The position numbers were made by a program, and so were the translations under genes. Source: Marilutibacter spongiae (lineage in GTDB: Bacteria > Pseudomonadota > Gammaproteobacteria > Xanthomonadales > Xanthomonadaceae). Taken from it: a DNA stretch of 64,000 nucleotides. Under the pieces are notes generated by a model. It searched no databases, was not told the DNA's origin, and was given only the letters and a program-made list of their open reading frames with translations. The DNA is taken from positions 1-64,000 of the forward strand of contig NZ_JACHTF010000013.1 in the NCBI RefSeq assembly GCF_014145325.1. The letters run 5' to 3'. Positions 1-64,000 of the stretch are shown in pieces (the stretch's first letter is position 1; every line of letters starts with the position of its first letter).

Positions 1-427
1 GCCCGGCGAGCGCCGTCCGCGCCGCAAGCCCGAAGGCGAGGCGACGGCTGCCGCGCGTCCGGCCGATGCGACCGAGACGCCCGCCGCCACGCCGCCGTCG
101 CCCGCGGCCGCCGCGGTGGCCAACGCGATGCCGGCCGAAGGCGACGCCGCCAAGCCGCGCAAGCGCCGCCGTCGCCGTCGCGGCCGCAAGGTCGAGGGGG
201 CCGGCGAGAACGGCGCCAGCGCCACCCCATCCGCCCCGTCGACGCCATCGCCCGCTTCGACGGCGCCCGCCGCCGGCGGTGCCCGACAGGTGCAGGCGAA
301 CAAGCCGCGCCAGGCCGCGCCGGCCAAGCCGGCCGCCGATGCCGGCGAATCCCGGCCGGGCCTGTTCAGCCGCATTGGCCGTGGTCTGAAGTCCCTGGTC
401 ACGCGCGCGCCCAACTCGCAGCACTGA
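1..427 (+). CDS. rhlB: ATP-dependent RNA helicase RhlB, C-terminal tail (5' truncated)
   Basis: Only the disordered tail of the protein is in the window; the reading frame runs in from the left edge (first full codon at 2) to a TGA at 425-427. The visible tail is Pro/Ala-rich with a run of basic residues (KPRKRRRRRRGRK) and ends LFSRIGRGLKSLVTRAPNSQH. This arrangement, a proline/arginine-rich extension closed by an SRIGR-x-LKSLV motif, is what I remember from xanthomonad RhlB, the DEAD-box helicase associated with RNase E in RNA decay. The helicase core lies outside the window, so the assignment rests on the tail alone. A GC-rich hairpin follows the stop. Confidence 0.75.
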   Translation, partial: PGERRPRRKPEGEATAAARPADATETPAATPPSPAAAAVANAMPAEGDAAKPRKRRRRRRGRKVEGAGENGASATPSAPSTPSPASTAPAAGGARQVQANKPRQAAPAKPAADAGESRPGLFSRIGRGLKSLVTRAPNSQH

Positions 428-434
428 GCACGCC

Positions 435-461
435 GGGCGGGCCGCGAAACGCGGCCTGCCC
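435..461 (+). terminator. GC-rich hairpin after rhlB
   Basis: A 12-bp stem (gggc-g-ggccgcg against cgcggcc-t-gccc, one G-T pair) with an aaa loop starts 8 nt after the rhlB stop. There is no T-run behind it, so it may be an mRNA 3'-end stabiliser or a weak terminator rather than a classical intrinsic one. Confidence 0.35.
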
Positions 462-602
462 CGGACCCCGCCGCCGCCGCCCGCGCGGCGGCCCCGGTGG
501 CCGCGCATGCCCCGGAACCGCGACCGCGCACCTAGCCATCGCGCTCCGCGCCGTCGATACTGGGCGGCAGTGCGTGGACCCTTCCATGCGACCGGGTGAT
601 CG

Positions 603-1289
603 ATGAGCGTCCTGCGCTTCGACAACGTCAGCAAGCGGTATGCCAGTGGGCGCGAGGCGCTCAGCGAAGTCAGCTTCGAGGTCGGGGCGGGCGAGATGCT
701 GTTCGTCACCGGCCACTCCGGCGCCGGCAAGAGCACCCTGCTGAAGCTGATCCACCTGTCCGAGCGGCCCAGCCGCGGCGCGGTGCTGTTCGGCGATCGC
801 AACCTGCTCAAGGTGCGCGGACGGCGCGTGGCCCTTCACCGGCGCGAGGTCGGCGTGGTCTTCCAGGACCATCGCCTGCTGACCGACCGCAGCGTCGCCG
901 ACAACGTGGGCCTGCCGCTGGTGCTGCGCGGCGAGCGTCGCGCCGACACCGGCAAGCGGGTGCGCAGCGTGCTCGACCGGGTCGGCCTGGGCGACCGCGC
1001 CGGCGCCCTGCCGGGCCAGCTGTCCGCGGGCGAGCAGCAACGCGTGGGCATCGCCCGGGCAATCATCGCCGAGCCGCGCCTGCTGGTTGCCGACGAGCCC
1101 ACCGGCAACCTCGACCCGACGCTGTCGGCCGAGATCATGGCCCTGTTCGAGTCGCTGCCCGAGCGCGGCACCAGCGTCATGATCGCCAGCCACGACCTGG
1201 CCCTGGTCAAGCGCATGCGCAAGCGCGTGCTGGTGCTCAACCAGGGCCGCCTGGTGGACGACATCCGGCCGGAGGACCTTGCCGAATGA
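603..1289 (+). CDS. ftsE: Cell division ATP-binding protein FtsE
   Basis: This 228-residue ABC ATPase works with FtsX at the division septum, coupling ATP hydrolysis to activation of periplasmic murein hydrolases. Visible motifs are the Walker A GHSGAGKST (about residues 38-46), the ABC signature LSAGEQQRVGIARAI, Walker B LLVADEPTGNLDP and the H-loop ASHD. Length and motif order match the family. The stop TGA overlaps the ftsX start (ATGA), so the two are translationally coupled. The N-terminus MSVLRFDNVSKRY is a standard FtsE start. Confidence 0.97.
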   Translation: MSVLRFDNVSKRYASGREALSEVSFEVGAGEMLFVTGHSGAGKSTLLKLIHLSERPSRGAVLFGDRNLLKVRGRRVALHRREVGVVFQDHRLLTDRSVADNVGLPLVLRGERRADTGKRVRSVLDRVGLGDRAGALPGQLSAGEQQRVGIARAIIAEPRLLVADEPTGNLDPTLSAEIMALFESLPERGTSVMIASHDLALVKRMRKRVLVLNQGRLVDDIRPEDLAE

Positions 1290-2245
1290 ACGTGCGCAGG
1301 CAGGCTCCCGCCAACACCCCGGTCACGCGCCGGCCCTCGCGGCTGGCGGCGTGGCTGGACCACCATGTCTTCAGCCTGGTCGCCAGCCTCGGCCGGCTGG
1401 CCGCCAAGCCCTGGGCCGCGGCGCTGACCATCGGCGTGATGGCGGTGGCCCTGGCCCTGCCGCTCGGCCTGTGGGTCATGCTCGGCAACGCCGAGCGCTT
1501 CGTGGGCGATGTCCAGGAGGCACGGCGCATCGACCTCTTCCTCAAGCCCGGGGTCGACGTCGACCGGGCCCGCGCGCTGGCCGGCGAGCTGGAGGCGCGC
1601 GCGGACGTGGCCGGCGTCGAGGTGCGTACGCCCGAACAGGGCCTGGCCTCGCTGCGGGGCGCCAGCGGCCTGGACGAGGCCCTGCAGGTGATCGGCGAGA
1701 ACCCGTTGCCCAGCCTGCTCGTGGTGTCCCCCGCCGGCGACGAGCTGGCCCTGGCCGAGTCGCTGCGCGGCCTGGACGAGGCCGACGTGGTCCAGCACGA
1801 CGCCGCCTGGCGCGAGCGCCTGGACGGCTGGCTGCGTTTTGGCACCCGCTTCGCCTGGGCCCTGGCGGTCCTGCTCGGTGTGGGCGCCCTGCTGGTGGTC
1901 GGCAACACGGTGCGGCTGGACATCCAGCAGCGCCGCGAGGAGATCAGCGTGCTGCAGCAGCTCGGCGCGACCGACGGATTCATCCGCCGGCCGTTCCTGT
2001 ACCTCGGCGCCTGTTACGGTGTGCTGGCCGGTGCCGTTGCGCTGGCGGTGCTGACGGCCGTGGACTGGTCGCTGCGGCCGCCGCTGCTGGCGCTGGCGCG
2101 AAGCTATGGCAGCGACTTCACGCTGCAGGGCTTCAGCCTGTCGCATGCGGGCCTGGTGGTCGTGGCGGCGGGCGCGCTGGGTTGGCTGGGGGCCGGCCTG
2201 GTGACCGGACAGACCCTGCGGCAGACCCGCGCCACCGATACCTGA
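1286..2245 (+). CDS. ftsX: Cell division permease-like protein FtsX
   Basis: This 319-residue inner-membrane partner of FtsE starts at the ATG overlapping the ftsE stop. The layout is typical FtsX: a cytoplasmic N-terminus, a first membrane segment around residues 45-65 (AALTIGVMAVALALPLGLWVML), a periplasmic domain of about 110 residues, then three further membrane segments (FAWALAVLLGVGALLVVG; LYLGACYGVLAGAVALAVL; AGLVVVAAGALGWLGAGLV). The motif RREEISVLQQLGATDGFIRRPFL in the cytoplasmic loop is the conserved FtsX/MacB-type loop. Context (ftsE) fixes the call. Confidence 0.96.
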   Translation: MNVRRQAPANTPVTRRPSRLAAWLDHHVFSLVASLGRLAAKPWAAALTIGVMAVALALPLGLWVMLGNAERFVGDVQEARRIDLFLKPGVDVDRARALAGELEARADVAGVEVRTPEQGLASLRGASGLDEALQVIGENPLPSLLVVSPAGDELALAESLRGLDEADVVQHDAAWRERLDGWLRFGTRFAWALAVLLGVGALLVVGNTVRLDIQQRREEISVLQQLGATDGFIRRPFLYLGACYGVLAGAVALAVLTAVDWSLRPPLLALARSYGSDFTLQGFSLSHAGLVVVAAGALGWLGAGLVTGQTLRQTRATDT

Positions 2246-2267
2246 TGCAGACAATGAGTGCCACGTC

Positions 2268-3119
2268 GTGACCGAATCACAGGACAAGCTCCGCCACGTC
2301 AGCCAGGACGCGCCCAGGATCATGGTGGTGGACGGCTCGAAGCTGGTGCGCAAGCTGATCGGCGACACGCTGCGGCGCTCGGTCGAGCGCGTGGAGGTCG
2401 TGTCCTGCGGCAGCATCGCCGAAGCGCGCGAAGCGCTGGCCGAGGCGCCGGTGAACCTGGTCACCACCGCGCTGGTGCTGCCCGATGGCGACGGCGTCGC
2501 GCTCGCCCGCAGCGTCCGCGACGCCGCCGGCCAGGCCTACGTGCCGGTGATCGTGGTGTCGGGTTCGGCGCAGAGCCATCTCGAGTCGCGCCAGTTCACC
2601 GAGGACGTGACCGACTATTTCGACAAGGCGCTGGGCCATGAAGCGCTGGCGGCCTTCATCCTGGGCTATGTCCAGCCCGAGGCCATCCCCGACGCGCGCG
2701 TGCTCTACGTCGAGGACAGCAAGGTGGTGGCGCTGGCGACCAAGCGCATGCTCGAGCGCCACGGCGTCAAGGTCATGCACTTCATCGGCGTGGAAGAGGC
2801 GCTCGAGTACCTTGAGACGCAGCGCGGCGAGGACGACCCCGGCGCCGACCTGGTCCTGACCGACGTCTACCTGAAGGGCGAGCTCAGCGGCATGGACCTG
2901 CTGCAGCGCCTGCGCGAGGACTTCCGCTACGGCAAGCGCCGCCTGCCGGTGCTGGTGATGACCGGCGACGACAACAAGGACAACCAGAGCAAGCTGCTGC
3001 GGCAGGGCGCCAACGACCTGGTGCTCAAGCCGATCGAGGAGCGCCTGCTGATCACCAAGACCCTGTTCCAGCTGCGCCTGGCGCGGCTGCCCGAGCAGGT
3101 GGCGATGGACGCGTCCTGA
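2268..3119 (+). CDS. Tandem receiver-domain response regulator, first receiver degenerate
   Basis: This 283-residue protein consists of two receiver domains and no output domain; it begins with GTG 22 nt after ftsX. Receiver 1 (about 15-130) keeps one acidic-pocket Asp (VVDGSK) and the Lys (DYFDKAL), but the phospho-acceptor position before LPDGDG reads TTALV with no Asp, so it looks like a pseudo-receiver. Receiver 2 (about 143-275) has the pocket YVEDSK, acceptor D199 (LVLTDVYL), VMTGDD and the Lys in LVLKPIEE, and should be phosphorylatable. With no effector domain it may act by protein-protein contact. Partner kinase and process are unknown. Confidence 0.85.
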
Positions 3120-3124
3120 GTCCG

Positions 3125-3817
3125 GTGGGCGAGGCGCACGTCCGCCTGGAGGCCAGCTGGAAGGCGCGGGTCGGCGACTACCTGCTGCGCGAGGACATGC
3201 AGGCACTGTCGGCCTTCCTGCGCGAGCGCAAGGCCGCCGGTGCCACGATCCATCCGCCCGGGCCGCAGATCTTCGCCGCCTTCGACGCGACCCCGTTCGA
3301 CGCGGTGAAGGTGGTCGTCCTCGGCCAGGATCCCTACCACGGCCCCGGCCAGGCCCACGGCCTGTGCTTCTCGGTGCAGCCCGGCGTGGCGGTCCCGCCC
3401 TCGCTGGCGAACATCTACAAGGAGCAGCAGCGCGACCTGGGCATCGCGCCGCCGCGCCATGGCTACCTGATGCCCTGGGCGGAGCGCGGCGTGCTGCTGC
3501 TCAATGCCGTGCTGACGGTGGAGTCCGGCCGCGCCGGCAGCCACCAGGGCAAGGGCTGGGAAGGCTTCACCGACCACGTGGTCGACACCCTCAACCGCGA
3601 GCGCGAGGGCCTGGTGTTCCTGCTCTGGGGCAGCTACGCGCAGGCCAAGGGCAAGGTCATCGATCCGCGCCGCCACCGCGTGCTGAAGGCGCCGCACCCC
3701 TCGCCGCTGTCGGCCCACCGCGGCTTCATCGGCTGCGGGCACTTCTCCGCGGCCAACGACTACCTGGCCCGCCAGGGCCGCGGCGCCATCGACTGGACCC
3801 TGCCGCCCGTCGCCTGA
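3125..3817 (+). CDS. ung: Uracil-DNA glycosylase, family 1
   Basis: Ung removes uracil from DNA to start base excision repair. The 230-residue product carries the water-activating motif [14 protein letters not shown] (catalytic Asp), the uracil-binding Asn in LLNAVLTV, and the C-terminal leucine-intercalation loop [11 protein letters not shown], in the right order and length. The GTG start lies 5 nt after the preceding stop, so it is probably co-transcribed with the receiver protein. Family assignment is secure. Confidence 0.97.
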
Positions 3818-3894
3818 GGCCGCCCTTTGCGCCGGCGCCCCGGCGCGGGGATGATGGGGCTGGATCGTCTCGCTCGAAACCGGGTCTGGCCAGC

Positions 3895-5463
3895 ATGGGG
3901 TGGAAGATGAAAGTGACGTTGGCCGGCGTGGGCACCCTGGTGCTCGCCGCGCTGCTGTTCGTCGTGCTCGGCTGTTCGACCCTGCCCCCGCGTCCGGAGG
4001 GACCGGCGACGAGCGTCCTGCCGGTCGCCGGCGACACCCGGCTCGACCGCGTCGTAGGCCCGGCGCTCGAGGCCCGGCCCGGACAGTCGGGCTTCCACCT
4101 GGTCGCCGACGGCGTGGAGGCCTTCGCGCTGCGCGGCCTGTCCGGGCGCGCGGCCGAGCGCAGCCTCGACGTGCAGTACTACATCTGGCACGACGACCTG
4201 ACCGGGCGCCTGCTCGCGCTCGAGCTCATCGAGGCCGCCGACCGCGGCGTGCGCGTGCGCCTGCTGCTCGACGACATGGACGCGCGGTCCAAGAACTTCG
4301 CGATCGCCGCACTGGCCGCGCACCCCAACATCAGCGTGCGCCTGTTCAATCCCTTCGCCTCCCGCCAGGGCTTCTTCGGCAAGGCGATGGAAGGCCTCAC
4401 CAGCTTCTCGCGGATCAACCACCGCATGCACAACAAGAGCTGGATCGTCGACAACCGCTTCGCCATCGCCGGCGGGCGCAATGTCGGCGACGAATACTTC
4501 TCCGCCAGCGAACACGTCAATTTCAACGATCTCGACCTGGCCTTCGTCGGTCCGGCGGTGGAGCAGCTGAGCGCATCGTTCGACCGCTACTGGAATTCGG
4601 ACCAGGTCTGGCCGATCGAATCGCTCAGTCCCGACGCGGTGTCCACCGAGGCGCTCGACGACCTGCGCCGGCGCGCCCAGGCCTATGCCGTTGAGGCCCG
4701 CCAGACCCCGTACATCCGGGCCATGGAAGGGCACGACGCGGTGGCCGCGGCCAAGGCCATGGCCCTGCCGATGCAGTGGACGCCCCGCTGGCAGGTGCTC
4801 AGCGACGCGCCGGACAAGGCCACCCGCAAGGCGCCGGCGCTGGAAACCTCGGCGGTGCTGGACGGCCTGACCCGGGCGGTCGGCGAGGCGCGCGACGACG
4901 TGGTGTTGATCTCGCCGTACTTCGTGCCCGGCGACAGCGGGACCGCGCAACTCGTCGGCCTGGTCGAACAGGGTCGCAAGGTCCGCATCCTGACCAATTC
5001 GCTGGCGGCCAATGACGTCGCCGCGGTGCACGGCGGCTACTCGGCCTATCGCAAGGACCTGCTGGAGGGAGGCGTCGCCCTGTGGGAGCTCAAGCCCGAG
5101 CGGAGCAGCGAGGGCAAGGACGGGATCAGCATGTTCGGTTCGTCCGGGGCCAGCCTGCACAGCAAGGCCGCGGTGATCGACGACGAGGTCGCCTTCGTCG
5201 GTTCGTTCAACCTGGATCCGCGTTCGGTCTCGCTCAACTGCGAGCAGGGCATCCTGGTGGACGACCCGGTCATCGCCGCCCAGGTCGCGGCGCTGTTCCA
5301 GGCCATGACCGCGCCCGCGTCCGCCTGGGAAGTCACCCTCGAGGACGGCGACCTGCGCTGGAGCGACGGCAGCGAGCGCTTCGACAGGGAGCCCGAGGCC
5401 AGCTTCGGGCGTCGTTTCCAGGCCCGCATGGCGCGCTGGCTGCCGGTCGAGACCCTGCTTTGA
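3895..5463 (+). CDS. Phospholipase D-family lipoprotein, cardiolipin synthase C-like
   Basis: This 522-residue protein has two HKD catalytic motifs: HNKSWIVDNRFAIAGGRN in the first half and LHSKAAVIDDEVAFVGSFN in the second. The N-terminus has a hydrophobic segment ending LFVVLGC-STL, a lipobox, so the mature protein should be a membrane-anchored lipoprotein. Paired HKD domains with QYYIWHDDLTGRLLALELIEAADRGVRVRLLLDD match the ClsC/YmdC-type phospholipid synthases. ATG at 3895 is used; ATG at 3907 is an equally usable start. Without the ClsB-like partner gene nearby, the exact lipid reaction is inferred. Confidence 0.85.
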   Translation: MGWKMKVTLAGVGTLVLAALLFVVLGCSTLPPRPEGPATSVLPVAGDTRLDRVVGPALEARPGQSGFHLVADGVEAFALRGLSGRAAERSLDVQYYIWHDDLTGRLLALELIEAADRGVRVRLLLDDMDARSKNFAIAALAAHPNISVRLFNPFASRQGFFGKAMEGLTSFSRINHRMHNKSWIVDNRFAIAGGRNVGDEYFSASEHVNFNDLDLAFVGPAVEQLSASFDRYWNSDQVWPIESLSPDAVSTEALDDLRRRAQAYAVEARQTPYIRAMEGHDAVAAAKAMALPMQWTPRWQVLSDAPDKATRKAPALETSAVLDGLTRAVGEARDDVVLISPYFVPGDSGTAQLVGLVEQGRKVRILTNSLAANDVAAVHGGYSAYRKDLLEGGVALWELKPERSSEGKDGISMFGSSGASLHSKAAVIDDEVAFVGSFNLDPRSVSLNCEQGILVDDPVIAAQVAALFQAMTAPASAWEVTLEDGDLRWSDGSERFDREPEASFGRRFQARMARWLPVETLL

Positions 5464-5535
5464 GGCTCGGCGGCGTGAAAAGAAACTGAACAGGTGGTTT
5501 GTCCCATGCCTGAAACACTGTGAACTTATTGCCGA

Positions 5536-5564
5536 CTTAGCAGTCATATAACGTGACTGCTAAG
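5536..5564 (+). promoter_or_regulatory. Perfect 11-bp inverted repeat immediately upstream of rpoH
   Basis: The arms cttagcagtca (5536-5546) and tgactgctaag (5554-5564) are exact reverse complements separated by a 7-nt AT-rich loop (tataacg). The repeat ends directly before the ATG at 5565 and 9 nt before the ATG at 5574. It would fold as an RNA hairpin over the ribosome-loading region or serve as a dyad operator on DNA. No U-run follows, and it lies at a start rather than an end, so it is not a terminator. Confidence 0.6.
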
Positions 5565-6449
5565 ATGACTGCCATGACCCAGACTGCCTCCACCGCCCTG
5601 ATCCCCAACAACCTGCCGGTCCCCAACGCGCTGGGGTCGCTCGACGCCTACATTGGCGCCGTGTACCAGATCCCGGTGTTGACCCAGGAAGAGGAGCAAT
5701 CGTTGGCCCGTCGCTTCCACGCGGACGAGGACCTCGATGCCGCCCGCGAGCTGGTGCATTCGCACCTTCGCTTCGTCGTGCACGTGGCGCGCGGCTACAA
5801 CGGCTACGGCCTGCCCCTGGGCGACCTCATCCAGGAAGGCAACATCGGCCTGATGAAGGCGGTCAAGCGCTTCGATCCCGACCAGGGCGTGCGCCTGGTG
5901 AGCTTCGCGGTGCACTGGATCCGTGCCGAGATGCACGAGTTCATCCTCAAGAACTGGCGCATCGTCAAGGTCGCGACGACCAAGGCGCAGCGCAAGCTCT
6001 TCTTCAACCTGCGCAAGAGCAAGAAGCGCCTGGGCTGGCTCAATGCCGCCGAGGTCAGCGCGGTGGCGAAGGACCTCAACGTCTCCGAGCGCGAAGTGCT
6101 GGAGATGGAGTCGCGCCTGTCCGGCCGCGACATCGGTTTCGATGCGCCGGCGAACGAGGACGAGGAGCGCGCGCCGCCGTCGCCCGCCGCCTACCTGCGC
6201 GCCTCGGAAGAGGACCCCTCGCAGCTGTACGAGCGCGAGGACGAGGAAGACAACCAGCTGGCCCTCCTGCGCGAAGGCCTGTCGAACCTCGACGAGCGCT
6301 CGCGCGACATCGTCAAGCGCCGCTGGCTCGATGGCGAAGGCAAGATCACTCTGCAGGAGCTGGCCGACGAGTACGGCGTCTCCGCCGAGCGCATCCGCCA
6401 GATCGAAGCCAATGCCCTGAAGAAGATGCGGGCGCTGTTTGCTGCGTGA
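5565..6449 (+). CDS. rpoH: RNA polymerase heat-shock sigma factor RpoH (sigma 32)
   Basis: This is the alternative sigma-70-family factor for cytoplasmic heat-shock genes. From ATG 5565 it has 294 residues. It shows region 1.2/2 ([56 protein letters not shown]), the RpoH-box-like segment after region 2 ([20 protein letters not shown]), and region 4 (LNVSEREV upstream; [29 protein letters not shown]). ATG 5574 and GTG 5553 are alternative starts; none has a clear Shine-Dalgarno, and a perfect inverted repeat covers the region just upstream. A strong intrinsic terminator follows. Confidence 0.95.
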
Positions 6450-6484
6450 TGGGTCATTGGTGAGTGGTGATTGGCGATTTGAAG

Positions 6485-6510
6485 AAAAGGCCCGCGCAGC
6501 GGGCCTTTTT
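6485..6510 (+). terminator. Intrinsic terminator of rpoH
   Basis: The stem aaaaggcccgc / gcgggcctttt with a 3-nt loop is followed by T residues (t-run 6506-6510). It lies 36 nt after the rpoH stop, in the expected orientation. Confidence 0.85.
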
Positions 6511-6546
6511 CGTGGGGGCGCGTGGTACGCCAGTTCCCGCGTTCCG

Positions 6547-6573
6547 CCCAGGATGATCCGGGCGTGGCGCTGG
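6547..6573. repeat. 27-bp copy of the ndh 3' end
   Basis: The 27 bases at 6547-6573 are identical to 7499-7525, which encode part of the C-terminus (RHARIILGG) of the NDH-2 gene on the minus strand. The copy is detached from the gene and lies 952 bp away on the far side of the repeat block. Confidence 0.75.
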
Positions 6574-6579
6574 CAGCCC

Positions 6580-6669
6580 TAGGGTGGATGGAGCCGAAGG
6601 CGATACCCACCGTCGCGGGATCGCACGCACGACGCACGATGGGTTTTGCTTCGCGCTACCCATCCTACG
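6580..6669. repeat. ~90-bp inverted-repeat element, copy 1
   Basis: The left arm tagggtggatggagccgaag runs on to cccaccgt, and the right arm gatgggttttgcttcgcgct ends catcctacg. The arms are imperfect inverted repeats of each other (~33 nt) around a variable centre. The same layout recurs at 6691, 7272 and 55642, which marks a dispersed intergenic repeat family. Confidence 0.75.
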
Positions 6670-6690
6670 GTGCTGCCTCTCGCCCCGCCT

Positions 6691-6782
6691 CGTAGGGTGG
6701 GTAGAGCCGAAGGCGAAACCCACCGTGGCGTGTTCGCATGGACGATGAATGATGGGTTTTGCTTCGCGCAGCCCATCCTACG
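6691..6782. repeat. ~90-bp inverted-repeat element, copy 2
   Basis: The left arm (6691-6725) is identical over about 34 nt to the copy at 55642. The right arm gatgggttttgcttcgcgca ends cccatcctacg. The centre differs from copy 1, so arms are conserved while the middle is not. Confidence 0.75.
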
Positions 6783-6829
6783 AAGGGGTGGCATCCCCAC
6801 GCAAAGTCAAAGGCTTCCGCCCATTGGGC

Positions 6830-7015
6830 GGGTCCCTTCTGTCTTGTCAAAAGGAACCAAAACCGCCGGCTCCATCGGCCGCCGGTCCGGCTTCGCCGCA
6901 CCGGTCCCCTGCGCTACTCGGCCCTGGCGGCACGGCGCCCAAACTCGCTTAGCTCAGACAAGGGCGCCTCTACGGCCGCCACGGCCTGCGGTGCTCGGCG
7001 GCCTCAAAGTCGCGA
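6830..7015. repeat. GC-rich intergenic block with a hairpin, possible dispersed element
   Basis: The block opens with an imperfect hairpin (ggtcccttctg / caaaaggaacc around 6832-6860) and continues as GC-rich sequence with several short palindromic pieces. I recall similar 'GGTCCC...AAAAGGAACCAAAA' intergenic stretches in other proteobacterial genomes, but only one copy is present in this window, so its status as a dispersed element is unproven. Confidence 0.35.
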
Positions 7016-7019
7016 AGAT

Positions 7020-7059
<40 letters not shown>

Positions 7060-7070
7060 ACGCCGCGTAG

Positions 7071-7095
7071 CCCGGGTAAGCGAAGCGCACCCGGG
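7071..7095. repeat. Short hairpin repeat with AAGCGAAGCGC core
   Basis: The stem cccgggt / acccggg closes around the core aagcgaagcgc. The same core with a different stem (gtgcaat / attgcac) occurs at 55823, and related forms lie at 7115, 55781 and 55992. Conserved loop with changing stem suggests a REP-like hairpin family. Confidence 0.55.
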
Positions 7096-7199
7096 GCCCG
7101 GTCGAGGATAGCTCGTAGGGCGCAATAAGCGCAGCGCATGGCGCCACGCCCCGTGCCGGCCAACTGTCCCGGGCGATGATGGGCGGCGCGGTAGAAAGC

Positions 7200-7231
7200 A
7201 AAGGCTGGATCCCAGCATTCGCTGGGTGACG
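7200..7231. repeat. aaaggctggat... hairpin repeat, degenerate copy
   Basis: This is a copy of the aaaggctggatcccagcg / cgctgggatgacg hairpin, also found at 55941 and 56137. Here the right arm is damaged (cgctgggtgacgg), so pairing is partial. Confidence 0.6.
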
Positions 7232-7271
7232 GCTTATGGGGTCGCCGGATGGGGTTCGGTCGCGACGTAGC

Positions 7272-7360
7272 CGTAGGGGGGGGGCGAGCCGAAGGCGATA
7301 CCCACCATGGATTCCGGCCACGACGTGAGATGGGTTTTGCTTCGCGCTACCCATCCTACG
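7272..7360. repeat. ~90-bp inverted-repeat element, copy 3
   Basis: The left arm is partly decayed (run of G at 7275-7283, then gagccgaaggcgatacccacc). The right arm gatgggttttgcttcgcgct ends acccatcctacg and is intact. Confidence 0.7.
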
Positions 7361-7415
7361 AGGGGGGTGGAACTGCCGACCGCCCGCCACTCCCCCTCGT
7401 TTGGGAGACGAACAG

Positions 7416-7441
7416 AAATGCCCGCTCAGACGGCATTTTTT
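7416..7441 (+). terminator. T-tailed hairpin downstream of the repeat block
   Basis: The stem aaatgcc / ggcattt has a 9-nt loop and is followed by a T-run. It points rightward although no rightward gene ends nearby; it would stop read-through from the rpoH side into the convergent ndh gene. Confidence 0.5.
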
Positions 7442-7461
7442 CGTCGAGGCGTGCTGTACTC

Positions 7462-8742
7462 CTATTCCCTATTCCCTATTCCCTGCTCCCGCTTGCCCCC
7501 CAGGATGATCCGGGCGTGGCGCTGGTAGCTCCAGTAGGCCCAGGCCCAGTTGATGAGCACGATGAGCCGGTTGCGGAAACCGATCAGGAACATCACGTGC
7601 ACACACAGCCAGAACCACCAGGCCAGCAGGCCCGATAGCCGCAGGCCATGGACGTCGACCACCGCGGCCATGCGCCCGATGGTGGCAAGGTTGCCCATGT
7701 CGGCATAGCGGAAGGCGGGCGCCTGCCGGCCCGCGAGGCGTGCGCGGATCGCGCGGGCGACATGCGTGCCCATCTGCTTGGCGGCGGGCGCGACGCCGGG
7801 CACGGGCGTGCCGTCGTCCTGCCGGACGCTGGCGAGGTCGCCGGCGACGAACACCTCGGGGTGGCCGGGTACCGACAGGTCGGACTCGACCTGGACCCGG
7901 CCGGCGCGGTCGCGGGGCGCGTCCAGCAGCGCGCCGAGCGGCGAGGCGGCCACGCCGGCGGCCCACAGCACGGTACGCGCGGCCACGCGTTCGCCACCGA
8001 GCACGTACCCTTCGGCATCGATCGCTTCGACCGCGCGTCCGGTCGCCACGTCCACGCCGAGTTTCTCCAGCTGCCGCTGCGCCCGCGCCGACAGCGACTC
8101 GGGAAAGCCGGCGAGCACCCGCGGGCCGGCTTCGATCAGGCGCACCCGGGCACCGGCGGGGTCGATGTGGCGGAACTCGTCCCTCAGCGTGTGCCGCGCG
8201 ATCTCGGCCAGGGTGCCGGCCAGTTCGACGCCGGTCGGGCCGCCGCCGACGACGGCGAAGTCGAGCCAGGCCGCGCGCTCGGCCGGATCGTTCGCGGCCT
8301 CGGCGCGCTCGAAGGCCAGCAGCACCCGCCGGCGGATCGCGAGAGCGTCGTCCAGCGATTTCAGACCGGGGGCATGCGGCGACCAGTCGTCGTGACCGAA
8401 GTAGGCGTGGGTCGCGCCGCTGGCCACCACCAGGACGTCGTAGGCGATGCCGTCGCCGTCGGCCAGGGCAATCCGGCGCGCGGCGGTATCGATGCCGGTG
8501 ACCTCGCCCAGGCGGACTTCGACGTTGCGCTGGCGCCGCAGGATGTGGCGCAGCGGCGCGGCGATGTCCGGCGCCGAGAGGCCGGCGGTCGCGACCTGGT
8601 AGAGCAGCGGCTGGAACAGGTGGTGGTTGCGGCGGTCGACCAGGGTGACGTGCACCTTGTCGCGGGCGAGCGCGCGTGTCGCCCACAGGCCGGCAAAGCC
8701 GCCGCCGACGACCACGACGTGGGGCCGAGCCGGCGCGTTCAT
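7462..8742 (-). CDS. ndh: Type II NADH dehydrogenase (NAD(P)/FAD oxidoreductase)
   Basis: This is a 426-residue non-proton-pumping NADH:quinone oxidoreductase. Motifs are the FAD-binding GGGFAGLWATRAL near the N-terminus, ATHAYFGHDDW, the NAD-binding FAVVGGGPTGVELAGTLAE and the second FAD motif VFVAGDLASV, followed by APAAKQMGTHVARAI. A hydrophobic C-terminal stretch (LLAWWFWLCVHVMFLIGF, LIVLINWAWAYW) suits membrane attachment. The start overlaps the upstream gene's stop (ATGA). The last residues (GIGNRE) are read from a ccctatt repeat, so the extreme C-terminus may have been altered by repeat insertion. Confidence 0.92.
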   Translation of the reverse strand: MNAPARPHVVVVGGGFAGLWATRALARDKVHVTLVDRRNHHLFQPLLYQVATAGLSAPDIAAPLRHILRRQRNVEVRLGEVTGIDTAARRIALADGDGIAYDVLVVASGATHAYFGHDDWSPHAPGLKSLDDALAIRRRVLLAFERAEAANDPAERAAWLDFAVVGGGPTGVELAGTLAEIARHTLRDEFRHIDPAGARVRLIEAGPRVLAGFPESLSARAQRQLEKLGVDVATGRAVEAIDAEGYVLGGERVAARTVLWAAGVAASPLGALLDAPRDRAGRVQVESDLSVPGHPEVFVAGDLASVRQDDGTPVPGVAPAAKQMGTHVARAIRARLAGRQAPAFRYADMGNLATIGRMAAVVDVHGLRLSGLLAWWFWLCVHVMFLIGFRNRLIVLINWAWAYWSYQRHARIILGGKREQGIGNRE

Positions 8743-9722
8743 GCGTGCCCCCGCACGGCCTGCCGGGGCGTCGGCGCGACCGCGCGCCCTTCCGGCAGCG
8801 GTCGGCCCACGATGCGCGGAGGGCGGCCGAGCAGGGCCGGAAGACGATTGACCCGGGGGCAGTTGTCCTGCCGCAGCAGCTCCCAGTGGCCATAGGAAAA
8901 CGGCGTCAGGTGCAGCAGGTCGCAGGCGTGGCTGGCGAGGCGGGCCAGCCAGCCCGGGACCGTCAGTGCCATTGCCGGGTGCGCGTGGTGCAGGCGGCGC
9001 ATGGCCGCCACGTGCCCGGCGAGCGTGCAGGCATGCAGGCCGCCGAGCTCGTGCTCGCGCACCATGCCCGCGCTCGCCGGCGCCTGCACCAGGTTCGCGA
9101 TCGCCTCGCCCAGATCGCGCACGTCCAGCACCGCGATGCGCCCGACGGCATCGGCCGGCAGGACCAGCAGGGGCCAGCGCGCGACCCGCCGTACCCAGCG
9201 CGCGCCGAAGCCGCCCTCGCCGTCGAGCAGCGAGGGGCGGACGATGTGCCAGTCGGCCCCGCTCGCGCGCAGCGCCGCCTCGCCGTCGCGCTTGGAGCGC
9301 AGGAAGCCGCTGCGGACCGGGCCGTCGAGGCCGAGCGCCGATACGTGGACCAGGCGCAGCCCGCGTGCGGCGCACGCGGCGGCCAGCGCGGCCGGCGCGC
9401 GGTGATGCACGCGATCGTAGGTTTCGCGCCCGCGTGGCCGCAGGATGCCCACGCAGTTGACCACGGTGTCCACGTCGGCGAGCACGTCCCGCCAGGCATC
9501 CGGGTGCGTCATGCGTTCCATGCGCAGGCCGCGGAAGGCGGCTGACGTGCCGCTGGCGCGCTGCCGCCGCCGCGGATGCCGGCTGCCGACGCTGACCCCC
9601 AGGCCCTTCCCGAGAAGGGCCTCGACCACGTGACGGCCGATGAAGCCGGCGCCGCCCAGGACCAGCACGTGGCGCGGCGGGGCGGGACCCGCGTCGGGGA
9701 GGGGGGCGATCGGAGCCTGCAT
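8739..9722 (-). CDS. NAD(P)-binding SDR-like protein, complex I NDUFA9 type
   Basis: This 327-residue protein has an N-terminal Rossmann motif VLVLGGAGFIGRHVVEALL and an atypical-SDR body (TVVNCVGILRPRG; LVHVSALGLDGP; SKRDGEAALRASGADWHIVRPSLLDG), as in the NDUFA9-like/NmrA-like group. It begins at ATG 9722 after dropping an N-terminal extension that would run into the promoter. It is coupled to ndh by a 4-nt overlap, so it probably supports the NDH-2 or quinone-related respiratory function; substrate unknown. Confidence 0.8.
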   Translation of the reverse strand: MQAPIAPLPDAGPAPPRHVLVLGGAGFIGRHVVEALLGKGLGVSVGSRHPRRRQRASGTSAAFRGLRMERMTHPDAWRDVLADVDTVVNCVGILRPRGRETYDRVHHRAPAALAAACAARGLRLVHVSALGLDGPVRSGFLRSKRDGEAALRASGADWHIVRPSLLDGEGGFGARWVRRVARWPLLVLPADAVGRIAVLDVRDLGEAIANLVQAPASAGMVREHELGGLHACTLAGHVAAMRRLHHAHPAMALTVPGWLARLASHACDLLHLTPFSYGHWELLRQDNCPRVNRLPALLGRPPRIVGRPLPEGRAVAPTPRQAVRGHA

Positions 9723-9742
9723 GCCTGCGCTTCCTTGTCTTT

Positions 9743-9764
9743 TATTTCTGTATTGACAGAAATA
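9743..9764. promoter_or_regulatory. 9-bp inverted-repeat operator candidate between ndh operon and GbsR-type gene
   Basis: The perfect arms tatttctgt and acagaaata flank a 4-bp centre in the 80-bp divergent gap. The right half includes a consensus -35 hexamer, TTGACA (9753-9758), facing the regulator gene; taacct 17 bp further is a weak -10. A regulator binding here could control both directions. Confidence 0.6.
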
Positions 9765-9802
9765 TATGACGAAACTAACCTCCAGCCAAGCCCCCATGGG
9801 TC

Positions 9803-10354
9803 ATGAGCCCAAACCCGATGAGCGAATCCGAGCCCCTGTCCCCGATCGCCCGACGCTTCGTCCTGCACTGGGGCGAGATGGGCTCGCGCTGGGGCGTCAA
9901 TCGCAGTGTCGCGCAGATCCATGCGCTGCTGTTCCTGTCCGCGCGGCCCCTGCATGCCGAGGAGATCACCCAGGCGTTGGGCGTGGCCCGTTCCAACGTC
10001 AGCACCAGCCTGCGCGAACTGCTCAACTACAACCTGGTGCGCACGGTGCACCGGCTCGGCGACCGTCGCGACCATTTCGAGACGTCCAAGGACGTATGGG
10101 CGCTGTTCCGCACCGTGGTCGGCGAGCGCAAGGCGCGCGAGTTCGACCCCACCGTCGCCATGCTGGGCGAATGCATGGCCTCGCCGGAAATCGACGACGA
10201 ACCGCCCGAGGTGCGCGAGCGCATCCGCGACACCCTGGCGATGATGGGCGCGCTGTCGGCCTGGGGCGACGAGATGCTGCGGCTGGAACCGGCGACCCTG
10301 ATGAAGGTGATGAAGCTCGGCAGCCGCATCCAGAAACTGCTGCGCGACGGCTGA
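9803..10354 (+). CDS. GbsR/MarR-family winged-helix transcriptional regulator
   Basis: This 183-residue DNA-binding protein is of the GbsR type. The N-terminal part FVLHWGEMGSRWGVNRSVAQIHALLFLS and the helix-turn-helix EITQALGVARSNVSTSLRELLNYNLVR are characteristic, followed by a helical C-terminal half. It is divergently transcribed from the NDUFA9-like/ndh operon across a short gap that contains a perfect inverted repeat, so autoregulation and control of that operon are likely (inference). A second ATG at 9818 is an alternative start. Confidence 0.88.
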   Translation: MSPNPMSESEPLSPIARRFVLHWGEMGSRWGVNRSVAQIHALLFLSARPLHAEEITQALGVARSNVSTSLRELLNYNLVRTVHRLGDRRDHFETSKDVWALFRTVVGERKAREFDPTVAMLGECMASPEIDDEPPEVRERIRDTLAMMGALSAWGDEMLRLEPATLMKVMKLGSRIQKLLRDG

Positions 10355-10731
10355 TTGCGTCGAGGCTCAGGCGGAGTCGGTGTCTACGCGTGAGGTGCGG
10401 CGCGTGTCCGATATCCACACGCACACCGTCAGCGACACACCGATGCAGGCGGGCGCGCACCAGTAGAGCCCCTGTTCGATGCCTGCCTGCTCGAACTACA
10501 GCGCGACTTACTCGGCGGTGTCTGCTCGCATCCGGCAGTCTTGCCAAGGGTGGTGGCTTGCACGAGGGAGGTGATAGCGTGGCTCTCCAGATCAGGGGCC
10601 GACGATTCAAATGCAACCATATGTTGCCGGTGAGGTGGTGCAGGGTGTGGCTGTCTGATCCGTCGCATTCAATGAGGATGTGTTCCTCGATTAATTCATC
10701 GAGACCCTTCGGTAGCCAAGGAGCAAGGATC
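10355..10731. other. Intergenic stretch upstream of the metallopeptidase gene
   Basis: This 377-bp stretch has no intact gene. Its left part contains a short minus-strand frame that looks like a gene remnant; its right part drops in GC towards the AT-rich peptidase gene and ends with a good Shine-Dalgarno (aaggag, 10718-10723). I see no tRNA or recombination site. Confidence 0.6.
10367..10495 (-). pseudogene. Remnant of a small membrane-protein gene (weak)
   Basis: On the minus strand about 42 codons remain open, from just after an in-frame TAG to a TGA at 10367-10369. They encode a hydrophobic stretch (LYWCAPACIGVSLTVCVWI) and a polar tail. There is no start codon or ribosome site. It reads like the C-terminal end of a lost membrane protein, but could be chance. 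Confidence 0.25.
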
Positions 10732-11907
10732 ATGATCGGAATCAGATTGTTTTTTGTTGGTGTCTTGATGTTGTTTTCAATAAATGCAGTTGCAGCTGGG
10801 CGGCTTGAAGTGAATTTATATTATCCGGCTGACGCGCATGGATCTCGTCTGGATGCGGGGGCTGGCAAGGTTGAAGTTGTACTGTTGAATACGGGAGACC
10901 AATCTATTGATGTGGTCTTGCCGACGATCCCCAGTGTTACCGGCAATGGCTTCTTGACGAACAATCTTTTCGAAGTGATTGCAGATGACGGTGTTCGGGC
11001 AAGCTATATTGGCATCGACCTTGTCTCGGCGAGTTTGGAGGGGCCTTACGTAACGATTGCTCCCGGGGAAAGCCGGGTATATTTGGTGAGCATAAGAGAC
11101 AATTATCGGGTCCGGGCCGGCGGCAAGTATGATGTCAAGTTGCGTCCAGTACGTTACTTGAGGCGGCCTCGAGCAAGCTATATGCAAACGTCAGCACAGG
11201 ATATTCGCGCCTTGCTGTCGGAGTCTCAGCCCCAGCAAGTGTTGACGTTGTGGATCGATCCGCGTCTTGCTTCACCTTCGGGCATCAGCAGGCAATTATT
11301 GTTTGATGAGTCAGCTGAATGCGAAGATTGGCAGCTGAATGAGTTCGAGCATATTAAGGCCGCAGCAGCCTCACTGGCCAATGAAGCATTCTGGCATTAC
11401 AATGATTTGTTCGTGACGGAATGGCTGGGGATGCCGCCTTGGTTTACTTGGGAGTTCACTGCATCCCAGCGGTATACGAAATGGTTTGGAGTCGATCCAG
11501 TTGCAGACATGAATCAATGGGCTGAAGATGACTTGCTGCTTTATTCCACGTTGCAGGCCATTCCCGAGCGCATGGGTAGCGAGTTGGTGGCCGTAACCTG
11601 CCATTGCGAGGCTGGCAAGGATCGTCCGGATGCAATGGCATATATTCAACGTCCATATCACTACATAATAAATTCATGCCCTGCTTTCTGGCAGTCGCCA
11701 AGGGTGCCGACATTCAAAGACCAGCCGTCTCAAGTTGGCACTTTGATACATGAAGCAAGTCATTTTGAAGATTCATTGTCGTCGCCTGGCACGGAGCATC
11801 ATGCCGAGTTCTACGATAATGCATCAACATTGGCAGGGGTCAATCGCTCTTTGGCGATCCGAAATTCGAACACTTACAAGTTCTATGTGTTGAACCAGAG
11901 CTGGTAG
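10732..11907 (+). CDS. Secreted M35-like (aspzincin) metallo-endopeptidase
   Basis: This 391-residue predicted secreted zinc protease resembles the lysine-specific metallo-endopeptidase group. It has a signal peptide (about residues 1-22, ending AVAA), a beta-rich N-terminal region like those preceding bacterial M35 domains (PSVTGNGFLTNNLFEV), and a C-terminal catalytic domain with GTLIHEASHFED (HExxH) followed by GTEHHAEFYDNA. In aspzincins the third ligand is the Asp of GTxD; here that position is His (GTEH), a departure worth noting. The gene is far AT-richer than its neighbours, with many TT/TA-ending codons, suggesting recent transfer. Start supported by aaggag 8 nt upstream. Confidence 0.82.
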   Translation: MIGIRLFFVGVLMLFSINAVAAGRLEVNLYYPADAHGSRLDAGAGKVEVVLLNTGDQSIDVVLPTIPSVTGNGFLTNNLFEVIADDGVRASYIGIDLVSASLEGPYVTIAPGESRVYLVSIRDNYRVRAGGKYDVKLRPVRYLRRPRASYMQTSAQDIRALLSESQPQQVLTLWIDPRLASPSGISRQLLFDESAECEDWQLNEFEHIKAAAASLANEAFWHYNDLFVTEWLGMPPWFTWEFTASQRYTKWFGVDPVADMNQWAEDDLLLYSTLQAIPERMGSELVAVTCHCEAGKDRPDAMAYIQRPYHYIINSCPAFWQSPRVPTFKDQPSQVGTLIHEASHFEDSLSSPGTEHHAEFYDNASTLAGVNRSLAIRNSNTYKFYVLNQSW

Positions 11908-11987
11908 TCGGACGTGGCTGCACAGCCGGCGCGCAGATGTGAGCGACGATGCAGGTGCGTGGCGAGTGCAGGCGCCGCCCGCCGCCC

Positions 11988-12953
11988 TCATGCGACGCTG
12001 GCAATGTCCATGCGGTCGGCCAGCAGCACTTCCAGCTTGGCCTGATCCGCGGCGAAGCGGCGAATGCCGTCGGCCAGCTTGTCGGTGGCCATCGCGTCCT
12101 CGTTGTGCGCCCAGCGGAAGCGCGCCTCGTCCAGCGGCGCCGGCGGGGCCTTGCGCTCGCCATCGTCGACCAGGGCGCGGGCCACGTCGCCGCCGTCGGC
12201 GTCCAGCTCGCCCAGCAGGTCGGGCGAGATCGTCAGGCGGTCGCAACCGGCCAGGGCCAGCACCTGTCCGGTGTTGCGGAAGCTCGCGCCCATCACCACG
12301 GTGTCGTAGCCATGGCGCTTGTAGTACTGCCAGATGCGCGTCACCGACTGCACGCCCGGGTCGTCGGCCGGGTCCGCGGGCGGCGCCATGCCGTTGCCCA
12401 GGTGCCAGTCCAGGATGCGGCCGACGAAGGGCGAGATCAGGAACACGCCGGCCTCGGCGCACGCGACGGCCTGGGCGAAGGAGAACAGCAGGGTGAGGTT
12501 GCAGTGGATGCCCTCGCGCTCGAGCCGCTCGGCGGCGCGGATACCTTCCCAGCTCGCCGCGATCTTGATCAGCAGGCGCTCGCGGCCGATGCCGGCGTCG
12601 GCGTACAGGGCGACCAGCTTGCGCGCCTGCGCGAGCGTGGCCTCGGTGTCGAAACTCAGCCGCGCATCGACCTCGGTCGACACCCGTCCCGGGACCAGCT
12701 TCAGGATCTCGCCGCCGATCGCCACCGCCAGGCGGTCGCCGGCGTCGGCGATGCGCGTGGCCGCGTCGTCGCCGCGCGCGGACTCGAGCGCCTGGTCGAG
12801 CAGGGGCGCATAGGCCGGCAGCGCTGCGGCCTTGAGCAGCAGCGAGGGGTTGGTGGTGGCGTCGAGCGGCCTGAAGCGCGCGATCGCGTCGATGTCGCCG
12901 GTATCGGCGACCACGGCGGACAGGTCGCGCAGGTGCTGGAGCTTTGAGGTCAT
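11988..12953 (-). CDS. tal: Transaldolase
   Basis: This 321-residue enzyme of the non-oxidative pentose phosphate pathway transfers a dihydroxyacetone unit from sedoheptulose-7-phosphate to glyceraldehyde-3-phosphate. Visible TalB-type motifs are [13 protein letters not shown] near the N-terminus, the Schiff-base Lys in [40 protein letters not shown] and [24 protein letters not shown]. The start at [11 protein letters not shown] matches the family; upstream frame extension is GC-rich spurious sequence. It stands alone, convergent with the peptidase gene. Confidence 0.95.
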
Positions 12954-13069
12954 CGTCAGGAGTCCGGAACCGGTGGAGGGGCGTCTGGACATGGAGGATG
13001 ACACGTCCTGCACCCGCCCCGCACGGGGCTGCGGTAGTCTCGGGGCCAATCCCCGTCCACGGAGGCCGC

Positions 13070-13831
13070 ATGGCCGAGCCCGAGAAGCGCATCGCCCTGT
13101 TGATCGACGCCGACAATGCCCCCGCGTCCAAGATCGACGTGGTGCTCGCCGAGGTCGCGCGCCACGGCGCGGCCAACGTCCGCCGCGCCTACGGCAACTG
13201 GAAGAGCCCGGCGATGAAGGGCTGGGAAGCGGTGCTGCACGAGTACGCGATCCGGCCCATCCAGCAGTTCGCCTACAGCAAGGGCAAGAACGCCTCGGAC
13301 ATGGCGATGGTGATCGACGCGATGGACCTGCTGTACGCCGGTCGCCTGGACGCGTTCGCGATCGTCTCTTCCGATGCCGACTTCACCCCGCTGGTGATGC
13401 GCATCCTCACCGAAGGCGTGAAGGTCTACGGCTTCGGCGCGCGGCAGACGCCCGAGCCCTTCGTCAATGCGTGCTCGAAGTTCACCTATGTCGAGGCCCT
13501 GGGGCAGGCCAGTGGTGCCGACGACAACGGCGGCCCCGCCAGCCGCGCCATGTCGGCCAAGGCCCTGCGCGGCGACACCCGCCTGCTGCAGATGCTCCGC
13601 AGCGCGGTCGACGCCGCCGCCGAGGACGACGGCTGGGCGCACCTGGGCGCCGTCGGCAGCCAGGTCGGCAACCAGGCCTCGTTCGACCCGCGCAACTACG
13701 GCTACCGCAAGCTCAGCGACCTCATCGAGGCGATCGGCCTGTTCGAGGTCAAGCGCCAGAACCAGGTCGTGCTGGTGCGCGACATGCCCAAGGGCGGGAA
13801 GGGCGGCAAGGGCGGCGCCCGGCGCGGCTGA
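13070..13831 (+). CDS. NYN-domain (PIN-like) protein with C-terminal OST-HTH/LOTUS-like domain
   Basis: The 253-residue product begins with a LabA-type NYN nuclease-like domain ([58 protein letters not shown]), retaining the acidic residues of the fold. The C-terminal part ([30 protein letters not shown]...[18 protein letters not shown]) matches the LOTUS/OST-HTH RNA-binding type, and a Gly/Lys-rich tail follows. A role in RNA metabolism is plausible but unproven. ATG 13070 has ggagg 9 nt upstream. Confidence 0.85.
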
Positions 13832-13929
13832 TCCCCTCGACGCCGCCCGGGCCGGCGGCTAGTCTGGCGACGCCCGGTGCAGGAGCACCGGCGGGGACGT
13901 GGCGACGGCAACTGCAACAGGGGAAAGGA

Positions 13930-15942
13930 ATGCGTTTGAAGGCGATTGCACTGTGCGTGCTGGCGTGCGCGTGGACGGTATCGACCGCGCGTGCAGGGGG
14001 GGACCTGGACGCGTTCCTGCAGCGGGACGCGTTCGGCACGATCAAGGTCTCGCCCGACGGGCGGCATTACGCCGCCACCATGCCCATGGGCGATCGCACC
14101 GGCATGGTCATCATCGATCGCAAGGAACGGAGCTTCGTCTCCAAGGCCACGGGCGGCGTGGGCTCGGCAGTGGCCGATTTCTGGTGGATCGACGATGCGC
14201 GCGTTGTCATCGCCATGGCCGAGACCGAAGGCAGCGAGGCCATGCCGTACGTGACCGGCGACCTGTTCGTGTTCGATGTAGATGGCAACAAGGCCAGGAA
14301 CATCTTCGGCCGCCAGGTCGACCCCGGCATGACCGACCGCTACGGGCCCGCCACGCAACGACGCGACATGGCCACCCTGATCGATCCCCTGGTCGATGCG
14401 CCCGGCGAGGTCCTGGTCGCGGTGGCGCCGTTGAACAGTACGCCGCACACGCGCGTCGAACGTTTGCACATGCAATCCCGGCAGACCCGCGTCATTGCGA
14501 CGGCGCCGGTGTCGCGCGCGCACTTCACCGTCGACGCCGGCGCACACGTGCGTTTTGCGGAGGGTGCCGACGAGCGCAACTACCGCAAGCTCTTCTACCG
14601 GGTCGACGACGATGCCGACTGGCAACTGGTCAACGACGAAACATCGAGCGGGCAGGTGGTCTCGGCGATCGGCCTGTCCGCCGCGGGCGACGTCGCCTAC
14701 CTGCGGGTGCAGCAGGGCTCCGGCCCCGATGCGATCGAAGTGCTGGACGTGGCGACGCTCGAGCGCAAGCCGTTGCTGCGCGATGCCCATGTCGATCCGT
14801 ACGCCGTGCTCTATGATCGCGATGGCCGCACGCCAATCGGTGTGCAGTACATGGACGAAGGCGTCCGCAACCGCTTCTTCGACGAAGCCTCGCCGATGGC
14901 GCGTACCTATCGCGCGCTGGAGAAGTCGATGCCCGGCTCGGCGATCGACTTCACCTCCTTCAGCCGCGACGGCAACCTCGGCGTGCTGCGCGTGCGCAGC
15001 GACCGCGTGCGTGGCGACTATGCGCTGTTCGACATGGCGGCGCGCCGCGCCGACGGCATCTTCCGGTCGCACGAGTGGCTGTCGCCCGACGACCTGCCGC
15101 GGACCGCACGCATCGAACTCCGCGCGCGCGATGGCGTGGCGCTGCAGGGCTACCTCACGCGTCCGCCCGCCTGGACGTCGGGCGCCATGCCGATGGTGAT
15201 CGTTCCACACGGCGGCCCCTTCGGCGTCTTCGACGAATGGACGTACGATGCCGAGACCCAGCTCCTGGCCGCGGCGGGATACGCTGTGCTCCGGGTGAAT
15301 TTCCGCGGTTCGGGCAACTTCGGGCGGGCCTTCCGGCAACTGGGCGCGCGCGAGTGGGGCGGGACCATGCAGGACGACCTGACCGATGCCACCCGATGGG
15401 CGATCGACGAAGGCGTCGCCGATCCGGCGCGCGTGTGCATCTACGGCGCCAGCTACGGCGGATATGCTGCCCTGATGGGCGTGGCCCGGGACCCCGGCCT
15501 GTACCGATGCGCGGCCGGCTATGTCGGCGTCTACGACCTGGAGGCCAAGCATGCGAGCAACTCGCGTTACGCCGATTGGGCCCGCCACTGGTCGAACGAC
15601 TGGATGGGCTCGCGTTCGAGCCTGGAGGCGCGCTCGCCGGTGACGCTGGCCGGCTCGATCAAGGTGCCCGTCTTCCTTGCCGCGGGCGGGGCCGACCCGG
15701 TCGCTCCGCTTTCGCACAGCAGGCAGATGGAGCGCGCGCTCCGCCGTGCCGACGTGCCCGTGCAGACCCTCTACTACGACAGCGAGGGGCATGGCTTCGT
15801 CGACGATGCGCACCGGCGCGAGTTCTACGCCCGCCTGCTCGACTTCCTCGCCGATCACATCGGCGGCGAAAGGGCCGATCCGGCGGACGTGGCGCAGGCT
15901 CAGTCGCGGTCGGGTGCGCCCAGCGGGAACAGCGGCCGGTAG
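13930..15942 (+). CDS. S9-family (prolyl oligopeptidase-like) serine peptidase
   Basis: The 670-residue protein has a signal peptide (first ~22 residues, ending ARA), an N-terminal beta-propeller-like region and a C-terminal alpha/beta-hydrolase. The catalytic triad is visible: S508 in GASYGGYAALM, D589 in AGGADPVAP and H621 in SEGHGF. HGGPFGVFDEW and VLRVNFRGSGNFGRAF are typical S9 oxyanion-region motifs. It likely digests peptides in the periplasm. Its last 43 bp overlap the 3' end of the convergent GST gene. Confidence 0.92.
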   Translation: MRLKAIALCVLACAWTVSTARAGGDLDAFLQRDAFGTIKVSPDGRHYAATMPMGDRTGMVIIDRKERSFVSKATGGVGSAVADFWWIDDARVVIAMAETEGSEAMPYVTGDLFVFDVDGNKARNIFGRQVDPGMTDRYGPATQRRDMATLIDPLVDAPGEVLVAVAPLNSTPHTRVERLHMQSRQTRVIATAPVSRAHFTVDAGAHVRFAEGADERNYRKLFYRVDDDADWQLVNDETSSGQVVSAIGLSAAGDVAYLRVQQGSGPDAIEVLDVATLERKPLLRDAHVDPYAVLYDRDGRTPIGVQYMDEGVRNRFFDEASPMARTYRALEKSMPGSAIDFTSFSRDGNLGVLRVRSDRVRGDYALFDMAARRADGIFRSHEWLSPDDLPRTARIELRARDGVALQGYLTRPPAWTSGAMPMVIVPHGGPFGVFDEWTYDAETQLLAAAGYAVLRVNFRGSGNFGRAFRQLGAREWGGTMQDDLTDATRWAIDEGVADPARVCIYGASYGGYAALMGVARDPGLYRCAAGYVGVYDLEAKHASNSRYADWARHWSNDWMGSRSSLEARSPVTLAGSIKVPVFLAAGGADPVAPLSHSRQMERALRRADVPVQTLYYDSEGHGFVDDAHRREFYARLLDFLADHIGGERADPADVAQAQSRSGAPSGNSGR

Positions 15943-16559
15943 GGCCGGGCCTCGTCGACCGCCCGGGCGAACGAGGGGCGGGCCAGCAGTCGCCGGCGAT
16001 AGGCGTGCACGCGCTCGAAGGCCGGGTCGATCGGGTGCGACCAGTCGGCGTAGAACAGCGCGGGCGCCGCGGCGCAGTCGGCCAGGGTGAAGCGGTCGCC
16101 GATCGCCCATTCGCGGCCCTCCAGCTCGTGGTCCAGCCAGCGGTAGGCGGTCTCCAGCATGCGGCGCGCGTCGGCGACGCCCACCGGGTCGCGGTCGGGT
16201 TCGGCGCGCATGCGATCGAACACGAGCTTCTGCTGCGGCGTCGAGACGTAGTTGTCGAAGAAGCGGTCCAGCCGTCGCGCCTCCAGCGCGAGCCCGGGGT
16301 CGTCGGGCAGCAGCATGATCGGGCCGGGATGGTGCAGTTGCAGGTACTCGATGATGATCGTCGCCTCGGGCACCACGCGCGCGCCATCGCGCAGCAGCGG
16401 GAAGCGCTTGATCGGCCAGAACGCCTCGAACTCGCGCACATGCGACGGATGTTCCGGCGACAGCATGCGGAACTCGAACGGGGTGGCGTTCTCGTACAGG
16501 GCGACCAGCGCCTTCTGGCAGTACGACGAGAACGGGTGGGCGTAGAGCTGCAGGGTCAT
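15900..16559 (-). CDS. Glutathione S-transferase family protein
   Basis: The 219-residue protein has an N-terminal thioredoxin-like domain (MTLQLYAHPFSSYCQKALVAL; PLLRDGARVVPEATIIIEYL, the glutathione-contacting cis-Pro/Glu-Ala/Ser region) and an alpha-helical C-terminal domain (WAIGDRFTLADCAAAPALFY, the conserved N-capping box). The start at ATG 16559 has a strong ggagg 8 nt upstream. Substrate unknown. It converges on and overlaps the S9 peptidase gene. Confidence 0.9.
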   Translation of the reverse strand: MTLQLYAHPFSSYCQKALVALYENATPFEFRMLSPEHPSHVREFEAFWPIKRFPLLRDGARVVPEATIIIEYLQLHHPGPIMLLPDDPGLALEARRLDRFFDNYVSTPQQKLVFDRMRAEPDRDPVGVADARRMLETAYRWLDHELEGREWAIGDRFTLADCAAAPALFYADWSHPIDPAFERVHAYRRRLLARPSFARAVDEARPYRPLFPLGAPDRD

Positions 16560-16742
16560 GGGCGTGCCTCCGGGTTTATCTTGACGACGGATGGAGGGTG
16601 GCCATCTAGACACCCGGGCCGACGAACCTCATCGTCCGACACCATGATCGTGCCGCCTGCGAGGACGTGGCTCTTCATCGTGCACTGATACACTGGCGTC
16701 CCCGCGGGGGCAGGGGGCAGGGGGCAAGGGGCAGGGGACGTC

Positions 16743-17414
16743 ATGCAAGCGCAGTCGATCGAGTTCAATCCGGTACTGATCGTGGAGGACGATGCGGCGA
16801 CGCGCACTCGCCTGCTCCGGCTGATGCGCGATCTGGCCGGGGCGGCGGCACGCATCGATGCTGTGGCCGGGATGGTCGAGGCGCGCGAACACCTGCAGCG
16901 CCAACCATGTGCGCTGGCGCTGGTCGACGTGAACCTGCCCGACGGGAATGGCATCGACCTGGTCGCGTGGATTACCCGTCGTCTGGACGGCCCCTCGTCG
17001 GTGATCGTCTCGGCGTTCGCCGCGGAGGACACGATCCTGGCGGCGGTGCGGGCGGGAGCGATCGGCTACCTGCTCAAGGATCGCGACGACGAAGAGCTGA
17101 AGTCATCGCTCGAGAGTCTGCGGCGCGGCGGCGCGCCGATCGATCCACTGATCGCGCGGCGCATACTCGCGCTGGTGCCGCCGGCGCCCATGGACGCGAC
17201 GCCGTCGCCCGAATCCGCGCCGCCGCTGTCTGGACGCGAACACGAGATCCTGCGCCTCGTGGCCCGGGGCTTCAGCAACCGCGAGATCGCCGACCTGCTG
17301 GCTTTGTCCCGACTCACCATCGAATGCCATACCAAGAACATCTACCGCAAGCTTTCCGTGGGCTCGCGCACCTCGGCGGTGTTCGAGGCGCGCGCGCTGG
17401 GTCTACTCGACTGA
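16743..17414 (+). CDS. NarL/FixJ-type response regulator
   Basis: The 223-residue regulator has a receiver domain (pocket LIVEDDAAT; acceptor D62 in LALVDVNLPDGNG; IVSAFAAED; Lys in GYLLKDRDDEE) and a LuxR-type helix-turn-helix at about 160-205 (LSGREHEILRLVARGFSNREIADLLALSRLTIECHTKNIYRKL). It is followed directly by a sensor kinase of the matching class, so the two form a two-component pair. Downstream genes in the same direction (MACPF protein, trimeric autotransporter) are candidate targets. Confidence 0.93.
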   Translation: MQAQSIEFNPVLIVEDDAATRTRLLRLMRDLAGAAARIDAVAGMVEAREHLQRQPCALALVDVNLPDGNGIDLVAWITRRLDGPSSVIVSAFAAEDTILAAVRAGAIGYLLKDRDDEELKSSLESLRRGGAPIDPLIARRILALVPPAPMDATPSPESAPPLSGREHEILRLVARGFSNREIADLLALSRLTIECHTKNIYRKLSVGSRTSAVFEARALGLLD

Positions 17415-17467
17415 ACCCGGCACGCGCCGTCGCTGCGCGACGCCAGTGTCGCCGATGGTGCCGGCTC

Positions 17468-19270
17468 GTGATCGCATTGCTGGTTCTTGCCACGGCCGGC
17501 GTCGCGGCGGGAGCGGAGCCAGGGGTGACCGTGCTCGATCGTGGCGAGGCTGCGCGCTCGACCTGGCACGCCGAGGTGCCGCCGGCCTCCGGGTGGGTCC
17601 AGGTGACGTTGATGGACCTGTGGCAGGAGCGCTGGCCCCGCCATGACGGGGTGGTCTGGTATCGCCTGCACTGGCACCAGGACGATCCGCTCCGGCCGAC
17701 CGCGCTGCTTGCCGACTACATGAGCATGAGTGGCGCGGTCTACGTCAACGGGCAGGCGGTGGCGCGCGATCCCAGCCTCGTGGAACCACTGTCGCGCACC
17801 TGGCATTCCCCGCACTATGCGCTGCTCCCGCCGGCGCTGCTGCGCGCGGGCGAGAACACCGTGTGGCTGCGGGTTTCCGGCATGGCCGCCTACCAACCCG
17901 GTGCGGGCGCGGTACGCGTAGGCGATCCGCACGCGCTGCAGCAGCGCTACCTCGGCGAACGGTTCCAGCGCTACGACATCAAGCTCATCAACCTGGCGAT
18001 GGCGGTGGTCCTGGGGGGCGTATTCCTGCTGGTGTGGTTGTTGCGCACCAAGGACAGCGTCTATGGCTGGTTCGCGTTGACCGAACTGGCAGGCGCCCTG
18101 TATGGCTACAACCACATCGCCATCACGACCTGGCCCTTGCCGGGCACCGACGCCTGGCAGGCATTCAATGCCGCGTTCTACGTGGTCGCGGCGGCCTCGT
18201 ATGCCCTGTTCCTGCTCCGGTACTGCGAGCGCCACCATCGGCGAACCGAGCGTGCGCTGGGCGTGCTCGCGGCGGCGGCACTGCTCTCGGCGGCATTGGC
18301 GCCCGCCTGGATGGGGCACCATCGCAACCTGTGGTTCGCCGCCGGTGGCCTGTGCTACTACGCCGCCATTGCCTGGTTCCTGCTGCAGGCCTGGCGCAGC
18401 AAGCGACCCGACGCCCTTGTACTGGCCGCTTGCCTGTTGCTGCCGGTGCTGGTGTCGTTCCACGATTTCGCGCTCTTCTTTGGCTGGGTGGAGGGCACCA
18501 CCTATTGGCTCAGCCTGACCTCGGTGTTGACCCTGGTGGGCATCGGATTCGTGCTTTCCTACCGTTTCGTGACCGCGATGCGGCGCGTGGAAGGCTTCAA
18601 CCGGGAGCTCAGGCGCGAGGTCGATGCGGCCACCGGCGAGCTGGCCGCGACGCTGTCGCGGCAGCATGCGCTGGAGCTCGCGCACGGTCGGGCGGGAGAA
18701 CGCCTGCAATTGGTGCGCGACCTGCACGATGGCTTTGGCGGCACCCTGGTCGCGACGATCGCGCAACTGGAGGCGGCGCCCGAGGAGACTCCGAAGCACC
18801 GGCTCGTCGCGATACTGCGTGACCTGCGCGACGACCTCCGCCTGGTGATCGACAGTACCGCGCGCGAACATGCGGACCTGCTCGCGCAGGTGGCCCCCTT
18901 GCGACATCGCCTCGCCCGCCTGACGGAGAACGCCGGCGTCGACCTTCGCTGGCACTTGCTGGACCTGGAGGGAGTCGAGCTGGACAGTGCCCGTACCCTC
19001 GACCTGCTGCGGCTCTTGCAGGAGGCCCTGGCCAATGCCCTCAGGCACAGTGGCGCGCGCCGGGTCGACGTCAGGTTGAGACGGGTCGGCGCGATGTTGC
19101 AGGTCAGCATCGAGGACGATGGCCGCGGCCTCGGCGGGACCGCCCTCCCCGGCAGCGGCGCTGGCATGGCCAGCATGCGCCTGCGCGCGCAGCGCCTCGG
19201 TGGCGCGCTGCACATCGTGTCGGGGCAGGCAGGCACGGCGCTGCACGTGCGCGTGCCCGTCCCGGCCTGA
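17468..19270 (+). CDS. 7TM sensor histidine kinase (7TMR-DISM-like, HisKA_3/NarX class)
   Basis: This membrane sensor pairs with the preceding regulator. Order of parts: hydrophobic N-terminal signal, a ~170-residue extracytoplasmic beta domain (VVWYRLHW; YMSMSGAVYVNGQAVARD; NTVWLRVSG) like those ahead of 7TM-DISM modules, about seven membrane segments (residues ~175-380), a short coiled coil, the HisKA_3 box LQLVRDLHDGFGGTL (H420) and a HATPase with N523 (EALANALRHSG) and EDDGRGL. GTG 17468 gives 600 residues. A rare CTG at 17411 overlapping the regulator's stop (CTGA) would add a basic n-region and make a better signal peptide, so the true start is uncertain. Confidence 0.88.
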   Translation: MIALLVLATAGVAAGAEPGVTVLDRGEAARSTWHAEVPPASGWVQVTLMDLWQERWPRHDGVVWYRLHWHQDDPLRPTALLADYMSMSGAVYVNGQAVARDPSLVEPLSRTWHSPHYALLPPALLRAGENTVWLRVSGMAAYQPGAGAVRVGDPHALQQRYLGERFQRYDIKLINLAMAVVLGGVFLLVWLLRTKDSVYGWFALTELAGALYGYNHIAITTWPLPGTDAWQAFNAAFYVVAAASYALFLLRYCERHHRRTERALGVLAAAALLSAALAPAWMGHHRNLWFAAGGLCYYAAIAWFLLQAWRSKRPDALVLAACLLLPVLVSFHDFALFFGWVEGTTYWLSLTSVLTLVGIGFVLSYRFVTAMRRVEGFNRELRREVDAATGELAATLSRQHALELAHGRAGERLQLVRDLHDGFGGTLVATIAQLEAAPEETPKHRLVAILRDLRDDLRLVIDSTAREHADLLAQVAPLRHRLARLTENAGVDLRWHLLDLEGVELDSARTLDLLRLLQEALANALRHSGARRVDVRLRRVGAMLQVSIEDDGRGLGGTALPGSGAGMASMRLRAQRLGGALHIVSGQAGTALHVRVPVPA

Positions 19271-19397
19271 GCCGCGCGCGTCGCTACCCGGTTTCGGGGA
19301 TGTCGCGGCCATCGGTGCCGACGCATCGTGGGTGGGTGATCACGCGCGCGCACGGCACGCGTTGGGTCTTGTGTCCCCATGCAGGAAGGAGCTTGCA

Positions 19398-22300
19398 ATG
19401 TCTGCCAACAAGGTGCCGCCCCCCTCCAGCGCGAACCAGGACCTCTCAAGCGACCTGGAGGAGCTCAAGTCGTTCCTCGCCTCGCGTCTGGTCGGCCCTT
19501 TCTTCGGCCTGCTGATATCGCAGCAGGTGGATTCACTGGACGCATTCGCCGCGTTGATCAAGGTGTCCGACCTGAAGGCTTCCTTGCGAGAGGCCTTCAA
19601 GCGGACCGTCGTGGACCCTACCCCCGACCCGTCACCCGGCAAGGACGACGCATCGGGATCGCAGATCCCCAGCGAGGGAAAGGCGCGCCCGGCGCCTTCC
19701 AGGAAGACGGCGCGGGCCGAGGCGGTCGTGGAGGACGCCGCACTGCCGGCCGGCTACCGGGCCGCGCTTGCTGCGTTCGACGCACTTGACGGCGACGCTA
19801 TCGATGGAGACGTCAAGGCGTTCCGCAAGGCGCGCGAGCCGGCTTCGGCGCCTCTGCAGCGGCAGCGCTACGAGGCCACGACGGAACTCAAGGAGTATCT
19901 GTCCCAAGAGGGCTTGCCCTCGGCCAGCGTGCCCATGTTCGAGGAGCATGGCGTCTACTCGGTCCAGTCCCTGCAGGATCTGTGCGGCGATCCCGGGCGC
20001 CGGGATGCCCTGGAGGCCGACCTGCGCAAGGGCGCCGTGATCGACGGACGCAGCTTTCCCGGTTCCGATAGCGCCGCCAACCTGCTCAAGAAGCTTTCCG
20101 CCGACGACGTGGCGGCGCGCTCGAAGCCGTCGATCCAGGCCGACAGCGTCATGTCCGAGCAGGCGCAGGCGCGCCGCAAGCGGGTAGAAGAGGCGATCGC
20201 CAAGGTCGAGGAGCTTCGCGCTGCCTGTGCCGCCGATGCCAGCGCCGACATGGCGACGCTGAAGAAGCGCGCCGAAGCAGAGCTGGGCGCGATGCTCGAG
20301 CGTGCCGGGGTGGACGGTGCATTGGCGCGATTGGAAAAGGGTGCCTTCGCCACCCGGGGGACGTTGACCGACACGCTGGCCGACATCGGCAGGGACCTCG
20401 GCGAGGCCGTGGGCAAGGACGTGCTGGCCGCGCAGCGCAAGGAGGCGTCGCTGTCGAACGACGCGCTCGTCGAGTACAACGATCTGCGTCGCGGCGTCTT
20501 GCTCAGCGTGGCCGGCGTGCGCGATGCCTGCGGCCCGGAGCTGGTGGACGTGGCCGCGAGCGTGAGCTACAGCAACGAAGGCTATCGCGAGAGTATCGCG
20601 CAGTTCGAGAGCGAATCCGCCTACCAGTACGCGGAGAAGACGGTCGAACGGTCGTCCTCGGCATTCTCCACCTCCGAACGCGCCAGTGGAGGCGGTATCG
20701 GCCAGGCCGGGCTGTTCGCGCTGAGCATGGCCGGCTCCCATGCGCGCGCCCGGTACGCACAGAAGGAGTCCACCACGGCTGGGCGGCGTAGCCAGGCCAA
20801 CAAATTCGCGGTGCGGAAGATCGAACTCACCTGCGCGCGCGTGCGCTTGCCGTCCGTTGGGGCTCGGCTGACGCGCGCCGCCACCGTCGCGGTGGCACGC
20901 ATCGCCGCCGAAGCCGACGAGCAACGGGCGCAGGCGCTCGCCCGGGGGTTCATCGAGGAATTCGGCAGCCACCTGTTCCGGGAAACCAGGCTGGGAGGCT
21001 GTTACAAGACCGTGGTAAAGGCCGAGGCGCTCGCCGAAGACGGTATCGGGGTGTTGTCCCGGGCGGCGAGCCTGGCGACGGGCTGGAAAGCATCCGGCGC
21101 GGCCACCTACGTGGGCCTCAACTTCATGGGCAGTGCTGCGACGGCCAACGAGGGCGAGAAGGCGGAGGCCGAGGGCTTCAGCAAGGACGAGCGGAAGCAG
21201 CTCAAGTCAGTGCGCGTCGACATAAGCTCGCACGCCGTGGGCGGCCTGCCGGGGCTCCCTGCGGACCTGTGGAAGCACAGCCTGGGCAAGAACCATGGGT
21301 GGAGGGTCGTCGACCGGCTGCGCCCCGTCGGCGTGTGGACGCTGCTGGCCGATGCGATCGTCGACGGCTTGAGCGATGCGCAGAAGGACCGTGTGGCCCG
21401 GCTGCTGGAACGCAGTTGGGTACGCGACTTCTTCCTGCCCGAACTGTTGGCGCTGGATCCGGAACTCGCGCAGCACGATGCGTTGGCGCATGCCGATTCC
21501 GTGGAGGGACTGGTGGCGGCGGTCGAGCTGTTGATGCGTCCACCGCCGCTGCACGTGTGCTGTTTCCGCAAGACCTTCGACGCCAGCAGGACCCGGCGTG
21601 CCGCGCTGGAGCTTCCCGAACATTACAAGATCCTCTCCGGCGGCGTACGCACGCTGCAGACGGTGGAAGGGAATTTCGTCGTCTCCAGCTACCCAAGCTA
21701 CGACCCGACGCTGGCACGCTGGGCCTGGCACGCGGAGATGCGCGACATCAAGTTCGCCTCGAGCGAGGAGCACGAAATCACGGTCGTCGCAGTGTACGAC
21801 CCCGAAGACGAGTGGGACGTCCGCCTGTTCGGTCGTCGGACCCAGGGCACGGCCACGTCCCAATCGCTGCATGTGGACGTGGAGACCGGGTACCTGGTGA
21901 CCGGCGGCGGCGGCCAGATCGACCGCTTTGGTTGGGCCGTGCTGACGCAGTGCGGGTTCGACCTTGCGTCCGATGTCCAGGCCAGGGCCATGCCCGGCCC
22001 TGGCTTTCGCGTGGCCTCGCGCAGTTGCCTGAAGGAATCCGAGCACGTGCTGACGGGGATTGCCATTGGCCTGCGACCGCGCAACGGTACCCGCCTGGCG
22101 CCCCTCTACCTCCACCAGACGGCGAAGGCCTGCGCGCATCCGGACGTGCACCTGGCGCGGCCCGATCGCCACGAGCGATTCCTCGGCGGTGGCGTCCGAT
22201 TGCATCCGGACGTCGACAACTTCCTGCTGGGTTCATCTCCGGTCTTCGACGACGCGTCCGGTGTGTCCGGCTGGCGGGCCGCGTCCAAGGACCACGAGCA

Positions 22301-22547
22301 CGGCGCTCCCGCCAGCATGACGGTGACCCTGGTCGGCGTGGCCAACGCCGACGTCCTCCTCCACGTACCCAAGGGCGCAGCCGTGGTGCGCGAGGACCCG
22401 GCCCAGGTGTGCCTGGCGTGTGGTCATGTGGGGCCTTGGACCGAAGTGCCGGTTGGCGTGACGATCCCGATCTCCATCGGCAAGGCCCAGGCCGAATATC
22501 TTTTCTGTTGCGCCGCTTGCCGGACGGTCATGCGGAAAGGCGCGTAG
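19398..22547 (+). CDS. MACPF-domain protein with three beta-prism-like C-terminal repeats and a terminal CxxC pair
   Basis: The 1049-residue protein has the MACPF signature FIEEFGSHLFRETRLGGCY (518-536, the 'GTH...lGG' motif) inside a domain of roughly 395-655. That domain starts LLSVAGVRDACG, has two Gly/Ala/Ser-rich stretches where membrane-inserting helices normally lie (~425-450 and ~545-585), and closes with SSHAVGGLPG and RPVGVWTLLAD. The N-terminal 395 residues are mostly helical and charged, with no signal peptide. Three related modules begin near 745, 832 and 928 (sGGGv..., later W-x-A-x-x-KD), resembling the beta-prism after Plu-MACPF. The C-terminus has C1005-x2-C1008 and C1038-x2-C1041. 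MACPF proteins form pores or attach to membranes; the target here is unknown. Start has an aaggagc-like ribosome site. Confidence 0.85.
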   Translation: MSANKVPPPSSANQDLSSDLEELKSFLASRLVGPFFGLLISQQVDSLDAFAALIKVSDLKASLREAFKRTVVDPTPDPSPGKDDASGSQIPSEGKARPAPSRKTARAEAVVEDAALPAGYRAALAAFDALDGDAIDGDVKAFRKAREPASAPLQRQRYEATTELKEYLSQEGLPSASVPMFEEHGVYSVQSLQDLCGDPGRRDALEADLRKGAVIDGRSFPGSDSAANLLKKLSADDVAARSKPSIQADSVMSEQAQARRKRVEEAIAKVEELRAACAADASADMATLKKRAEAELGAMLERAGVDGALARLEKGAFATRGTLTDTLADIGRDLGEAVGKDVLAAQRKEASLSNDALVEYNDLRRGVLLSVAGVRDACGPELVDVAASVSYSNEGYRESIAQFESESAYQYAEKTVERSSSAFSTSERASGGGIGQAGLFALSMAGSHARARYAQKESTTAGRRSQANKFAVRKIELTCARVRLPSVGARLTRAATVAVARIAAEADEQRAQALARGFIEEFGSHLFRETRLGGCYKTVVKAEALAEDGIGVLSRAASLATGWKASGAATYVGLNFMGSAATANEGEKAEAEGFSKDERKQLKSVRVDISSHAVGGLPGLPADLWKHSLGKNHGWRVVDRLRPVGVWTLLADAIVDGLSDAQKDRVARLLERSWVRDFFLPELLALDPELAQHDALAHADSVEGLVAAVELLMRPPPLHVCCFRKTFDASRTRRAALELPEHYKILSGGVRTLQTVEGNFVVSSYPSYDPTLARWAWHAEMRDIKFASSEEHEITVVAVYDPEDEWDVRLFGRRTQGTATSQSLHVDVETGYLVTGGGGQIDRFGWAVLTQCGFDLASDVQARAMPGPGFRVASRSCLKESEHVLTGIAIGLRPRNGTRLAPLYLHQTAKACAHPDVHLARPDRHERFLGGGVRLHPDVDNFLLGSSPVFDDASGVSGWRAASKDHEHGAPASMTVTLVGVANADVLLHVPKGAAVVREDPAQVCLACGHVGPWTEVPVGVTIPISIGKAQAEYLFCCAACRTVMRKGA

Positions 22548-22834
22548 CGGCAAGCGAGCAGGCGGTACCCCGGCGGCGATGCGTGTCCCGGAGCGGAGTC
22601 CGGCCGCGACTGGCCATGCGCGCCCTCGTCCCCGGGCGTCCAGCCACTTCGCGAGAACGCGGTCGGATGCGGCATGCCGCGGGCGATGGCTGCATCGGCG
22701 TAGCGGTGCAGGGGCCTGGCGCTACCTGATTTCGGCGATGCGGGCCGCCCCGCTGGCGCGTAACGTCCCGGCATTCCGCTTGGGGGGATCAACCTTTGGA
22801 ACCTCTCGGCGTCGGTCACGAGCGAGGGATCTCC

Positions 22835-24547
22835 ATGTCGAAACCATCTGCCCGGGCGCTGTGCCCACTTGCGCTTGCCATCGTCCTGTCGGTGGGCAGC
22901 ATGATCACGCCGGTGGTCGCCGGCACCACCTGCGACTTGCTCGATGCCTCCGGTACCCCGGCGGGCGACGGAGGCGCCGACGCGGGCGACGATACTGACC
23001 AGGCGAACGCATTGGCCTGCGGCCCGGGTGCGGTCGCGACCGGAGCGGGGTCCGCGGCGCTGGGCGACGCCAGCCGGGCGTCGGGCGCGCGTAGCGTGGC
23101 GGTGGGCAGTGATTCGGTGGCCGGTGCCGACGACACGGTCTCGCTGGGTCACGGCGCACGTGACCTCGACGCGCTGGGCGACCCGTTCGGGAGCGATCTC
23201 GATCGCCGTCCGACCCACCTGGCCGACGGCGTCGACGCCACCGATGCGGTCAACCTGCGCCAGCTCAACGCGGCGATGGCCGCAAGCGGATCGCCCTACT
23301 TCGCCATCGGCGCGGCCGCCAGCGACATCGGCACCGCCGACGCGCAAGCCCCTCGCCTGGGATCGATCGCGATCGGCAGTAACGCCATGGCCAATACCAG
23401 CGGGAACAACTACGGCATCGCCATCGGCGCGGCCAGCCAGGCCCAGGGCTACAGCTCGATTGCCATCGGGCCGGTGGCGACCACGACGTCTTCCGCGTTC
23501 GGATCGGTGGCCATTGGCCTGTATGCCGTGGCTGGGGAGAGTGGGGTCGTGTCCTTCGGGCACGCGGCCGGCGATTCGGTCTTTCTGCCCGGGAGTGGCA
23601 CCACCATCACGTTCGACACCGAGCAGACGCGCCGGCTCCTCCACGTGGCGGCTGCCGAAGGCGATACCGACGCGGTCAACCTGTCGCAGCTGCATCCGCT
23701 GGCCGCGGCGCTGGGCGGCGGCGCGAGCTACGCGAGTGGCATTCTCACACCGCCATCCTACGCCATCCAGGGGGCCCGCTACTCCAACGTCGGTGACGCC
23801 TTGGCCGCCGTGGACACCCGCCTTGGCCAGCTGCAGGCGAGTATTGACGACATCGCGACCGCCCCCGGTCCGCAGGGGCCCGAAGGACCGGCAGGACCGG
23901 CAGGACCAGCAGGACCGGCAGGACCCGCCGGCCCGGGCAGCGAGCTCGCGGTCGAATACGACGGCAGCGACGCCGGATCGATCACCTTGGAGGGCGTCGG
24001 AGGCACGGTGATCTCCAATGTCGCAGACGGCACCGCGGCACGCGATGCCGTGAACAAGGGACAGATGGATGCCGCCGATGCCGGAGTGCTGGCCTCCGCG
24101 GGCAACTATACGAACGCGCGGGAAGCCGCGATACGCGACGACATGGCCGCCGGCGATGCGGCCACGTTGCAGGTGGCGCAGACCTATGCCCGGTCGGCGG
24201 CCGACGGTGCGCTGCAAGCGGCCAATACCTATACCGACAGCCAGATGGCCGTGCTCAATGATCGTTTCGAAGCGCTGTCCAGCGACGTGGATGCGCGCTT
24301 GCGCGGCCAGGACCGCCGCCTGGACCGGATAGGCGCGATGGGGGGCGCGATGGCGGCAGCCGCGCTGAATACCGCTGGACTGTCGGGCCGCAATCGCATC
24401 GGTGTCGGCGTGGGCTCGCAGGGCGGCGAGAGTGCGTTCGCCATGGGCTACCAGCGCGTGTTCGGTGAGCGTGTGAGCCTCTCGCTTTCGGCCGGCTTTT
24501 CCGGCGACGAAAGCAATGTGTCAGCGGGTGCCGGCTTCAGCTGGTAG
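22835..24547 (+). CDS. Trimeric autotransporter adhesin (YadA-like) with collagen-like segment
   Basis: The 570-residue surface protein has a signal peptide (about 1-30), YadA-head repeats (SVAVGSDSVAG, SIAIGSNAMANTS, SIAIGPVAT, SVAIGLYAVAG), neck/HIM motifs (DATDAVNLRQL, DTDAVNLSQL, ARDAVNKGQM), a 24-residue collagen-like (Gly-x-y)n segment at 345-368 (GPQGPEGPAGPAG...), a coiled-coil stalk and the C-terminal YadA anchor, four beta-strands ending in W. The family trimerises in the outer membrane. It follows the MACPF gene by 287 bp in the same direction, with gagg before the ATG. Short for the family; a compact adhesin or a display stalk. Confidence 0.92.
   Translation: MSKPSARALCPLALAIVLSVGSMITPVVAGTTCDLLDASGTPAGDGGADAGDDTDQANALACGPGAVATGAGSAALGDASRASGARSVAVGSDSVAGADDTVSLGHGARDLDALGDPFGSDLDRRPTHLADGVDATDAVNLRQLNAAMAASGSPYFAIGAAASDIGTADAQAPRLGSIAIGSNAMANTSGNNYGIAIGAASQAQGYSSIAIGPVATTTSSAFGSVAIGLYAVAGESGVVSFGHAAGDSVFLPGSGTTITFDTEQTRRLLHVAAAEGDTDAVNLSQLHPLAAALGGGASYASGILTPPSYAIQGARYSNVGDALAAVDTRLGQLQASIDDIATAPGPQGPEGPAGPAGPAGPAGPAGPGSELAVEYDGSDAGSITLEGVGGTVISNVADGTAARDAVNKGQMDAADAGVLASAGNYTNAREAAIRDDMAAGDAATLQVAQTYARSAADGALQAANTYTDSQMAVLNDRFEALSSDVDARLRGQDRRLDRIGAMGGAMAAAALNTAGLSGRNRIGVGVGSQGGESAFAMGYQRVFGERVSLSLSAGFSGDESNVSAGAGFSW
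23885..23929 (+). repeat. 9-bp tandem repeat coding the collagen-like GPA units
   Basis: Five consecutive 9-mers (ggaccggca, ggaccggca, ggaccagca, ggaccggca, ggacccgcc) encode Gly-Pro-Ala units in the trimeric autotransporter. In-frame 9-bp units can change copy number without breaking the frame. Confidence 0.85.
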
Positions 24548-24584
24548 TGCACGCGATCGGTCCGGCTGATTGAGCGCCGCGGCG

Positions 24585-26873
24585 TCAGTACAGGTCGATC
24601 GGGTCGACGTCGAGCGACCAGCGCACCTTGCGCGCCTCCGGCGCGGCGTGGATGGCGGGCAATGCGCCATCGAGCACGGCATGCAGGTCGCGGCGGCTGG
24701 CGGCCGACAGCAGCAATTGCACGCGCTGGTAACCGGCCCGTCGCGGCATGGGGGCGGGGATCGGCCCCTGGACTTCGAACGGCGCATCGCGCGCCGTCGG
24801 CATGCACGCCTCGAACGCGGAACGCGCCATGCGCAGGAAGGCTTCGGCGACCTCGACCTGGCGCGCCTCCGCGCGCAGCATCGCCATGTGCGAGAAGGGG
24901 GGGAACGCGGCCGCTTCGCGCTGCGGCAACTCCGCATCGGCGAAGGCGGCATAGCCGCCGCCCAGCAGGGTTTCCAGCAGGGGATGGCCGGGGTGGTGGG
25001 TCTGTAGCAGCACTTCGCCGGGCCGCTCGGCGCGCCCGGCGCGGCCGGCGACCTGGATCAGCAACTGCGCGAGCTTCTCCGGCGCACGGAAATCGGCACT
25101 GAACAAGCCCTCGTCGATGCCGACCACGGCGACCAGGGTCAGCCCGGCGATGTCGTGGCCCTTGGCCAGCATCTGCGTGCCGACCAGGATGCCGGGCGCA
25201 TCGCCGAACTCGGCCAGCAGGCGTTCCATGGCATCGCGGCGCTGGGTGCTGCCGCGGTCGATGCGCAGTACCGGGGTATCGGGGAAGCGCGCCTTGAGTG
25301 CGTCCTCGATGCGCTCGGTGCCGGCCCCCTGCGGTTGCAACGCCAGTCCGCCACAGTCCGGGCAGGCGTCGGGCACGCGCTGGCGCGCGCCGCAGTGGTG
25401 GCACTGCAGGCGCCGGCCGCCGCCGTGCACGGTCATCGGCGTGCCATGCAAGGGCGTGCTGCAGCGCGGGCACTGCGCGCTCCAGCCGCAGTCGTGGCAC
25501 AACAGCACCGGGGCATAGCCGCGCCGGTTCTTGAACACCAGCACCTGGCCGCCGGCCTCGAGCGCCTGGTCGATGGCGGCCAGCATTTCCGGCGACAGGC
25601 CGGCCTCGAGCGGGCGCTTGCGCACGTCGACGACCCGCACCCGCGGTGGGCGGGCGTTGCCGGCGCGCTCGCGCAGGCGCAGGTGCGCATAGCGGTCGGC
25701 GCGCGCGTTGCGCAGGGATTCCAGCGAGGGCGTGGCACTGCCGAGCACGACCGGCACGTCCAGCGCCTTGCCGCGTACCAGGGCGAAGTCGCGGGCGTGG
25801 TAGCGGATGCCGTCGAGCTGCTTGAAGCTGCCGTCGTGCTCCTCGTCGACGACGATCAGGCCGGCATCCGGCAGGGGCAGGAAGATCGCCGAGCGCGTGC
25901 CGACCACCACGCGGGCTTCGCCGCGCGCCGCCGCCGCCCAGACCCGCGCCCGCTCGCCGTCGGCGAGGCCGGAATGCAGCGCATGCACCGATACGCCCAG
26001 GCGGCTGCGGAAGCGCGCCAGGGTCTGCGGGGTGAGGCCGATCTCGGGGACCAGGACCAGCGCCTGCCGGCCGCGCGCCAGGCAGTCGGCGATCGCATGC
26101 AGGTAGACCTCGGTCTTGCCGCTGCCGGTTACCCCGTCCAGCAGGAAGGGGTGGAAGCGGCCGGCGCTCGCGAGGATCGCGTCCACCGCGGCCTGTTGCC
26201 CGTCATTGAGCACGGGCCCCGGCGTGGGCTCGGGGACGCGCAAGGACGGGGCGATCGCCACGCGCTCGGCGTACCCGCGCTGGGCCAGGCTGCGCGCGGC
26301 GGCGCGCCAGCCGTCGAGGTGGCCCGGTGCGCCGGCATCCTCCAGTCGGTCTTCGCCGACGCCGATGCCCGGATCCGGCGCGTCCAGGAGGCGGGCGGCC
26401 AGTCGCGCCGGCTTGCCCTGGCGCAGGCCGGGCAGGGCGGTGGCCCCGGCCTCGGTCAACCGCCAGGCCCAGGTGCGGGTGTCGGGCAGTGTTTCGCCGT
26501 GCCGCAACGGGCCGGGTAGCGCGGTGGCGAGGACTTCGCCCAGCGGCGCATGGGTGTAGCGGGCCAGCCAGCGCAGGGAGGCGAGCAGCTCGTCGCGAAA
26601 CAAGGGGGCGTCGTCGATTCGTGCCAGCACCCGCTTGGGCTCGGCGACCGCGGCCTCCAGCGGCCCGGTCGCCACGACCACCCCGACCTTCTCGCCCGAA
26701 CGCCCGAACGGGACCAGCACCCGGCAGCCCACCGGGTCGCCCGGGACCGCCCCGTCGGCGGGCGGCAGGTAGTCGAACAGGCGGGGCAGGGGGACCGGCA
26801 GGGCGACCCGCCAGGCCAGGGCGTCCGGTCCGGGGGGCGCGTCGGCGCGGGCGTCGGCAGGGGGCTGGGGCAT
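24585..26873 (-). CDS. priA: Primosomal protein N' (replication restart helicase PriA)
   Basis: The 762-residue helicase reloads the replisome at stalled forks. The N-terminal DNA-binding domain begins WRVALPVPLPRLFDYLPP; the helicase core has Walker A GVTGSGKT (247-254), DEEH and GSATPSLES; the zinc-binding cysteines are in CHDCGWSAQCPRCSTPL and CHHCGARQRVPDACPDCGG; GTQMLAKGHD and QVAGRAGRAERPGEVLLQT are later helicase motifs. Length is normal. It is transcribed away from a control region containing DnaA boxes. Confidence 0.97.
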   Translation of the reverse strand: MPQPPADARADAPPGPDALAWRVALPVPLPRLFDYLPPADGAVPGDPVGCRVLVPFGRSGEKVGVVVATGPLEAAVAEPKRVLARIDDAPLFRDELLASLRWLARYTHAPLGEVLATALPGPLRHGETLPDTRTWAWRLTEAGATALPGLRQGKPARLAARLLDAPDPGIGVGEDRLEDAGAPGHLDGWRAAARSLAQRGYAERVAIAPSLRVPEPTPGPVLNDGQQAAVDAILASAGRFHPFLLDGVTGSGKTEVYLHAIADCLARGRQALVLVPEIGLTPQTLARFRSRLGVSVHALHSGLADGERARVWAAAARGEARVVVGTRSAIFLPLPDAGLIVVDEEHDGSFKQLDGIRYHARDFALVRGKALDVPVVLGSATPSLESLRNARADRYAHLRLRERAGNARPPRVRVVDVRKRPLEAGLSPEMLAAIDQALEAGGQVLVFKNRRGYAPVLLCHDCGWSAQCPRCSTPLHGTPMTVHGGGRRLQCHHCGARQRVPDACPDCGGLALQPQGAGTERIEDALKARFPDTPVLRIDRGSTQRRDAMERLLAEFGDAPGILVGTQMLAKGHDIAGLTLVAVVGIDEGLFSADFRAPEKLAQLLIQVAGRAGRAERPGEVLLQTHHPGHPLLETLLGGGYAAFADAELPQREAAAFPPFSHMAMLRAEARQVEVAEAFLRMARSAFEACMPTARDAPFEVQGPIPAPMPRRAGYQRVQLLLSAASRRDLHAVLDGALPAIHAAPEARKVRWSLDVDPIDLY

Positions 26874-26940
26874 CGCGGCAGTCTAGGGGAAGTGCCGCAC
26901 GCGCGGTTTCGTTTCAGTTGCGGGTCATTGTTGCCTGTCA

Positions 26941-26956
26941 TGTGATGAAAATCACG
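26941..26956. promoter_or_regulatory. CRP/Clp-type binding site
   Basis: TGTGA-tgaaaa-TCACG matches the CRP-family consensus TGTGA-N6-TCACA at 9 of 10 positions. Xanthomonads carry the CRP homologue Clp with the same DNA preference. The site is 68 bp upstream of priA. Confidence 0.55.
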
Positions 26957-26986
26957 CAAGTCACCGGATGCAAAGAAGAAATTTCC

Positions 26987-27009
26987 TTATCCACATCGAC
27001 TGTGGATAA
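26987..27009. promoter_or_regulatory. Two inverted perfect DnaA boxes
   Basis: TTATCCACA (26987-26995) and TGTGGATAA (27001-27009), its exact reverse complement, are separated by 5 bp. Both match the strict DnaA-box consensus. They sit in an AT-rich stretch between priA and the next gene. Confidence 0.75.
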
Positions 27010-27390
27010 CTCTGTGCATGTCATGTCGGCAGAGGGGCGTAACCCCGGCGCAATAAGCCTTCACGCCAGCTTGGCGAAAAAATAGCCACCGCGTGAATAA
27101 GTATTTGAATCAATAACTTACCCGTGAAACATCGGTGACATGAGGCGGGGTTGCGATGGCGGGCACCGGCGGGTGACGGTTTTCTTACTGCTGTGCACAA
27201 CCGATTTCGGGCCAGAACCTCCGTCACACTTGGCGGAGCACGGAATGCGCGCTTGTCAAGCCTGAATCGGTGGCGCCGCTCCGACGCCAACGCAGTCACG
27301 GAACCGCGCCGTCGGCGGATTTTTTCGAGGGCGCGGCGGACGGTTCCCGGCGGGGCGTGGCTATCATGCGCAGATGCCCGCGTGCCCGCC

Positions 27391-28455
27391 ATGACCGACG
27401 CTTCCGAGTCGCCCCCTTCGGCCGCCCTGGCCGCGTTCATGCGCGGGGTGGAGCGGCGTGCCGCGGTACTGGCCGAACTGCAGGCGGGCGACGCCGCCGC
27501 CGGCGATGCGGCGGTCGAAGCCGCACTGTATGCCTTCCGCGCCGAAGCCGACCGGCGGCCCATGAGCCAGTGGCCCCTGTGCTTCTGGTCCGGCCTGCTG
27601 GCCGATCCGGCACTGCAAAGGCGCGTGGCGGTGGCGATCCCGCTCGCGGCCAGCGACCGCCTGGCGGAACTGGGCAACGGGCCCCGCGCGGCGGTCCTGT
27701 TGCGCCTCGCCGCCGGACTGACCGAAGACGAGGCATCGCAGGTGCTCGGCGTCACCATCGCCGGCTACCGCCTGGCCCTGGCCCGCGCCGTGGCCGAGGA
27801 TGGCACCGGGGTCGGCCAGCAGGAGGCCTGGCAGCGCCTGCGCGACGAAGTGCAGATGCGCATCCGCCTGTTGCCCCCGCCGCGGATGTCGCACCTGGCG
27901 CGCGTACGCGAATCGGCCCTGCACGGCGAGCGCCCCGCGGGGACGCCCGCGGCTCCCCAGGCCGCGTCCGGCGCCGCTGGAGGCCCATTGCGCGCCCGGC
28001 GGGGCGCGGAGCCCTCGCGGCCCCACGTCGGTCTCAGGCGGCTGCTGTGGGCCCTGCTGGTCCTGTGCATCCTGGCCTTCGGCGCGACGTTCTGGTGGCC
28101 GTTCCCGGGTTTCGACCCCCTGGGCCTGTCGAAGGGCTCCTGGGCGCGTTCGGCGCCCGGCATCGGCGAGGTCCGGGTCGAGCCGCTCGGGGCGCCCGAA
28201 GCGGCCGCCTCGAACTACGACGCGGCGACGGCGCTGCTGCTGCATCCGGATTTCGACCTGCTCGCCGATCCCCAGGGCGCGGAAGTGGCGACCGGCATGG
28301 ACTTCTACAGTTGGCTGGTCGCCGACGGCGCGGACGCGCCCGACGCGATGTTGCCTCCGCTCGAGTCCGGGTCAGGGTCCGGGGCGGACGACCCGCCGGC
28401 CGACACCCCGCCAGGCCCGATCGACGATACGGTGCACGACGATGCGACGCTGTAG
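27391..28455 (+). CDS. Single-pass membrane protein with sigma region 4-like N-terminal half
   Basis: The 354-residue protein is not fully recognised. Residues ~85-130 (LGNGPRAAVLLRLAAGLTEDEASQVLGVTIAGYRLALARAV) resemble sigma-70 region 4, a helix-turn-helix read after a 'dividing' helix. A linker is followed by one membrane segment at about 213-233 (LLWALLVLCILAFGATFWW) and an acidic, Pro-rich extracytoplasmic tail. It overlaps the next gene by 14 bp. It may be a membrane-tethered regulator or a structural protein; function unknown. The start MTDASE is chosen over a longer arginine-rich extension. Confidence 0.65.
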   Translation: MTDASESPPSAALAAFMRGVERRAAVLAELQAGDAAAGDAAVEAALYAFRAEADRRPMSQWPLCFWSGLLADPALQRRVAVAIPLAASDRLAELGNGPRAAVLLRLAAGLTEDEASQVLGVTIAGYRLALARAVAEDGTGVGQQEAWQRLRDEVQMRIRLLPPPRMSHLARVRESALHGERPAGTPAAPQAASGAAGGPLRARRGAEPSRPHVGLRRLLWALLVLCILAFGATFWWPFPGFDPLGLSKGSWARSAPGIGEVRVEPLGAPEAAASNYDAATALLLHPDFDLLADPQGAEVATGMDFYSWLVADGADAPDAMLPPLESGSGSGADDPPADTPPGPIDDTVHDDATL

Positions 28456-29143
28456 CCCATCCAGCGCCCGCCGTGGCGTCCTGACCGTCGCCGGGCTTGG
28501 GCTCCTGCTCGCGAGCGCGGCGGTCGCGGCGGCGTTGCCGGCGCCCCCGGTCGCGCAGGTCGCGGGTGCCGGGGCGGCCTTGCCCGAAGGCGTGGACACC
28601 CTGCTGGAGACGCTGCCGCCGGCACAACGGGCCGTCCTGCGGCAGCGGGTTGAGCGCTGGCAGTCCTGGACGCCCGAGGCGCGTGCGGCCTTCGCCGAGC
28701 GCGCCGCGAGCTGGGACGCCCTGCCCCCGCTCGAGCGCGGCCGTCGGCGCGAGGCCTGGCAGGCCTGGCGCGCCCTGCCGCCGATGCAGCGCGAGCAGGT
28801 GGGCGGCATGTCGCGCGAATTCGCGGCCCGGCCGGTCGACGAGCGCGAGGCCCTGCGCGCGCGCTTCCAGGCCCTGGACACGAGCGTGCAACGGGGCTGG
28901 CTGCTCGGCCCGGTGCTGGGGGCGGACTACTGGCGCCTGCACGGCCTGTTGGCGCAGGTCCCCGGCGACCAGCGCGCGCCGTTGCTCGAGGTCCTGGCGG
29001 CGATGACCGCCGCCCAGCGCGCGCAGTTGTACGTGCTGGTCCAGCGCACCCCGCCGCAGGACCGCGACGCGCTGCGACGCGAACTGGTGGCCACGCCCGC
29101 CGGACGGCGCCAGCAGTGGCTGTGGGAGCAGCTCGACCGCTGA
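28442..29143 (+). CDS. DUF3106-family exported protein
   Basis: The 233-residue protein has a signal peptide (to about residue 31, AAVAAALP) and repeats of the DUF3106 pattern, L-P-P-x-x-R followed by a Trp or Arg helix (LPPAQRAVLRQRVERWQSWTPEARAAF; LPPLERGRRREAWQAWRALPPMQREQ). It is rich in Arg, Ala and Gln and probably helical in the periplasm. The start lies inside the preceding gene (14-bp overlap), so the two are coupled. No known function. Confidence 0.75.
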   Translation: MRRCSPSSARRGVLTVAGLGLLLASAAVAAALPAPPVAQVAGAGAALPEGVDTLLETLPPAQRAVLRQRVERWQSWTPEARAAFAERAASWDALPPLERGRRREAWQAWRALPPMQREQVGGMSREFAARPVDEREALRARFQALDTSVQRGWLLGPVLGADYWRLHGLLAQVPGDQRAPLLEVLAAMTAAQRAQLYVLVQRTPPQDRDALRRELVATPAGRRQQWLWEQLDR

Positions 29144-29156
29144 GGCCGCGCTCGCC

Positions 29157-29489
29157 TCAGCGGCCGCAATCCTCCTTCGCCAGATGTACCAGCACGCGGC
29201 GACGAGCCGCGTAGCGGCCGCCGAAGCGCGTCTCGCCCTCTTCGCGCATGCGTGGCGCATGGTCGGCCAGGTAGCTCTGGAACGCCGCCGCGTCGCGCAT
29301 GCGGTACTGCACGCACAACGCCACGCGGCCCGGCTCGCTGGCCGGGTCGATGACCTCGTAGAGGTCGGCGTCGATGAAGCCCGGCAGCTGGCAGACATCC
29401 TCGACGTGCGCGTCCAGCCACGCCCGGTAGTCCTCGATGATCGCCGCGTCGACGTCCAGGTTGACTTCGTAGACCACGTTGCCGTTCAT
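29157..29489 (-). CDS. DUF4286-family small protein
   Basis: The 110-residue soluble protein MNGNVVYEVNLDVDAAI...YRAWLDAHVEDVCQLPGFIDADLYEV matches the ferredoxin-like alpha/beta-barrel fold of DUF4286, related to dimeric monooxygenase-like folds. The start overlaps the upstream stop (ATGA), so it is coupled to the DUF3667 protein. Function unknown. Confidence 0.8.
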   Translation of the reverse strand: MNGNVVYEVNLDVDAAIIEDYRAWLDAHVEDVCQLPGFIDADLYEVIDPASEPGRVALCVQYRMRDAAAFQSYLADHAPRMREEGETRFGGRYAARRRVLVHLAKEDCGR

Positions 29490-30829
29490 ACCGTCTTCGC
29501 CATGGTTGCCAGGAACATGAAGGTCGCCGTCAGCGTCAGCATCCAGAAGTAGATCGAGCCGATCACCAGGTACTTGAGCAGCGTCATCGGCCAGCCCTGG
29601 CCGTAGACGCGCTTCTGCATCAGCAGCAGGTAGACCGGCATCCACAGCAGGATCAGGACCCAGGCGATCCCGGTGAGCGTGGACAGCCACGGCAGCGAGG
29701 TCGCGACGGCGTCGCCCAGGCCGATCAGCAGGAACATCACCGTCAGGCTGACCAGCAGGAAGCAATGGCTGTAGAGCGCGATCGCCAGGTGCTCCAGGTA
29801 AAGGCGGCGCTTGAACAGGTAGGCGACCTTCAGCAGCAGCGCGAACAGCGGTACCAGCACGAACAGCGCGGACGGCACCGAGCCCAGGAACGCCTGCAGG
29901 TACAGGTCGGGGCGTCCTTCGAGGCGCTCGAAGTTCGCGACCATGTGCGCGAACTTGCGGTTCAGCCAGGCATTGGCCGGCGCCGGCAGGCTCTTGATGT
30001 TCACCGTGTTCTCGTCGACCTTCCAGGCTTCGGAGTCGGCGGCGAACAGCGGGCCATCGAACTCGCCGTCTTCGCCCGCATCGGCGTCTTCCGTCGCGCC
30101 GGCATCGGCGGTCGCCGTGGCGGCTGCAGCGTCCGCCGGGGTCGCCGGATCGGCGGCAGGCGTCGTCGCGGCTTCCGCCCCATTCGGCGCGCCTGCCTCC
30201 GCGGGCGGCGCGTCGCCGGCCGCGCCCGCCTTTGCCCGCGCGCGACGTTCCGCGCGCTGCAACTGCCCGATGCGATTGGCCGCCTCGCCGCGGATGCGGG
30301 TCTCGGCGGTGATGAGCACGACGTCCACCCCGGGCAATGCGGCGCCGTCGGCAGCCGCCTCTTCGCGCGCCTTGCGGATTTCCGCGAGCATCTCGTCGCG
30401 GCGCTTTTCCACCGCCTCCACGGTGTCCAGCTTCGCCAGCGCCACCGACTCCTTGCCGGCGTCGACGACCACCGGCTCGTCCTCGATGTGGATCATGATC
30501 CGGCCGATGAAGAAGGTCAGCACGCTGAGGATCACGAACATCCGCAGCGGCGGTATGTAGCGCGCGCGATGGCCGGCCAGGTACTCGAGCGCGGCGCGCC
30601 CGGGCACCATCAGGTCGCGCAGGGTGCGGAACACGCGGCCGTCGAGGTGCCAGAAGGACTCGAACACTTCCTCGATGGCATGGCCGACGTGGCGTACCGG
30701 GCTGTGCGTGGACTGTCCGCAGTCATGGCAGTAGTGCCCGTGCAGGACGGCGTCGCAGTTCTCGCAGTGGCCGTGCGGGGAGGTCTCGGGCGCCTCGGTA
30801 GCGGGGCTGGCCACGGGAATGTCGGTCAT
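29486..30829 (-). CDS. DUF3667-type membrane protein with N-terminal zinc-ribbon
   Basis: The 447-residue protein begins with a zinc-ribbon-like motif (HCENCDAVLHGHYCHDCGQ, about 21-39) followed by HLDGRVFRTLRDLMVPGRAALEYLAGHRARYIPPLRMFVILS, which is characteristic of DUF3667. A low-complexity Ala/Glu/Asp-rich insert (about 150-260) separates this from a C-terminal cluster of four to five membrane segments. Coupled to the DUF4286 gene. Role unknown. Confidence 0.78.
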   Translation of the reverse strand: MTDIPVASPATEAPETSPHGHCENCDAVLHGHYCHDCGQSTHSPVRHVGHAIEEVFESFWHLDGRVFRTLRDLMVPGRAALEYLAGHRARYIPPLRMFVILSVLTFFIGRIMIHIEDEPVVVDAGKESVALAKLDTVEAVEKRRDEMLAEIRKAREEAAADGAALPGVDVVLITAETRIRGEAANRIGQLQRAERRARAKAGAAGDAPPAEAGAPNGAEAATTPAADPATPADAAAATATADAGATEDADAGEDGEFDGPLFAADSEAWKVDENTVNIKSLPAPANAWLNRKFAHMVANFERLEGRPDLYLQAFLGSVPSALFVLVPLFALLLKVAYLFKRRLYLEHLAIALYSHCFLLVSLTVMFLLIGLGDAVATSLPWLSTLTGIAWVLILLWMPVYLLLMQKRVYGQGWPMTLLKYLVIGSIYFWMLTLTATFMFLATMAKTV

Positions 30830-30953
30830 GTCGGTCGGGAAGCGTCAACGCGCGTGTTCAGGAAGCTGCCGCTAAGATAACGGGCTGCCGTGACCCGGCG
30901 CCAGCGCGCGACACCTGATCGCTGCCGGCCGAAGTCGCCCGACGGTGTCCTGC

Positions 30954-32324
30954 ATGTCTTCCCCGGTCTCTCCGCGCCCGCGCTTCCGCCGCGAAGTGCG
31001 CGCCTCCGCCATTCTCGCCGCGCCGCTGGTGCTCGGCCATCTCGCCACCGGCCTGATCGGCTTCGTCGACAGCGTCATCGCGGGCCACCACGGCACCGAC
31101 ACCCTGGCCTCCGTCTCGGTGGGCACCGCCCTGTTCTGGCTGCCGGTCATGATCCCGATGGGCACCCTGATGGCCCTGCCGGCGGCGGTCTCGCAACTCG
31201 ATGGCCGCGGTCGCCGAGAGGACATCGGCGCCCTGTTCCGGCAGGCCTTGTGGTTGTCGGCCGGGCTGGGCCTGCTGCTGTTCGCCTTCATGAGCCTGGC
31301 CACTCTTGCGCTCGGCCCGATGGGCATCGCACCGGAGATCCGGCCCGGCGCCCAGGCCTTCCTGGATGGGATCCGGTGGGGCGTGCCGGCACTGACGATG
31401 TACCTGTGCATGCGCTACCTGTGCGATGGCCTGCACTGGACGCTGCCGACCATGCTGTTCGGTTTCGGCGGCCTGCTGCTGCTGGTACCCATGGGCTACG
31501 CCTTCACCTATGGCGCGTTCGGCCTGCCCGAACTGGGCGCCGGCGGCCTGGGCCTGGCGTCGGCGACGATGATGTGGGCGCAGGCAATCGGCTTCGCCGT
31601 ATACCTGCGCCGTTCGCCGCGTTTCGCCGGCCTGCGCCTGTTCGAGCGCTTCGACCGGCCGCATTGGCCCGCCATCCGTGGCCTGCTCGCGACCGGGCTG
31701 CCGATCGGCGTGACCGTGGCGATGGAGGGCGGACTGTTCATCGCCACCGCGCTGCTGATCGGGCGCCTGGGCGAACTGCCGGCGGCCGCGCACCAGATCG
31801 CGATCAATGTCGCCGCGCTGTGCTTCATGATCCCCATGGGCCTGGCCGAGGCCACCACCGTCCGTGTCGGGCATGCGCTCGGCCGCGGCGATGCCTACGG
31901 CGTGCGGCGCGCCGCCTTCGCCGGCTACGCGATCATGCTGGGCACCCAGTTGCTCTCGGCCGTCGTGCTGCTGGCCGGGCACGACGTGGTGGTCGGCTTC
32001 TACACCGCCGATGCCGCGGTGGCCTCGCTGGCGGCCAGCCTGTTGCTGTACGCCGCGGCGTTCCAGTTCCCCGATGGCATCCAGGTGCTCTCGGCGGGGG
32101 CGCTGCGCGGCCTGAAGGACACGCGCGTGCCGATGATCCTCGCCGCCATCGCGTACTGGGGCATCGGCATGCCCCTGGGCGCGGGACTGGGGCTGGGCCT
32201 GGGCTGGGGCCCGAAGGGCATGTGGATCGGCCTGATCGGGGGGCTGTCGGTGGCCTCGGTGCTGCTGGCGGTGCGCTTCATGCGCGCCAGCCAACCGCAT
32301 CGCCTGCTGCCGCATGCCGCCTGA
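30954..32324 (+). CDS. MATE-family efflux transporter (NorM-like)
   Basis: The 456-residue inner-membrane antiporter has twelve predicted membrane segments in two related halves, each starting with the MATE pattern (PLVLGHLATGLIGFVDSVIAGHHG; GLPIGVTVAMEGGLFIATALLIG). QIAINVAALCFMIPMGLAEATTVRVGHALGRGD and GALRGLKDTRVPMIL are family hallmarks. It likely exports cationic drugs or metabolites. ATG 30954 is preferred over the GTG three codons upstream. Confidence 0.93.
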   Translation: MSSPVSPRPRFRREVRASAILAAPLVLGHLATGLIGFVDSVIAGHHGTDTLASVSVGTALFWLPVMIPMGTLMALPAAVSQLDGRGRREDIGALFRQALWLSAGLGLLLFAFMSLATLALGPMGIAPEIRPGAQAFLDGIRWGVPALTMYLCMRYLCDGLHWTLPTMLFGFGGLLLLVPMGYAFTYGAFGLPELGAGGLGLASATMMWAQAIGFAVYLRRSPRFAGLRLFERFDRPHWPAIRGLLATGLPIGVTVAMEGGLFIATALLIGRLGELPAAAHQIAINVAALCFMIPMGLAEATTVRVGHALGRGDAYGVRRAAFAGYAIMLGTQLLSAVVLLAGHDVVVGFYTADAAVASLAASLLLYAAAFQFPDGIQVLSAGALRGLKDTRVPMILAAIAYWGIGMPLGAGLGLGLGWGPKGMWIGLIGGLSVASVLLAVRFMRASQPHRLLPHAA

Positions 32325-32419
32325 AGGCGCGCCCGGCCGCCCGTCCGGGTGACGTTCGGCGGATGCCGTCGACCGTGGCCTCGGGTAGTCTGGGTGCCTG
32401 ACTCAGACACCGTGATGCC

Positions 32420-34306
32420 ATGAATTCCACCGTCCAACGCAATCCCGTCGCCCGCATCCTCGTGGGCCTCTGGGACGCCATGAACTTCACCCGTCGGTTG
32501 ATCTTCAACCTCCTGTTCTTCGGCCTCCTGCTGATCCTCCTGGTGGCCCTGGGCAGCGGCGAGCGGGCGGTGCCGCTGCTCGAGCGCAGCACGCTGGTGA
32601 TCGCGCCCGAGGGCAACCTGGTCGAGCAGTTCAGCTCCGACCCGGTCACGCGCGCCATCGGCAAGTCGATGGGCCAGCACGGGGGTGAAGTGCAGTTGCG
32701 CGACCTGCTGCGCGCGCTGGATGCGGCGGCCGACGACGCGCACATCGAGCGCGTCGTGCTGCGGCTGGACGGGCTGCAGGGGGGTGGCATGGCCTCGCGC
32801 CGCGAACTCGCCCGCGCCGTCGCCCGGCTGCGCGAGAGCGGCAAGCCGGTGCTGGCCTTCAGCGAATCCATGGGCCAGGGCCAGTACCAGGTCGCGGCGG
32901 AAGCCAATGCCCTCTACCTCGATCCGATGGGCGGCATGATGCTCGAGGGCCTGGGCCGCTACCGCACCTATTACCGCGAGCTGCTGCAGGACAAGCTTGG
33001 CGTCGACGTGCACCTGTTCAAGGTCGGCGAGTACAAGTCCGCCGCCGAGCCCTACGTGCTGGACGCGGCCTCGCCGGAAGCGAAGGAGGCCGACCTGTTC
33101 TGGATGAACGACCTCTGGCAGCGTTACCTGGCCGACGTCGCCAAGGCACGCAAGCTCGATGCCGCGCAGCTGGCAGGCACGGTCGAGCAGATGGACGTGG
33201 GCATCCAGGCCGCGGACGGCGACCTTGCCCGCTACGCGCTGGAGCAGAAGCTGGTCGACGGCCTCAAGACCCGCGAGCAGTTCGACGACATGCTGCTCGA
33301 GGATGGCGTTGCCGACGAGGATGCCGACGGCGGCTTCCGCCAGATCGACCTGGACACCTACGTGGCCCACCTCGACAAGGCCGCGCTGAAGGCCGTCGAC
33401 CCGCGCCCGCAGGTGGCGGTGGTGGTCGCCGAGGGGGAGATCAGCGGCGGCGAGCAGCCGCCGGGCACCGTCGGCGGTGCGTCGACCTCGGCCCTGCTGC
33501 GCGAGGCCCGCGACGACGAAAAGGTCAAGGCCGTGGTGCTGCGCGTCGACTCGCCCGGTGGCGAGGTGTTCGCCTCCGAGCAGATCCGCCGCGAGGTCGT
33601 CGCGCTGAAGGAAGCCGGCAAGCCGGTCGTGGTCTCGATGGGCGACCTGGCGGCGTCGGGCGGCTACTGGATCTCGATGAACGCCGATCGCATCTACGCC
33701 GACCCCTCCACGATCACCGGTTCGATCGGCATCTTCGGCCTCATCCCGACCGTGCCCCGCGCCCTGGAGAAGATCGGCGTGCACAGCGATGGCGTCGGCA
33801 CGACGCGTTTCGCGGGGGCCTTCGACATCACCCGCGAACTGGCGCCGGAAGTCGGCCAGGTCATCCAGTCGGTCATCGAGAAGGGCTATCGCGACTTCAC
33901 CGGGCGCGTCGCCGCCGCCCGCGGCAAGTCCGTCGACCAGGTCGACCAGGTCGCGCGCGGCCGTGTCTGGAGCGGCGCGCAGGCCCGCGAACGCGGCCTG
34001 GTGGACGACTTCGGTGGCCTGGACACCGCCATCGCCGACGTCGCCAAGCGCGCCGAACTGGGCGAAGAGGGCGACTACGCCGTGCGCTATGTCGAAAAGC
34101 AGGCCACGCCGTTCGAGCGCTTCTTCACCGGCCTGGCCGAGGGTCGCGCCGGCAGCGCCCTGCTGCGCCACAGTGGCCTGGGCGAGCACATGCTGGCGCG
34201 CGCCTTCCCGCAGATCGACCAGGACCTGCGCTTCATCGAGGCCTCGGCCCGACCGACCGCGGGCGTGCCGGTGAAATCCCTGGCGTACTGCTTCTGCAAG
34301 CTCTGA
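32420..34306 (+). CDS. sppA: Signal peptide peptidase SppA, 67K type
   Basis: The 628-residue membrane-anchored protease degrades cleaved signal peptides. It has an N-terminal membrane segment (LIFNLLFFGLLLILLVALG) and two tandem ClpP-like halves. The catalytic Lys is in VHLFKVGEYKSAAEPYV (first half), and the nucleophilic Ser in MGDLAASGGYWIS (second half), as in E. coli SppA. Length matches the long form. A terminator follows. Confidence 0.96.
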   Translation: MNSTVQRNPVARILVGLWDAMNFTRRLIFNLLFFGLLLILLVALGSGERAVPLLERSTLVIAPEGNLVEQFSSDPVTRAIGKSMGQHGGEVQLRDLLRALDAAADDAHIERVVLRLDGLQGGGMASRRELARAVARLRESGKPVLAFSESMGQGQYQVAAEANALYLDPMGGMMLEGLGRYRTYYRELLQDKLGVDVHLFKVGEYKSAAEPYVLDAASPEAKEADLFWMNDLWQRYLADVAKARKLDAAQLAGTVEQMDVGIQAADGDLARYALEQKLVDGLKTREQFDDMLLEDGVADEDADGGFRQIDLDTYVAHLDKAALKAVDPRPQVAVVVAEGEISGGEQPPGTVGGASTSALLREARDDEKVKAVVLRVDSPGGEVFASEQIRREVVALKEAGKPVVVSMGDLAASGGYWISMNADRIYADPSTITGSIGIFGLIPTVPRALEKIGVHSDGVGTTRFAGAFDITRELAPEVGQVIQSVIEKGYRDFTGRVAAARGKSVDQVDQVARGRVWSGAQARERGLVDDFGGLDTAIADVAKRAELGEEGDYAVRYVEKQATPFERFFTGLAEGRAGSALLRHSGLGEHMLARAFPQIDQDLRFIEASARPTAGVPVKSLAYCFCKL

Positions 34307-34338
34307 TCCAACGCTCGCAAGCGAGCGCAGGTTGAAAG

Positions 34339-34370
34339 ACGCCCCGGCCATGCCGGGGCGTTCTTCTTTT
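34339..34370 (+). terminator. Intrinsic terminator of sppA
   Basis: The 10-bp GC stem acgccccggc / gccggggcgt has a 3-nt loop and is followed by ttcttctttt, 33 nt after the sppA stop. Confidence 0.85.
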
Positions 34371-34466
34371 GCGTGGCATCACCACTGCGCAGATGGGGGC
34401 TGACGCTGTCCGGGTCGGCGCCGTGCCGATCGCGCGCCCGGCGCGTTCCCACCCAGGCCATCAGGC

Positions 34467-34496
34467 GCTGGATCCCAGCGTACGCTGGGATCCAGC
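34467..34496. repeat. Perfect 30-bp palindrome
   Basis: Each 15-nt half is the exact reverse complement of the other (gctggatcccagcgt then acgctgggatccagc). It belongs to the same hairpin family as copies at 7200, 55941 and 56137, but with arms extended to perfect symmetry. Confidence 0.8.
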
Positions 34497-34672
34497 TTTC
34501 GTCCTGGCCCTGACCCGGGCCTTCGCTCTCGAGCGTGCATGCGTCCAGGCGCGCGATAACGGGTATCGCTGCGCTCGACCCACCTACGGCTCGCGGCGGC
34601 GGGCTTCTGGTGCTTTCAAGCGCGTTCCCCTGGCGGGGTCGTGGCTGGCGCGCGCGCGTCGCCAGCCGAGCC

Positions 34673-34918
34673 TCAGCCGCCCGCGGCCTCGATCGCGTCG
34701 TCCTGGGCCTGGGCGGCATCCTGGACGGCTTGTCCGGCGGCCTTGGCCTCGTCGATCGGCGCCTGGATCGCATCGCGCATCCCGGTCGCGTCGCTGGCGG
34801 GGGTGGCCTGCGGCTCCGGCGGCTGTTCCTTGTCGGGCGCTTCGGGCTTGCTGCAGGCGCCCAGCGAGAGGGCGGCCAGCATTGCGGTGGCGAGGGTCAT
34901 CCGGTGCAGACGGGACAT
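34673..34918 (-). CDS. Small lipoprotein
   Basis: The 81-residue product has a signal sequence with lipobox LSLGAC (Cys at about residue 22), then a Pro/Glu-rich stretch and an Ala/Gln/Asp-rich amphipathic helix ([27 protein letters not shown]), as in Lpp/entericidin-like small envelope proteins. Divergent from the SDR gene. Function unknown. Confidence 0.7.
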
Positions 34919-35009
34919 GGGCGTCTCCTGGCGGTCGGGTCGCGACGATCAGGCGCTATGCTACGACGACACGCACGCCCTTGAAGGCGCGCTGCGAGGA
35001 GGAGCAGGC

Positions 35010-35786
35010 ATGGACCCCAACCGTTGGCGACTGGACGGACAACTGGCGCTGGTGACCGGCGGCAGCGCCGGGATCGGACAGGCCATCGCCCGCGAGCTGC
35101 TGGGCTTCGGCGCCGACGTCCTGCTGGCCGCGCGCGACGCCGATGCCCTGGATGCGGTGCGCGATGAACTGCGCGAGGAATTCCCCGAAAGCGACATCGA
35201 GTGGTTCGCCGCCGACGTCGCCGACGACGAACAGCGCCGCGAGCTGCTGGACTGGGTGGAAGACTTCGGCGAAGGCCTGCACGTCCTGGTCAACAACGCC
35301 GGGGGCAACCTGAGCAAGCCCGCGACCGAGTACGCCGACGACGAGTGGCGCGCGATCTTCGAGGTCAACACCTTCGCCGCCTTCGAGCTCTCGCGTTACC
35401 TGCATCCGCTGCTCACCCGGCACGCGGCCTCGAGCATCGTCAACGTCGGCAGCGTGTCGGGCAGCACCGCGGTGCGCACCGGCGTGCCCTACGGCATGAG
35501 CAAGGCGGCGATGCACCAGATGACCCGCAACCTGGCGGTGGAATGGGCCGAGGACGGTGTGCGGGTCAACGCCGTCGCGCCGTGGTACATCCGCACGCGG
35601 CGCACGTCCGGCAAGCTGGCCGATCCCGACTATCTCGACGAGGTCCTGCTGCGCACGCCGCTCGGTCGCGTCGGCGAGCCCGAGGAAGTCGCCGCCGCCG
35701 TGGCATTCCTCTGCCTGCCGGCCGCGGCCTACATCACCGGCGAGTGCATTGCCGTGGACGGGGGCTTCCTGCGCTACGGGTTCTGA
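35010..35786 (+). CDS. Short-chain dehydrogenase/reductase, tropinone reductase-like
   Basis: The 258-residue NAD(P)-dependent oxidoreductase has the cofactor motif [17 protein letters not shown], the catalytic Ser (NVGSVSG) and Tyr/Lys (YGMSKAA), and the C-terminal [18 protein letters not shown]. The pattern [23 protein letters not shown] is what I associate with the tropinone-reductase-like subgroup. A strong ribosome site (gaggaggag) precedes ATG 35010. Substrate unknown. The end overlaps the convergent gene by 13 bp. Confidence 0.9.
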
Positions 35787-36493
35787 TCCGGGGCGGCCAC
35801 GGTCGCGGCCGCTTGCCCGCCCAGTTCCTCGTCCAGCAGGGCCGCCATCGGCGCGAGGCCGCGCGACGGGGCTTCGATTTCCGGACTGATCCGGGCGACC
35901 AGGTGGTAGCGACCGTCGAGGTAGGCCTCCACCAGTACCTGGCTGCCATCCTTGACCCGCGGCGCGGTTGTTTCCGGTTCGATGGACGGCATCGACCAGA
36001 AGCCCGTGTCCGCCAGCAGCCGCACCATGTCGGACCTCGCCTCGACTGGCAATCCGGCCTGCCTGACCAGCACCACCTCGCGTGCGTTGCCGGTGCCGGG
36101 CTGGCGCACCGCGTGGCGGCGCAGGCCGTTCGCGTCCACGAAGGCGTAGCGCACGCTGCTGGCGCCTTCGAACGCCGGCATGCGCAGCATGCGCAGCTGG
36201 AAACCGGCGTCTGGCCCGCGCGGCAAGGGGGGTTCGCCCAGCGCTTCCAGCTGCTTTCCGTAACGCTCGGCGAGCCCGTGCGGCAGGCTGTCGGCAGGAA
36301 AGTACGGTACGGACGGCACATGCCGTAGACGGGCCAGGACGACCAGGACGACGACCAGCACGCCGACGAGCAGCAGCGCCACGAGGTTGAACAGCGTATT
36401 GCGGATGGGGCGACCGGCGGCGTCGGGCGCCGTCGGGCCCGCAGGTGTCCAGCGCGCCTGCGCCGGTCGGCGGGAACGCTCGTCCGCCGTCAT
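35774..36493 (-). CDS. Hypothetical single-pass membrane protein
   Basis: The 239-residue protein has a polar N-terminus, one membrane segment at about 35-57 ([21 protein letters not shown]) and a ~180-residue extracytoplasmic domain with no recognised motif. It is the last gene of a three-gene operon, coupled to the DUF4124 protein upstream through ATGA (start at 36493; an ATG six bases upstream at 36499 is possible). Function unknown. Confidence 0.7.
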
Positions 36494-37374
36494 CGGCAAC
36501 GGCTCGCGCGGATCAGGCCCTCGATGCGCCCGACCTCCGCGCGCGTGGCCGCGGGATCGTCGCTGCGGGCGAACACCAGCTTGGCCTGCTCATCGCGCAG
36601 CCGGTGCAGCCAGGCATCGCACAGGCCGTCATCGGGCACGGCGCTGCAGCTGTCGTCACGCATCTCGCAGGCACTGCCCGCGCCGATGCCGGGATTGCCG
36701 CCGATGCCGACCGTCTGCAAGGGCGCGCAGCGCGGTGGCGGTTCCGCGAGGTCGCCGAAATAGCGGTCGTTGTCCCAGGTGCGACAGTCGTACAGCGGCG
36801 GCAAGGGCGTGGCTTCATCGCCATCCGCCTCGTGCGCGTCCGCGTCCGCGTCTGGTGCGCGTTCGGCGAGCGGCGTGCCCGAGTCGAGCAACTGGAAGTC
36901 GGAGATGCTCTCGCCGCCCACGCCGATACCGTCCGAGCGGGTTTCCAGGGGGATCGCGCGCACGATCGGTTGGCCCGGCGTTGGCATCGCGGCCGGGTCG
37001 GGCGCGGGCGCCTCCTTCGGCGCGAGCACCGCGGACGGGGCCGGCGGCGCTGCGGCGGGTTCCGGCGCGATCTGCCACTCGGGTTCGGGCAGCGTCGAGG
37101 CCGGGCGCGGCGCCACCGGCGGCGCGCTGGGCAGGTCGTTGACCACCTGCTTGCGTTCGTCGGTGCCGGCCGGGCAGGGCGCGCTCTGGATGGTCAGGTT
37201 GCCCCCGGCATCGGTGCACCGGTACAGCGTGGTCTGGGCCTGCGTGGGCCCGGTGGCGAACATGGCGACGCCGACCGCGCTGGCAAGGCCGGCCAGGATC
37301 AGCGGGCGCGTCGCGCGCTGGAACAGGCTGTGGCGTGCGCCGCCCGGCGCGTCGAGGCTGGGGCAACGGGGCAT
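36490..37374 (-). CDS. DUF4124-domain protein with membrane anchor
   Basis: The 294-residue protein has a hydrophobic N-terminal segment (~25-45), immediately followed by a DUF4124 motif (TTLYRCTDAGGNLTIQSAPCPAGTDERKQV), then a Pro/Ala-rich linker and a Cys-containing C-terminal domain (YDCRTWDNDRYFGDLAEPPPRCAPL; GSACEMRDDSC). Likely periplasmic. Both ends overlap neighbours by ATGA, so it lies in the middle of a tightly coupled operon. Function unknown. Confidence 0.75.
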   Translation of the reverse strand: MPRCPSLDAPGGARHSLFQRATRPLILAGLASAVGVAMFATGPTQAQTTLYRCTDAGGNLTIQSAPCPAGTDERKQVVNDLPSAPPVAPRPASTLPEPEWQIAPEPAAAPPAPSAVLAPKEAPAPDPAAMPTPGQPIVRAIPLETRSDGIGVGGESISDFQLLDSGTPLAERAPDADADAHEADGDEATPLPPLYDCRTWDNDRYFGDLAEPPPRCAPLQTVGIGGNPGIGAGSACEMRDDSCSAVPDDGLCDAWLHRLRDEQAKLVFARSDDPAATRAEVGRIEGLIRASRCR

Positions 37375-38099
37375 CAGGGATTCCGGCAGTCGTTGGCGAG
37401 GCGTGCGTCGATGCCACGCTGCTCTTCGTCGATGGCGTGGCGCTCGCTTTGCAGCGCGCTGTTGTAACGGCGATCCAGCGCATAGCGGCGATCACGCAGG
37501 CGATCGCAGACCTCGCGCTGGGGCAGGGCATTGCAGGTGTCGCGTATCCAGGTACCCGCCGGATAGCCGACCGTCGCCAGCGGTGGGCTGCCGCCGTGCC
37601 GGTAGCCGCCGCCGACGTCGATGCGGCCCCTCACGTTGCCACCGCCGATGTCCACGCGCCCCCGGTAGCCGCCACCGTGCACGGGTCCCGTCGCGACGGG
37701 GTAGCCGAGCGTCCACAACGGCACCCAGCGCGGATTGCCTTCCGGCGTATCGCTCGTGTAGGTCTCGCCATCGGGCGTGGTGCATTCGTACATCGGGCGG
37801 GGGGCTTGCAGATAGACGACCTGCGGCGCGGCCGGGGCGGGCACCGCTGCCGGTGTCGCGGGCGCCGGTGCCGGGGCCGCCGCGGGCGGCGGATCCACCG
37901 GCCGGCGCATGGTCTGGACCTGTTCGCGCTCGCCGGGCTTGCATGGGGTGTCGCGCAGGCTCAGGCGGCCCTGGCCATCCGTGCAGCGGTAGATGGTGAC
38001 CGTCTCGGCCACGCCGTTCCCGCATGCGAGCGCGCCGGCCAGGCACAGGGCCGGGAGCACGCGGGGCGCGGGGCGGGCGGCGGTAAGCGTCGTGCGCAT
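37374..38099 (-). CDS. DUF4124-domain exported protein
   Basis: The 241-residue protein has a signal peptide (ending about GVAE) and two DUF4124-like motifs (VTIYRCTDGQGRLSLRDTPCKPGE and MYECTTPDGETYTSDTPEGNP), a Gly-rich middle (GGGYRGRVDIGGGNVRGRIDVGGGYRHGG) and a helical C-terminus. It opens the three-gene operon and is paralogous in its N-terminal motif to the next gene. Function unknown. Confidence 0.75.
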   Translation of the reverse strand: MRTTLTAARPAPRVLPALCLAGALACGNGVAETVTIYRCTDGQGRLSLRDTPCKPGEREQVQTMRRPVDPPPAAAPAPAPATPAAVPAPAAPQVVYLQAPRPMYECTTPDGETYTSDTPEGNPRWVPLWTLGYPVATGPVHGGGYRGRVDIGGGNVRGRIDVGGGYRHGGSPPLATVGYPAGTWIRDTCNALPQREVCDRLRDRRYALDRRYNSALQSERHAIDEEQRGIDARLANDCRNP

Positions 38100-38154
38100 G
38101 CCGCCATCTTGCGCCCTGCGGCCGCGCCGGGAAAGCGCGGGGATGAACGCCCGC

Positions 38155-38775
38155 CTATTCGGCCCGGCTGAATTCGATCCGCATGGTGTGGCGTTCCTCG
38201 CCGGCATGCGTTTCGTACATGTCCATCACGTGATGGTCGGCATCGACGATGCGCAGGGTCTCGCGCACCTGCAGCATCGATCCAGCGTCCATCGGGTCGG
38301 GCCACTGGCCCCTGAACGTGTAGGTCCGGCTCGCGGCGTCGTACCGGCCGCTCATCGTGGACGTACTGGTGGACATGTTGTCCATCCACACGGCGGTGTA
38401 CTCGCCACGGACGTTGTCGTAGCCGGTGTGGCCCACGCCCTCCAGTTGCGCCCCCATGATCTCGCCGCTGTAGGCCATGCGCACCTGGCGGCCGCCGAAC
38501 TCGGCGGTGGTGGTGGCCCGTGCGGTCGCGGTCGCCGGCGGGGCGTCGGGGGTCATCCAGACCGTCTGGCGCGCATTCCAGCGGCCGACGAACTGCTCGG
38601 CGAGCCGCGCGTGCTCGGGGCCGGGCGTGGATGCCTTTTCCCAGGCGACCATCATGGCCTGCTGTTCGGGACTCATCGCGGCCATGGGATCGCCGGGTGC
38701 ATCCTGCGCGTACAACGGTGACGCGAGCGCCAGCGTGCATGCCAGCACGAACGCGCGGTGGACGGGGCTCGTCAT
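38155..38775 (-). CDS. DUF1579-family exported protein
   Basis: The 206-residue protein has a signal peptide (1-23, LYAQ) and a beta-rich domain with FVGRWNARQTVWMTPDAPP and SRTYTFRGQWPDPMDAG...RETLRIVDADHHVMDMYETHAGEE, typical of DUF1579. Function unknown. It lies 55 bp upstream of the DUF4124 operon in the same direction. Confidence 0.8.
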   Translation of the reverse strand: MTSPVHRAFVLACTLALASPLYAQDAPGDPMAAMSPEQQAMMVAWEKASTPGPEHARLAEQFVGRWNARQTVWMTPDAPPATATARATTTAEFGGRQVRMAYSGEIMGAQLEGVGHTGYDNVRGEYTAVWMDNMSTSTSTMSGRYDAASRTYTFRGQWPDPMDAGSMLQVRETLRIVDADHHVMDMYETHAGEERHTMRIEFSRAE

Positions 38776-38858
38776 GTGCCTGCTCCAGGGGTGCCGGTGG
38801 GCGGTACCCCGATCCTACGCCCGCGCGCGGCGGGGCGCATGCGGCGATGCGGTGGCGC

Positions 38859-39422
38859 TCAGGCCCGGATCAGCTGGCCGTCGCGGGCGTCCCGGATCAC
38901 GGTGGGGGCGGCCATGCCGCCGGTCTCGCCGGGGGCGACCGCGTCCAGCGCCGACAGCAGGTCCGGGTCGAGCTGGTCGTGCAGGAACGCCGGCGGCGCG
39001 CCGGCCAGGTTGGCGCTGGTCGACACCAGGGGCGCGCCGAAGGCATGGCACAGCGCGACCACGTGCAGGTGGGCGCTTACCCGGACCGCGACGCTGTCAT
39101 GCGCGCCGGTGACCCAGCGGGGCACCCGGGCGGTGGCCGGGACCACCCAGGTGTTGGGACCCGGCCAGCTGGCCAGGACGTCGTCGCGGCGGCCCTCCGG
39201 CAGGGCGTCCCAGTCGACCAGGCCGTCGAGTTGCGAGGGGCGTGCGGCGATCAGGATCAGGCCCTTGTCCACCGGACGCTGCTTGATCCGCAGCAGGCGG
39301 GTGACCGCGTCTTCGTCGAACGGGTCGCAGCCCAGGCCCCACACGGCTTCGGTGGGGTAGGCGATGACGCCGCCGCCGCGCAGGGCGGCGACGGCGTTGT
39401 CGAGGGCGGGTGAGTCGCTCAT
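38859..39422 (-). CDS. tsaC: Threonylcarbamoyl-AMP synthase, TsaC type
   Basis: The 187-residue YrdC-domain enzyme makes threonylcarbamoyl-AMP from threonine, bicarbonate and ATP for the t6A37 modification of ANN-decoding tRNAs. Key motifs are YPTEAVWGLGCDPFD, the K-x-R motif in RLLRIKQRPVDKGLIL, WPGPNTWVVPA and STSANLAGAPP. Short length indicates the single-domain TsaC form. Confidence 0.95.
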   Translation of the reverse strand: MSDSPALDNAVAALRGGGVIAYPTEAVWGLGCDPFDEDAVTRLLRIKQRPVDKGLILIAARPSQLDGLVDWDALPEGRRDDVLASWPGPNTWVVPATARVPRWVTGAHDSVAVRVSAHLHVVALCHAFGAPLVSTSANLAGAPPAFLHDQLDPDLLSALDAVAPGETGGMAAPTVIRDARDGQLIRA

Positions 39423-39477
39423 GGCCGCAGTCTGTCAGCTGTGACGCGCGCGCGCGAGCCCGTCGTCGCGTCGAGGG

Positions 39478-40653
39478 TCAGAATTCGACCCAGGCATCGC
39501 GCCAGTTCGAGCCCGTGCCGGGCGCGTAGTGTGCGGTGCTGTTGATGTTGCACCAGCCTCCCTCGGGGAACGGGCGACAGGCATAGAGCTTGCCGTCGCT
39601 GCCCTTGACCACGGTCTCGCCCGGCTTGTACTGGCCGATCCCGTCCGGATAGACATAGTCGTACTCGCCCGGCGGCGGCGGGTCCTGGGGCAGGGTGATG
39701 TCGATCTGGTGGCGACGCCTGGTCCCCGACAGGTAGACGTGGTTGCCGCTGGCGGAGGCGACCGGGGTGATGCTGCCGTTGGCGAGCACGCCGATCCGGG
39801 CGAAGCTGGCGCGGGCATTGACCTGCTCGCCGACGTGCTTCGGCCAGGCGGTCGTCGATCCCTGGGCGGTGGTGGCGATATCGACGTCGATCCGCTCGGC
39901 GTCGCTGCCGTCGGCATTGAACACGCGCAGCGAGACCTGGGTGCCGACGGGCAGGGCATTCTGCGCGACCAGCGCGCCGGCATCCTGCCACTGCGGCGGC
40001 GGTGGCGGGTTGGTGCCGCCGGCGAACTTGACGTCCATGCAGGTATAGAAGGCTTCCGTGGAGTCAGAGCGCTGCCAGGTGTTGTAGATCACGTGGCGCC
40101 CGCTGCGCTGCGGGAGCTGGCAGCTCAGGTGGTAGTTGCCGTCGGCCGACAGCGGCGTGTTGCCGATGCGGCAGAACTCCTGCAGGTCCGACCACTTCAG
40201 CGCGGTGTTCGGGTTCCAGCCTTCCGGTGTCACGTAGAACACCCATTCCCGGGTCGAGTGCGGCGCCGTGCCCTTGAACAGGAACTCGTAGCGACCGTTG
40301 GCTTCCGGGGCGATGTCGGTGGCCTGCCAGTCGCTGCGCACCAGGTCGAGGCCGCGGAAGGTCGGGTTGTTGCCGCTGCACAGCTTGCCGTCGGGTACCA
40401 CCGCCTGGTGGTTGCCGTTCGCATTGGCCTGGTTGATGCCCATCCAGTCGTAGAACAGCTGCGGCCCGGCGACTTCCCAGGCCGCGCGGCAGGCTGGATC
40501 GGCGGGATTCTCGCGGTTGCCCTGGGCGCAGGCATAGATGCGGCTGACGGGTTTGACCATGGTGCCGTGGGCTTCGGCGCGGCCGAGGGGCAGGGCGCCC
40601 AGGAGCAGGCAGGTGGCGATCGCGCCCCACTGCAGGTGCGGGTGTGTCTTCAT
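39478..40653 (-). CDS. Secreted AA10 lytic polysaccharide monooxygenase with chitin-binding-like C-terminus
   Basis: The 391-residue protein has a signal peptide ending AEA, so the mature N-terminus is H29 (HGTMVKPVSR), half of the copper-binding histidine brace. The second brace His lies in SGRHVIYNTWQRSDS and the axial Phe in EAFYTCMD. After the AA10 domain (to about 215) come a beta-sandwich module (NALPVGTQVSLRVFNADGSDAERIDV) like GbpA domain 2, and a C-terminal CBM5/12-like part (YKPGETVVKGSDGKLYACRPFP). It should oxidatively cut chitin outside the cell. Well-spaced GGACA/TGTCC half-sites lie upstream. Confidence 0.92.
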   Translation of the reverse strand: MKTHPHLQWGAIATCLLLGALPLGRAEAHGTMVKPVSRIYACAQGNRENPADPACRAAWEVAGPQLFYDWMGINQANANGNHQAVVPDGKLCSGNNPTFRGLDLVRSDWQATDIAPEANGRYEFLFKGTAPHSTREWVFYVTPEGWNPNTALKWSDLQEFCRIGNTPLSADGNYHLSCQLPQRSGRHVIYNTWQRSDSTEAFYTCMDVKFAGGTNPPPPPQWQDAGALVAQNALPVGTQVSLRVFNADGSDAERIDVDIATTAQGSTTAWPKHVGEQVNARASFARIGVLANGSITPVASASGNHVYLSGTRRRHQIDITLPQDPPPPGEYDYVYPDGIGQYKPGETVVKGSDGKLYACRPFPEGGWCNINSTAHYAPGTGSNWRDAWVEF

Positions 40654-40806
40654 GACGGTGTGCCTCTGAATGGATGTCCGGTCCGGATCCCCCGGCGGGC
40701 AGAGTAGACAACGATGTCATGAAGAGCTGTGATCGCGCCGGCGGAACAAGGCCTCGCCAGGTGTGGCTTTGGAGCCTTCTTCGCGCTCTTATGCATTCGG
40801 TCGATA

Positions 40807-40859
40807 TGTCCTGTGCTGTCCTGCATAAAAAAAGCGGACAAAGTGGACATGGTCGGACA
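40807..40859. promoter_or_regulatory. Phased TGTCC / GGACA half-sites upstream of the LPMO gene
   Basis: TGTCC occurs at 40807 and 40817 and GGACA at 40836, 40845 and 40855, spaced by about one or two helical turns around an A-run. The cluster is about 155-205 bp upstream of the LPMO start. A regulator site is inferred from spacing and symmetry only. Confidence 0.35.
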
Positions 40860-40870
40860 TCGAGGGTGCC

Positions 40871-40898
40871 AACGAAAGCGGCCACCCGGAGGTGGCCG
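40871..40898 (-). terminator. Terminator-like hairpin of topA
   Basis: The stem cggccacc / ggtggccg (40879-40898) has a 4-nt loop and, on the minus strand, is followed by gctttcgtt. It lies 25 nt after the topA stop. Confidence 0.65.
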
Positions 40899-40922
40899 TT
40901 TCCCGGGCGGGGAGGGCGGCGG

Positions 40923-43400
40923 TCAGCCTGCGGTCTTGCCCGCGGCCTTCTTGGTGGGTGCCTTCTTGGCGGCTTTCTTGGCGGTCTTTTTCGCCGTCTT
41001 CTTCGTCGCCTTCCTGGCGGCCTTCTTCGCCGGTGCCTTGGTGGCCGCTGCCTTCTTGGCCACTTTCTTGGCCGGTGCCTTCTTGGCGGCCTTCTTGGCG
41101 AAGCGGCTGCGCACCGGCTTGCCGGTCTCCTCGAGCAGCTTCAGGGCCTCTTCCAGGCTGAGCGAGGCCGGTTCCCGGTCCTTGGGGATCTTGCCGTTCA
41201 TCTTGCCGTCGCTGATGTACGGTCCGAAGCGCCCGTTGAGCACCTGGATGTCATGGCCCTCCCACTCGCGGATGATCCGGTTGCGCGCGATTTCCTCCTT
41301 CTCTTCGATCAGCTCGACGGCACGGGCGAAATCGATGCTGAAGGGATCGTCCTCCTTCTTCAGCGAGGCATAGGTACTGCCGCGCTTGGCGAAGGGCCCG
41401 AAGCGGCCAATGCCGACACTGACGGCCTCGCCATTGGATTCGCCCAGGGCGCGCGGCATCTGGAACAGCACCAGCGCTTCCTCCAGGCTGATGGCATAGA
41501 TGCTCTGCCCGGGCTGGAGGGAGGCGAACCTGGGCTTCTCCTCGTCCTCGACGGTGCCCATCTGCACCAGCGGGCCGTACTTGCCGATGCGCGCGCTGAC
41601 CTGGCGGCCGCTGGCGGGGTCGTCGCCCAGCACGCGCACGCTGCCCGAGTCTATCTTGTCCAGCGATTCCTTCTTCTCGTCGACCAGCTGCTTGAAGGGC
41701 CCCCAGAAGCGCTCCATCAGCGGCACCCACTCCTCCTCGCCGCGGCTGATCGCGTCCAGCTCGTCTTCCATGCGCGCGGTGAAGTCGTAGTCGACGTAGC
41801 GCGGGAAATGGTTGGACAGGAACTTGCTCACCGCACGGCCAACGTCGGTGGGGCGGAAGCGCCGGCTTTCGAGCTCGACGTACTTGCGGAAGATCAGGGT
41901 GGCGATGATCGAGGCGTAGGTCGAGGGGCGGCCGATGCCGTACTCCTCGAGCGCCTTGACCAGCGAGGCTTCCGAGTAGCGCGGCGGCGGCTCGGTGAAA
42001 TGCTGGTCGGCGTGGATGCGGTCGAGCGGGATGCGGTCGCCGGGGACCATCGCCGGCAGCTTGCGGCCCTCGTCGTCGTCGTTCGCGCCCTTGCTGTCCT
42101 TGCCTTCCTCGTAGACGGCCAGGAAGCCCGGGTCGACCACCGTGGTGCCCGACACGCGGAAGCTGTGCTCGCTGCCGGCGGCCATGTCGACCGAGACGGT
42201 ATTGAGCCTGGCCGGGATCATCTGGCAGGCGACGGCGCGCTTCCAGATGAGCTCGTACAGGCGGCGCTGGTCGTCGTCGAGGTAGCGCGACACCTGGGCC
42301 GGCGTGCGCAGCGCGGAGGTCGGGCGGATCGCCTCGTGCGCCTCCTGCGCGTTCTTGGACTTGGTCTGGTAGGTGTTGGGCTTGTCGGGCAGGGCACCGG
42401 TGCCGAAGTCTCGCGCGATCACGTCGCGCAGCTCCGCCAGCGCGTCCATCGACAGGTTGACCGAGTCGGTACGCATGTAGCTGATCAGGCCGACGGTGCC
42501 CTCGTCGCCGATGGCCACGCCCTCGTAGAGCTTCTGCGCGACCTGCATGGTGCGCTTGGTGGTGAAGCCCAGCTTGCGCGAGGCTTCCTGCTGCAGGGTG
42601 GAGGTCGTGAAGGGCGGCGCCGGACGGCGCTTGCGCTCCTTGGAGTTGACGTCGGTGACCTGCAGCGCGCCACCGGCGGCCGCGACGATCCGCTGGCGGG
42701 CGGATTCGGCGGACGCCCCGTCGGTGAGGGTGAACTGCTCGAACTTCTTGCCGTCCAGCTTGACCAGGCGGGCGGTGAAGTCCTGCTTGGGATGCTTGCA
42801 CTCGGCCTCGACCGACCAGTACTCGCGGGCCTTGAACGCCTCGATCTCCTCCTCGCGCTCGACGATCATCCGCAGCGCCGGCGACTGCACGCGCCCGGCC
42901 GACAGGCCGGCCTGGATCTTGCGCCACAATACCGGCGAGAGGTTGAAGCCGACCAGGTAGTCCAGCGCCCGGCGCGCCTGCTGGGCGTCGACCATCGGGG
43001 TGGAGATGTCGCGCGGCTCGTTCATCGCCTCCTTGATCGCGCGCGGCGTGATCTCGGTGAAGACCACCCGCTGCAGCGACTTGTCCTTGAGCAGGCCGCG
43101 TTCTTCCAGGATCTCCGCGATGTGCCAGCTGATCGCCTCGCCCTCGCGATCCGGGTCGGTCGCCAGGTAGAGCGCGTCGGCGGACTTGGCGGCCTTGGCG
43201 ATCGCGGCGACGTGCTTTTCGTTCTTCTCGATCAGGTCGTAGCGCATCGCGAAGTCGTGGTCGGGGTCGACGGCGCCCTCCTTGGGCACCAGGTCGCGGA
43301 CATGGCCATAGGAGGCGAGGACCGTGAAGTCCTTGCCCAGGTACTTGTTGATCGTCTTGGCCTTGGCGGGCGACTCGACGATGAGGAGGTTCTTGGCCAT
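40923..43400 (-). CDS. topA: DNA topoisomerase I
   Basis: The 825-residue type IA topoisomerase relaxes negative supercoils. The Toprim domain opens [17 protein letters not shown] with acidic DPDREGEA; the catalytic Tyr is Y308 in [11 protein letters not shown]. The C-terminus has Toprim_C-type repeats ([30 protein letters not shown]) without zinc-finger cysteines, then a ~50-residue Lys/Ala-rich histone-like tail (from about residue 765). That tail form is common in xanthomonads and should bind DNA non-specifically. Confidence 0.97.
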
Positions 43401-43456
43401 GCGGTGACTCCACGGGGCGGCGATTGCCCCGCACGTATATACAGCAAAGAAGGCGA

Positions 43457-43479
43457 CGCCCGCGGCAAGACCGCGGGCG
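43457..43479 (-). terminator. GC hairpin between the RDD gene and topA
   Basis: A 9-bp stem cgcccgcgg / ccgcgggcg with a 5-nt loop lies about 57 nt upstream of topA and 130 nt downstream of the RDD gene. No clear T-run; weak terminator or topA leader structure. Confidence 0.4.
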
Positions 43480-43609
43480 CTTGGGAGGTATTCCTTATTA
43501 TTAGTGGAATCACGCGGACCGGGGTGCTGTCAAGCACGACCGGTCAGGGAAGGGCGATGGCACGCCGGCCGGGCGGGTCGGGAAGGCGCCCGGCCCGCCG
43601 TTGCCGTGC

Positions 43610-44572
43610 TCAGCTGTTGCCCATGGCCGCCATGAACCCGATGAGGACCAACAGGGCGACGTAGGCGAGCACCAGCAGCCCGCCGATCACCAGGATCACC
43701 GTGGCCACCGTGCCCAGTTCATGTCGCTGACGCTCGGGATGGTCGGTGAAGGCCCACTGGTCCACCACCAGCGTGCTGCACATGATGTCGTGCAGCGCGC
43801 GCTTGCGATCGGTGAATGCCGCCATGATCAGGCCGACGTAGAGCAGCAGCGAGCCGAGCACGACGCCGAAGTAGCGCCCGACGCCGCGCGCGAACGAGAT
43901 CCGGTGGCCATCGTCGTCGGTGACCTTGATACCGACCGCCATCTTGCCCAGCGTCGCCTGCCTGGAGGACGCGTGGAAGGCGGCGAAGTACACCGCCTGC
44001 AGCGCCAGGGGCACGATGACCATGCCGATCAGGATGCCCATCATGCCGCCCGCCAGGAGACCGGCCGAGCCGCCCGTCATGGCGCTTGCGCTGACGCCGA
44101 AGAACATCGCCATGACCACCATCTGCACGATCCAGCTGACCACGCCGACCGCGAAGCTGTCGATCATGTACGCCGCGACGCGCTTCCAGAATCCGGCGTA
44201 GACCACCTCTCCGCCGCCCTGGTAGCCGCCCAGGTCGGTCAGCGTGGATGCGGGCGGGGCGTACGGCGACGCGAGCGGTGCCGGGGCGCTGTTGTAGGGG
44301 TCCATGCCGTCCGACACCGTGGGCGTTGCCGTCGCTGCCGTCGCTGCCGTCGCCGTCGCCGTCGCCGTCTCCGTCTCCGTCGCCGCAGCCGTCGCGCCGG
44401 GCCCGAGGATCTCGTCGGCCATCGTGCGCCACGGCTGCCATTGCGACATGCCTTCGCGCCAGACCAGCGCATCCGCCGCCAACCGGCCGCTCGCGTGCAG
44501 TCCGGCGAGTGTCGATGCATCGATCGGGCCTTGGCGGTTGCGTTCCTCGTCGCTGTAGTACCACTGTGTCAT
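43610..44572 (-). CDS. RDD-family membrane protein with N-terminal GYF_2 (DUF4339) domain
   Basis: The 320-residue protein starts with a GYF_2 module (MTQWYYSDEERNRQGPIDASTLAGLHASGRLAADALVWREGMSQWQPW), a Thr/Ala-rich linker encoded by microsatellite-like codons, then an RDD domain with four to five membrane segments (VVYAGFWKRVAAYMIDSFAVGVVSWIV; QATLGKMAVGIKVTDDDGHRISFARGVGRYF; LMAAFTDRKRALHDIMCSTLVV). The RDD family is linked to small-ion or osmolyte transport; specific role unknown. The next upstream gene also begins with a GYF_2 domain. Confidence 0.85.
   Translation of the reverse strand: MTQWYYSDEERNRQGPIDASTLAGLHASGRLAADALVWREGMSQWQPWRTMADEILGPGATAAATETETATATATAATAATATPTVSDGMDPYNSAPAPLASPYAPPASTLTDLGGYQGGGEVVYAGFWKRVAAYMIDSFAVGVVSWIVQMVVMAMFFGVSASAMTGGSAGLLAGGMMGILIGMVIVPLALQAVYFAAFHASSRQATLGKMAVGIKVTDDDGHRISFARGVGRYFGVVLGSLLLYVGLIMAAFTDRKRALHDIMCSTLVVDQWAFTDHPERQRHELGTVATVILVIGGLLVLAYVALLVLIGFMAAMGNS
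44332..44397. repeat. Microsatellite-like coding repeat in the RDD gene linker
   Basis: Repeated gtcgctgcc, gtcgcc and gtctcc units encode the Thr/Ala/Glu linker. In-frame hexamer slippage would change linker length without disrupting the protein. Confidence 0.7.
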
Positions 44573-44662
44573 CGCATGTTCCTTGTTCGTCGATCGTGTG
44601 TTCCGGGAAGCGTGGGCCCGTCAGCGCGCCCGCTCAGCGCGGCGGCCGTGCCCGGGGGTGCG

Positions 44663-45391
44663 TCAGGGGCCGTCCAGCGGGGCCCGGCAGTGTCTCGGCC
44701 GGAAGCGGGCGTCGAGGCTGCCTTCGGTGCACGTCCATTCGAACCCGCCACCCTCGTCGGGCATGCCTTCGAAGCGCAGCGTCTGGCCATCGATGCGCGC
44801 CGCGTCCGACGCGAACCGGATTTCGTACTCGCAGGGCAGCTTGCGCACCGAGCCGATGCGGACCTCGGCCACCTGGTCGCCGGCATAGGCCCCGGGCGCC
44901 TCGAAGCCCTCGTCGCCGTTCTCCGGGCAGCGGCCCGTGGCGGCATGGAAGTCAGCGATCCGGACTTGCAGCAGCTGGCTGGCGGCGACGCCCTGGGCCA
45001 CCTTCGCGCGCAGCGTGTAGTCCTGGTACGCGGGAATGGCGACGGCGGCCAGGATGCCCAGCACAGGGATCGCCAGCGCGACCGCCACGAGCAGGGCGAT
45101 CACGCAGCCGGACATGCCCTTGCGCGGCGCGGGGGCGGCATGGGCAGCCGGTCGCGCATGGACCGGAGGTACGCCGGGCGGAAGGGGGGGCGGCAGGTGG
45201 GGGGCGGGCGCGATCGCGTCCAGCCCCAGTTCGGCCGCCATTCGCGATAGCGGTTGCCATTCCGCCATGCCCGCTCGCCAGGCCAGCGTGTCGGCCTGGA
45301 CTTCGCGCTTGCGCCAGGCATCGCGCAGCTGGTCGGCATCGATCGGACCGACCCGCCCGCGGGCGGCATCATGGAAGTACCACTGGTTCAT
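44663..45391 (-). CDS. GYF_2-domain protein fused to a type IV pilin-like segment
   Basis: The 242-residue protein begins with a GYF_2 module (MNQWYFHDAARGRVGPIDADQLRDAWRKREVQADTLAWRAGMAEWQPLSRM), then a Pro-rich linker, a hydrophobic helix (CVIALLVAVALAIPVLGILAAVAIPAYQDYTLRAKVAQG) that matches the N-terminal helix of type IV pilins, and a Cys-containing beta domain (GRCPENGDEGF; CEYEIRF; WTCTEG). No prepilin cleavage site at the N-terminus, because the pilin helix is internal. Start moved to MNQWYF. Function unknown. Confidence 0.78.
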   Translation of the reverse strand: MNQWYFHDAARGRVGPIDADQLRDAWRKREVQADTLAWRAGMAEWQPLSRMAAELGLDAIAPAPHLPPPLPPGVPPVHARPAAHAAPAPRKGMSGCVIALLVAVALAIPVLGILAAVAIPAYQDYTLRAKVAQGVAASQLLQVRIADFHAATGRCPENGDEGFEAPGAYAGDQVAEVRIGSVRKLPCEYEIRFASDAARIDGQTLRFEGMPDEGGGFEWTCTEGSLDARFRPRHCRAPLDGP

Positions 45392-45568
45392 CGCGCACTG
45401 TCCCCCTGTCGTGCCATTGCCTGCTCGCCTGGCGCCTCCCCGCGCCATGCGGCCGATCGTCCTGGATTCATGGCCGCCGCATATGCAAGCGCCGGCCAGC
45501 CTTTATACCGGCTGCCGGCGCTGTTTTGAATGCAGGAGGTGGACGGCGCCCCGCCCCGGGACACGGGA

Positions 45569-46057
45569 TCAGTGCACCGGTTCGGGCTCGTCGGCGAAGA
45601 TCTGCGTTTCCATCCAGGCGTAGGCGGCTTCCGCGCCCGGCTGGTTGAACAGCACCATCAGCACGACCCACTTGAGGTCGTCGAGGTCCAGTTCGTCCTG
45701 GTCCAGGGCCATGGCGCGGTCCAGCACCAGCTCGCGTTGGCCGGCGTCGAGGATGCCGTGCTGCTCCAGGAACATCAGGAAGCCGCGGCAGTCGGTGTCC
45801 AGGCGGTCGAGTTCGGGCGCGGCGAAGACGCGGGTCGGGCCGTTGGGCCGGGCCACGCTGGCGGCGGGGCGCTGGCGGGCCAGCGCATCGAGCCATTCGA
45901 AGGCCTTGTTGATCTCGGCGGGACTGAAACCGGCCTGGCCGAGTTCCTCGATCAGGGGGCCGCCGGTCAGGGATTCCTGGTCGCGGACCAGGTCCGATTC
46001 TTCGGTGAAGTAGTGCTCGAACAGGTACAGCAGGACGTCCAGGATGCTCTCTTTCAT
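45569..46057 (-). CDS. smg: Smg/DUF494-family protein
   Basis: The 162-residue helical protein [17 protein letters not shown]...[23 protein letters not shown] matches Smg, conserved between topA and dprA in many gammaproteobacteria. Function not established. The start is set at MKESILDVL, the family N-terminus. Confidence 0.9.
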
Positions 46058-46147
46058 TTCCCTCGGCCTGCGCCGCATGCGGCGCGGTGGTTCAGGAGGA
46101 ATCGCCGGTCGATGGACTGGCCCGGCGGCGGTTCCGACTGTGTCCGT

Positions 46148-47314
46148 TCAGTGGCGACGGAAGTACCGGCCATGCTGCGACGTCACGCGTCCTTCAAGCT
46201 CCATGACCAGCAGCATGGAGGACACTTGGGCAGCCGTCAATCCGCTGCGTTCGACCAGTTGATCCATATCCGTGGGGTCATGGCCAAGCGATTCCCACAA
46301 TGTGTTGTGGTCCGGGCCGTCGCATGATTCCTTGAGACTATTCCCGGGCGCACCTCCACCGGAGACGGCGGGTGGGCCTTCCCCGATGACGTGATCCCCG
46401 GATGTGGGGGCGCCGAGGCGGCGACGCAAGTCGTCCGCAAGGCGGAAGGCGAGCGGTGCCAGGGCGTCGGTCAGGTCGTCGATGTCCTGCACCAGGGTGG
46501 CGCCTTCGCCGATCAGCCGATGGCAGCCACGGGCCATCGGGTTGTGGACCGAACCGGGCACCGCGAAGACCTCCCGCCCGGCCTCCGCAGCCAGTCGTGC
46601 GGTGATGAGCGCCCCGGAACGCGCCGCGGCCTCGATCACCAGGGTGCCCAGGGTCAACCCCGCGATGATCCGGTTGCGACGGGGGAAGTGTTCCGGCCGG
46701 GGACCGGTGCCCGGCGGGAACTCGCTGACCACCACGCCCCGCGCGAGCAGGTCGGCATGCAGGTCGAGGTTCCCGGGCGGGTAGGCGACGTCCGGCCCGG
46801 TGCCCAGGACGGCGATCGTGCTGCCGCCCTGGGCGAGGCAGGCCTGGTGCGCGACGGTATCGATGCCGGCGGCCATGCCGCTGGTGACCGTCAGGCCCGA
46901 GCGCGCGAGCGCGCGGGCGAAGCCGCGCGCATTGTCGAGACCGCCCGGGCTGGGGCGACGCGAACCCACGACGGCGACCGCCGGTTGCCAGAGCGCGTCC
47001 GGATCGCCCGCCACGAACAGCGCCAGCGGCGGGCTGTCGACCTGGCGGAGCAGGGAGGGGTAGTCGGCTTCGTGCCAGCCCAGCAAGTGGTGGCCAGGGG
47101 CGGCGAGCCAGTCGAGGATGCGTCCCGGGGGCGAGGCGGAGCTGCGCAGGGTCGCGAGTTGGGCGGGCTCCAGGCCGCAGGCGCGCCAGGTGGCGGGACC
47201 GGCCTCCAGCGCCGCCACAGGCGTGCGCGTGTGCCCGAGCAGGCGGCGGCGGGGCGCGCTGGCGCCGCCGCAGGCAAGCAGGCGCAACAGCGCCAGATGG
47301 TCGTCCGTGATCAT
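46148..47314 (-). CDS. dprA: DNA-processing protein DprA
   Basis: The 388-residue protein loads RecA on incoming single-stranded DNA during natural transformation. The central Rossmann-like domain has VAVVGSRRPSPGG, TVTSGMAAGIDTVAHQACL, FPRRNRIIAGLT and VVIEAAARSGALITARLA-type motifs (here LVIEAAARSGALITARLAAEAGREVFAVPG). The C-terminal winged helix (DQLVERSGLTAAQVSSMLLVMELEGRV) is also present. Length is typical. Confidence 0.96.
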   Translation of the reverse strand: MITDDHLALLRLLACGGASAPRRRLLGHTRTPVAALEAGPATWRACGLEPAQLATLRSSASPPGRILDWLAAPGHHLLGWHEADYPSLLRQVDSPPLALFVAGDPDALWQPAVAVVGSRRPSPGGLDNARGFARALARSGLTVTSGMAAGIDTVAHQACLAQGGSTIAVLGTGPDVAYPPGNLDLHADLLARGVVVSEFPPGTGPRPEHFPRRNRIIAGLTLGTLVIEAAARSGALITARLAAEAGREVFAVPGSVHNPMARGCHRLIGEGATLVQDIDDLTDALAPLAFRLADDLRRRLGAPTSGDHVIGEGPPAVSGGGAPGNSLKESCDGPDHNTLWESLGHDPTDMDQLVERSGLTAAQVSSMLLVMELEGRVTSQHGRYFRRH

Positions 47315-47360
47315 CGGCAGGCAGGTCTTGGGCAGGCGTCCAGCCTAGCCCGGAAACGAC

Positions 47361-47382
47361 GACGGCGCCCTCGGGCGCCGTC
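47361..47382 (-). terminator. Hairpin between the LysM gene and dprA
   Basis: A 10-bp stem gacggcgccc / gggcgccgtc with a 2-nt apex lies downstream of the LysM gene. The following minus-strand bases (gtcgtttcc) give a weak T-tail; partial terminator or attenuator. Confidence 0.5.
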
Positions 47383-47426
47383 GCAAATGCATGTAGGACT
47401 TTTCTGATCCCGAGCTTGGGCGGGTA

Positions 47427-48575
47427 TCAGTAGGCGGCGTCCGGATGCTTGAGCTCCTGGCCGACCTGGACCGGTCGGATGCCATCCATGACCAGCGCAT
47501 AGCTGACCTTGTCGAAGGTACGGAACACCATCAGGTGGCTCGTGTACTCGTCGGGCAGGCGGACCTTGGAGCCGGCGCCGACGGCGTCGGGGCTGCGGTC
47601 ATTGCCCACGGCCACGCGATCCACCGCGGTGCTGCCGACGCGCCAGGTGGAGAACACCGTGCCGTTGTCGACGCCGTCGAGCGAGCCGACCGACAGCGCG
47701 ACCACGTCGCGCGGGCCGCCGGTGATGACCGCGTCGGCCACGCCCAGCACCTTGGCCTGGCCATAGGCAAGGTTCTGTGCCGGCGGGTGCGGGATGAACT
47801 GCAGGTCGTAGGGCTGCGCCTCGACCGGGATCAGGCGGTCGCCGGCGCGGACCTCGCGGCCCTTGTCGTCGACCAGCAGCGTGGTGACGTCGGATTGGCC
47901 GGCCGGGCCGCGGGTCACGGTGGCGACGGTCTGCTGCATCAGCTCATGGCCGAGGAAGTCCCCACCGCCCGGCGGGGTCATGTGGTTCCACATCTTCTCG
48001 GTGCCGGCGATGTCGTGGCCGCGGTAATCCAGGTCGATCGGCCGGCGGTTGCTGATCCCGCAGCAGCGCTCCGGGTCCAGCGTGGTGTAGGTGACGGTCG
48101 GGCGGACGACGGCGTAGCGCTGGCCCGGCTGGGCGGCCACCAGGCCCTTGGCGTACACCACCTGGCCTTCGGCGCCGCGCAGGCGGTCTTCCTCGAGACC
48201 GACCACGTAGGGCATTTCCTCGAAGCTGTCGACGACGCGCAGGTTCTTGAGGAACGGCTCGATCTCGGCCAGCGGAATGGCGTTGATCGGCGCTTCCTCG
48301 CGCGGGCCCGGGTCGACCGCGACGCGGTTGAGGTAGGCCAGCGAGATCACGTCGCCCGGGTAGATCAGGTGCGGGTTGGCGATCTGCGGGTTGGCCTGCC
48401 AGATTTCCGGCCACAGCCACGGCTTCTGCAGGAACTTGCCGGCGATGTCCCAGAGGGTATCGCCGCGCTTGACCACGTAGGTATCGGGATGGTCACCGCG
48501 CATCTCGGCCGCGAGGCCGTACGTGGCAACGGTGAACAACGCAGCGGCAACTACCGCACGGATCGGTTTAAACAT
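47427..48575 (-). CDS. LysM-domain peptidoglycan-binding protein
   Basis: The 382-residue exported protein has a signal peptide (ending GLAAE) followed by a LysM domain ([48 protein letters not shown]) and a long C-terminal region of beta-type sequence with no recognised motif. The LysM gene beside dprA and def is a conserved arrangement. ATG 48575 has AGGTAG 9 nt upstream; ATG 48584 is an alternative. Confidence 0.9.
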
Positions 48576-48749
48576 GGCAGCCATCTACCTGATTCCCCTT
48601 ACAGAATGCCCGCGGGCGCCATTGACGGCGGGGGCACGGGCACTATAGCCCAGATGGCGCGCGCCGTTGCAAGCCTTGAGGCCCCAATATCGGCGTTACA
48701 ATGGCCGTCCTGCTTGCGTCCTGTGACCGGCGCCCCCATTTTCCAAGCC

Positions 48750-49265
48750 ATGGCCCTGCTTCCGATCCTAGAATTCCCCGATTCCCGCCTGCGCACGGTG
48801 GCGACGCCGGTCGATCCGGCGGAAATCGCCGATCCGGCCTTCCAGACCCTGCTCGACGACATGTTCGAGACCATGTACGAAGCCCCCGGCATCGGCCTGG
48901 CCGCCAGCCAGGTCGACGTGCACAAGCGCTTCATGGTGATCGACGTCAGCGAGGAGCGCGACCAGCCGCTCGTGTTCATCAACCCGGAGATCAGCGCCCG
49001 CGACGGCGAGCAGGTCTACCAGGAGGGCTGCCTGTCGGTGCCGGGGATCTTCGCCGACGTGACCCGCGCCGACCGCATCACCGTGGAATACCTCGACCGC
49101 GAAGGCCAGGCCCGGCGCCTGGACGCCGACGGCGTGCTGGCGGTGTGCATCCAGCACGAGATGGACCACCTGCTGGGCAAGCTCTTCGTCGACTACCTGT
49201 CGCCGCTCAAGCGCGAGATGGTGCGCAAGAAGCTCGCCAAGGCCCGGCGCCAGGCCGCCGCGTAG
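48750..49265 (+). CDS. def: Peptide deformylase
   Basis: The 171-residue metalloenzyme removes the formyl group from nascent chains. All three motifs are present: [15 protein letters not shown] and QHEMDHLLG (metal-binding HExxH). It is divergent from the LysM gene and upstream of fmt, its functional partner. Confidence 0.98.
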
Positions 49266-49446
49266 CCCGCGAATCGAGCATGGGGAGTCGGGAACGGGTC
49301 GCTTCGTGATCCGTCCCGTCGATTGATTTTTCCGCTGGGCGCACGCCTTCGCGCGCCGATGACGCATCCTGGAGAAGCGGGACGGCACCCTGCGCCATGT
49401 CCCTTCTATTCCCCAATCCCCAATCCCCATTCCCTCCTCGCTGCCC
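49266..49446. other. def-fmt spacer with ccccaat repeats
   Basis: This 181-bp gap ends in a short direct-repeat run (ccccaatccccaatcccca) shortly before fmt. A related ccctatt run ends the ndh gene at 7462-7490, so short repeats of this type recur here. Confidence 0.5.
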
Positions 49447-50370
49447 ATGAGAATCGTTTTCGCCGGAACCCCCGACTTCGCCGTGCCCTGCCTGCGCAAG
49501 GCGGCCGCGCACAACGAGGTGGTGGCGGTCTACACCCAGCCCGACCGGCCGGCCGGGCGCGGCCGCGGGCTGGCGCCCTCGCCGGTCAAGCAGGCGGCGC
49601 AGGAACTGGGCATCCCCGTCCTGCAGCCGGAAAACTTCCGCAGCGCGCAGGCGAAAGCCGAGCTGCGGGCGCTCGCGCCCGACCTGATGGTGGTGGTGGC
49701 CTACGGCCTGATCCTGCCGCAGTCGGTGCTCGACATTCCCGTCGAAGGCTGCTGGAACGTGCACGCGTCGTTGCTGCCGCGCTGGCGCGGTGCCGCCCCC
49801 ATCCAGCGTGCCATCCAGGCCGGCGACGGCGAGACCGGCGTGTGCCTGATGAAGATGGAGAAGGGCCTCGATACCGGTCCGGTCCTGCTGTCGCAGTCGA
49901 TCGCGATCGGTGCCGCCGAGACCGGCGGGCAACTCCACGATCGCCTGTCCCAGCTCGGCGCGCAGGTGCTCGGCGACGGCCTGGGCCTGCTGCGCGCGGG
50001 CATCCGGCCGGTGCCCACGCCGCAGCCGGAGGCGGGCGTGACCTATGCGCACAAGCTCGACAAGGCCGAGGCGAAGCTGGACTGGTCGCGTCCGGCCGCG
50101 GTGCTCGCCGACACGGTGCGCGCGTTCAATCCGTGGCCGGTGGCTGAAGCGCGGCTGGCTGGCGAACGCCTGCGCCTGCATGGCGTGGTGGCGCTCGACG
50201 AGGTGCACGAAGCGCGCCCGGGCGAGCTGCTGCGTGCCGGCCGCGAGGGCCTGGACGTGGCCTGTGGCGAGGGCGTGCTGCGCATCCGCGTGCTGCAACG
50301 CGAAGGCGGCAAGGCGATCACTGCCGCTGACTTCCTCAATGCGCGTCAGGACCTGAAGGCCGGCGCCTGA
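49447..50370 (+). CDS. fmt: Methionyl-tRNA formyltransferase
   Basis: The 307-residue enzyme formylates initiator Met-tRNA with 10-formyl-THF. N-terminal Rossmann domain [17 protein letters not shown], catalytic Asn/His region [20 protein letters not shown] with [20 protein letters not shown], and a C-terminal OB-like domain. The usual downstream rsmB is absent here. Confidence 0.97.
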
Positions 50371-50373
50371 CGT

Positions 50374-51135
50374 TCATCCGGCGAGCAGGCGCCCGCCGTC
50401 GAGGTGGATGATTTGACCGGTGCTGTAGGTCGCGTCCACCAGCAGCCAGCGCACGGCCTCGGCGACTTCATCCGCCGTCCCCGTCCGCGCCATCGGCGTG
50501 CGCGCCAGCATCGCGGCCTGCTTGTCGGTGCAGCTGTCGCCGCCCTCGCCCTCGGGCCAGAGGATCGCGCCCGGCGAGACGGCATTGACGCGCACTCCGG
50601 GCCCCAGCTCGAGCGCCAGCGACCGCGTCATCGCCAGGAGCGCGGCCTTGGCCATGCAGTACACCGTGTGTTCGTGCAGGGGGCGTTCGGCGTATATATC
50701 GGCCAGGTTGACGATCGCACCGCCCGCCTGCCGCAGGTGGGGGGCCGCGGCCTGGGACAGGAAGAAAGGCGCGCGCGCGTTGCTGGCGAACAACAGGTCC
50801 CACTGGGCCGGCGTGGTCGTGCCGATGGGCGAGGGCGCGAACGCCGAGGCGTTGTTGACCAGCGCATCGAGACGGCCGAAGTGGCCCACCGTTTGCGCCA
50901 CCAGCTCCGGCAGGCGGTCGAAATCGGCCAGGTCGGCCTGCAGCGCCAGCACGCTGCCGGGCCGGGTCGCATCGAGCTCGGCGCGCAACGCCAGCGCCTC
51001 GGTCTCCGAGCCCCGGTAGTGCAGGGCGATGTCGTGCCCGGCGGCATGCAGGCAGCGGACGATGGCCGCGCCGATGCGGCGGGCGGCGCCGGTGACGAGG
51101 GCGACGGGGCGTTCGTGGCGGCTCATGCGGTCCAT
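50374..51135 (-). CDS. Pteridine reductase-like SDR (FolM type)
   Basis: The 253-residue SDR has TGAARRIGAAIVRCL, in which the Arg-Arg after TGAA is the pteridine-reductase signature (TGxxxRxG), NNASAF, YCMAKAALL and STGQIIHLDGG. It probably reduces dihydropterins or dihydromonapterin. It converges with fmt, 3 bp between the stops. ATG 51126 is an alternative start. Confidence 0.87.
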   Translation of the reverse strand: MDRMSRHERPVALVTGAARRIGAAIVRCLHAAGHDIALHYRGSETEALALRAELDATRPGSVLALQADLADFDRLPELVAQTVGHFGRLDALVNNASAFAPSPIGTTTPAQWDLLFASNARAPFFLSQAAAPHLRQAGGAIVNLADIYAERPLHEHTVYCMAKAALLAMTRSLALELGPGVRVNAVSPGAILWPEGEGGDSCTDKQAAMLARTPMARTGTADEVAEAVRWLLVDATYSTGQIIHLDGGRLLAG

Positions 51136-51225
51136 GTTCAGCGGCGCGCAATGCGGCGTGGGCCAGTCAGGCTATCCTGAACGCCGACGTTTTTACACCG
51201 CGCCGCCCCGCGCCCAGGCCTGCCC

Positions 51226-52413
51226 GTGACCCGATCCACCCTCCCCGAACCCGATGCCGGCGCGCTGGCCCACAGCGCCCGCCTGGCCGCCCACCTGCGT
51301 GCCGAGATCCAGGCCGCCGAAGGCGCCGCCATCCCCTTCTCGCGTTTCATGGAACTGGCGCTGTACGCACCGGGACTGGGGTACTACAGCGCCGGCGCCG
51401 ACAAGTTCGGCGAGGGCGGCGACTTCGTCACCGCTCCGGAGCTGGGGCCGGTGTTCGCGGCCTGCGTGGCCGAGGCGTTGGCCCCGGTGCTGCAGCAGAT
51501 CGGGCCGGAGGCCTTGTTCCTGGAGTTGGGAGGCGGCACCGGGGCCTTCGCCGAGGTCGCGCTCAAGCGCCTGACCGAACTCGACGCCCTGCCGGACCGC
51601 TACGCCATCCTCGAGCCCAGTGCGGACCTGCGTGCACGCCAGCGCGATCGCCTGCGCCAGCGGCTGCCGCCGCCGCTGTTCGACCTGGTCGAGTGGCTCG
51701 ACGGCCCCTTCCCGCACGACTGGCAGGGCGTGCTGTTCGCCAACGAGGTGATCGACGCGCTGCCGACGCCGCGTTTCGGCATCGTCGACGGCGAAGTCCA
51801 CGAAGAGCACGTCGTGATCGACGGCGAAGGCTTCGCGCGGATCAGCCGGCCGGCCGACGGCTTCCTCGCCAATGCCGTGCGCCACCTGGAGCAACGCCTG
51901 GAGCGCCGCTTCGCCGATGGCTACCGGTCCGAGCTGTTGCCGCAGCTGCCGTACTGGATCCAGGCGGTCTCCGGCGGCATGAAGCGCGGCGCGATGCTTT
52001 TCGTCGACTATGGCTATCCGCGTGCGGAGTACTACCTGCCCGAGCGCGACGACGGCACCCTGCGCGCCTTCTACCGGCAGCACGTGCACGCCGACCCGCT
52101 GCGCTGGCCGGGCCTGCAGGACATCACCGCCTCGGTCGACTTCACCGCCCTGGCCGAGGCCGGGGTGGGCGCCGGCTTCGACTTCACCGGCTACTGCTCG
52201 CAGGCCAGCTTCCTGATGGGCAATGGCATGGCCGGCGTGCTGGAGCGAATCGAACGCATCGCCGACGAGGGCGAGCGCCTGCGCCGCACCGAAGAGGTGA
52301 AGAAGCTCACCTTGCCCAGCGCGATGGGCGAGCGTTTCCAGGTGATGGGCTTCGAGAAGGAGGTCGAGTTCGGCGCTGCCTTCCTTGCCGGCGACCTGAG
52401 CTTCCGTCTGTGA
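51226..52413 (+). CDS. MidA/NDUFAF7-like SAM-dependent methyltransferase
   Basis: The 395-residue protein (GTG start) has FSRFMELALYAPGLGYYSAGADKFGEGGDFVTAPELGPVF, a hallmark of the NDUFAF7/MidA (DUF185) family, and the SAM motif FLELGGGTGAFAEVAL, then NEVIDALPTPRF. The mitochondrial relative methylates an Arg on a complex I subunit; the bacterial substrate is not known. Followed closely by the VanZ-like gene. Confidence 0.9.
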   Translation: MTRSTLPEPDAGALAHSARLAAHLRAEIQAAEGAAIPFSRFMELALYAPGLGYYSAGADKFGEGGDFVTAPELGPVFAACVAEALAPVLQQIGPEALFLELGGGTGAFAEVALKRLTELDALPDRYAILEPSADLRARQRDRLRQRLPPPLFDLVEWLDGPFPHDWQGVLFANEVIDALPTPRFGIVDGEVHEEHVVIDGEGFARISRPADGFLANAVRHLEQRLERRFADGYRSELLPQLPYWIQAVSGGMKRGAMLFVDYGYPRAEYYLPERDDGTLRAFYRQHVHADPLRWPGLQDITASVDFTALAEAGVGAGFDFTGYCSQASFLMGNGMAGVLERIERIADEGERLRRTEEVKKLTLPSAMGERFQVMGFEKEVEFGAAFLAGDLSFRL

Positions 52414-52423
52414 GCCGCCGCCG

Positions 52424-52855
52424 ATGAGGCCGGTCCTGCGCCCGCTGCGCTGGCCCCGGACCTGGTTCTGCGCCTGGCTGTTTTTCGTCGCCGGGGTGGC
52501 GGTGGCCTCGCTGCTGCCGGCGCGCGACCTGCCGCCGTTGCCGTTCGAAGGGGTCGACAAGCTCGAACACCTGCTCGCCTACGCGGCGATGGCGACCGGC
52601 GCGGTCATGCTGTTCGCCTCGCGCCGCACCCATGCCGCGGTGGCGCTCGCCCTGGTCGCGATGGGCATCGCCCTTGAGTTCGCGCAGGGTGCGCTGACCG
52701 ACTCGCGCATGGCCGATGGCGCCGATGCCCTGGCCAATGCGCTCGGGGTGGCCGTGGGCTGGGGACTGGGCCGCACGCCGGTTGCCCGCGGACTGCGGGT
52801 CCTGGAGCGCTGGCTGCCCGGCGGTACGGGCACGCAAGGACGCAGCGCGTCCTGA
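52424..52855 (+). CDS. VanZ-like family membrane protein
   Basis: The 143-residue protein has three to four short membrane segments with KLEHLLAYAAMATGAVMLF and EFAQGALTDSRMADGADALANALGVAVG, the VanZ-like pattern (HxxxY..., (S)R..D..DxxxNxxG). Starts 10 nt after the methyltransferase stop; probably co-transcribed. Function unknown. Confidence 0.85.
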   Translation: MRPVLRPLRWPRTWFCAWLFFVAGVAVASLLPARDLPPLPFEGVDKLEHLLAYAAMATGAVMLFASRRTHAAVALALVAMGIALEFAQGALTDSRMADGADALANALGVAVGWGLGRTPVARGLRVLERWLPGGTGTQGRSAS

Positions 52856-52986
52856 GCTTCGACCCGGGCCGTGACCGCGATCACTCCGCGCGGCTGCGGG
52901 CACTTGCGGCGACGTTAAAAAATGGTGAATCTACGGCCGCCTGACAGGGGGGTCGGGCGTCACCATCACAACGAAAGGAATCGCCC

Positions 52987-55476
52987 ATGATTGCCCGTCC
53001 TTCCCGGCTCGCGCTCGCCGTCGCCGCATCGCTGGCCGCCATCCTCGCGCCGGCCCATGCCCAGCAGGCCGAAGACGCCGCCACCACCCTCGACCGGATC
53101 GAAGTGACCGGCTCGCGCGTCCTCGGGCGTACCGCCGAGGAGACCGCGGCCCCGGTCGACATCATCGGACGCGAGGAAATCGAATCCACCGGCGCGATGG
53201 AAGTGGGCCAGATCCTGCAGATGCTGGAGCCCTCGTTCAATTTCTCGCGCACCTTCGTGTCCGACGGCACCGACATCCTGCGCCCGGCCACGCTGCGCGC
53301 GCTGGGCCCGGACCAGGTGCTCGTGCTCGTCAACGGCAAGCGCCGCCACCAGCAGGCCCTGGTCAACGTGCAGCAGACCATCGGGCGCGGCTCGGCCGGC
53401 ACCGACATCAACGCGATCCCGGTGTCCTCGATCGAGCGCATCGAAGTGCTGCGAGACGGCGCCGCCGCGCAGTACGGCTCGGACGCGATCTCCGGCGTGA
53501 TCAACATCATCCTGAAGAAGCAGACCGACCACACCGACGTCGTCGTCGAGGGATCGCAGTACTACGCCGGCGACGGCGAGATGCTGCACGGCTCGGTCAA
53601 CACCGGCTTCAAGCTCGGCGCGGACGGCGGCTTCCTCAACCTCTCGGCCGAGGCCCGCAACCGCAACGAGACCAATCGCGCCGGTCCCGACAGCCTGCGC
53701 GTCGATCCCCCGCGCGTGACCCAGCGGCTGGGCGACGCCGACGCCAAGGACCAGTACCTGTGGTTCAACGGCGGGCTGCCGGTCGGTGGCGGCGAGCTGT
53801 ATGCCTTCGGCGGCCTGTCCCGGCGCGAGGGCGACTCGTCGGGCTTCTTCCGCAGCGCCGGCGACAACCGCACCGTGCCGGACCTGTATCCCGACGGCTT
53901 CCTGCCCAACATCCTGACCACGGTCGACGACGGTTCGATCGCGGTGGGCTACCGCGCGCCGCTGGGCAACACCTGGGACTGGGACATCTCGGTCAACCAC
54001 GGTCGCAGCCGCTTCGGTTTCGAGGAAGGCAACTCGGTCAACGTATCGTGGTGGTACGAGCCGATCGATCCGGCCGATCCCTCCGCCGGCATCTACGCCG
54101 ACTCCCCGACCCAGGCCGACACCGGCAAGCTCGAGTACGACCAGACCACCTTCAACCTCGACTTCCGCGGCAGCGTGGGGGGCTTCAACGGCGAGCCGCT
54201 GTACCTGGGCACGGGCCTGGAGTACCGCCGCGAGAACTATGCGATCCGCGCCGGCGACCCGGTGTCCTACAGCTATGGGCGCACCAACGATCGCGGCATC
54301 GACATCGTCGGCCAGACCGGCGATATCGCGCAGCCGGGCATGCAGGGCTTCCCCGGCTTCTCGCCGACCGAGGCCGTCGACGAGGGGCGCCACAACGTGG
54401 CGGCGTACCTGGACGCGGAGACCAACCTCAGCGAACGCTTCCTGCTCGGCGCCGCCGTGCGCTTCGAGGACTACTCCGACTTCGGCAACACCACGACCGG
54501 GAAGCTGTCGGCGCGCTTCGACGCGACCGAGGCCTTCGCCGTGCGCGGCACGGTCTCCACCGGGTTCCGCGCACCCGGCGTGCAGCAGCTGTTCTACGGC
54601 CAGCGCTCGACCAACCTCAACGCCGCCGGCGTGCTGACCGACACCCTCACCGCGCGCCAGGACAGCGACGTCACCCGAGCCTTCGGCATCGAGCCCCTGC
54701 AGGAAGAAACCTCGACGAGTGGCTCGCTGGGCTTCGTCATCACCCCGAACGATCGCTTCTCGCTGACCGTCGACCTGTTCCGCATCGACATCGACGACCG
54801 CATCATCTTCTCGAGCAACATCCAGCCCGAGTCGGTCGGCACCGATGGCAACCCCTGCGCGGTCGACAACGCCAACTGCCCGATCAGCGCGATCCTCGAC
54901 CCGATCGGTGTCGGCCAGGTGTTGTTCTTCACCAACGCCATCGACACCCGCACCACCGGCCTGGACATCGTCGCCAACCACAACACCGAGTTCCAGGGCG
55001 GTTCGACGCTCAACCTCACCGCATTGCTGCATTTCAACGAGACCGAAGTGACCGCGCGCCGCTCGCAGTCGCCGATCCTCTCGCCCGAGGCGCTGTTCGA
55101 CGACACCCAGGTGACCCTGCTCGAGGAAGGCCAGCCGGGCGAGCACCACGTGCTGCAGGCCATCTGGGGCAAGGATGCGTGGCAGCTCACCGGCCGCGCG
55201 AACTACTACGGGTCGGTTGCCGGCGAAGGCTTCACCCCGGGTATCAAGCAGACCTGGGGCGGCAAGACCCTGTTCGACCTGGCGGTGCGCTATTCGTTCT
55301 CCGACGCCCTGGCCCTGACCGTGGGCGGCAACAACATCTTCGACACCTATCCCGACAAGTGGGACGCGGTCGACGGCGCTCCGTTCCCGCAACTGGGCTT
55401 CAAGTACGGCTGGGAGACCTTGCCGTTCGGCATGAATGGCGGTAGTTATTACATGCGGCTGAACTACAGGTTCTGA
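52987..55476 (+). CDS. TonB-dependent outer-membrane receptor
   Basis: The 829-residue receptor has a signal peptide (1-25, AHAQ), a TonB-box-like LDRIEVTGSRV, a plug domain (DIIGREEIESTG; LRALGPDQVLVLVNGKRRHQ; RGSAGTDINAIPVSSIERIEVLRDGAAAQYGSDAISGVINIIL) and a C-terminal beta-barrel ending in MRLNYRF (terminal Phe). Ligand unknown; no neighbouring transport or degradation genes point to it. A terminator follows. Confidence 0.95.
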   Translation: MIARPSRLALAVAASLAAILAPAHAQQAEDAATTLDRIEVTGSRVLGRTAEETAAPVDIIGREEIESTGAMEVGQILQMLEPSFNFSRTFVSDGTDILRPATLRALGPDQVLVLVNGKRRHQQALVNVQQTIGRGSAGTDINAIPVSSIERIEVLRDGAAAQYGSDAISGVINIILKKQTDHTDVVVEGSQYYAGDGEMLHGSVNTGFKLGADGGFLNLSAEARNRNETNRAGPDSLRVDPPRVTQRLGDADAKDQYLWFNGGLPVGGGELYAFGGLSRREGDSSGFFRSAGDNRTVPDLYPDGFLPNILTTVDDGSIAVGYRAPLGNTWDWDISVNHGRSRFGFEEGNSVNVSWWYEPIDPADPSAGIYADSPTQADTGKLEYDQTTFNLDFRGSVGGFNGEPLYLGTGLEYRRENYAIRAGDPVSYSYGRTNDRGIDIVGQTGDIAQPGMQGFPGFSPTEAVDEGRHNVAAYLDAETNLSERFLLGAAVRFEDYSDFGNTTTGKLSARFDATEAFAVRGTVSTGFRAPGVQQLFYGQRSTNLNAAGVLTDTLTARQDSDVTRAFGIEPLQEETSTSGSLGFVITPNDRFSLTVDLFRIDIDDRIIFSSNIQPESVGTDGNPCAVDNANCPISAILDPIGVGQVLFFTNAIDTRTTGLDIVANHNTEFQGGSTLNLTALLHFNETEVTARRSQSPILSPEALFDDTQVTLLEEGQPGEHHVLQAIWGKDAWQLTGRANYYGSVAGEGFTPGIKQTWGGKTLFDLAVRYSFSDALALTVGGNNIFDTYPDKWDAVDGAPFPQLGFKYGWETLPFGMNGGSYYMRLNYRF

Positions 55477-55498
55477 CCCGACGACAGCAGGGGGAGGG

Positions 55499-55536
55499 AT
55501 GCCGGGCGGTGGGGAGACTGCCCGGCATCACTTTTT
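55499..55536 (+). terminator. Intrinsic terminator of the TonB receptor gene
   Basis: The arms atgccgggc and gcccggcat, 12-nt loop, then cacttttt. 22 nt after the stop. Confidence 0.85.
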
Positions 55537-55641
55537 CGGACAGGCGCCGGGCCCTTTCGTGCCGCCCGACGCCGCCCAATCCGCCGGCCGAATCTCATCG
55601 GGGTCGCATTGCCGTAGCAACTGTGTTCGTCAGATGGCGAT

Positions 55642-55732
55642 GTAGGGTGGGTAGAGCCGAAGGCGAAACCCACCGTCGCGACGCTGCACGCACGACGCGC
55701 GATGGGTTTTGCTTCGCGCTACCCATCCTACG
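55642..55732. repeat. ~90-bp inverted-repeat element, copy 4
   Basis: The left arm is identical over about 34 nt to copy 2 (6692-6725). The right arm gatgggttttgcttcgcgct ends acccatcctacg, as in copies 1 and 3. Confidence 0.8.
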
Positions 55733-55822
55733 AGGCGCGTGGGATCGCGAGGCAACCGCAAAGGCGACTCGCCTCGCAGCCCGGGTAATCGAAGCGCACC
55801 CACCGAAAGTTGGAAAGGCCTC

Positions 55823-55847
55823 GTGCAATAAGCGAAGCGCATTGCAC
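55823..55847. repeat. Perfect hairpin gtgcaat / attgcac with AAGCGAAGCGC core
   Basis: A 7-bp perfect stem encloses aagcgaagcgc, the same core as at 7071 but with a different stem. A related hairpin (ggtgcaa / ttgcacc) lies at 55992-56019. Confidence 0.6.
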
Positions 55848-55940
55848 CATGGGCCGCCGAAGGCACGCCAAGCCCTCGCATCCATAGGATGGATCGAGCG
55901 AAGCGATAGCCACCACCGGCGCGCGCATGACCGCCGCGCC

Positions 55941-55974
55941 AAAGGCTGGATTCCAGCGTTCGCTGGAATGACCG
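55941..55974. repeat. aaaggctggat hairpin, variant attccagcg / cgctggaat
   Basis: A perfect 9-bp stem (55950-55958 with 55961-55969) and TT loop are flanked by aaaggctgg and gaccg. It differs from the copy at 56137 by paired changes in both arms. Confidence 0.7.
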
Positions 55975-56136
55975 TCAGGGGGCCGCCGTAGGGTGCAAGA
56001 AAGCAAAGCGCATTGCACCGCACCTCGGCCCCGTGGGTCGGGCGCAAGGCGGTGACCCGCGGCTCGACCCCGTCATCGCGTGTTGCGATGCCGGTGGCTG
56101 TGCGCGCCGGGCGCGAGAGGCGAAGGTCGACTCACC

Positions 56137-56169
56137 AAAGGCTGGATCCCAGCGTTCGCTGGGATGACG
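56137..56169. repeat. aaaggctggat hairpin, variant atcccagcg / cgctgggat
   Basis: A perfect 9-bp stem (56146-56154 with 56157-56165) and TT loop with the same flanks as the 55941 copy. Confidence 0.7.
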
Positions 56170-56294
56170 AGATGAGGGTGCAAGGCGTGGCGCGACGACG
56201 TAGCGCCGTAGGGTGCAATCGAGCAAGGGGATAAGGGTTCTCCGTCTTATCCGGACGTGACCTTGCCCGTCAACGCGGCGATGCCGGTTGGATC

Positions 56295-57521
56295 TCAATC
56301 ACCCCGGGGGGCGGCTGCGATCGCGGCGATGCGCGCGCGGCGCAGGGCTTCGCCGACCTCGGGGCCGGAACGGCCTTCCGCGACATCGCGGGCGCGCACG
56401 GCACAGGCGGCGGCGAATGCCGCGCGCAGGCCGGCTGCCTGCGGGTAGGGGGATTGCTCAAGGCCGGTCCGGCCGCGTTTGTCGGCCTCGCACACCGTGG
56501 CCAGGCCTTCGATGCGGCCGGGGTTTCGGAAGCCGTCGCAGCGGGCGATGAGGTCGTGCACGGTGGCGGCGCGCAACTCCATGAACCGGTGCACGTTGAG
56601 ATGCTCCCGGCAGGCGACGGTGGCGAGCTGGCGGTGCTCGGCGGGCATCTTCAGGCGCTCGCACAGCGCGGTCAGAGGCGCCAGGCCGGCATGTTCGTGG
56701 CCGACGTGCGCGGGAAGACGGTCGGTTGGGGTCAAGGCCTTGCCGAGGTCGTGGACCAGCGCCGCGAAACCGATAACGTCGTCGCCGGGCGCCAGTCGCG
56801 CGGCCATGTCGCAGACCAGTTCGACGTGGATGCCGGTGTCCACTTCGGGGTGGTACTCGGCCCGTTGAGGGACGCCGTACAGGGCGTCGACCTCGGGCAG
56901 CACCACCGCGAGCGCACCGCAGTCGCGCAGGGTGCGCAGGAAGGCCGAGGGCGCGGCGGTGCGCAGGGCGCCGCGCAGCTCCTGCCAGACGCGCTCGGGG
57001 ACCAGTGACGACAGCTCGCCGGAGGCGACCATGCGCTGCATCATCGCGCGCGTCTCGTCGGCGACGGTGAACCCCAGCGGCGCGAACCGCGCCATGAAGC
57101 GCGCCGCGCGCAGCACGCGCAGCGGGTCTTCCTCGAAGGCGGGGCCGACATGGCGCAGCACGCGCGCGCGAATGTCCGCCGCGCCGCCGAAGGGGTCTAC
57201 GAGCATGCCGTCGGCGGCTTCGGCGATGGCGTTGATGGTGAAATCGCGACGGACCAGGTCGTCTTCCAGCGTCACCGTCGGGTCGGCGTGGACGACGAAG
57301 CCGCCATGGCCGCGGCCGCTCTTGCGCTCGGTGCGCGCCAGCGCGTGTTCCTCGCCGGTGTCCGGGTGCAGGAACACCGGGAAGTCGCGGCCGACCTGGC
57401 GGAAGCCGCGCGCGCGCATCGCGTCGGGCGTGCTGCCGACCACCACCCAGTCGCGGTCGCCGGGCGACAGCCCCAGCAGGCGGTCGCGCACGGCGCCTCC
57501 GACGAGGTAGGTCGTGCTCAT
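56295..57521 (-). CDS. cca: tRNA nucleotidyltransferase (CCA-adding), multifunctional
   Basis: The 408-residue enzyme adds or repairs the 3' CCA of tRNAs. The class II motif [22 protein letters not shown] (catalytic acidic pair), [23 protein letters not shown] and a C-terminal HD domain ([22 protein letters not shown]), as in E. coli-type Cca with phosphohydrolase activity. It is the last gene of the slt / NDUFA9-like / cca operon. Confidence 0.95.
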
Positions 57522-57531
57522 CGCGCCGCGC

Positions 57532-58467
57532 TCATCCGGCTTCGTCCAGGCCGAGGATCGCGGGCACGCGCTCCACCACCGGCGTCGCGGTGATGCCCAG
57601 CCGCGCCAGTCCGTCCTCGATGCTGACCGAATCCAGTTGCAGCGAGCGCCAGTTGTCGCGGCTGATGGGCTTGCCGGGCAGGAACTCGCCGACGTTGGCC
57701 TGCAGGCGCCCGAGCGCGTCCGGCAGGGGCAGGACCAGGCGATGGCGCCCGCGCGCCCGCGCGGTGAGGCGGATGATGTCGGCCAGGTCGAGCACGTCGG
57801 GCCCGACCAGCGGATAGGTCTGGTGGATGCTGGCCGGATTGCCGAGCGCGCGCGCGAAGGCTTCGACGACGTCGCCGATCCACACCGGCTGGAACTTCGC
57901 GTCGGCGCGCCCGACCGGCAGCACGGGGGCGAAGCGCAGCAGGCCATCGAAGCGGCAGAACAGGCCATCGCCCGGACCGGCGATCACCGAGGGCTGGAAC
58001 AGGGTCCAGTCCAGCCGCGATGCGCGCACCTCGCGCTCGGCGTGGCCGCGCGCCTGCAGGTAGTGGCTCTCGCCCTTGCCGGCGTGCAGCGCGCTCATCT
58101 GCAGCAGGCGACGCACGCCGTTGTCGTGCATCGCGGTGAGCAGCGAACGCGTCAAGGCGGTGAACACGCGCTCGAAGCCTTCGCCGCTGTCGCCCTTTTC
58201 GTTGAGGATGCCGACGAGGTTGACGACGGCGTCGGCATCGTCGAGCACCGCACGCAGGAAGCCGACGTCGTGCACGTCGCCTTCCAGCAGGCTGGCGTCG
58301 CGTGTGAGGCGTGCGCGGCGGGCCTGGTACTCGGCGGGTGCCTTGCCGGGACCGCGGCTGAGCACGGTCACGCGCGCGCCATCGTCGAGCAGGCGCTGGA
58401 CCAGCGGGCGGCCGACGAAGCCGGTGCCGCCGAGGACGACGACATGGGTGGCGGGCGTGGTGGCCAT
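57532..58467 (-). CDS. NDUFA9-like NAD(P)-binding SDR
   Basis: The 311-residue atypical SDR has [62 protein letters not shown] and [17 protein letters not shown], typical of the complex I NDUFA9 subunit-like family. It overlaps the slt stop (ATGA) and precedes cca by 10 bp. Cofactor binding is likely; substrate unknown. A second, divergent family member is at 8739-9722. Confidence 0.85.
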
Positions 58468-60515
58468 CAACCTGCCTCCGCCGGGGCATGCGTGCCGGCG
58501 TCGCACACGAAGTGCTTGCGCGGCCCGTCGACGCGGCCGCGCATGCGATCGCCCAGGGTGAGCGCGTCGCCGTCCAGCTTCCAGTCGTAGATCACGCTGA
58601 AGGCCAGCACGCGGGCGACGTACTCGCGCGTTTCCCGGTAGCTCACCGTCTCGATCCAGAAGTCCGGGTCCATCCCCGGGCGCTGGGTGCGCCAGCGCAG
58701 CAGCGGCGTGGGGCCGGCGTTGTAGCCGGCGATGGCGAAATAGGGCTGGCCGCCGTTCTCGTCCATCATCTGCCGCAGGTAGGCGCTGCCGAGGATGATG
58801 TTGGTGTCCGCGTCGTACAGGCTCTGCGCGCCGCCCCAGGGCAAGCCCAGGCGCGCGGCGACGCTCGCCCCCGTACCCGGCAGGATCTGCATGAGGCCCA
58901 GGGCGTTGGCGGGGGAGCGCGCGCGCGGATTGAACGTGCTCTCGGCGCGGATCTCGGCGGCGATCCAGGCCGGGTCCAGGCGGTTCTTCGCCGCCTCGCG
59001 GCGCAGGGTGGCGTCGTGGTGCAACGGGAAGCGCAGGTCGTACAGGCGGCGCTCGTCCTCGTTCTTGAGGTCGAGGCCGAACACCGCGCGGTCGAACCAG
59101 CCATTGGCCAGTGCGTAGTCCACCGCCACCAGGCGCTCGGCGTCGCTGAAGCGCGAACGCGCGTCCTTCCATTCGGCCGCGGCCCAGCCCGGCTGCTCGA
59201 GCCGCGCCAACAGGACCGCGCGCCGGAGGGCGTCGTCGCCGGTCACCCGGGCGACGGTCGCGGCCGGTGCGTCCGGCTGCCACGGGCACAGCGTGTAGGG
59301 CTGCTGGAGGCGGTCGGCGGCGAGGAAGCCATGGAAGTCGCTGTTGCCCGCGGCGAGGCCGTACAGGCGTTTCGCGGCCGCGGCGTCCCCGGCCTTCTCG
59401 GCCAGCCGCGCCTCGAAGTACTGCCAGCGCGATTCGTTGCGTTGCGCGTCGCCCATCTTGCGTACCGCCGCCAGCGCGGCAGGCCAGTCCGAGCGCGACA
59501 TCGCCTCGCGCACGCGCCATTCGTGCAGGCGCGGGTCGTAGCTGGCGGCAGGCACGGCGGCCAGGCGCCGCGCCGAGTCGGGCAGGTAGGAGGCCACCGT
59601 CCACAGCGCGACCTGGTACAGCACGCGGCCACGATCGGCCTCGCTGAAATCCAGGGCGCGGGCGTACTGCGGCAATTGCGCCTCGGCGGCGTCGGGGTCG
59701 GCCTTGCCCAGGCGCGCCAGGCCCTGGGAGGCGACCAGCCGGCTGCGCGCGGTCTTCGGCCAGGACAGCGCGCGCGGATGCGGCGCGTCGAGGAAGGCGG
59801 CGTAATCGTTGGCCAGCGCCTGCTGCTCGGCGGGCAGGCCACGGGCGATGCTGCGCATGACGCCCGGTTGCCACGCCTCGGCGGCCAGGTCGAAGCGTTG
59901 CCAGCGCAGCTCCGGCGTCAGGCCACCGCGCGCGGCCAGGGCCGCGAACGGCGGATCGCAGGCATCGGGCAGCGACTCGCCGCTGCGGGTCCAGATGGCC
60001 TGCGCGCGCGCATTCCAGTCGCCCGACGCCTGTCCGGTGGCCTGTTCCGCCTGCAGCCGCTGGCAGGCCAGTGCGGTGCCGTCGACGCCGTCGCGCCAGG
60101 CGGCATTGAAGGCCGGCCAGTCCTCGCGGCGGGCGAGCTGGGCCAGCCAGGCCTTGCGGAAGGTCTCGGCGACCGGGCGGCCCTCGTGGCGCGCCAGGAA
60201 GGCTTCGGCGCGATCGCGTGGGACGGTGTCCAGGTCCCGTGCGAGGCTGGCGTACTCGATCCACGGGTACAGGGGATGGTCGGCGAGATCGCCGTAGGCG
60301 CTCGCGTCGAAACGGCCGGCCCGCGCGGCGTCGATCGCTTCGCCGACGCGCGGCAGGCGCGGGTCGGCGAGCGGCTGCATCGACGAGGCGCGCGCGGCCG
60401 GGCTGGCCGATGCGGCGATCACGGCCGGTGCGGGGGAAGACTGTGCGCAGCCGGCCGCCGCGAGGGCGGCAAGGGCAAGCGCGACGATGGCATGTCGGGG
60501 GAGGGGGGCGCTCAT
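58467..60515 (-). CDS. slt: Soluble lytic murein transglycosylase (Slt70-like)
   Basis: The 682-residue periplasmic enzyme cleaves peptidoglycan with 1,6-anhydro product formation. It starts with a lipobox-like signal (LAALAAAGCAQ), a long alpha-superhelical U-domain (residues ~60-490), and a C-terminal SLT domain with catalytic Glu in AEIRAESTFNPRARSPANALGLMQILPGTG and IAGYNAGPTPLLRW. The Cys suggests a lipoprotein form. First gene of the operon with the SDR and cca. Confidence 0.93.
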   Translation of the reverse strand: MSAPLPRHAIVALALAALAAAGCAQSSPAPAVIAASASPAARASSMQPLADPRLPRVGEAIDAARAGRFDASAYGDLADHPLYPWIEYASLARDLDTVPRDRAEAFLARHEGRPVAETFRKAWLAQLARREDWPAFNAAWRDGVDGTALACQRLQAEQATGQASGDWNARAQAIWTRSGESLPDACDPPFAALAARGGLTPELRWQRFDLAAEAWQPGVMRSIARGLPAEQQALANDYAAFLDAPHPRALSWPKTARSRLVASQGLARLGKADPDAAEAQLPQYARALDFSEADRGRVLYQVALWTVASYLPDSARRLAAVPAASYDPRLHEWRVREAMSRSDWPAALAAVRKMGDAQRNESRWQYFEARLAEKAGDAAAAKRLYGLAAGNSDFHGFLAADRLQQPYTLCPWQPDAPAATVARVTGDDALRRAVLLARLEQPGWAAAEWKDARSRFSDAERLVAVDYALANGWFDRAVFGLDLKNEDERRLYDLRFPLHHDATLRREAAKNRLDPAWIAAEIRAESTFNPRARSPANALGLMQILPGTGASVAARLGLPWGGAQSLYDADTNIILGSAYLRQMMDENGGQPYFAIAGYNAGPTPLLRWRTQRPGMDPDFWIETVSYRETREYVARVLAFSVIYDWKLDGDALTLGDRMRGRVDGPRKHFVCDAGTHAPAEAG

Positions 60516-60689
60516 CCGCCGACTATAGCCGAGCGCATATGAAGCCTTTGACGATGCGCGTGCCCCCATGCGCCATGCAGGTCACGCCGCACGCGGGCAC
60601 GCATCACGCCGCGGCATCGTGGGCTCGGCGGCGGTGCGCGCAGCGTCGCCTTCCCGTACCCTTCACGCGACTCGACGCCGGTGCCGACC

Positions 60690-61499
60690 ATGCTGCTTTC
60701 CCTGCCCGTCTCCATGTTGCTGTTCCTGCTGCTGGGCGCGATTGCCGGCGTGCTCGCCGGCCTGCTCGGCGTCGGTGGCGGACTGGTGCTGGTCGCCGCG
60801 CTCGCCTGGCTGCTGCCCTTGATGGGAATTCCGCAGGAGGCGGCCATGCATGCGGCCCTGGCCAGCTCGCTGGCGAGCATCGTGCTCACCGCGGCCGCAT
60901 CGGCGCGCGCGCACCACCGCCGCGGCAGCGTGATGTGGACGACGGTGGCCTGGATGGTCCCGGGGCTGCTGCTGGGCGGATGGATCGGCAGTGGCCTGGC
61001 GGTGAGGATCGACGATGCGGTCCTGCGCTACCTGGTGGCCGGCTACTGCCTGGTCGCCGCGGCGCAGATGCTGCTCGGGCGTCGTCGCGCGACCGGTGGC
61101 GACGCAGCACCCCCCCGCGGCGTCGGCATGAGCCTGGCCGGCAGCGGCATCGGCGCCCTGTCGGCGGTCATCGGGATCGGCGGGGGCAGCATGACGGTGC
61201 CCCTGCTGGTCGCACTGGGTTCGGCGCCGGTGCGCGCGGTGGGCACCTCCTCGGCCTGCGGCGTCGCCATCGGGCTTGCCAGCGCCCTGGGCTACGCCCT
61301 GCATGCGCCCGCGGGCGCGCTGCCTGCCCATGCGCTGGGCTATGTCTACCTGCCGGCCGCGGCGGGGGTGGCAGCGGCCTCGGTCTTCGCCGCGCCGTAC
61401 GGCACGCGCCTGGCCCACCACCTGTCGGGGGAAGCCCTCAAGCGCGTGTTCGCCGCGTTCCTGGTCCTCGTGGGCGGCAGCCTGCTACTGGGCGCCTGA
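60690..61499 (+). CDS. TSUP/TauE-SafE family membrane permease
   Basis: The 269-residue inner-membrane protein has seven to eight hydrophobic segments in two repeats, each with the Gly-rich motif (IAGVLAGLLGVGGGLVLV and IGALSAVIGIGGGSMTVPLLV). Family members export or take up sulfite, sulfoacetate or similar anions. ATG 60690 is chosen; GTG 60681 is also possible. No substrate clue nearby. Confidence 0.9.
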   Translation: MLLSLPVSMLLFLLLGAIAGVLAGLLGVGGGLVLVAALAWLLPLMGIPQEAAMHAALASSLASIVLTAAASARAHHRRGSVMWTTVAWMVPGLLLGGWIGSGLAVRIDDAVLRYLVAGYCLVAAAQMLLGRRRATGGDAAPPRGVGMSLAGSGIGALSAVIGIGGGSMTVPLLVALGSAPVRAVGTSSACGVAIGLASALGYALHAPAGALPAHALGYVYLPAAAGVAAASVFAAPYGTRLAHHLSGEALKRVFAAFLVLVGGSLLLGA

Positions 61500-61500
61500 C

Positions 61501-61866
61501 TCAGGCCCAGACGTCGTTGGGCGCGGTGTAGCCGCCGCCGGCGTCCCCCGTGTTGACCACGCCGCGCGGCTCGACGAGCAGGATGCGGCATTCGTGCTCG
61601 GCGACCGGCCGGTGCTCGACACCGCGCGGTACCACGTACATCTCGCCTGCCGCCAGCTCCACGCGGCCATCGCGGAATTCGATCGACATCGCGCCATCGA
61701 GCACGATGAACGCTTCGTCGGTGTCCTCGTGCCGGTGCCAGACGAAATCGCCCTGGATGCGCGCGATCTTGAACTGGTAGTCGTTCAGTTCGGCGACCAC
61801 GCGCGGTGACCACTGCTCGCTGAAGCCGGCGAAGCGGGCGTCGAAATTGATCGGGACATGCGGCAT
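61501..61866 (-). CDS. Cupin-domain protein
   Basis: The 121-residue single-domain cupin has both motifs: [24 protein letters not shown] (metal-binding His, His, Glu) and [17 protein letters not shown] (His). Small cupins of this type bind a metal and may isomerise or sequester small molecules. The start lies within the 3' end of the BLUF-like gene (82-bp overlap). Confidence 0.9.
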
Positions 61867-62339
61867 GTTGTCTGCGTTTCCTGCGTGGGGTCGAGCGGCG
61901 CGACAGGCGCGATGTCGGCCTGCCAGAGGTTCCAGTAATACAGTGTCAGGGCCAGGCCGCCGGGGCAGTCGACGGTGTCGCGGGTGACCGGCATGGCCTC
62001 CAGCCAGCGCTCGTGCGCGTCGGCCTGCGCGATGCTGCGCGGCGTCTCGCAGAACGCCATCGTCCAGTCCGAGAACTGCCGCTGCGCGATGGTCTCGCGC
62101 GAAAGTTCACGGAGTCCGCCATGGCTTCGCGCCGCGCGGATCCGGCAGTACGCCGACTCCACGCCCTCGGCCGGACCCTCGACATACTGGAAGAACGCGC
62201 CGCGGTGGTGGAAGAGCACGCCCGAGACACCGGCATCGCGGTTGTAGCGCCGTGCATCGAGCAGCAGCGCGTCCATCCGCCAGGGCGGCAGGCCACGACG
62301 GGCCACGCTGGTCCAGGTGATCGCCAACAGGTCGTTCAT
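61785..62339 (-). CDS. BLUF-domain-like protein lacking the conserved tyrosine
   Basis: The 184-residue protein matches BLUF flavin photosensors over about residues 3-105: [38 protein letters not shown] (N33, Q51 kept), and QFSDWTMAF. In canonical BLUF domains the first strand carries a Tyr essential for the photocycle; here that position is W9. The C-terminal ~35 residues are low-complexity and overlap the cupin gene in another frame. It may bind flavin without normal photochemistry, or serve another role. Confidence 0.75.
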
Positions 62340-62749
62340 GCGGGCTCCCCACGGTCGGTACCGAAGGTGCGCCTCCCCCCAGGCGTACGGGGCACGGGTC
62401 TCCCGGCCCCGTGCCTGGTTTCGATCATCCCCCCGGGCGCGGGGGCCGTCAAACGCCCAGGGGGGCGGCCCGACCGGTGGGCCGGTGCTGCCGCTCGCCT
62501 GAACATCTGTTCAGCTTCTCGTCGGGAAGCGGCGGCCCGGCGTGCAGACGCTCGCCGGGAAGCCCATGGCATTCAAGGGTTTAGCGCGGTGGGGCCGGCG
62601 GATGGCCCGGTCCGGCTCCCGCCTCCCGGCAGTTGTGGTGGATTCACAAAAAGTTTACAAACCCTCAGCACCCCAAGGACATGGACAGGGGATAGGGGTG
62701 TGTTGGTTCGTCATTTTTTGTCAGCCATTGATTAGGGAGAGAGAGCAAC
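62340..62749. other. Control region upstream of the second TonB receptor
   Basis: 410 bp without a gene. The left part is GC-rich; a GAAC-atct-GTTC palindrome lies at 62499-62514; the right end (62640-62750) is AT-richer with ttcacaaaaagtttacaaa, a likely promoter area, and a good ribosome site (agggagagagag) before the ATG. Confidence 0.55.
62499..62514. promoter_or_regulatory. Inverted repeat CTGAAC-atct-GTTCAG
   Basis: A perfect 6-bp dyad with a 4-bp spacer, 236 bp upstream of the TonB receptor start. Its GAAC-N4-GTTC core resembles LexA/DinR-type boxes of Gram-positive bacteria; function here unknown. Confidence 0.35.
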
Positions 62750-64000
62750 ATGAACGTGCAACGCAAGACCCTTACGCGCGCGATACGCGCGTCCTTGATG
62801 GCCTCACTGGTCGCGATGCCGCTGATGGCCGCCGCCCAGGACGCGGCCCCCGATACCACCGACACGACCCGGACCCTCGATGCGGTCACCGTCACCGGTA
62901 CCCGCATCAAGCAGACCAACGCCGTCACCGCCCAGCCGGTATTCGTGCTCGACCGGCAGAAGCTGGACGAGACCGGCGTGCAGACCGTGGGCGAAGTACT
63001 GCAACAGCTGACCTCGAGCGGCCAGGCGCTCAACGCGAAGTTCAATTCGTCGGGCAACTTCGGCTATCCGCCCGATGGCGGCGGCATCGGCGCCGGCTCG
63101 GCCCAGGTCGACCTGCGCCACCTGGGCTCCAAGCGCGTGCTGGTCCTCGTCGACGGCATCCGCTGGGTCAACGAGTCGTCCGCGTCCGGCGTGTCCGGCA
63201 GCGCCGACGTCAACACCATCCCGCTCGCCATCGTCGAGCGCATCGAAGTGCTGGAGGACGGCGCGTCCTCGATCTACGGTTCGGACGCGATCGCCGGCGT
63301 GGTCAACGTGATCACCCGCCGCAACTTCGACGGCGTGCAGCTCAACGGCTACTACGGCGAATATTCGCGCGGCGGCGAGACCACCGAGGCCTCGGTGACG
63401 ATCGGCGGCGGCGGCGAGAAGTTCAATGCCGTGTTCGCGGCCAGCTACTACGAGCAGAAGTCGATCGGCTCGGGCGAATGGGAGCAGTCCTCCTACCCGA
63501 CGCCGGGCACCGGCGTGCGCGGCGGCAGCTCGGGCACCCCGCAGGGCCGCTACACCTTCTGCGATCCCTCGCGACCGGCGGGCACCCTGGGCTTCTGCGA
63601 CCCGGCCGGCGACTTCTGGTACGACGTCACCCTGGACGACGGCACCACCAGCCCGGTCTGGAACCCGGCCGATCCCGATGCCGGGACCTACCATGGCTTC
63701 GGCGGCGCCGACCGCTTCAACTTCGCGCCGTACAACCTGTTGCTGACGCCCAGCAAGCGCAAGTCGATCTTCGCCAGCGTCAACTACGACCTGAGCGAGA
63801 ACGTCCGCCTGCACGCCAAGGCGCTGTACAACAACCGCACCTCGACCAACCAGGCCGCGCCCGAGCCGATCTTCGTGGGCCCGTTCGCCGGCACCGGCGG
63901 CATCGCCGATACGATCGTCGTGCACGAAGACAACCCGTACAACCCGTTCGGGATCACCCTCGATCCGGCCAGCAACTTCGGCTGGGTCACGCGACGCCCG
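62750..64000 (+). CDS. TonB-dependent outer-membrane receptor (3' end beyond the window)
   Basis: The first 417 residues are visible: signal peptide (to about residue 29, MAAAQ), TonB-box-like [11 protein letters not shown], plug domain ([60 protein letters not shown]) and the start of the beta-barrel with long Cys-containing loop ([17 protein letters not shown]). The frame is open at the window edge. Ligand unknown. Confidence 0.94.

What the first reader, a model, noticed from the sequence alone, without database searches (positions are those of the whole stretch)
16743..24547. Two-component system, MACPF pore-forming-family protein and trimeric autotransporter in one co-directional cluster
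Seen: a NarL-type regulator and 7TM sensor kinase are followed, in the same direction, by a 1049-residue MACPF protein and a short YadA-like adhesin, with gaps of 127 and 287 bp. Known: MACPF proteins form pores or bind membranes (perforin, Plu-MACPF, Bacteroidetes BSAP toxins); trimeric autotransporters mediate attachment. Inference: a sensory pair may switch on an attachment-plus-pore module for predation, antagonism or host contact. I know of no described system with this composition.
Basis: partly seen in the sequence, partly recalled or inferred. Interest (0 to 1): 0.8.

Follow-up and report, generated by a model that had tools for sequence, protein, structure and literature searches.

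The report
Sensor-switched adhesin and perforin-like genes
A bacterial sensor pair sits beside a perforin-like gene and an adhesin gene that carry the same conserved promoter switch, which suggests that the cell makes an attachment protein and a possible membrane-attack protein together when it senses something outside.

Summary
The four genes are real, intact and co-directional: NarL-type response regulator, 7TMR-DISM histidine kinase, divergent MACPF protein, YadA-type trimeric autotransporter adhesin (TAA).

A 7-2-7 element (TACCYGR-TT-TCGGSGA here) lies before both the MACPF and the TAA gene, with a -10 (AnnnT) at near-fixed spacing, centring it near -43, a known NarL activation position. 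These are the only two sites with at most 2 mismatches in the 3.63-Mb genome.

Of 45 family loci with this kinase, 28 have the element just after the kinase gene, including 17 of 17 with a TAA next and 4 of 4 with the MACPF next. Of 25 genomes with an exact match, 24 have the kinase (45 of 395 do). Unlinked genes with the element include a PI-PLC/lectin and a classical autotransporter.

So the older unit is regulator-kinase-adhesin; the MACPF (window plus three orthologues) is a lineage-restricted part under the same predicted switch. Co-regulation is well supported but untested. Pore formation, target and export are not shown: I see no signal peptide, and no T6SS sheath gene was found. New variant of a known kind.

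The parts
16743..17414 (+). NarL/FixJ-type response regulator (RR)
   Evidence: Response_reg and GerE domains; orthologues upstream of the kinase
17468..19270 (+). 7TMR-DISM sensor histidine kinase (HK), GTG start uncertain
   Evidence: HATPase_c, 7TMR-DISM_7TM, HisKA_3 just under cut-off; homologue at E<=1e-40 in 45 of 395 family genomes
19285..19300 (+). Predicted 7-2-7 RR site of the MACPF promoter (TACCCGG-TT-TCGGGGA)
19324..19329 (+). Predicted -10 of the MACPF promoter (CATCGT), same in the four MACPF loci
19398..22547 (+). MACPF protein, 1049 aa: N-terminal helical parts, MACPF domain (about aa 370-690), beta-rich C-terminal part (about aa 715-990), Cys-containing tail
   Evidence: domain limits approximate
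22723..22738 (+). Predicted 7-2-7 RR site of the TAA promoter (TACCTGA-TT-TCGGCGA)
22761..22766 (+). Predicted -10 of the TAA promoter (TAACGT), one base nearer than in the MACPF promoter, as in L015 and L017
22835..24547 (+). YadA-type trimeric autotransporter adhesin (TAA), 570 aa
   Evidence: YadA_stalk, YadA_anchor; the only YadA_anchor match in this genome

Best explanation
The 7TM kinase senses an external cue and phosphorylates the NarL-type regulator. The regulator binds as a dimer to a 7-2-7 inverted-heptamer site centred near -43 and activates two separate promoters that lack a consensus -35, one before the MACPF gene and one before the adhesin gene. The cell then makes an attachment protein together with a MACPF protein of the pleurotolysin/perforin kind, which most likely acts on the membrane of whatever the cell is attached to. 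Supported by comparison: the genes, their conserved order, the shared site, the positioned -10, and the co-occurrence of site and kinase. Inferred: that this regulator is the reader of the site, activation rather than repression, the cue, export, pore formation and the target. My odds are about 0.85 for the regulatory part and about 0.45 for outward membrane attack; the figure below is for the whole.
For: Site before both genes; no other copy with 2 or fewer mismatches in the genome. In 45 kinase loci the site is within -40 to +600 of the kinase stop in 28, among them 17 of 17 with TAA next and 4 of 4 with MACPF next; none of the 17 loci without it has TAA or MACPF next. In L102 the TAA is divergent and the site goes with it. 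In 35 non-redundant sites an A at +40 and a T at +44 are each present in 29; these columns were not used for selection and fit a -10 hexamer. Exact pattern in 25 of 395 genomes, reversed control 0; 24 of the 25 have the kinase, the other site is inside a coding sequence. PI-PLC/lectin gene, unlinked: 4 of 5 kinase-positive against 0 of 15 kinase-negative genomes of one genus, all four copies with the site 73-77 bp before the start. NarL can activate from one 7-2-7 site 32 bp upstream of the -10 (PMC9314961, passages). MACPF family assignment.
Against: No binding or expression data. Linkage of site and kinase and shared ancestry inflate the co-occurrence statistics. The window's TAA site is not an exact match, and its -10 is one base off the common spacing. 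At up to 3 mismatches the own genome gives 4 matches against 3 for the reversed control. Seven of the 28 loci with a site have another or an unresolved next gene; kinase loci L092-L095 have neither site nor TAA. In G019 the kinase is split over two frames. No signal peptide is apparent and no VipB was found in 4 of 4 MACPF genomes, so export is unexplained. The AlphaFold2 model is poor (pLDDT 46.8).
Confidence: 0.6

Rival explanations
1. The site is read by another regulator or an alternative sigma factor, and RR-HK is only a neighbour with other duties.
For: No binding data. One exact site lies in a kinase-negative genome (G204). In L092-L095 the kinase is kept without a site or TAA next to it.
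Against: 24 of 25 genomes with an exact match have the kinase, and the G204 site is inside an ABC-transporter gene. Three of the four kinases of L092-L095 come from genomes where the site sits before unlinked genes (G015, G062, G228), and the fourth, G240, has it before its PI-PLC gene. The inverted 7-2-7 layout is that of NarL-type sites (PMC4549865, passages).
Confidence: 0.1
2. Co-regulation is right, but the MACPF does not make pores in a target: it is a membrane-binding or adhesive surface protein, and the whole set is an attachment regulon.
For: Most genes found with the site are adhesins or autotransporters. No pore data. The C-terminal part resembles the PCSK9 C-terminal domain, a binding module (low-confidence model).
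Against: MACPF signature invariant in 11 sequences; nearest solved profile match is a pore former, pleurotolysin B; an unlinked gene with the site encodes a PI-PLC with a ricin-type lectin, which suggests membrane-active functions.
Confidence: 0.25
3. The MACPF acts inside the producing cell, for example in self-directed lysis, defence or release of other proteins.
For: No signal peptide apparent; no VipB sheath gene in 4 of 4 MACPF genomes. No PADLOC scan was made.
Against: It shares its switch with an outer-membrane adhesin and with other surface genes. Passages of PMC2954219 say that bacterial MACPFs outside Bacteroides lack lipoprotein signal peptides, so its absence is not unusual.
Confidence: 0.12
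4. Chance neighbours: four unrelated genes that happen to face the same way.
For: Three of seven same-genus genomes lack the block; the paralogues sit elsewhere.
Against: Order and HK-MACPF spacing kept in 3 of 3 orthologous loci in two genera; shared promoter layout.
Confidence: 0.03

Closest known systems
E. coli NarX/NarL promoters with a single 7-2-7 site (ogt derivatives, napF, yeaR; PMC9314961 and PMC4549865, passages seen)
   Same: NarL-type regulator domains; inverted heptamers with a 2-bp spacer; site about 31 bp (MACPF) or 30 bp (TAA) upstream of the -10, against 32 bp at ogt1052
   Different: Other kinase sensor part (7TMR-DISM) and other genes: adhesin, MACPF and surface proteins instead of respiration genes; heptamer TACCYGR instead of the TACCCCT of the narG site
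Two-component control of trimeric autotransporter adhesins (listed, not read: PMC10538546, PMC9491525, PMC5387305, PMC6418236)
   Same: Adhesin expression tied to a regulator (topic by title and abstract start only)
   Different: Other regulators and hosts; none of these titles or abstract starts mentions a MACPF gene or this arrangement
Pleurotolysin B and other MACPF proteins
   Same: Profile match to pleurotolysin B, E 0.0059; PF01823 in 11 of 11
   Different: Low overall similarity, extra N-terminal helical parts, a different C-terminal part and a Cys-containing tail; no aegerolysin partner was looked for
Bacteroides MACPF proteins (Bth-MACPF, BSAPs; PMC2954219 passages, PMC12853789 listing only)
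   Same: Bacterial MACPF domain with accessory C-terminal domains
   Different: Those have lipoprotein signal peptides (PMC2954219 passages); none is apparent here, and the accessory parts differ
PCSK9 C-terminal domain (fold only)
   Different: 8% identity, low-confidence model, module 2 not detected as a repeat; no functional link implied

Membership tests
MACPF/CDC superfamily | MACPF domain by profile | tested here: met
   11 of 11 members match PF01823 at E<=1, best 5.2e-10; the window protein alone is below the cut-off, 16 against 21.5 bits
MACPF/CDC superfamily | Signature [YW]-G-[TS]-H-[FY]-x6-G-G or close (motif form recalled) | tested here: met
   F-G-S-H-x-F-x4-L-G-G invariant in 11 sequences; F in place of Y/W
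MACPF/CDC superfamily | MACPF fold | tested here: inconclusive
MACPF/CDC superfamily | Oligomeric pore | not testable with these tools
   Needs protein
NarL/FixJ response regulators | Receiver plus LuxR/GerE domain | tested here: met
NarL/FixJ response regulators | Binds 7-2-7 inverted heptamers | not testable with these tools
   Such sites exist at the predicted position; binding not tested
7TMR-DISM histidine kinases | 7TMR-DISM_7TM, HisKA_3 and HATPase_c | tested here: met
   HisKA_3 at 23.4 against a cut-off of 24 bits
Trimeric autotransporter adhesin (type Vc) | YadA stalk and C-terminal YadA anchor | tested here: met
   18 of 21 (stalk) and 15 of 21 (anchor) proteins of alignment A3, several called short
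Trimeric autotransporter adhesin (type Vc) | Trimer and adhesion | not testable with these tools
   Needs protein
Type VI secretion effector | T6SS present in the genome | tested here: not met
   VipB (PF05943) in 0 of 4 MACPF genomes, E. coli control positive; other T6SS parts not searched
PCSK9-like C-terminal domain | Same fold with three modules | tested here: inconclusive

The most novel reading that the evidence does not exclude
A contact regulon of the family Lysobacteraceae: one NarL-type switch, recognisable by its 7-2-7 site with a positioned -10, runs an adhesin plus exchangeable effectors (a MACPF here, a PI-PLC with a ricin-type lectin in Lysobacter, classical autotransporters and an RCC1-repeat protein elsewhere), so that membrane-active proteins are made only when the cell senses a surface or prey.
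Probability: 0.35. Interest if true: 0.82.

Novelty: new variant of a known kind. Interest (0 to 1): 0.68.

Why it matters
For this MACPF family the switch, its site to the base pair and its partner genes are now predicted, which gives a direct test by footprinting or a reporter. The site also works as a probe across genomes: it picks out unlinked surface and phospholipase-lectin genes in kinase-bearing genomes, and so could show what these bacteria make together on contact. The kinase's external domain gives a handle on the cue. If the MACPF does attack membranes, this would be a case where attachment and a membrane-attack protein share one sensor.

Tried and rejected
Single operon: not the main reading, because the MACPF and the TAA each have a site and a -10. 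No terminator-like and no consensus sigma-70 promoter-like match was found in 16500-24900 (shuffles gave a mean of 3.0 and 0.5), so read-through is not excluded.

No site was found in the 2.5 kb upstream of the kinase in the window (up to 2 mismatches), so RR autoregulation by this site is not supported. T6SS export: no VipB. Search with the single protein in genome contigs gave no relatives; with alignment A1 it gave four named loci. The profile search of 369 genomes of the class found only the own genome and one weak short match, G742, not followed. The weak relatives in G022, G137 and G209 (E 1e-4 to 1e-6) were left out of A1, and the surroundings of G209 were not read.

MACPF paralogues (7 copies): no site within 400 bp upstream even at 4 mismatches, so they are not counted in the regulon. 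A site inside a kinase gene (L158) and one inside an ABC-transporter gene (L196) were judged chance; one near a contig end (G278, L198) and one before a 267-aa gene without a Pfam match (G097, L165) are unresolved. The autotransporter site of L160 lies 440 bp before the called start and lacks the A/T pair of the -10. The Kelch-design hit of the C-terminal profile is a sum of six insignificant repeats and was rejected. The C-terminal part alone was never folded. PHROGs, PADLOC, viral and metagenome contigs were not searched.

Papers: Lysobacter with MACPF, 0 papers; 7TMR-DISM with trimeric autotransporter, 0; the other listings were judged by title and abstract start only, partly capped lists. 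So 'not described' holds only for these searches of an open-access library. Passages were seen of PMC2954219, PMC9314961 and PMC4549865; no paper was read whole.

Full report
What is there. The window is bases 1-64000 of contig C4 of a 3.63-Mb genome. The kinase most likely begins at a GTG at 17468; this is uncertain. Upstream lies an S9 peptidase gene (13957-15942; Pfam), downstream an opposite-facing gene that I call priA from memory (24585-26873; no family search made). The genus is probably Marilutibacter: the same-genus genome G141 has a contig of 611,630 bases, as has Lysobacter chinensis TLK-CK17, now Marilutibacter chinensis. That is inference.

Distribution. Of 395 family genomes 13 had a match to the MACPF: the window, full-length orthologues at 63-66% in G019, G141 and G189, paralogues at 31-34% in seven genomes (G189 among them) and weak partial matches in three. 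RR-HK is directly upstream of 3 of 3 orthologues, and the TAA follows 2 of 3; in G189 (Lysobacter sp. Root76) the priA-like gene follows. The seven paralogues have no RR, HK or TAA beside them. Of seven same-genus genomes three carry the MACPF and four a kinase orthologue; the one of G019 is split over two frames. G065 has RR-HK-TAA elsewhere and no MACPF; G093, G119 and G160 lack the block at this place.

The kinase locus at large. The kinase or a close homologue occurs at E<=1e-40 in 45 of 395 genomes, two of them partial or distant (G268, G053). I read all 45 loci. The next gene is a TAA in 17 and the MACPF in 4. Of 21 TAA proteins scanned (these 17, those of the window, L015 and L017, and the divergent one of L102) 18 match YadA_stalk and 15 YadA_anchor; several ORFs were called short. 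So the widespread unit is regulator, kinase and adhesin. The MACPF was inserted between kinase and adhesin in one lineage, or was lost in others; I cannot say which.

The shared site. By eye both intergenic gaps held TACCYGRTTTCGGSGATG; the shuffle expectation of 0.04 for that pattern is therefore post hoc. In the whole genome up to 3 mismatches gave 4 matches, reversed control 3; only the two here have 2 or fewer. In 20 genomes at up to 2 mismatches there were 22 sites in 15 genomes, reversed control 0. Of the 45 kinase loci 28 have a site within -40 to +600 of the kinase stop: 17 of 17 with TAA next, 4 of 4 with MACPF next, and 7 with another or unresolved next gene (L103, L104, L105, L107, L114, L117, L121). 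None of the 17 without a site has TAA or MACPF next; in 8 the opposite-facing priA-like gene follows and in L118 the contig ends. L126 has a 2-mismatch site that starts just outside the limit. In L102 the TAA is divergent and a 2-mismatch site goes with it.

Promoter layout. 41 sites were aligned; 40 were long enough and 35 remained after removal of near-identical ones. Beyond the site two columns stand out: A at +40 (29 of 35) and T at +44 (29 of 35); elsewhere in +18 to +94 A reaches at most 11 and T at most 16 of 35 (binomial values ignore relatedness). These columns were not used for selection. They are spaced like the second and last bases of a -10 hexamer and put the 7-2-7 centre 31 bp upstream of it, near -43.5. 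NarL activates from one such site 32 bp upstream of the -10 (-44.5, PMC9314961, passages); napF and yeaR have theirs at -40 to -49 and -38 to -47 (PMC4549865, passages). The MACPF -10 (CATCGT) is the same in all four loci. The TAA -10 (TAACGT) is one base nearer, as in L015 and L017. No consensus sigma-70 promoter was found in the region, as expected of activator-dependent promoters.

Who reads the site. The exact pattern TACCYGDTTTCRKGGAT occurs in 25 of 395 genomes (28 sites, reversed control 0). Of the 25, 24 carry the kinase (Fisher 5.4e-25); the site of G204 is inside an ABC-transporter gene. Linkage and common ancestry inflate this value. Unlinked genes are the better test. A PI-PLC-X/ricin-lectin gene (Pfam on the G228 copy) is in 4 of 5 kinase-positive and 0 of 15 kinase-negative genomes of one genus, and in 0 of 2 kinase-positive genomes of another (Fisher for the first comparison 0.001); all 4 copies have the site 73-77 bp before the start and the A/T pair of the -10. 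Autotransporter genes with similar starts carry the site in G228 and G099 (only the G228 one was scanned, and its -10 does not fit), and a 318-aa gene without a significant Pfam match carries it in G228 and G062.

Reading. RR-HK most likely activates the MACPF and adhesin genes from separate promoters on an external cue. Outward membrane attack is the likeliest use of the MACPF, but it is inference: export is unexplained (no VipB in 4 of 4 genomes) and no pore has been shown. Adhesion-only and self-directed roles remain open.

Noticed in passing
L159:4742-6157, L162:4624-6054, L164:5886-7328, L207: PI-PLC-X plus ricin-type lectin gene (Pfam on the L159 copy) with the same site 73-77 bp upstream; among the 20 genomes of that genus searched, found only in kinase-positive ones (4 of 5).
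   Followed up: partly
L161:4942-5898 and L163:4993-5949: 318-aa gene without a significant Pfam match in the L161 copy, with the same site about 80 bp upstream and a 218-aa gene downstream, in G228 and G062.
   Followed up: partly
L160:6481-10365 and L197:2316-6014: Large secreted proteins with similar starts; the L160 one has an autotransporter beta-domain and a He_PIG domain; the site lies upstream of both, unlinked to the kinase.
   Followed up: partly
L121:7093-10464: RCC1-repeat protein with a He_PIG domain takes the adhesin's place behind kinase and site.
   Followed up: no
L100:8756-10338: A second copy of the site precedes a 490-aa gene without a Pfam match, just after the adhesin gene.
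   Followed up: no
L018-L024: A shorter MACPF subfamily (848-863 aa, 31-34% identity) in other Lysobacter genomes, in other surroundings and without the site.
   Followed up: partly
window 9766-11907 +: ORF of low G+C (about 0.52 over 10500-11999, against about 0.70 around it) that ends in an aspzincin (M35) metallopeptidase domain; the true start is probably later.
   Followed up: partly
window 39478-40653 -: LPMO_10 protein with a GbpA_2 domain, a possible chitin-directed surface protein.
   Followed up: partly
L015:11778-13606: The kinase orthologue of G019 is split over two frames, by sequencing error or decay.
   Followed up: no
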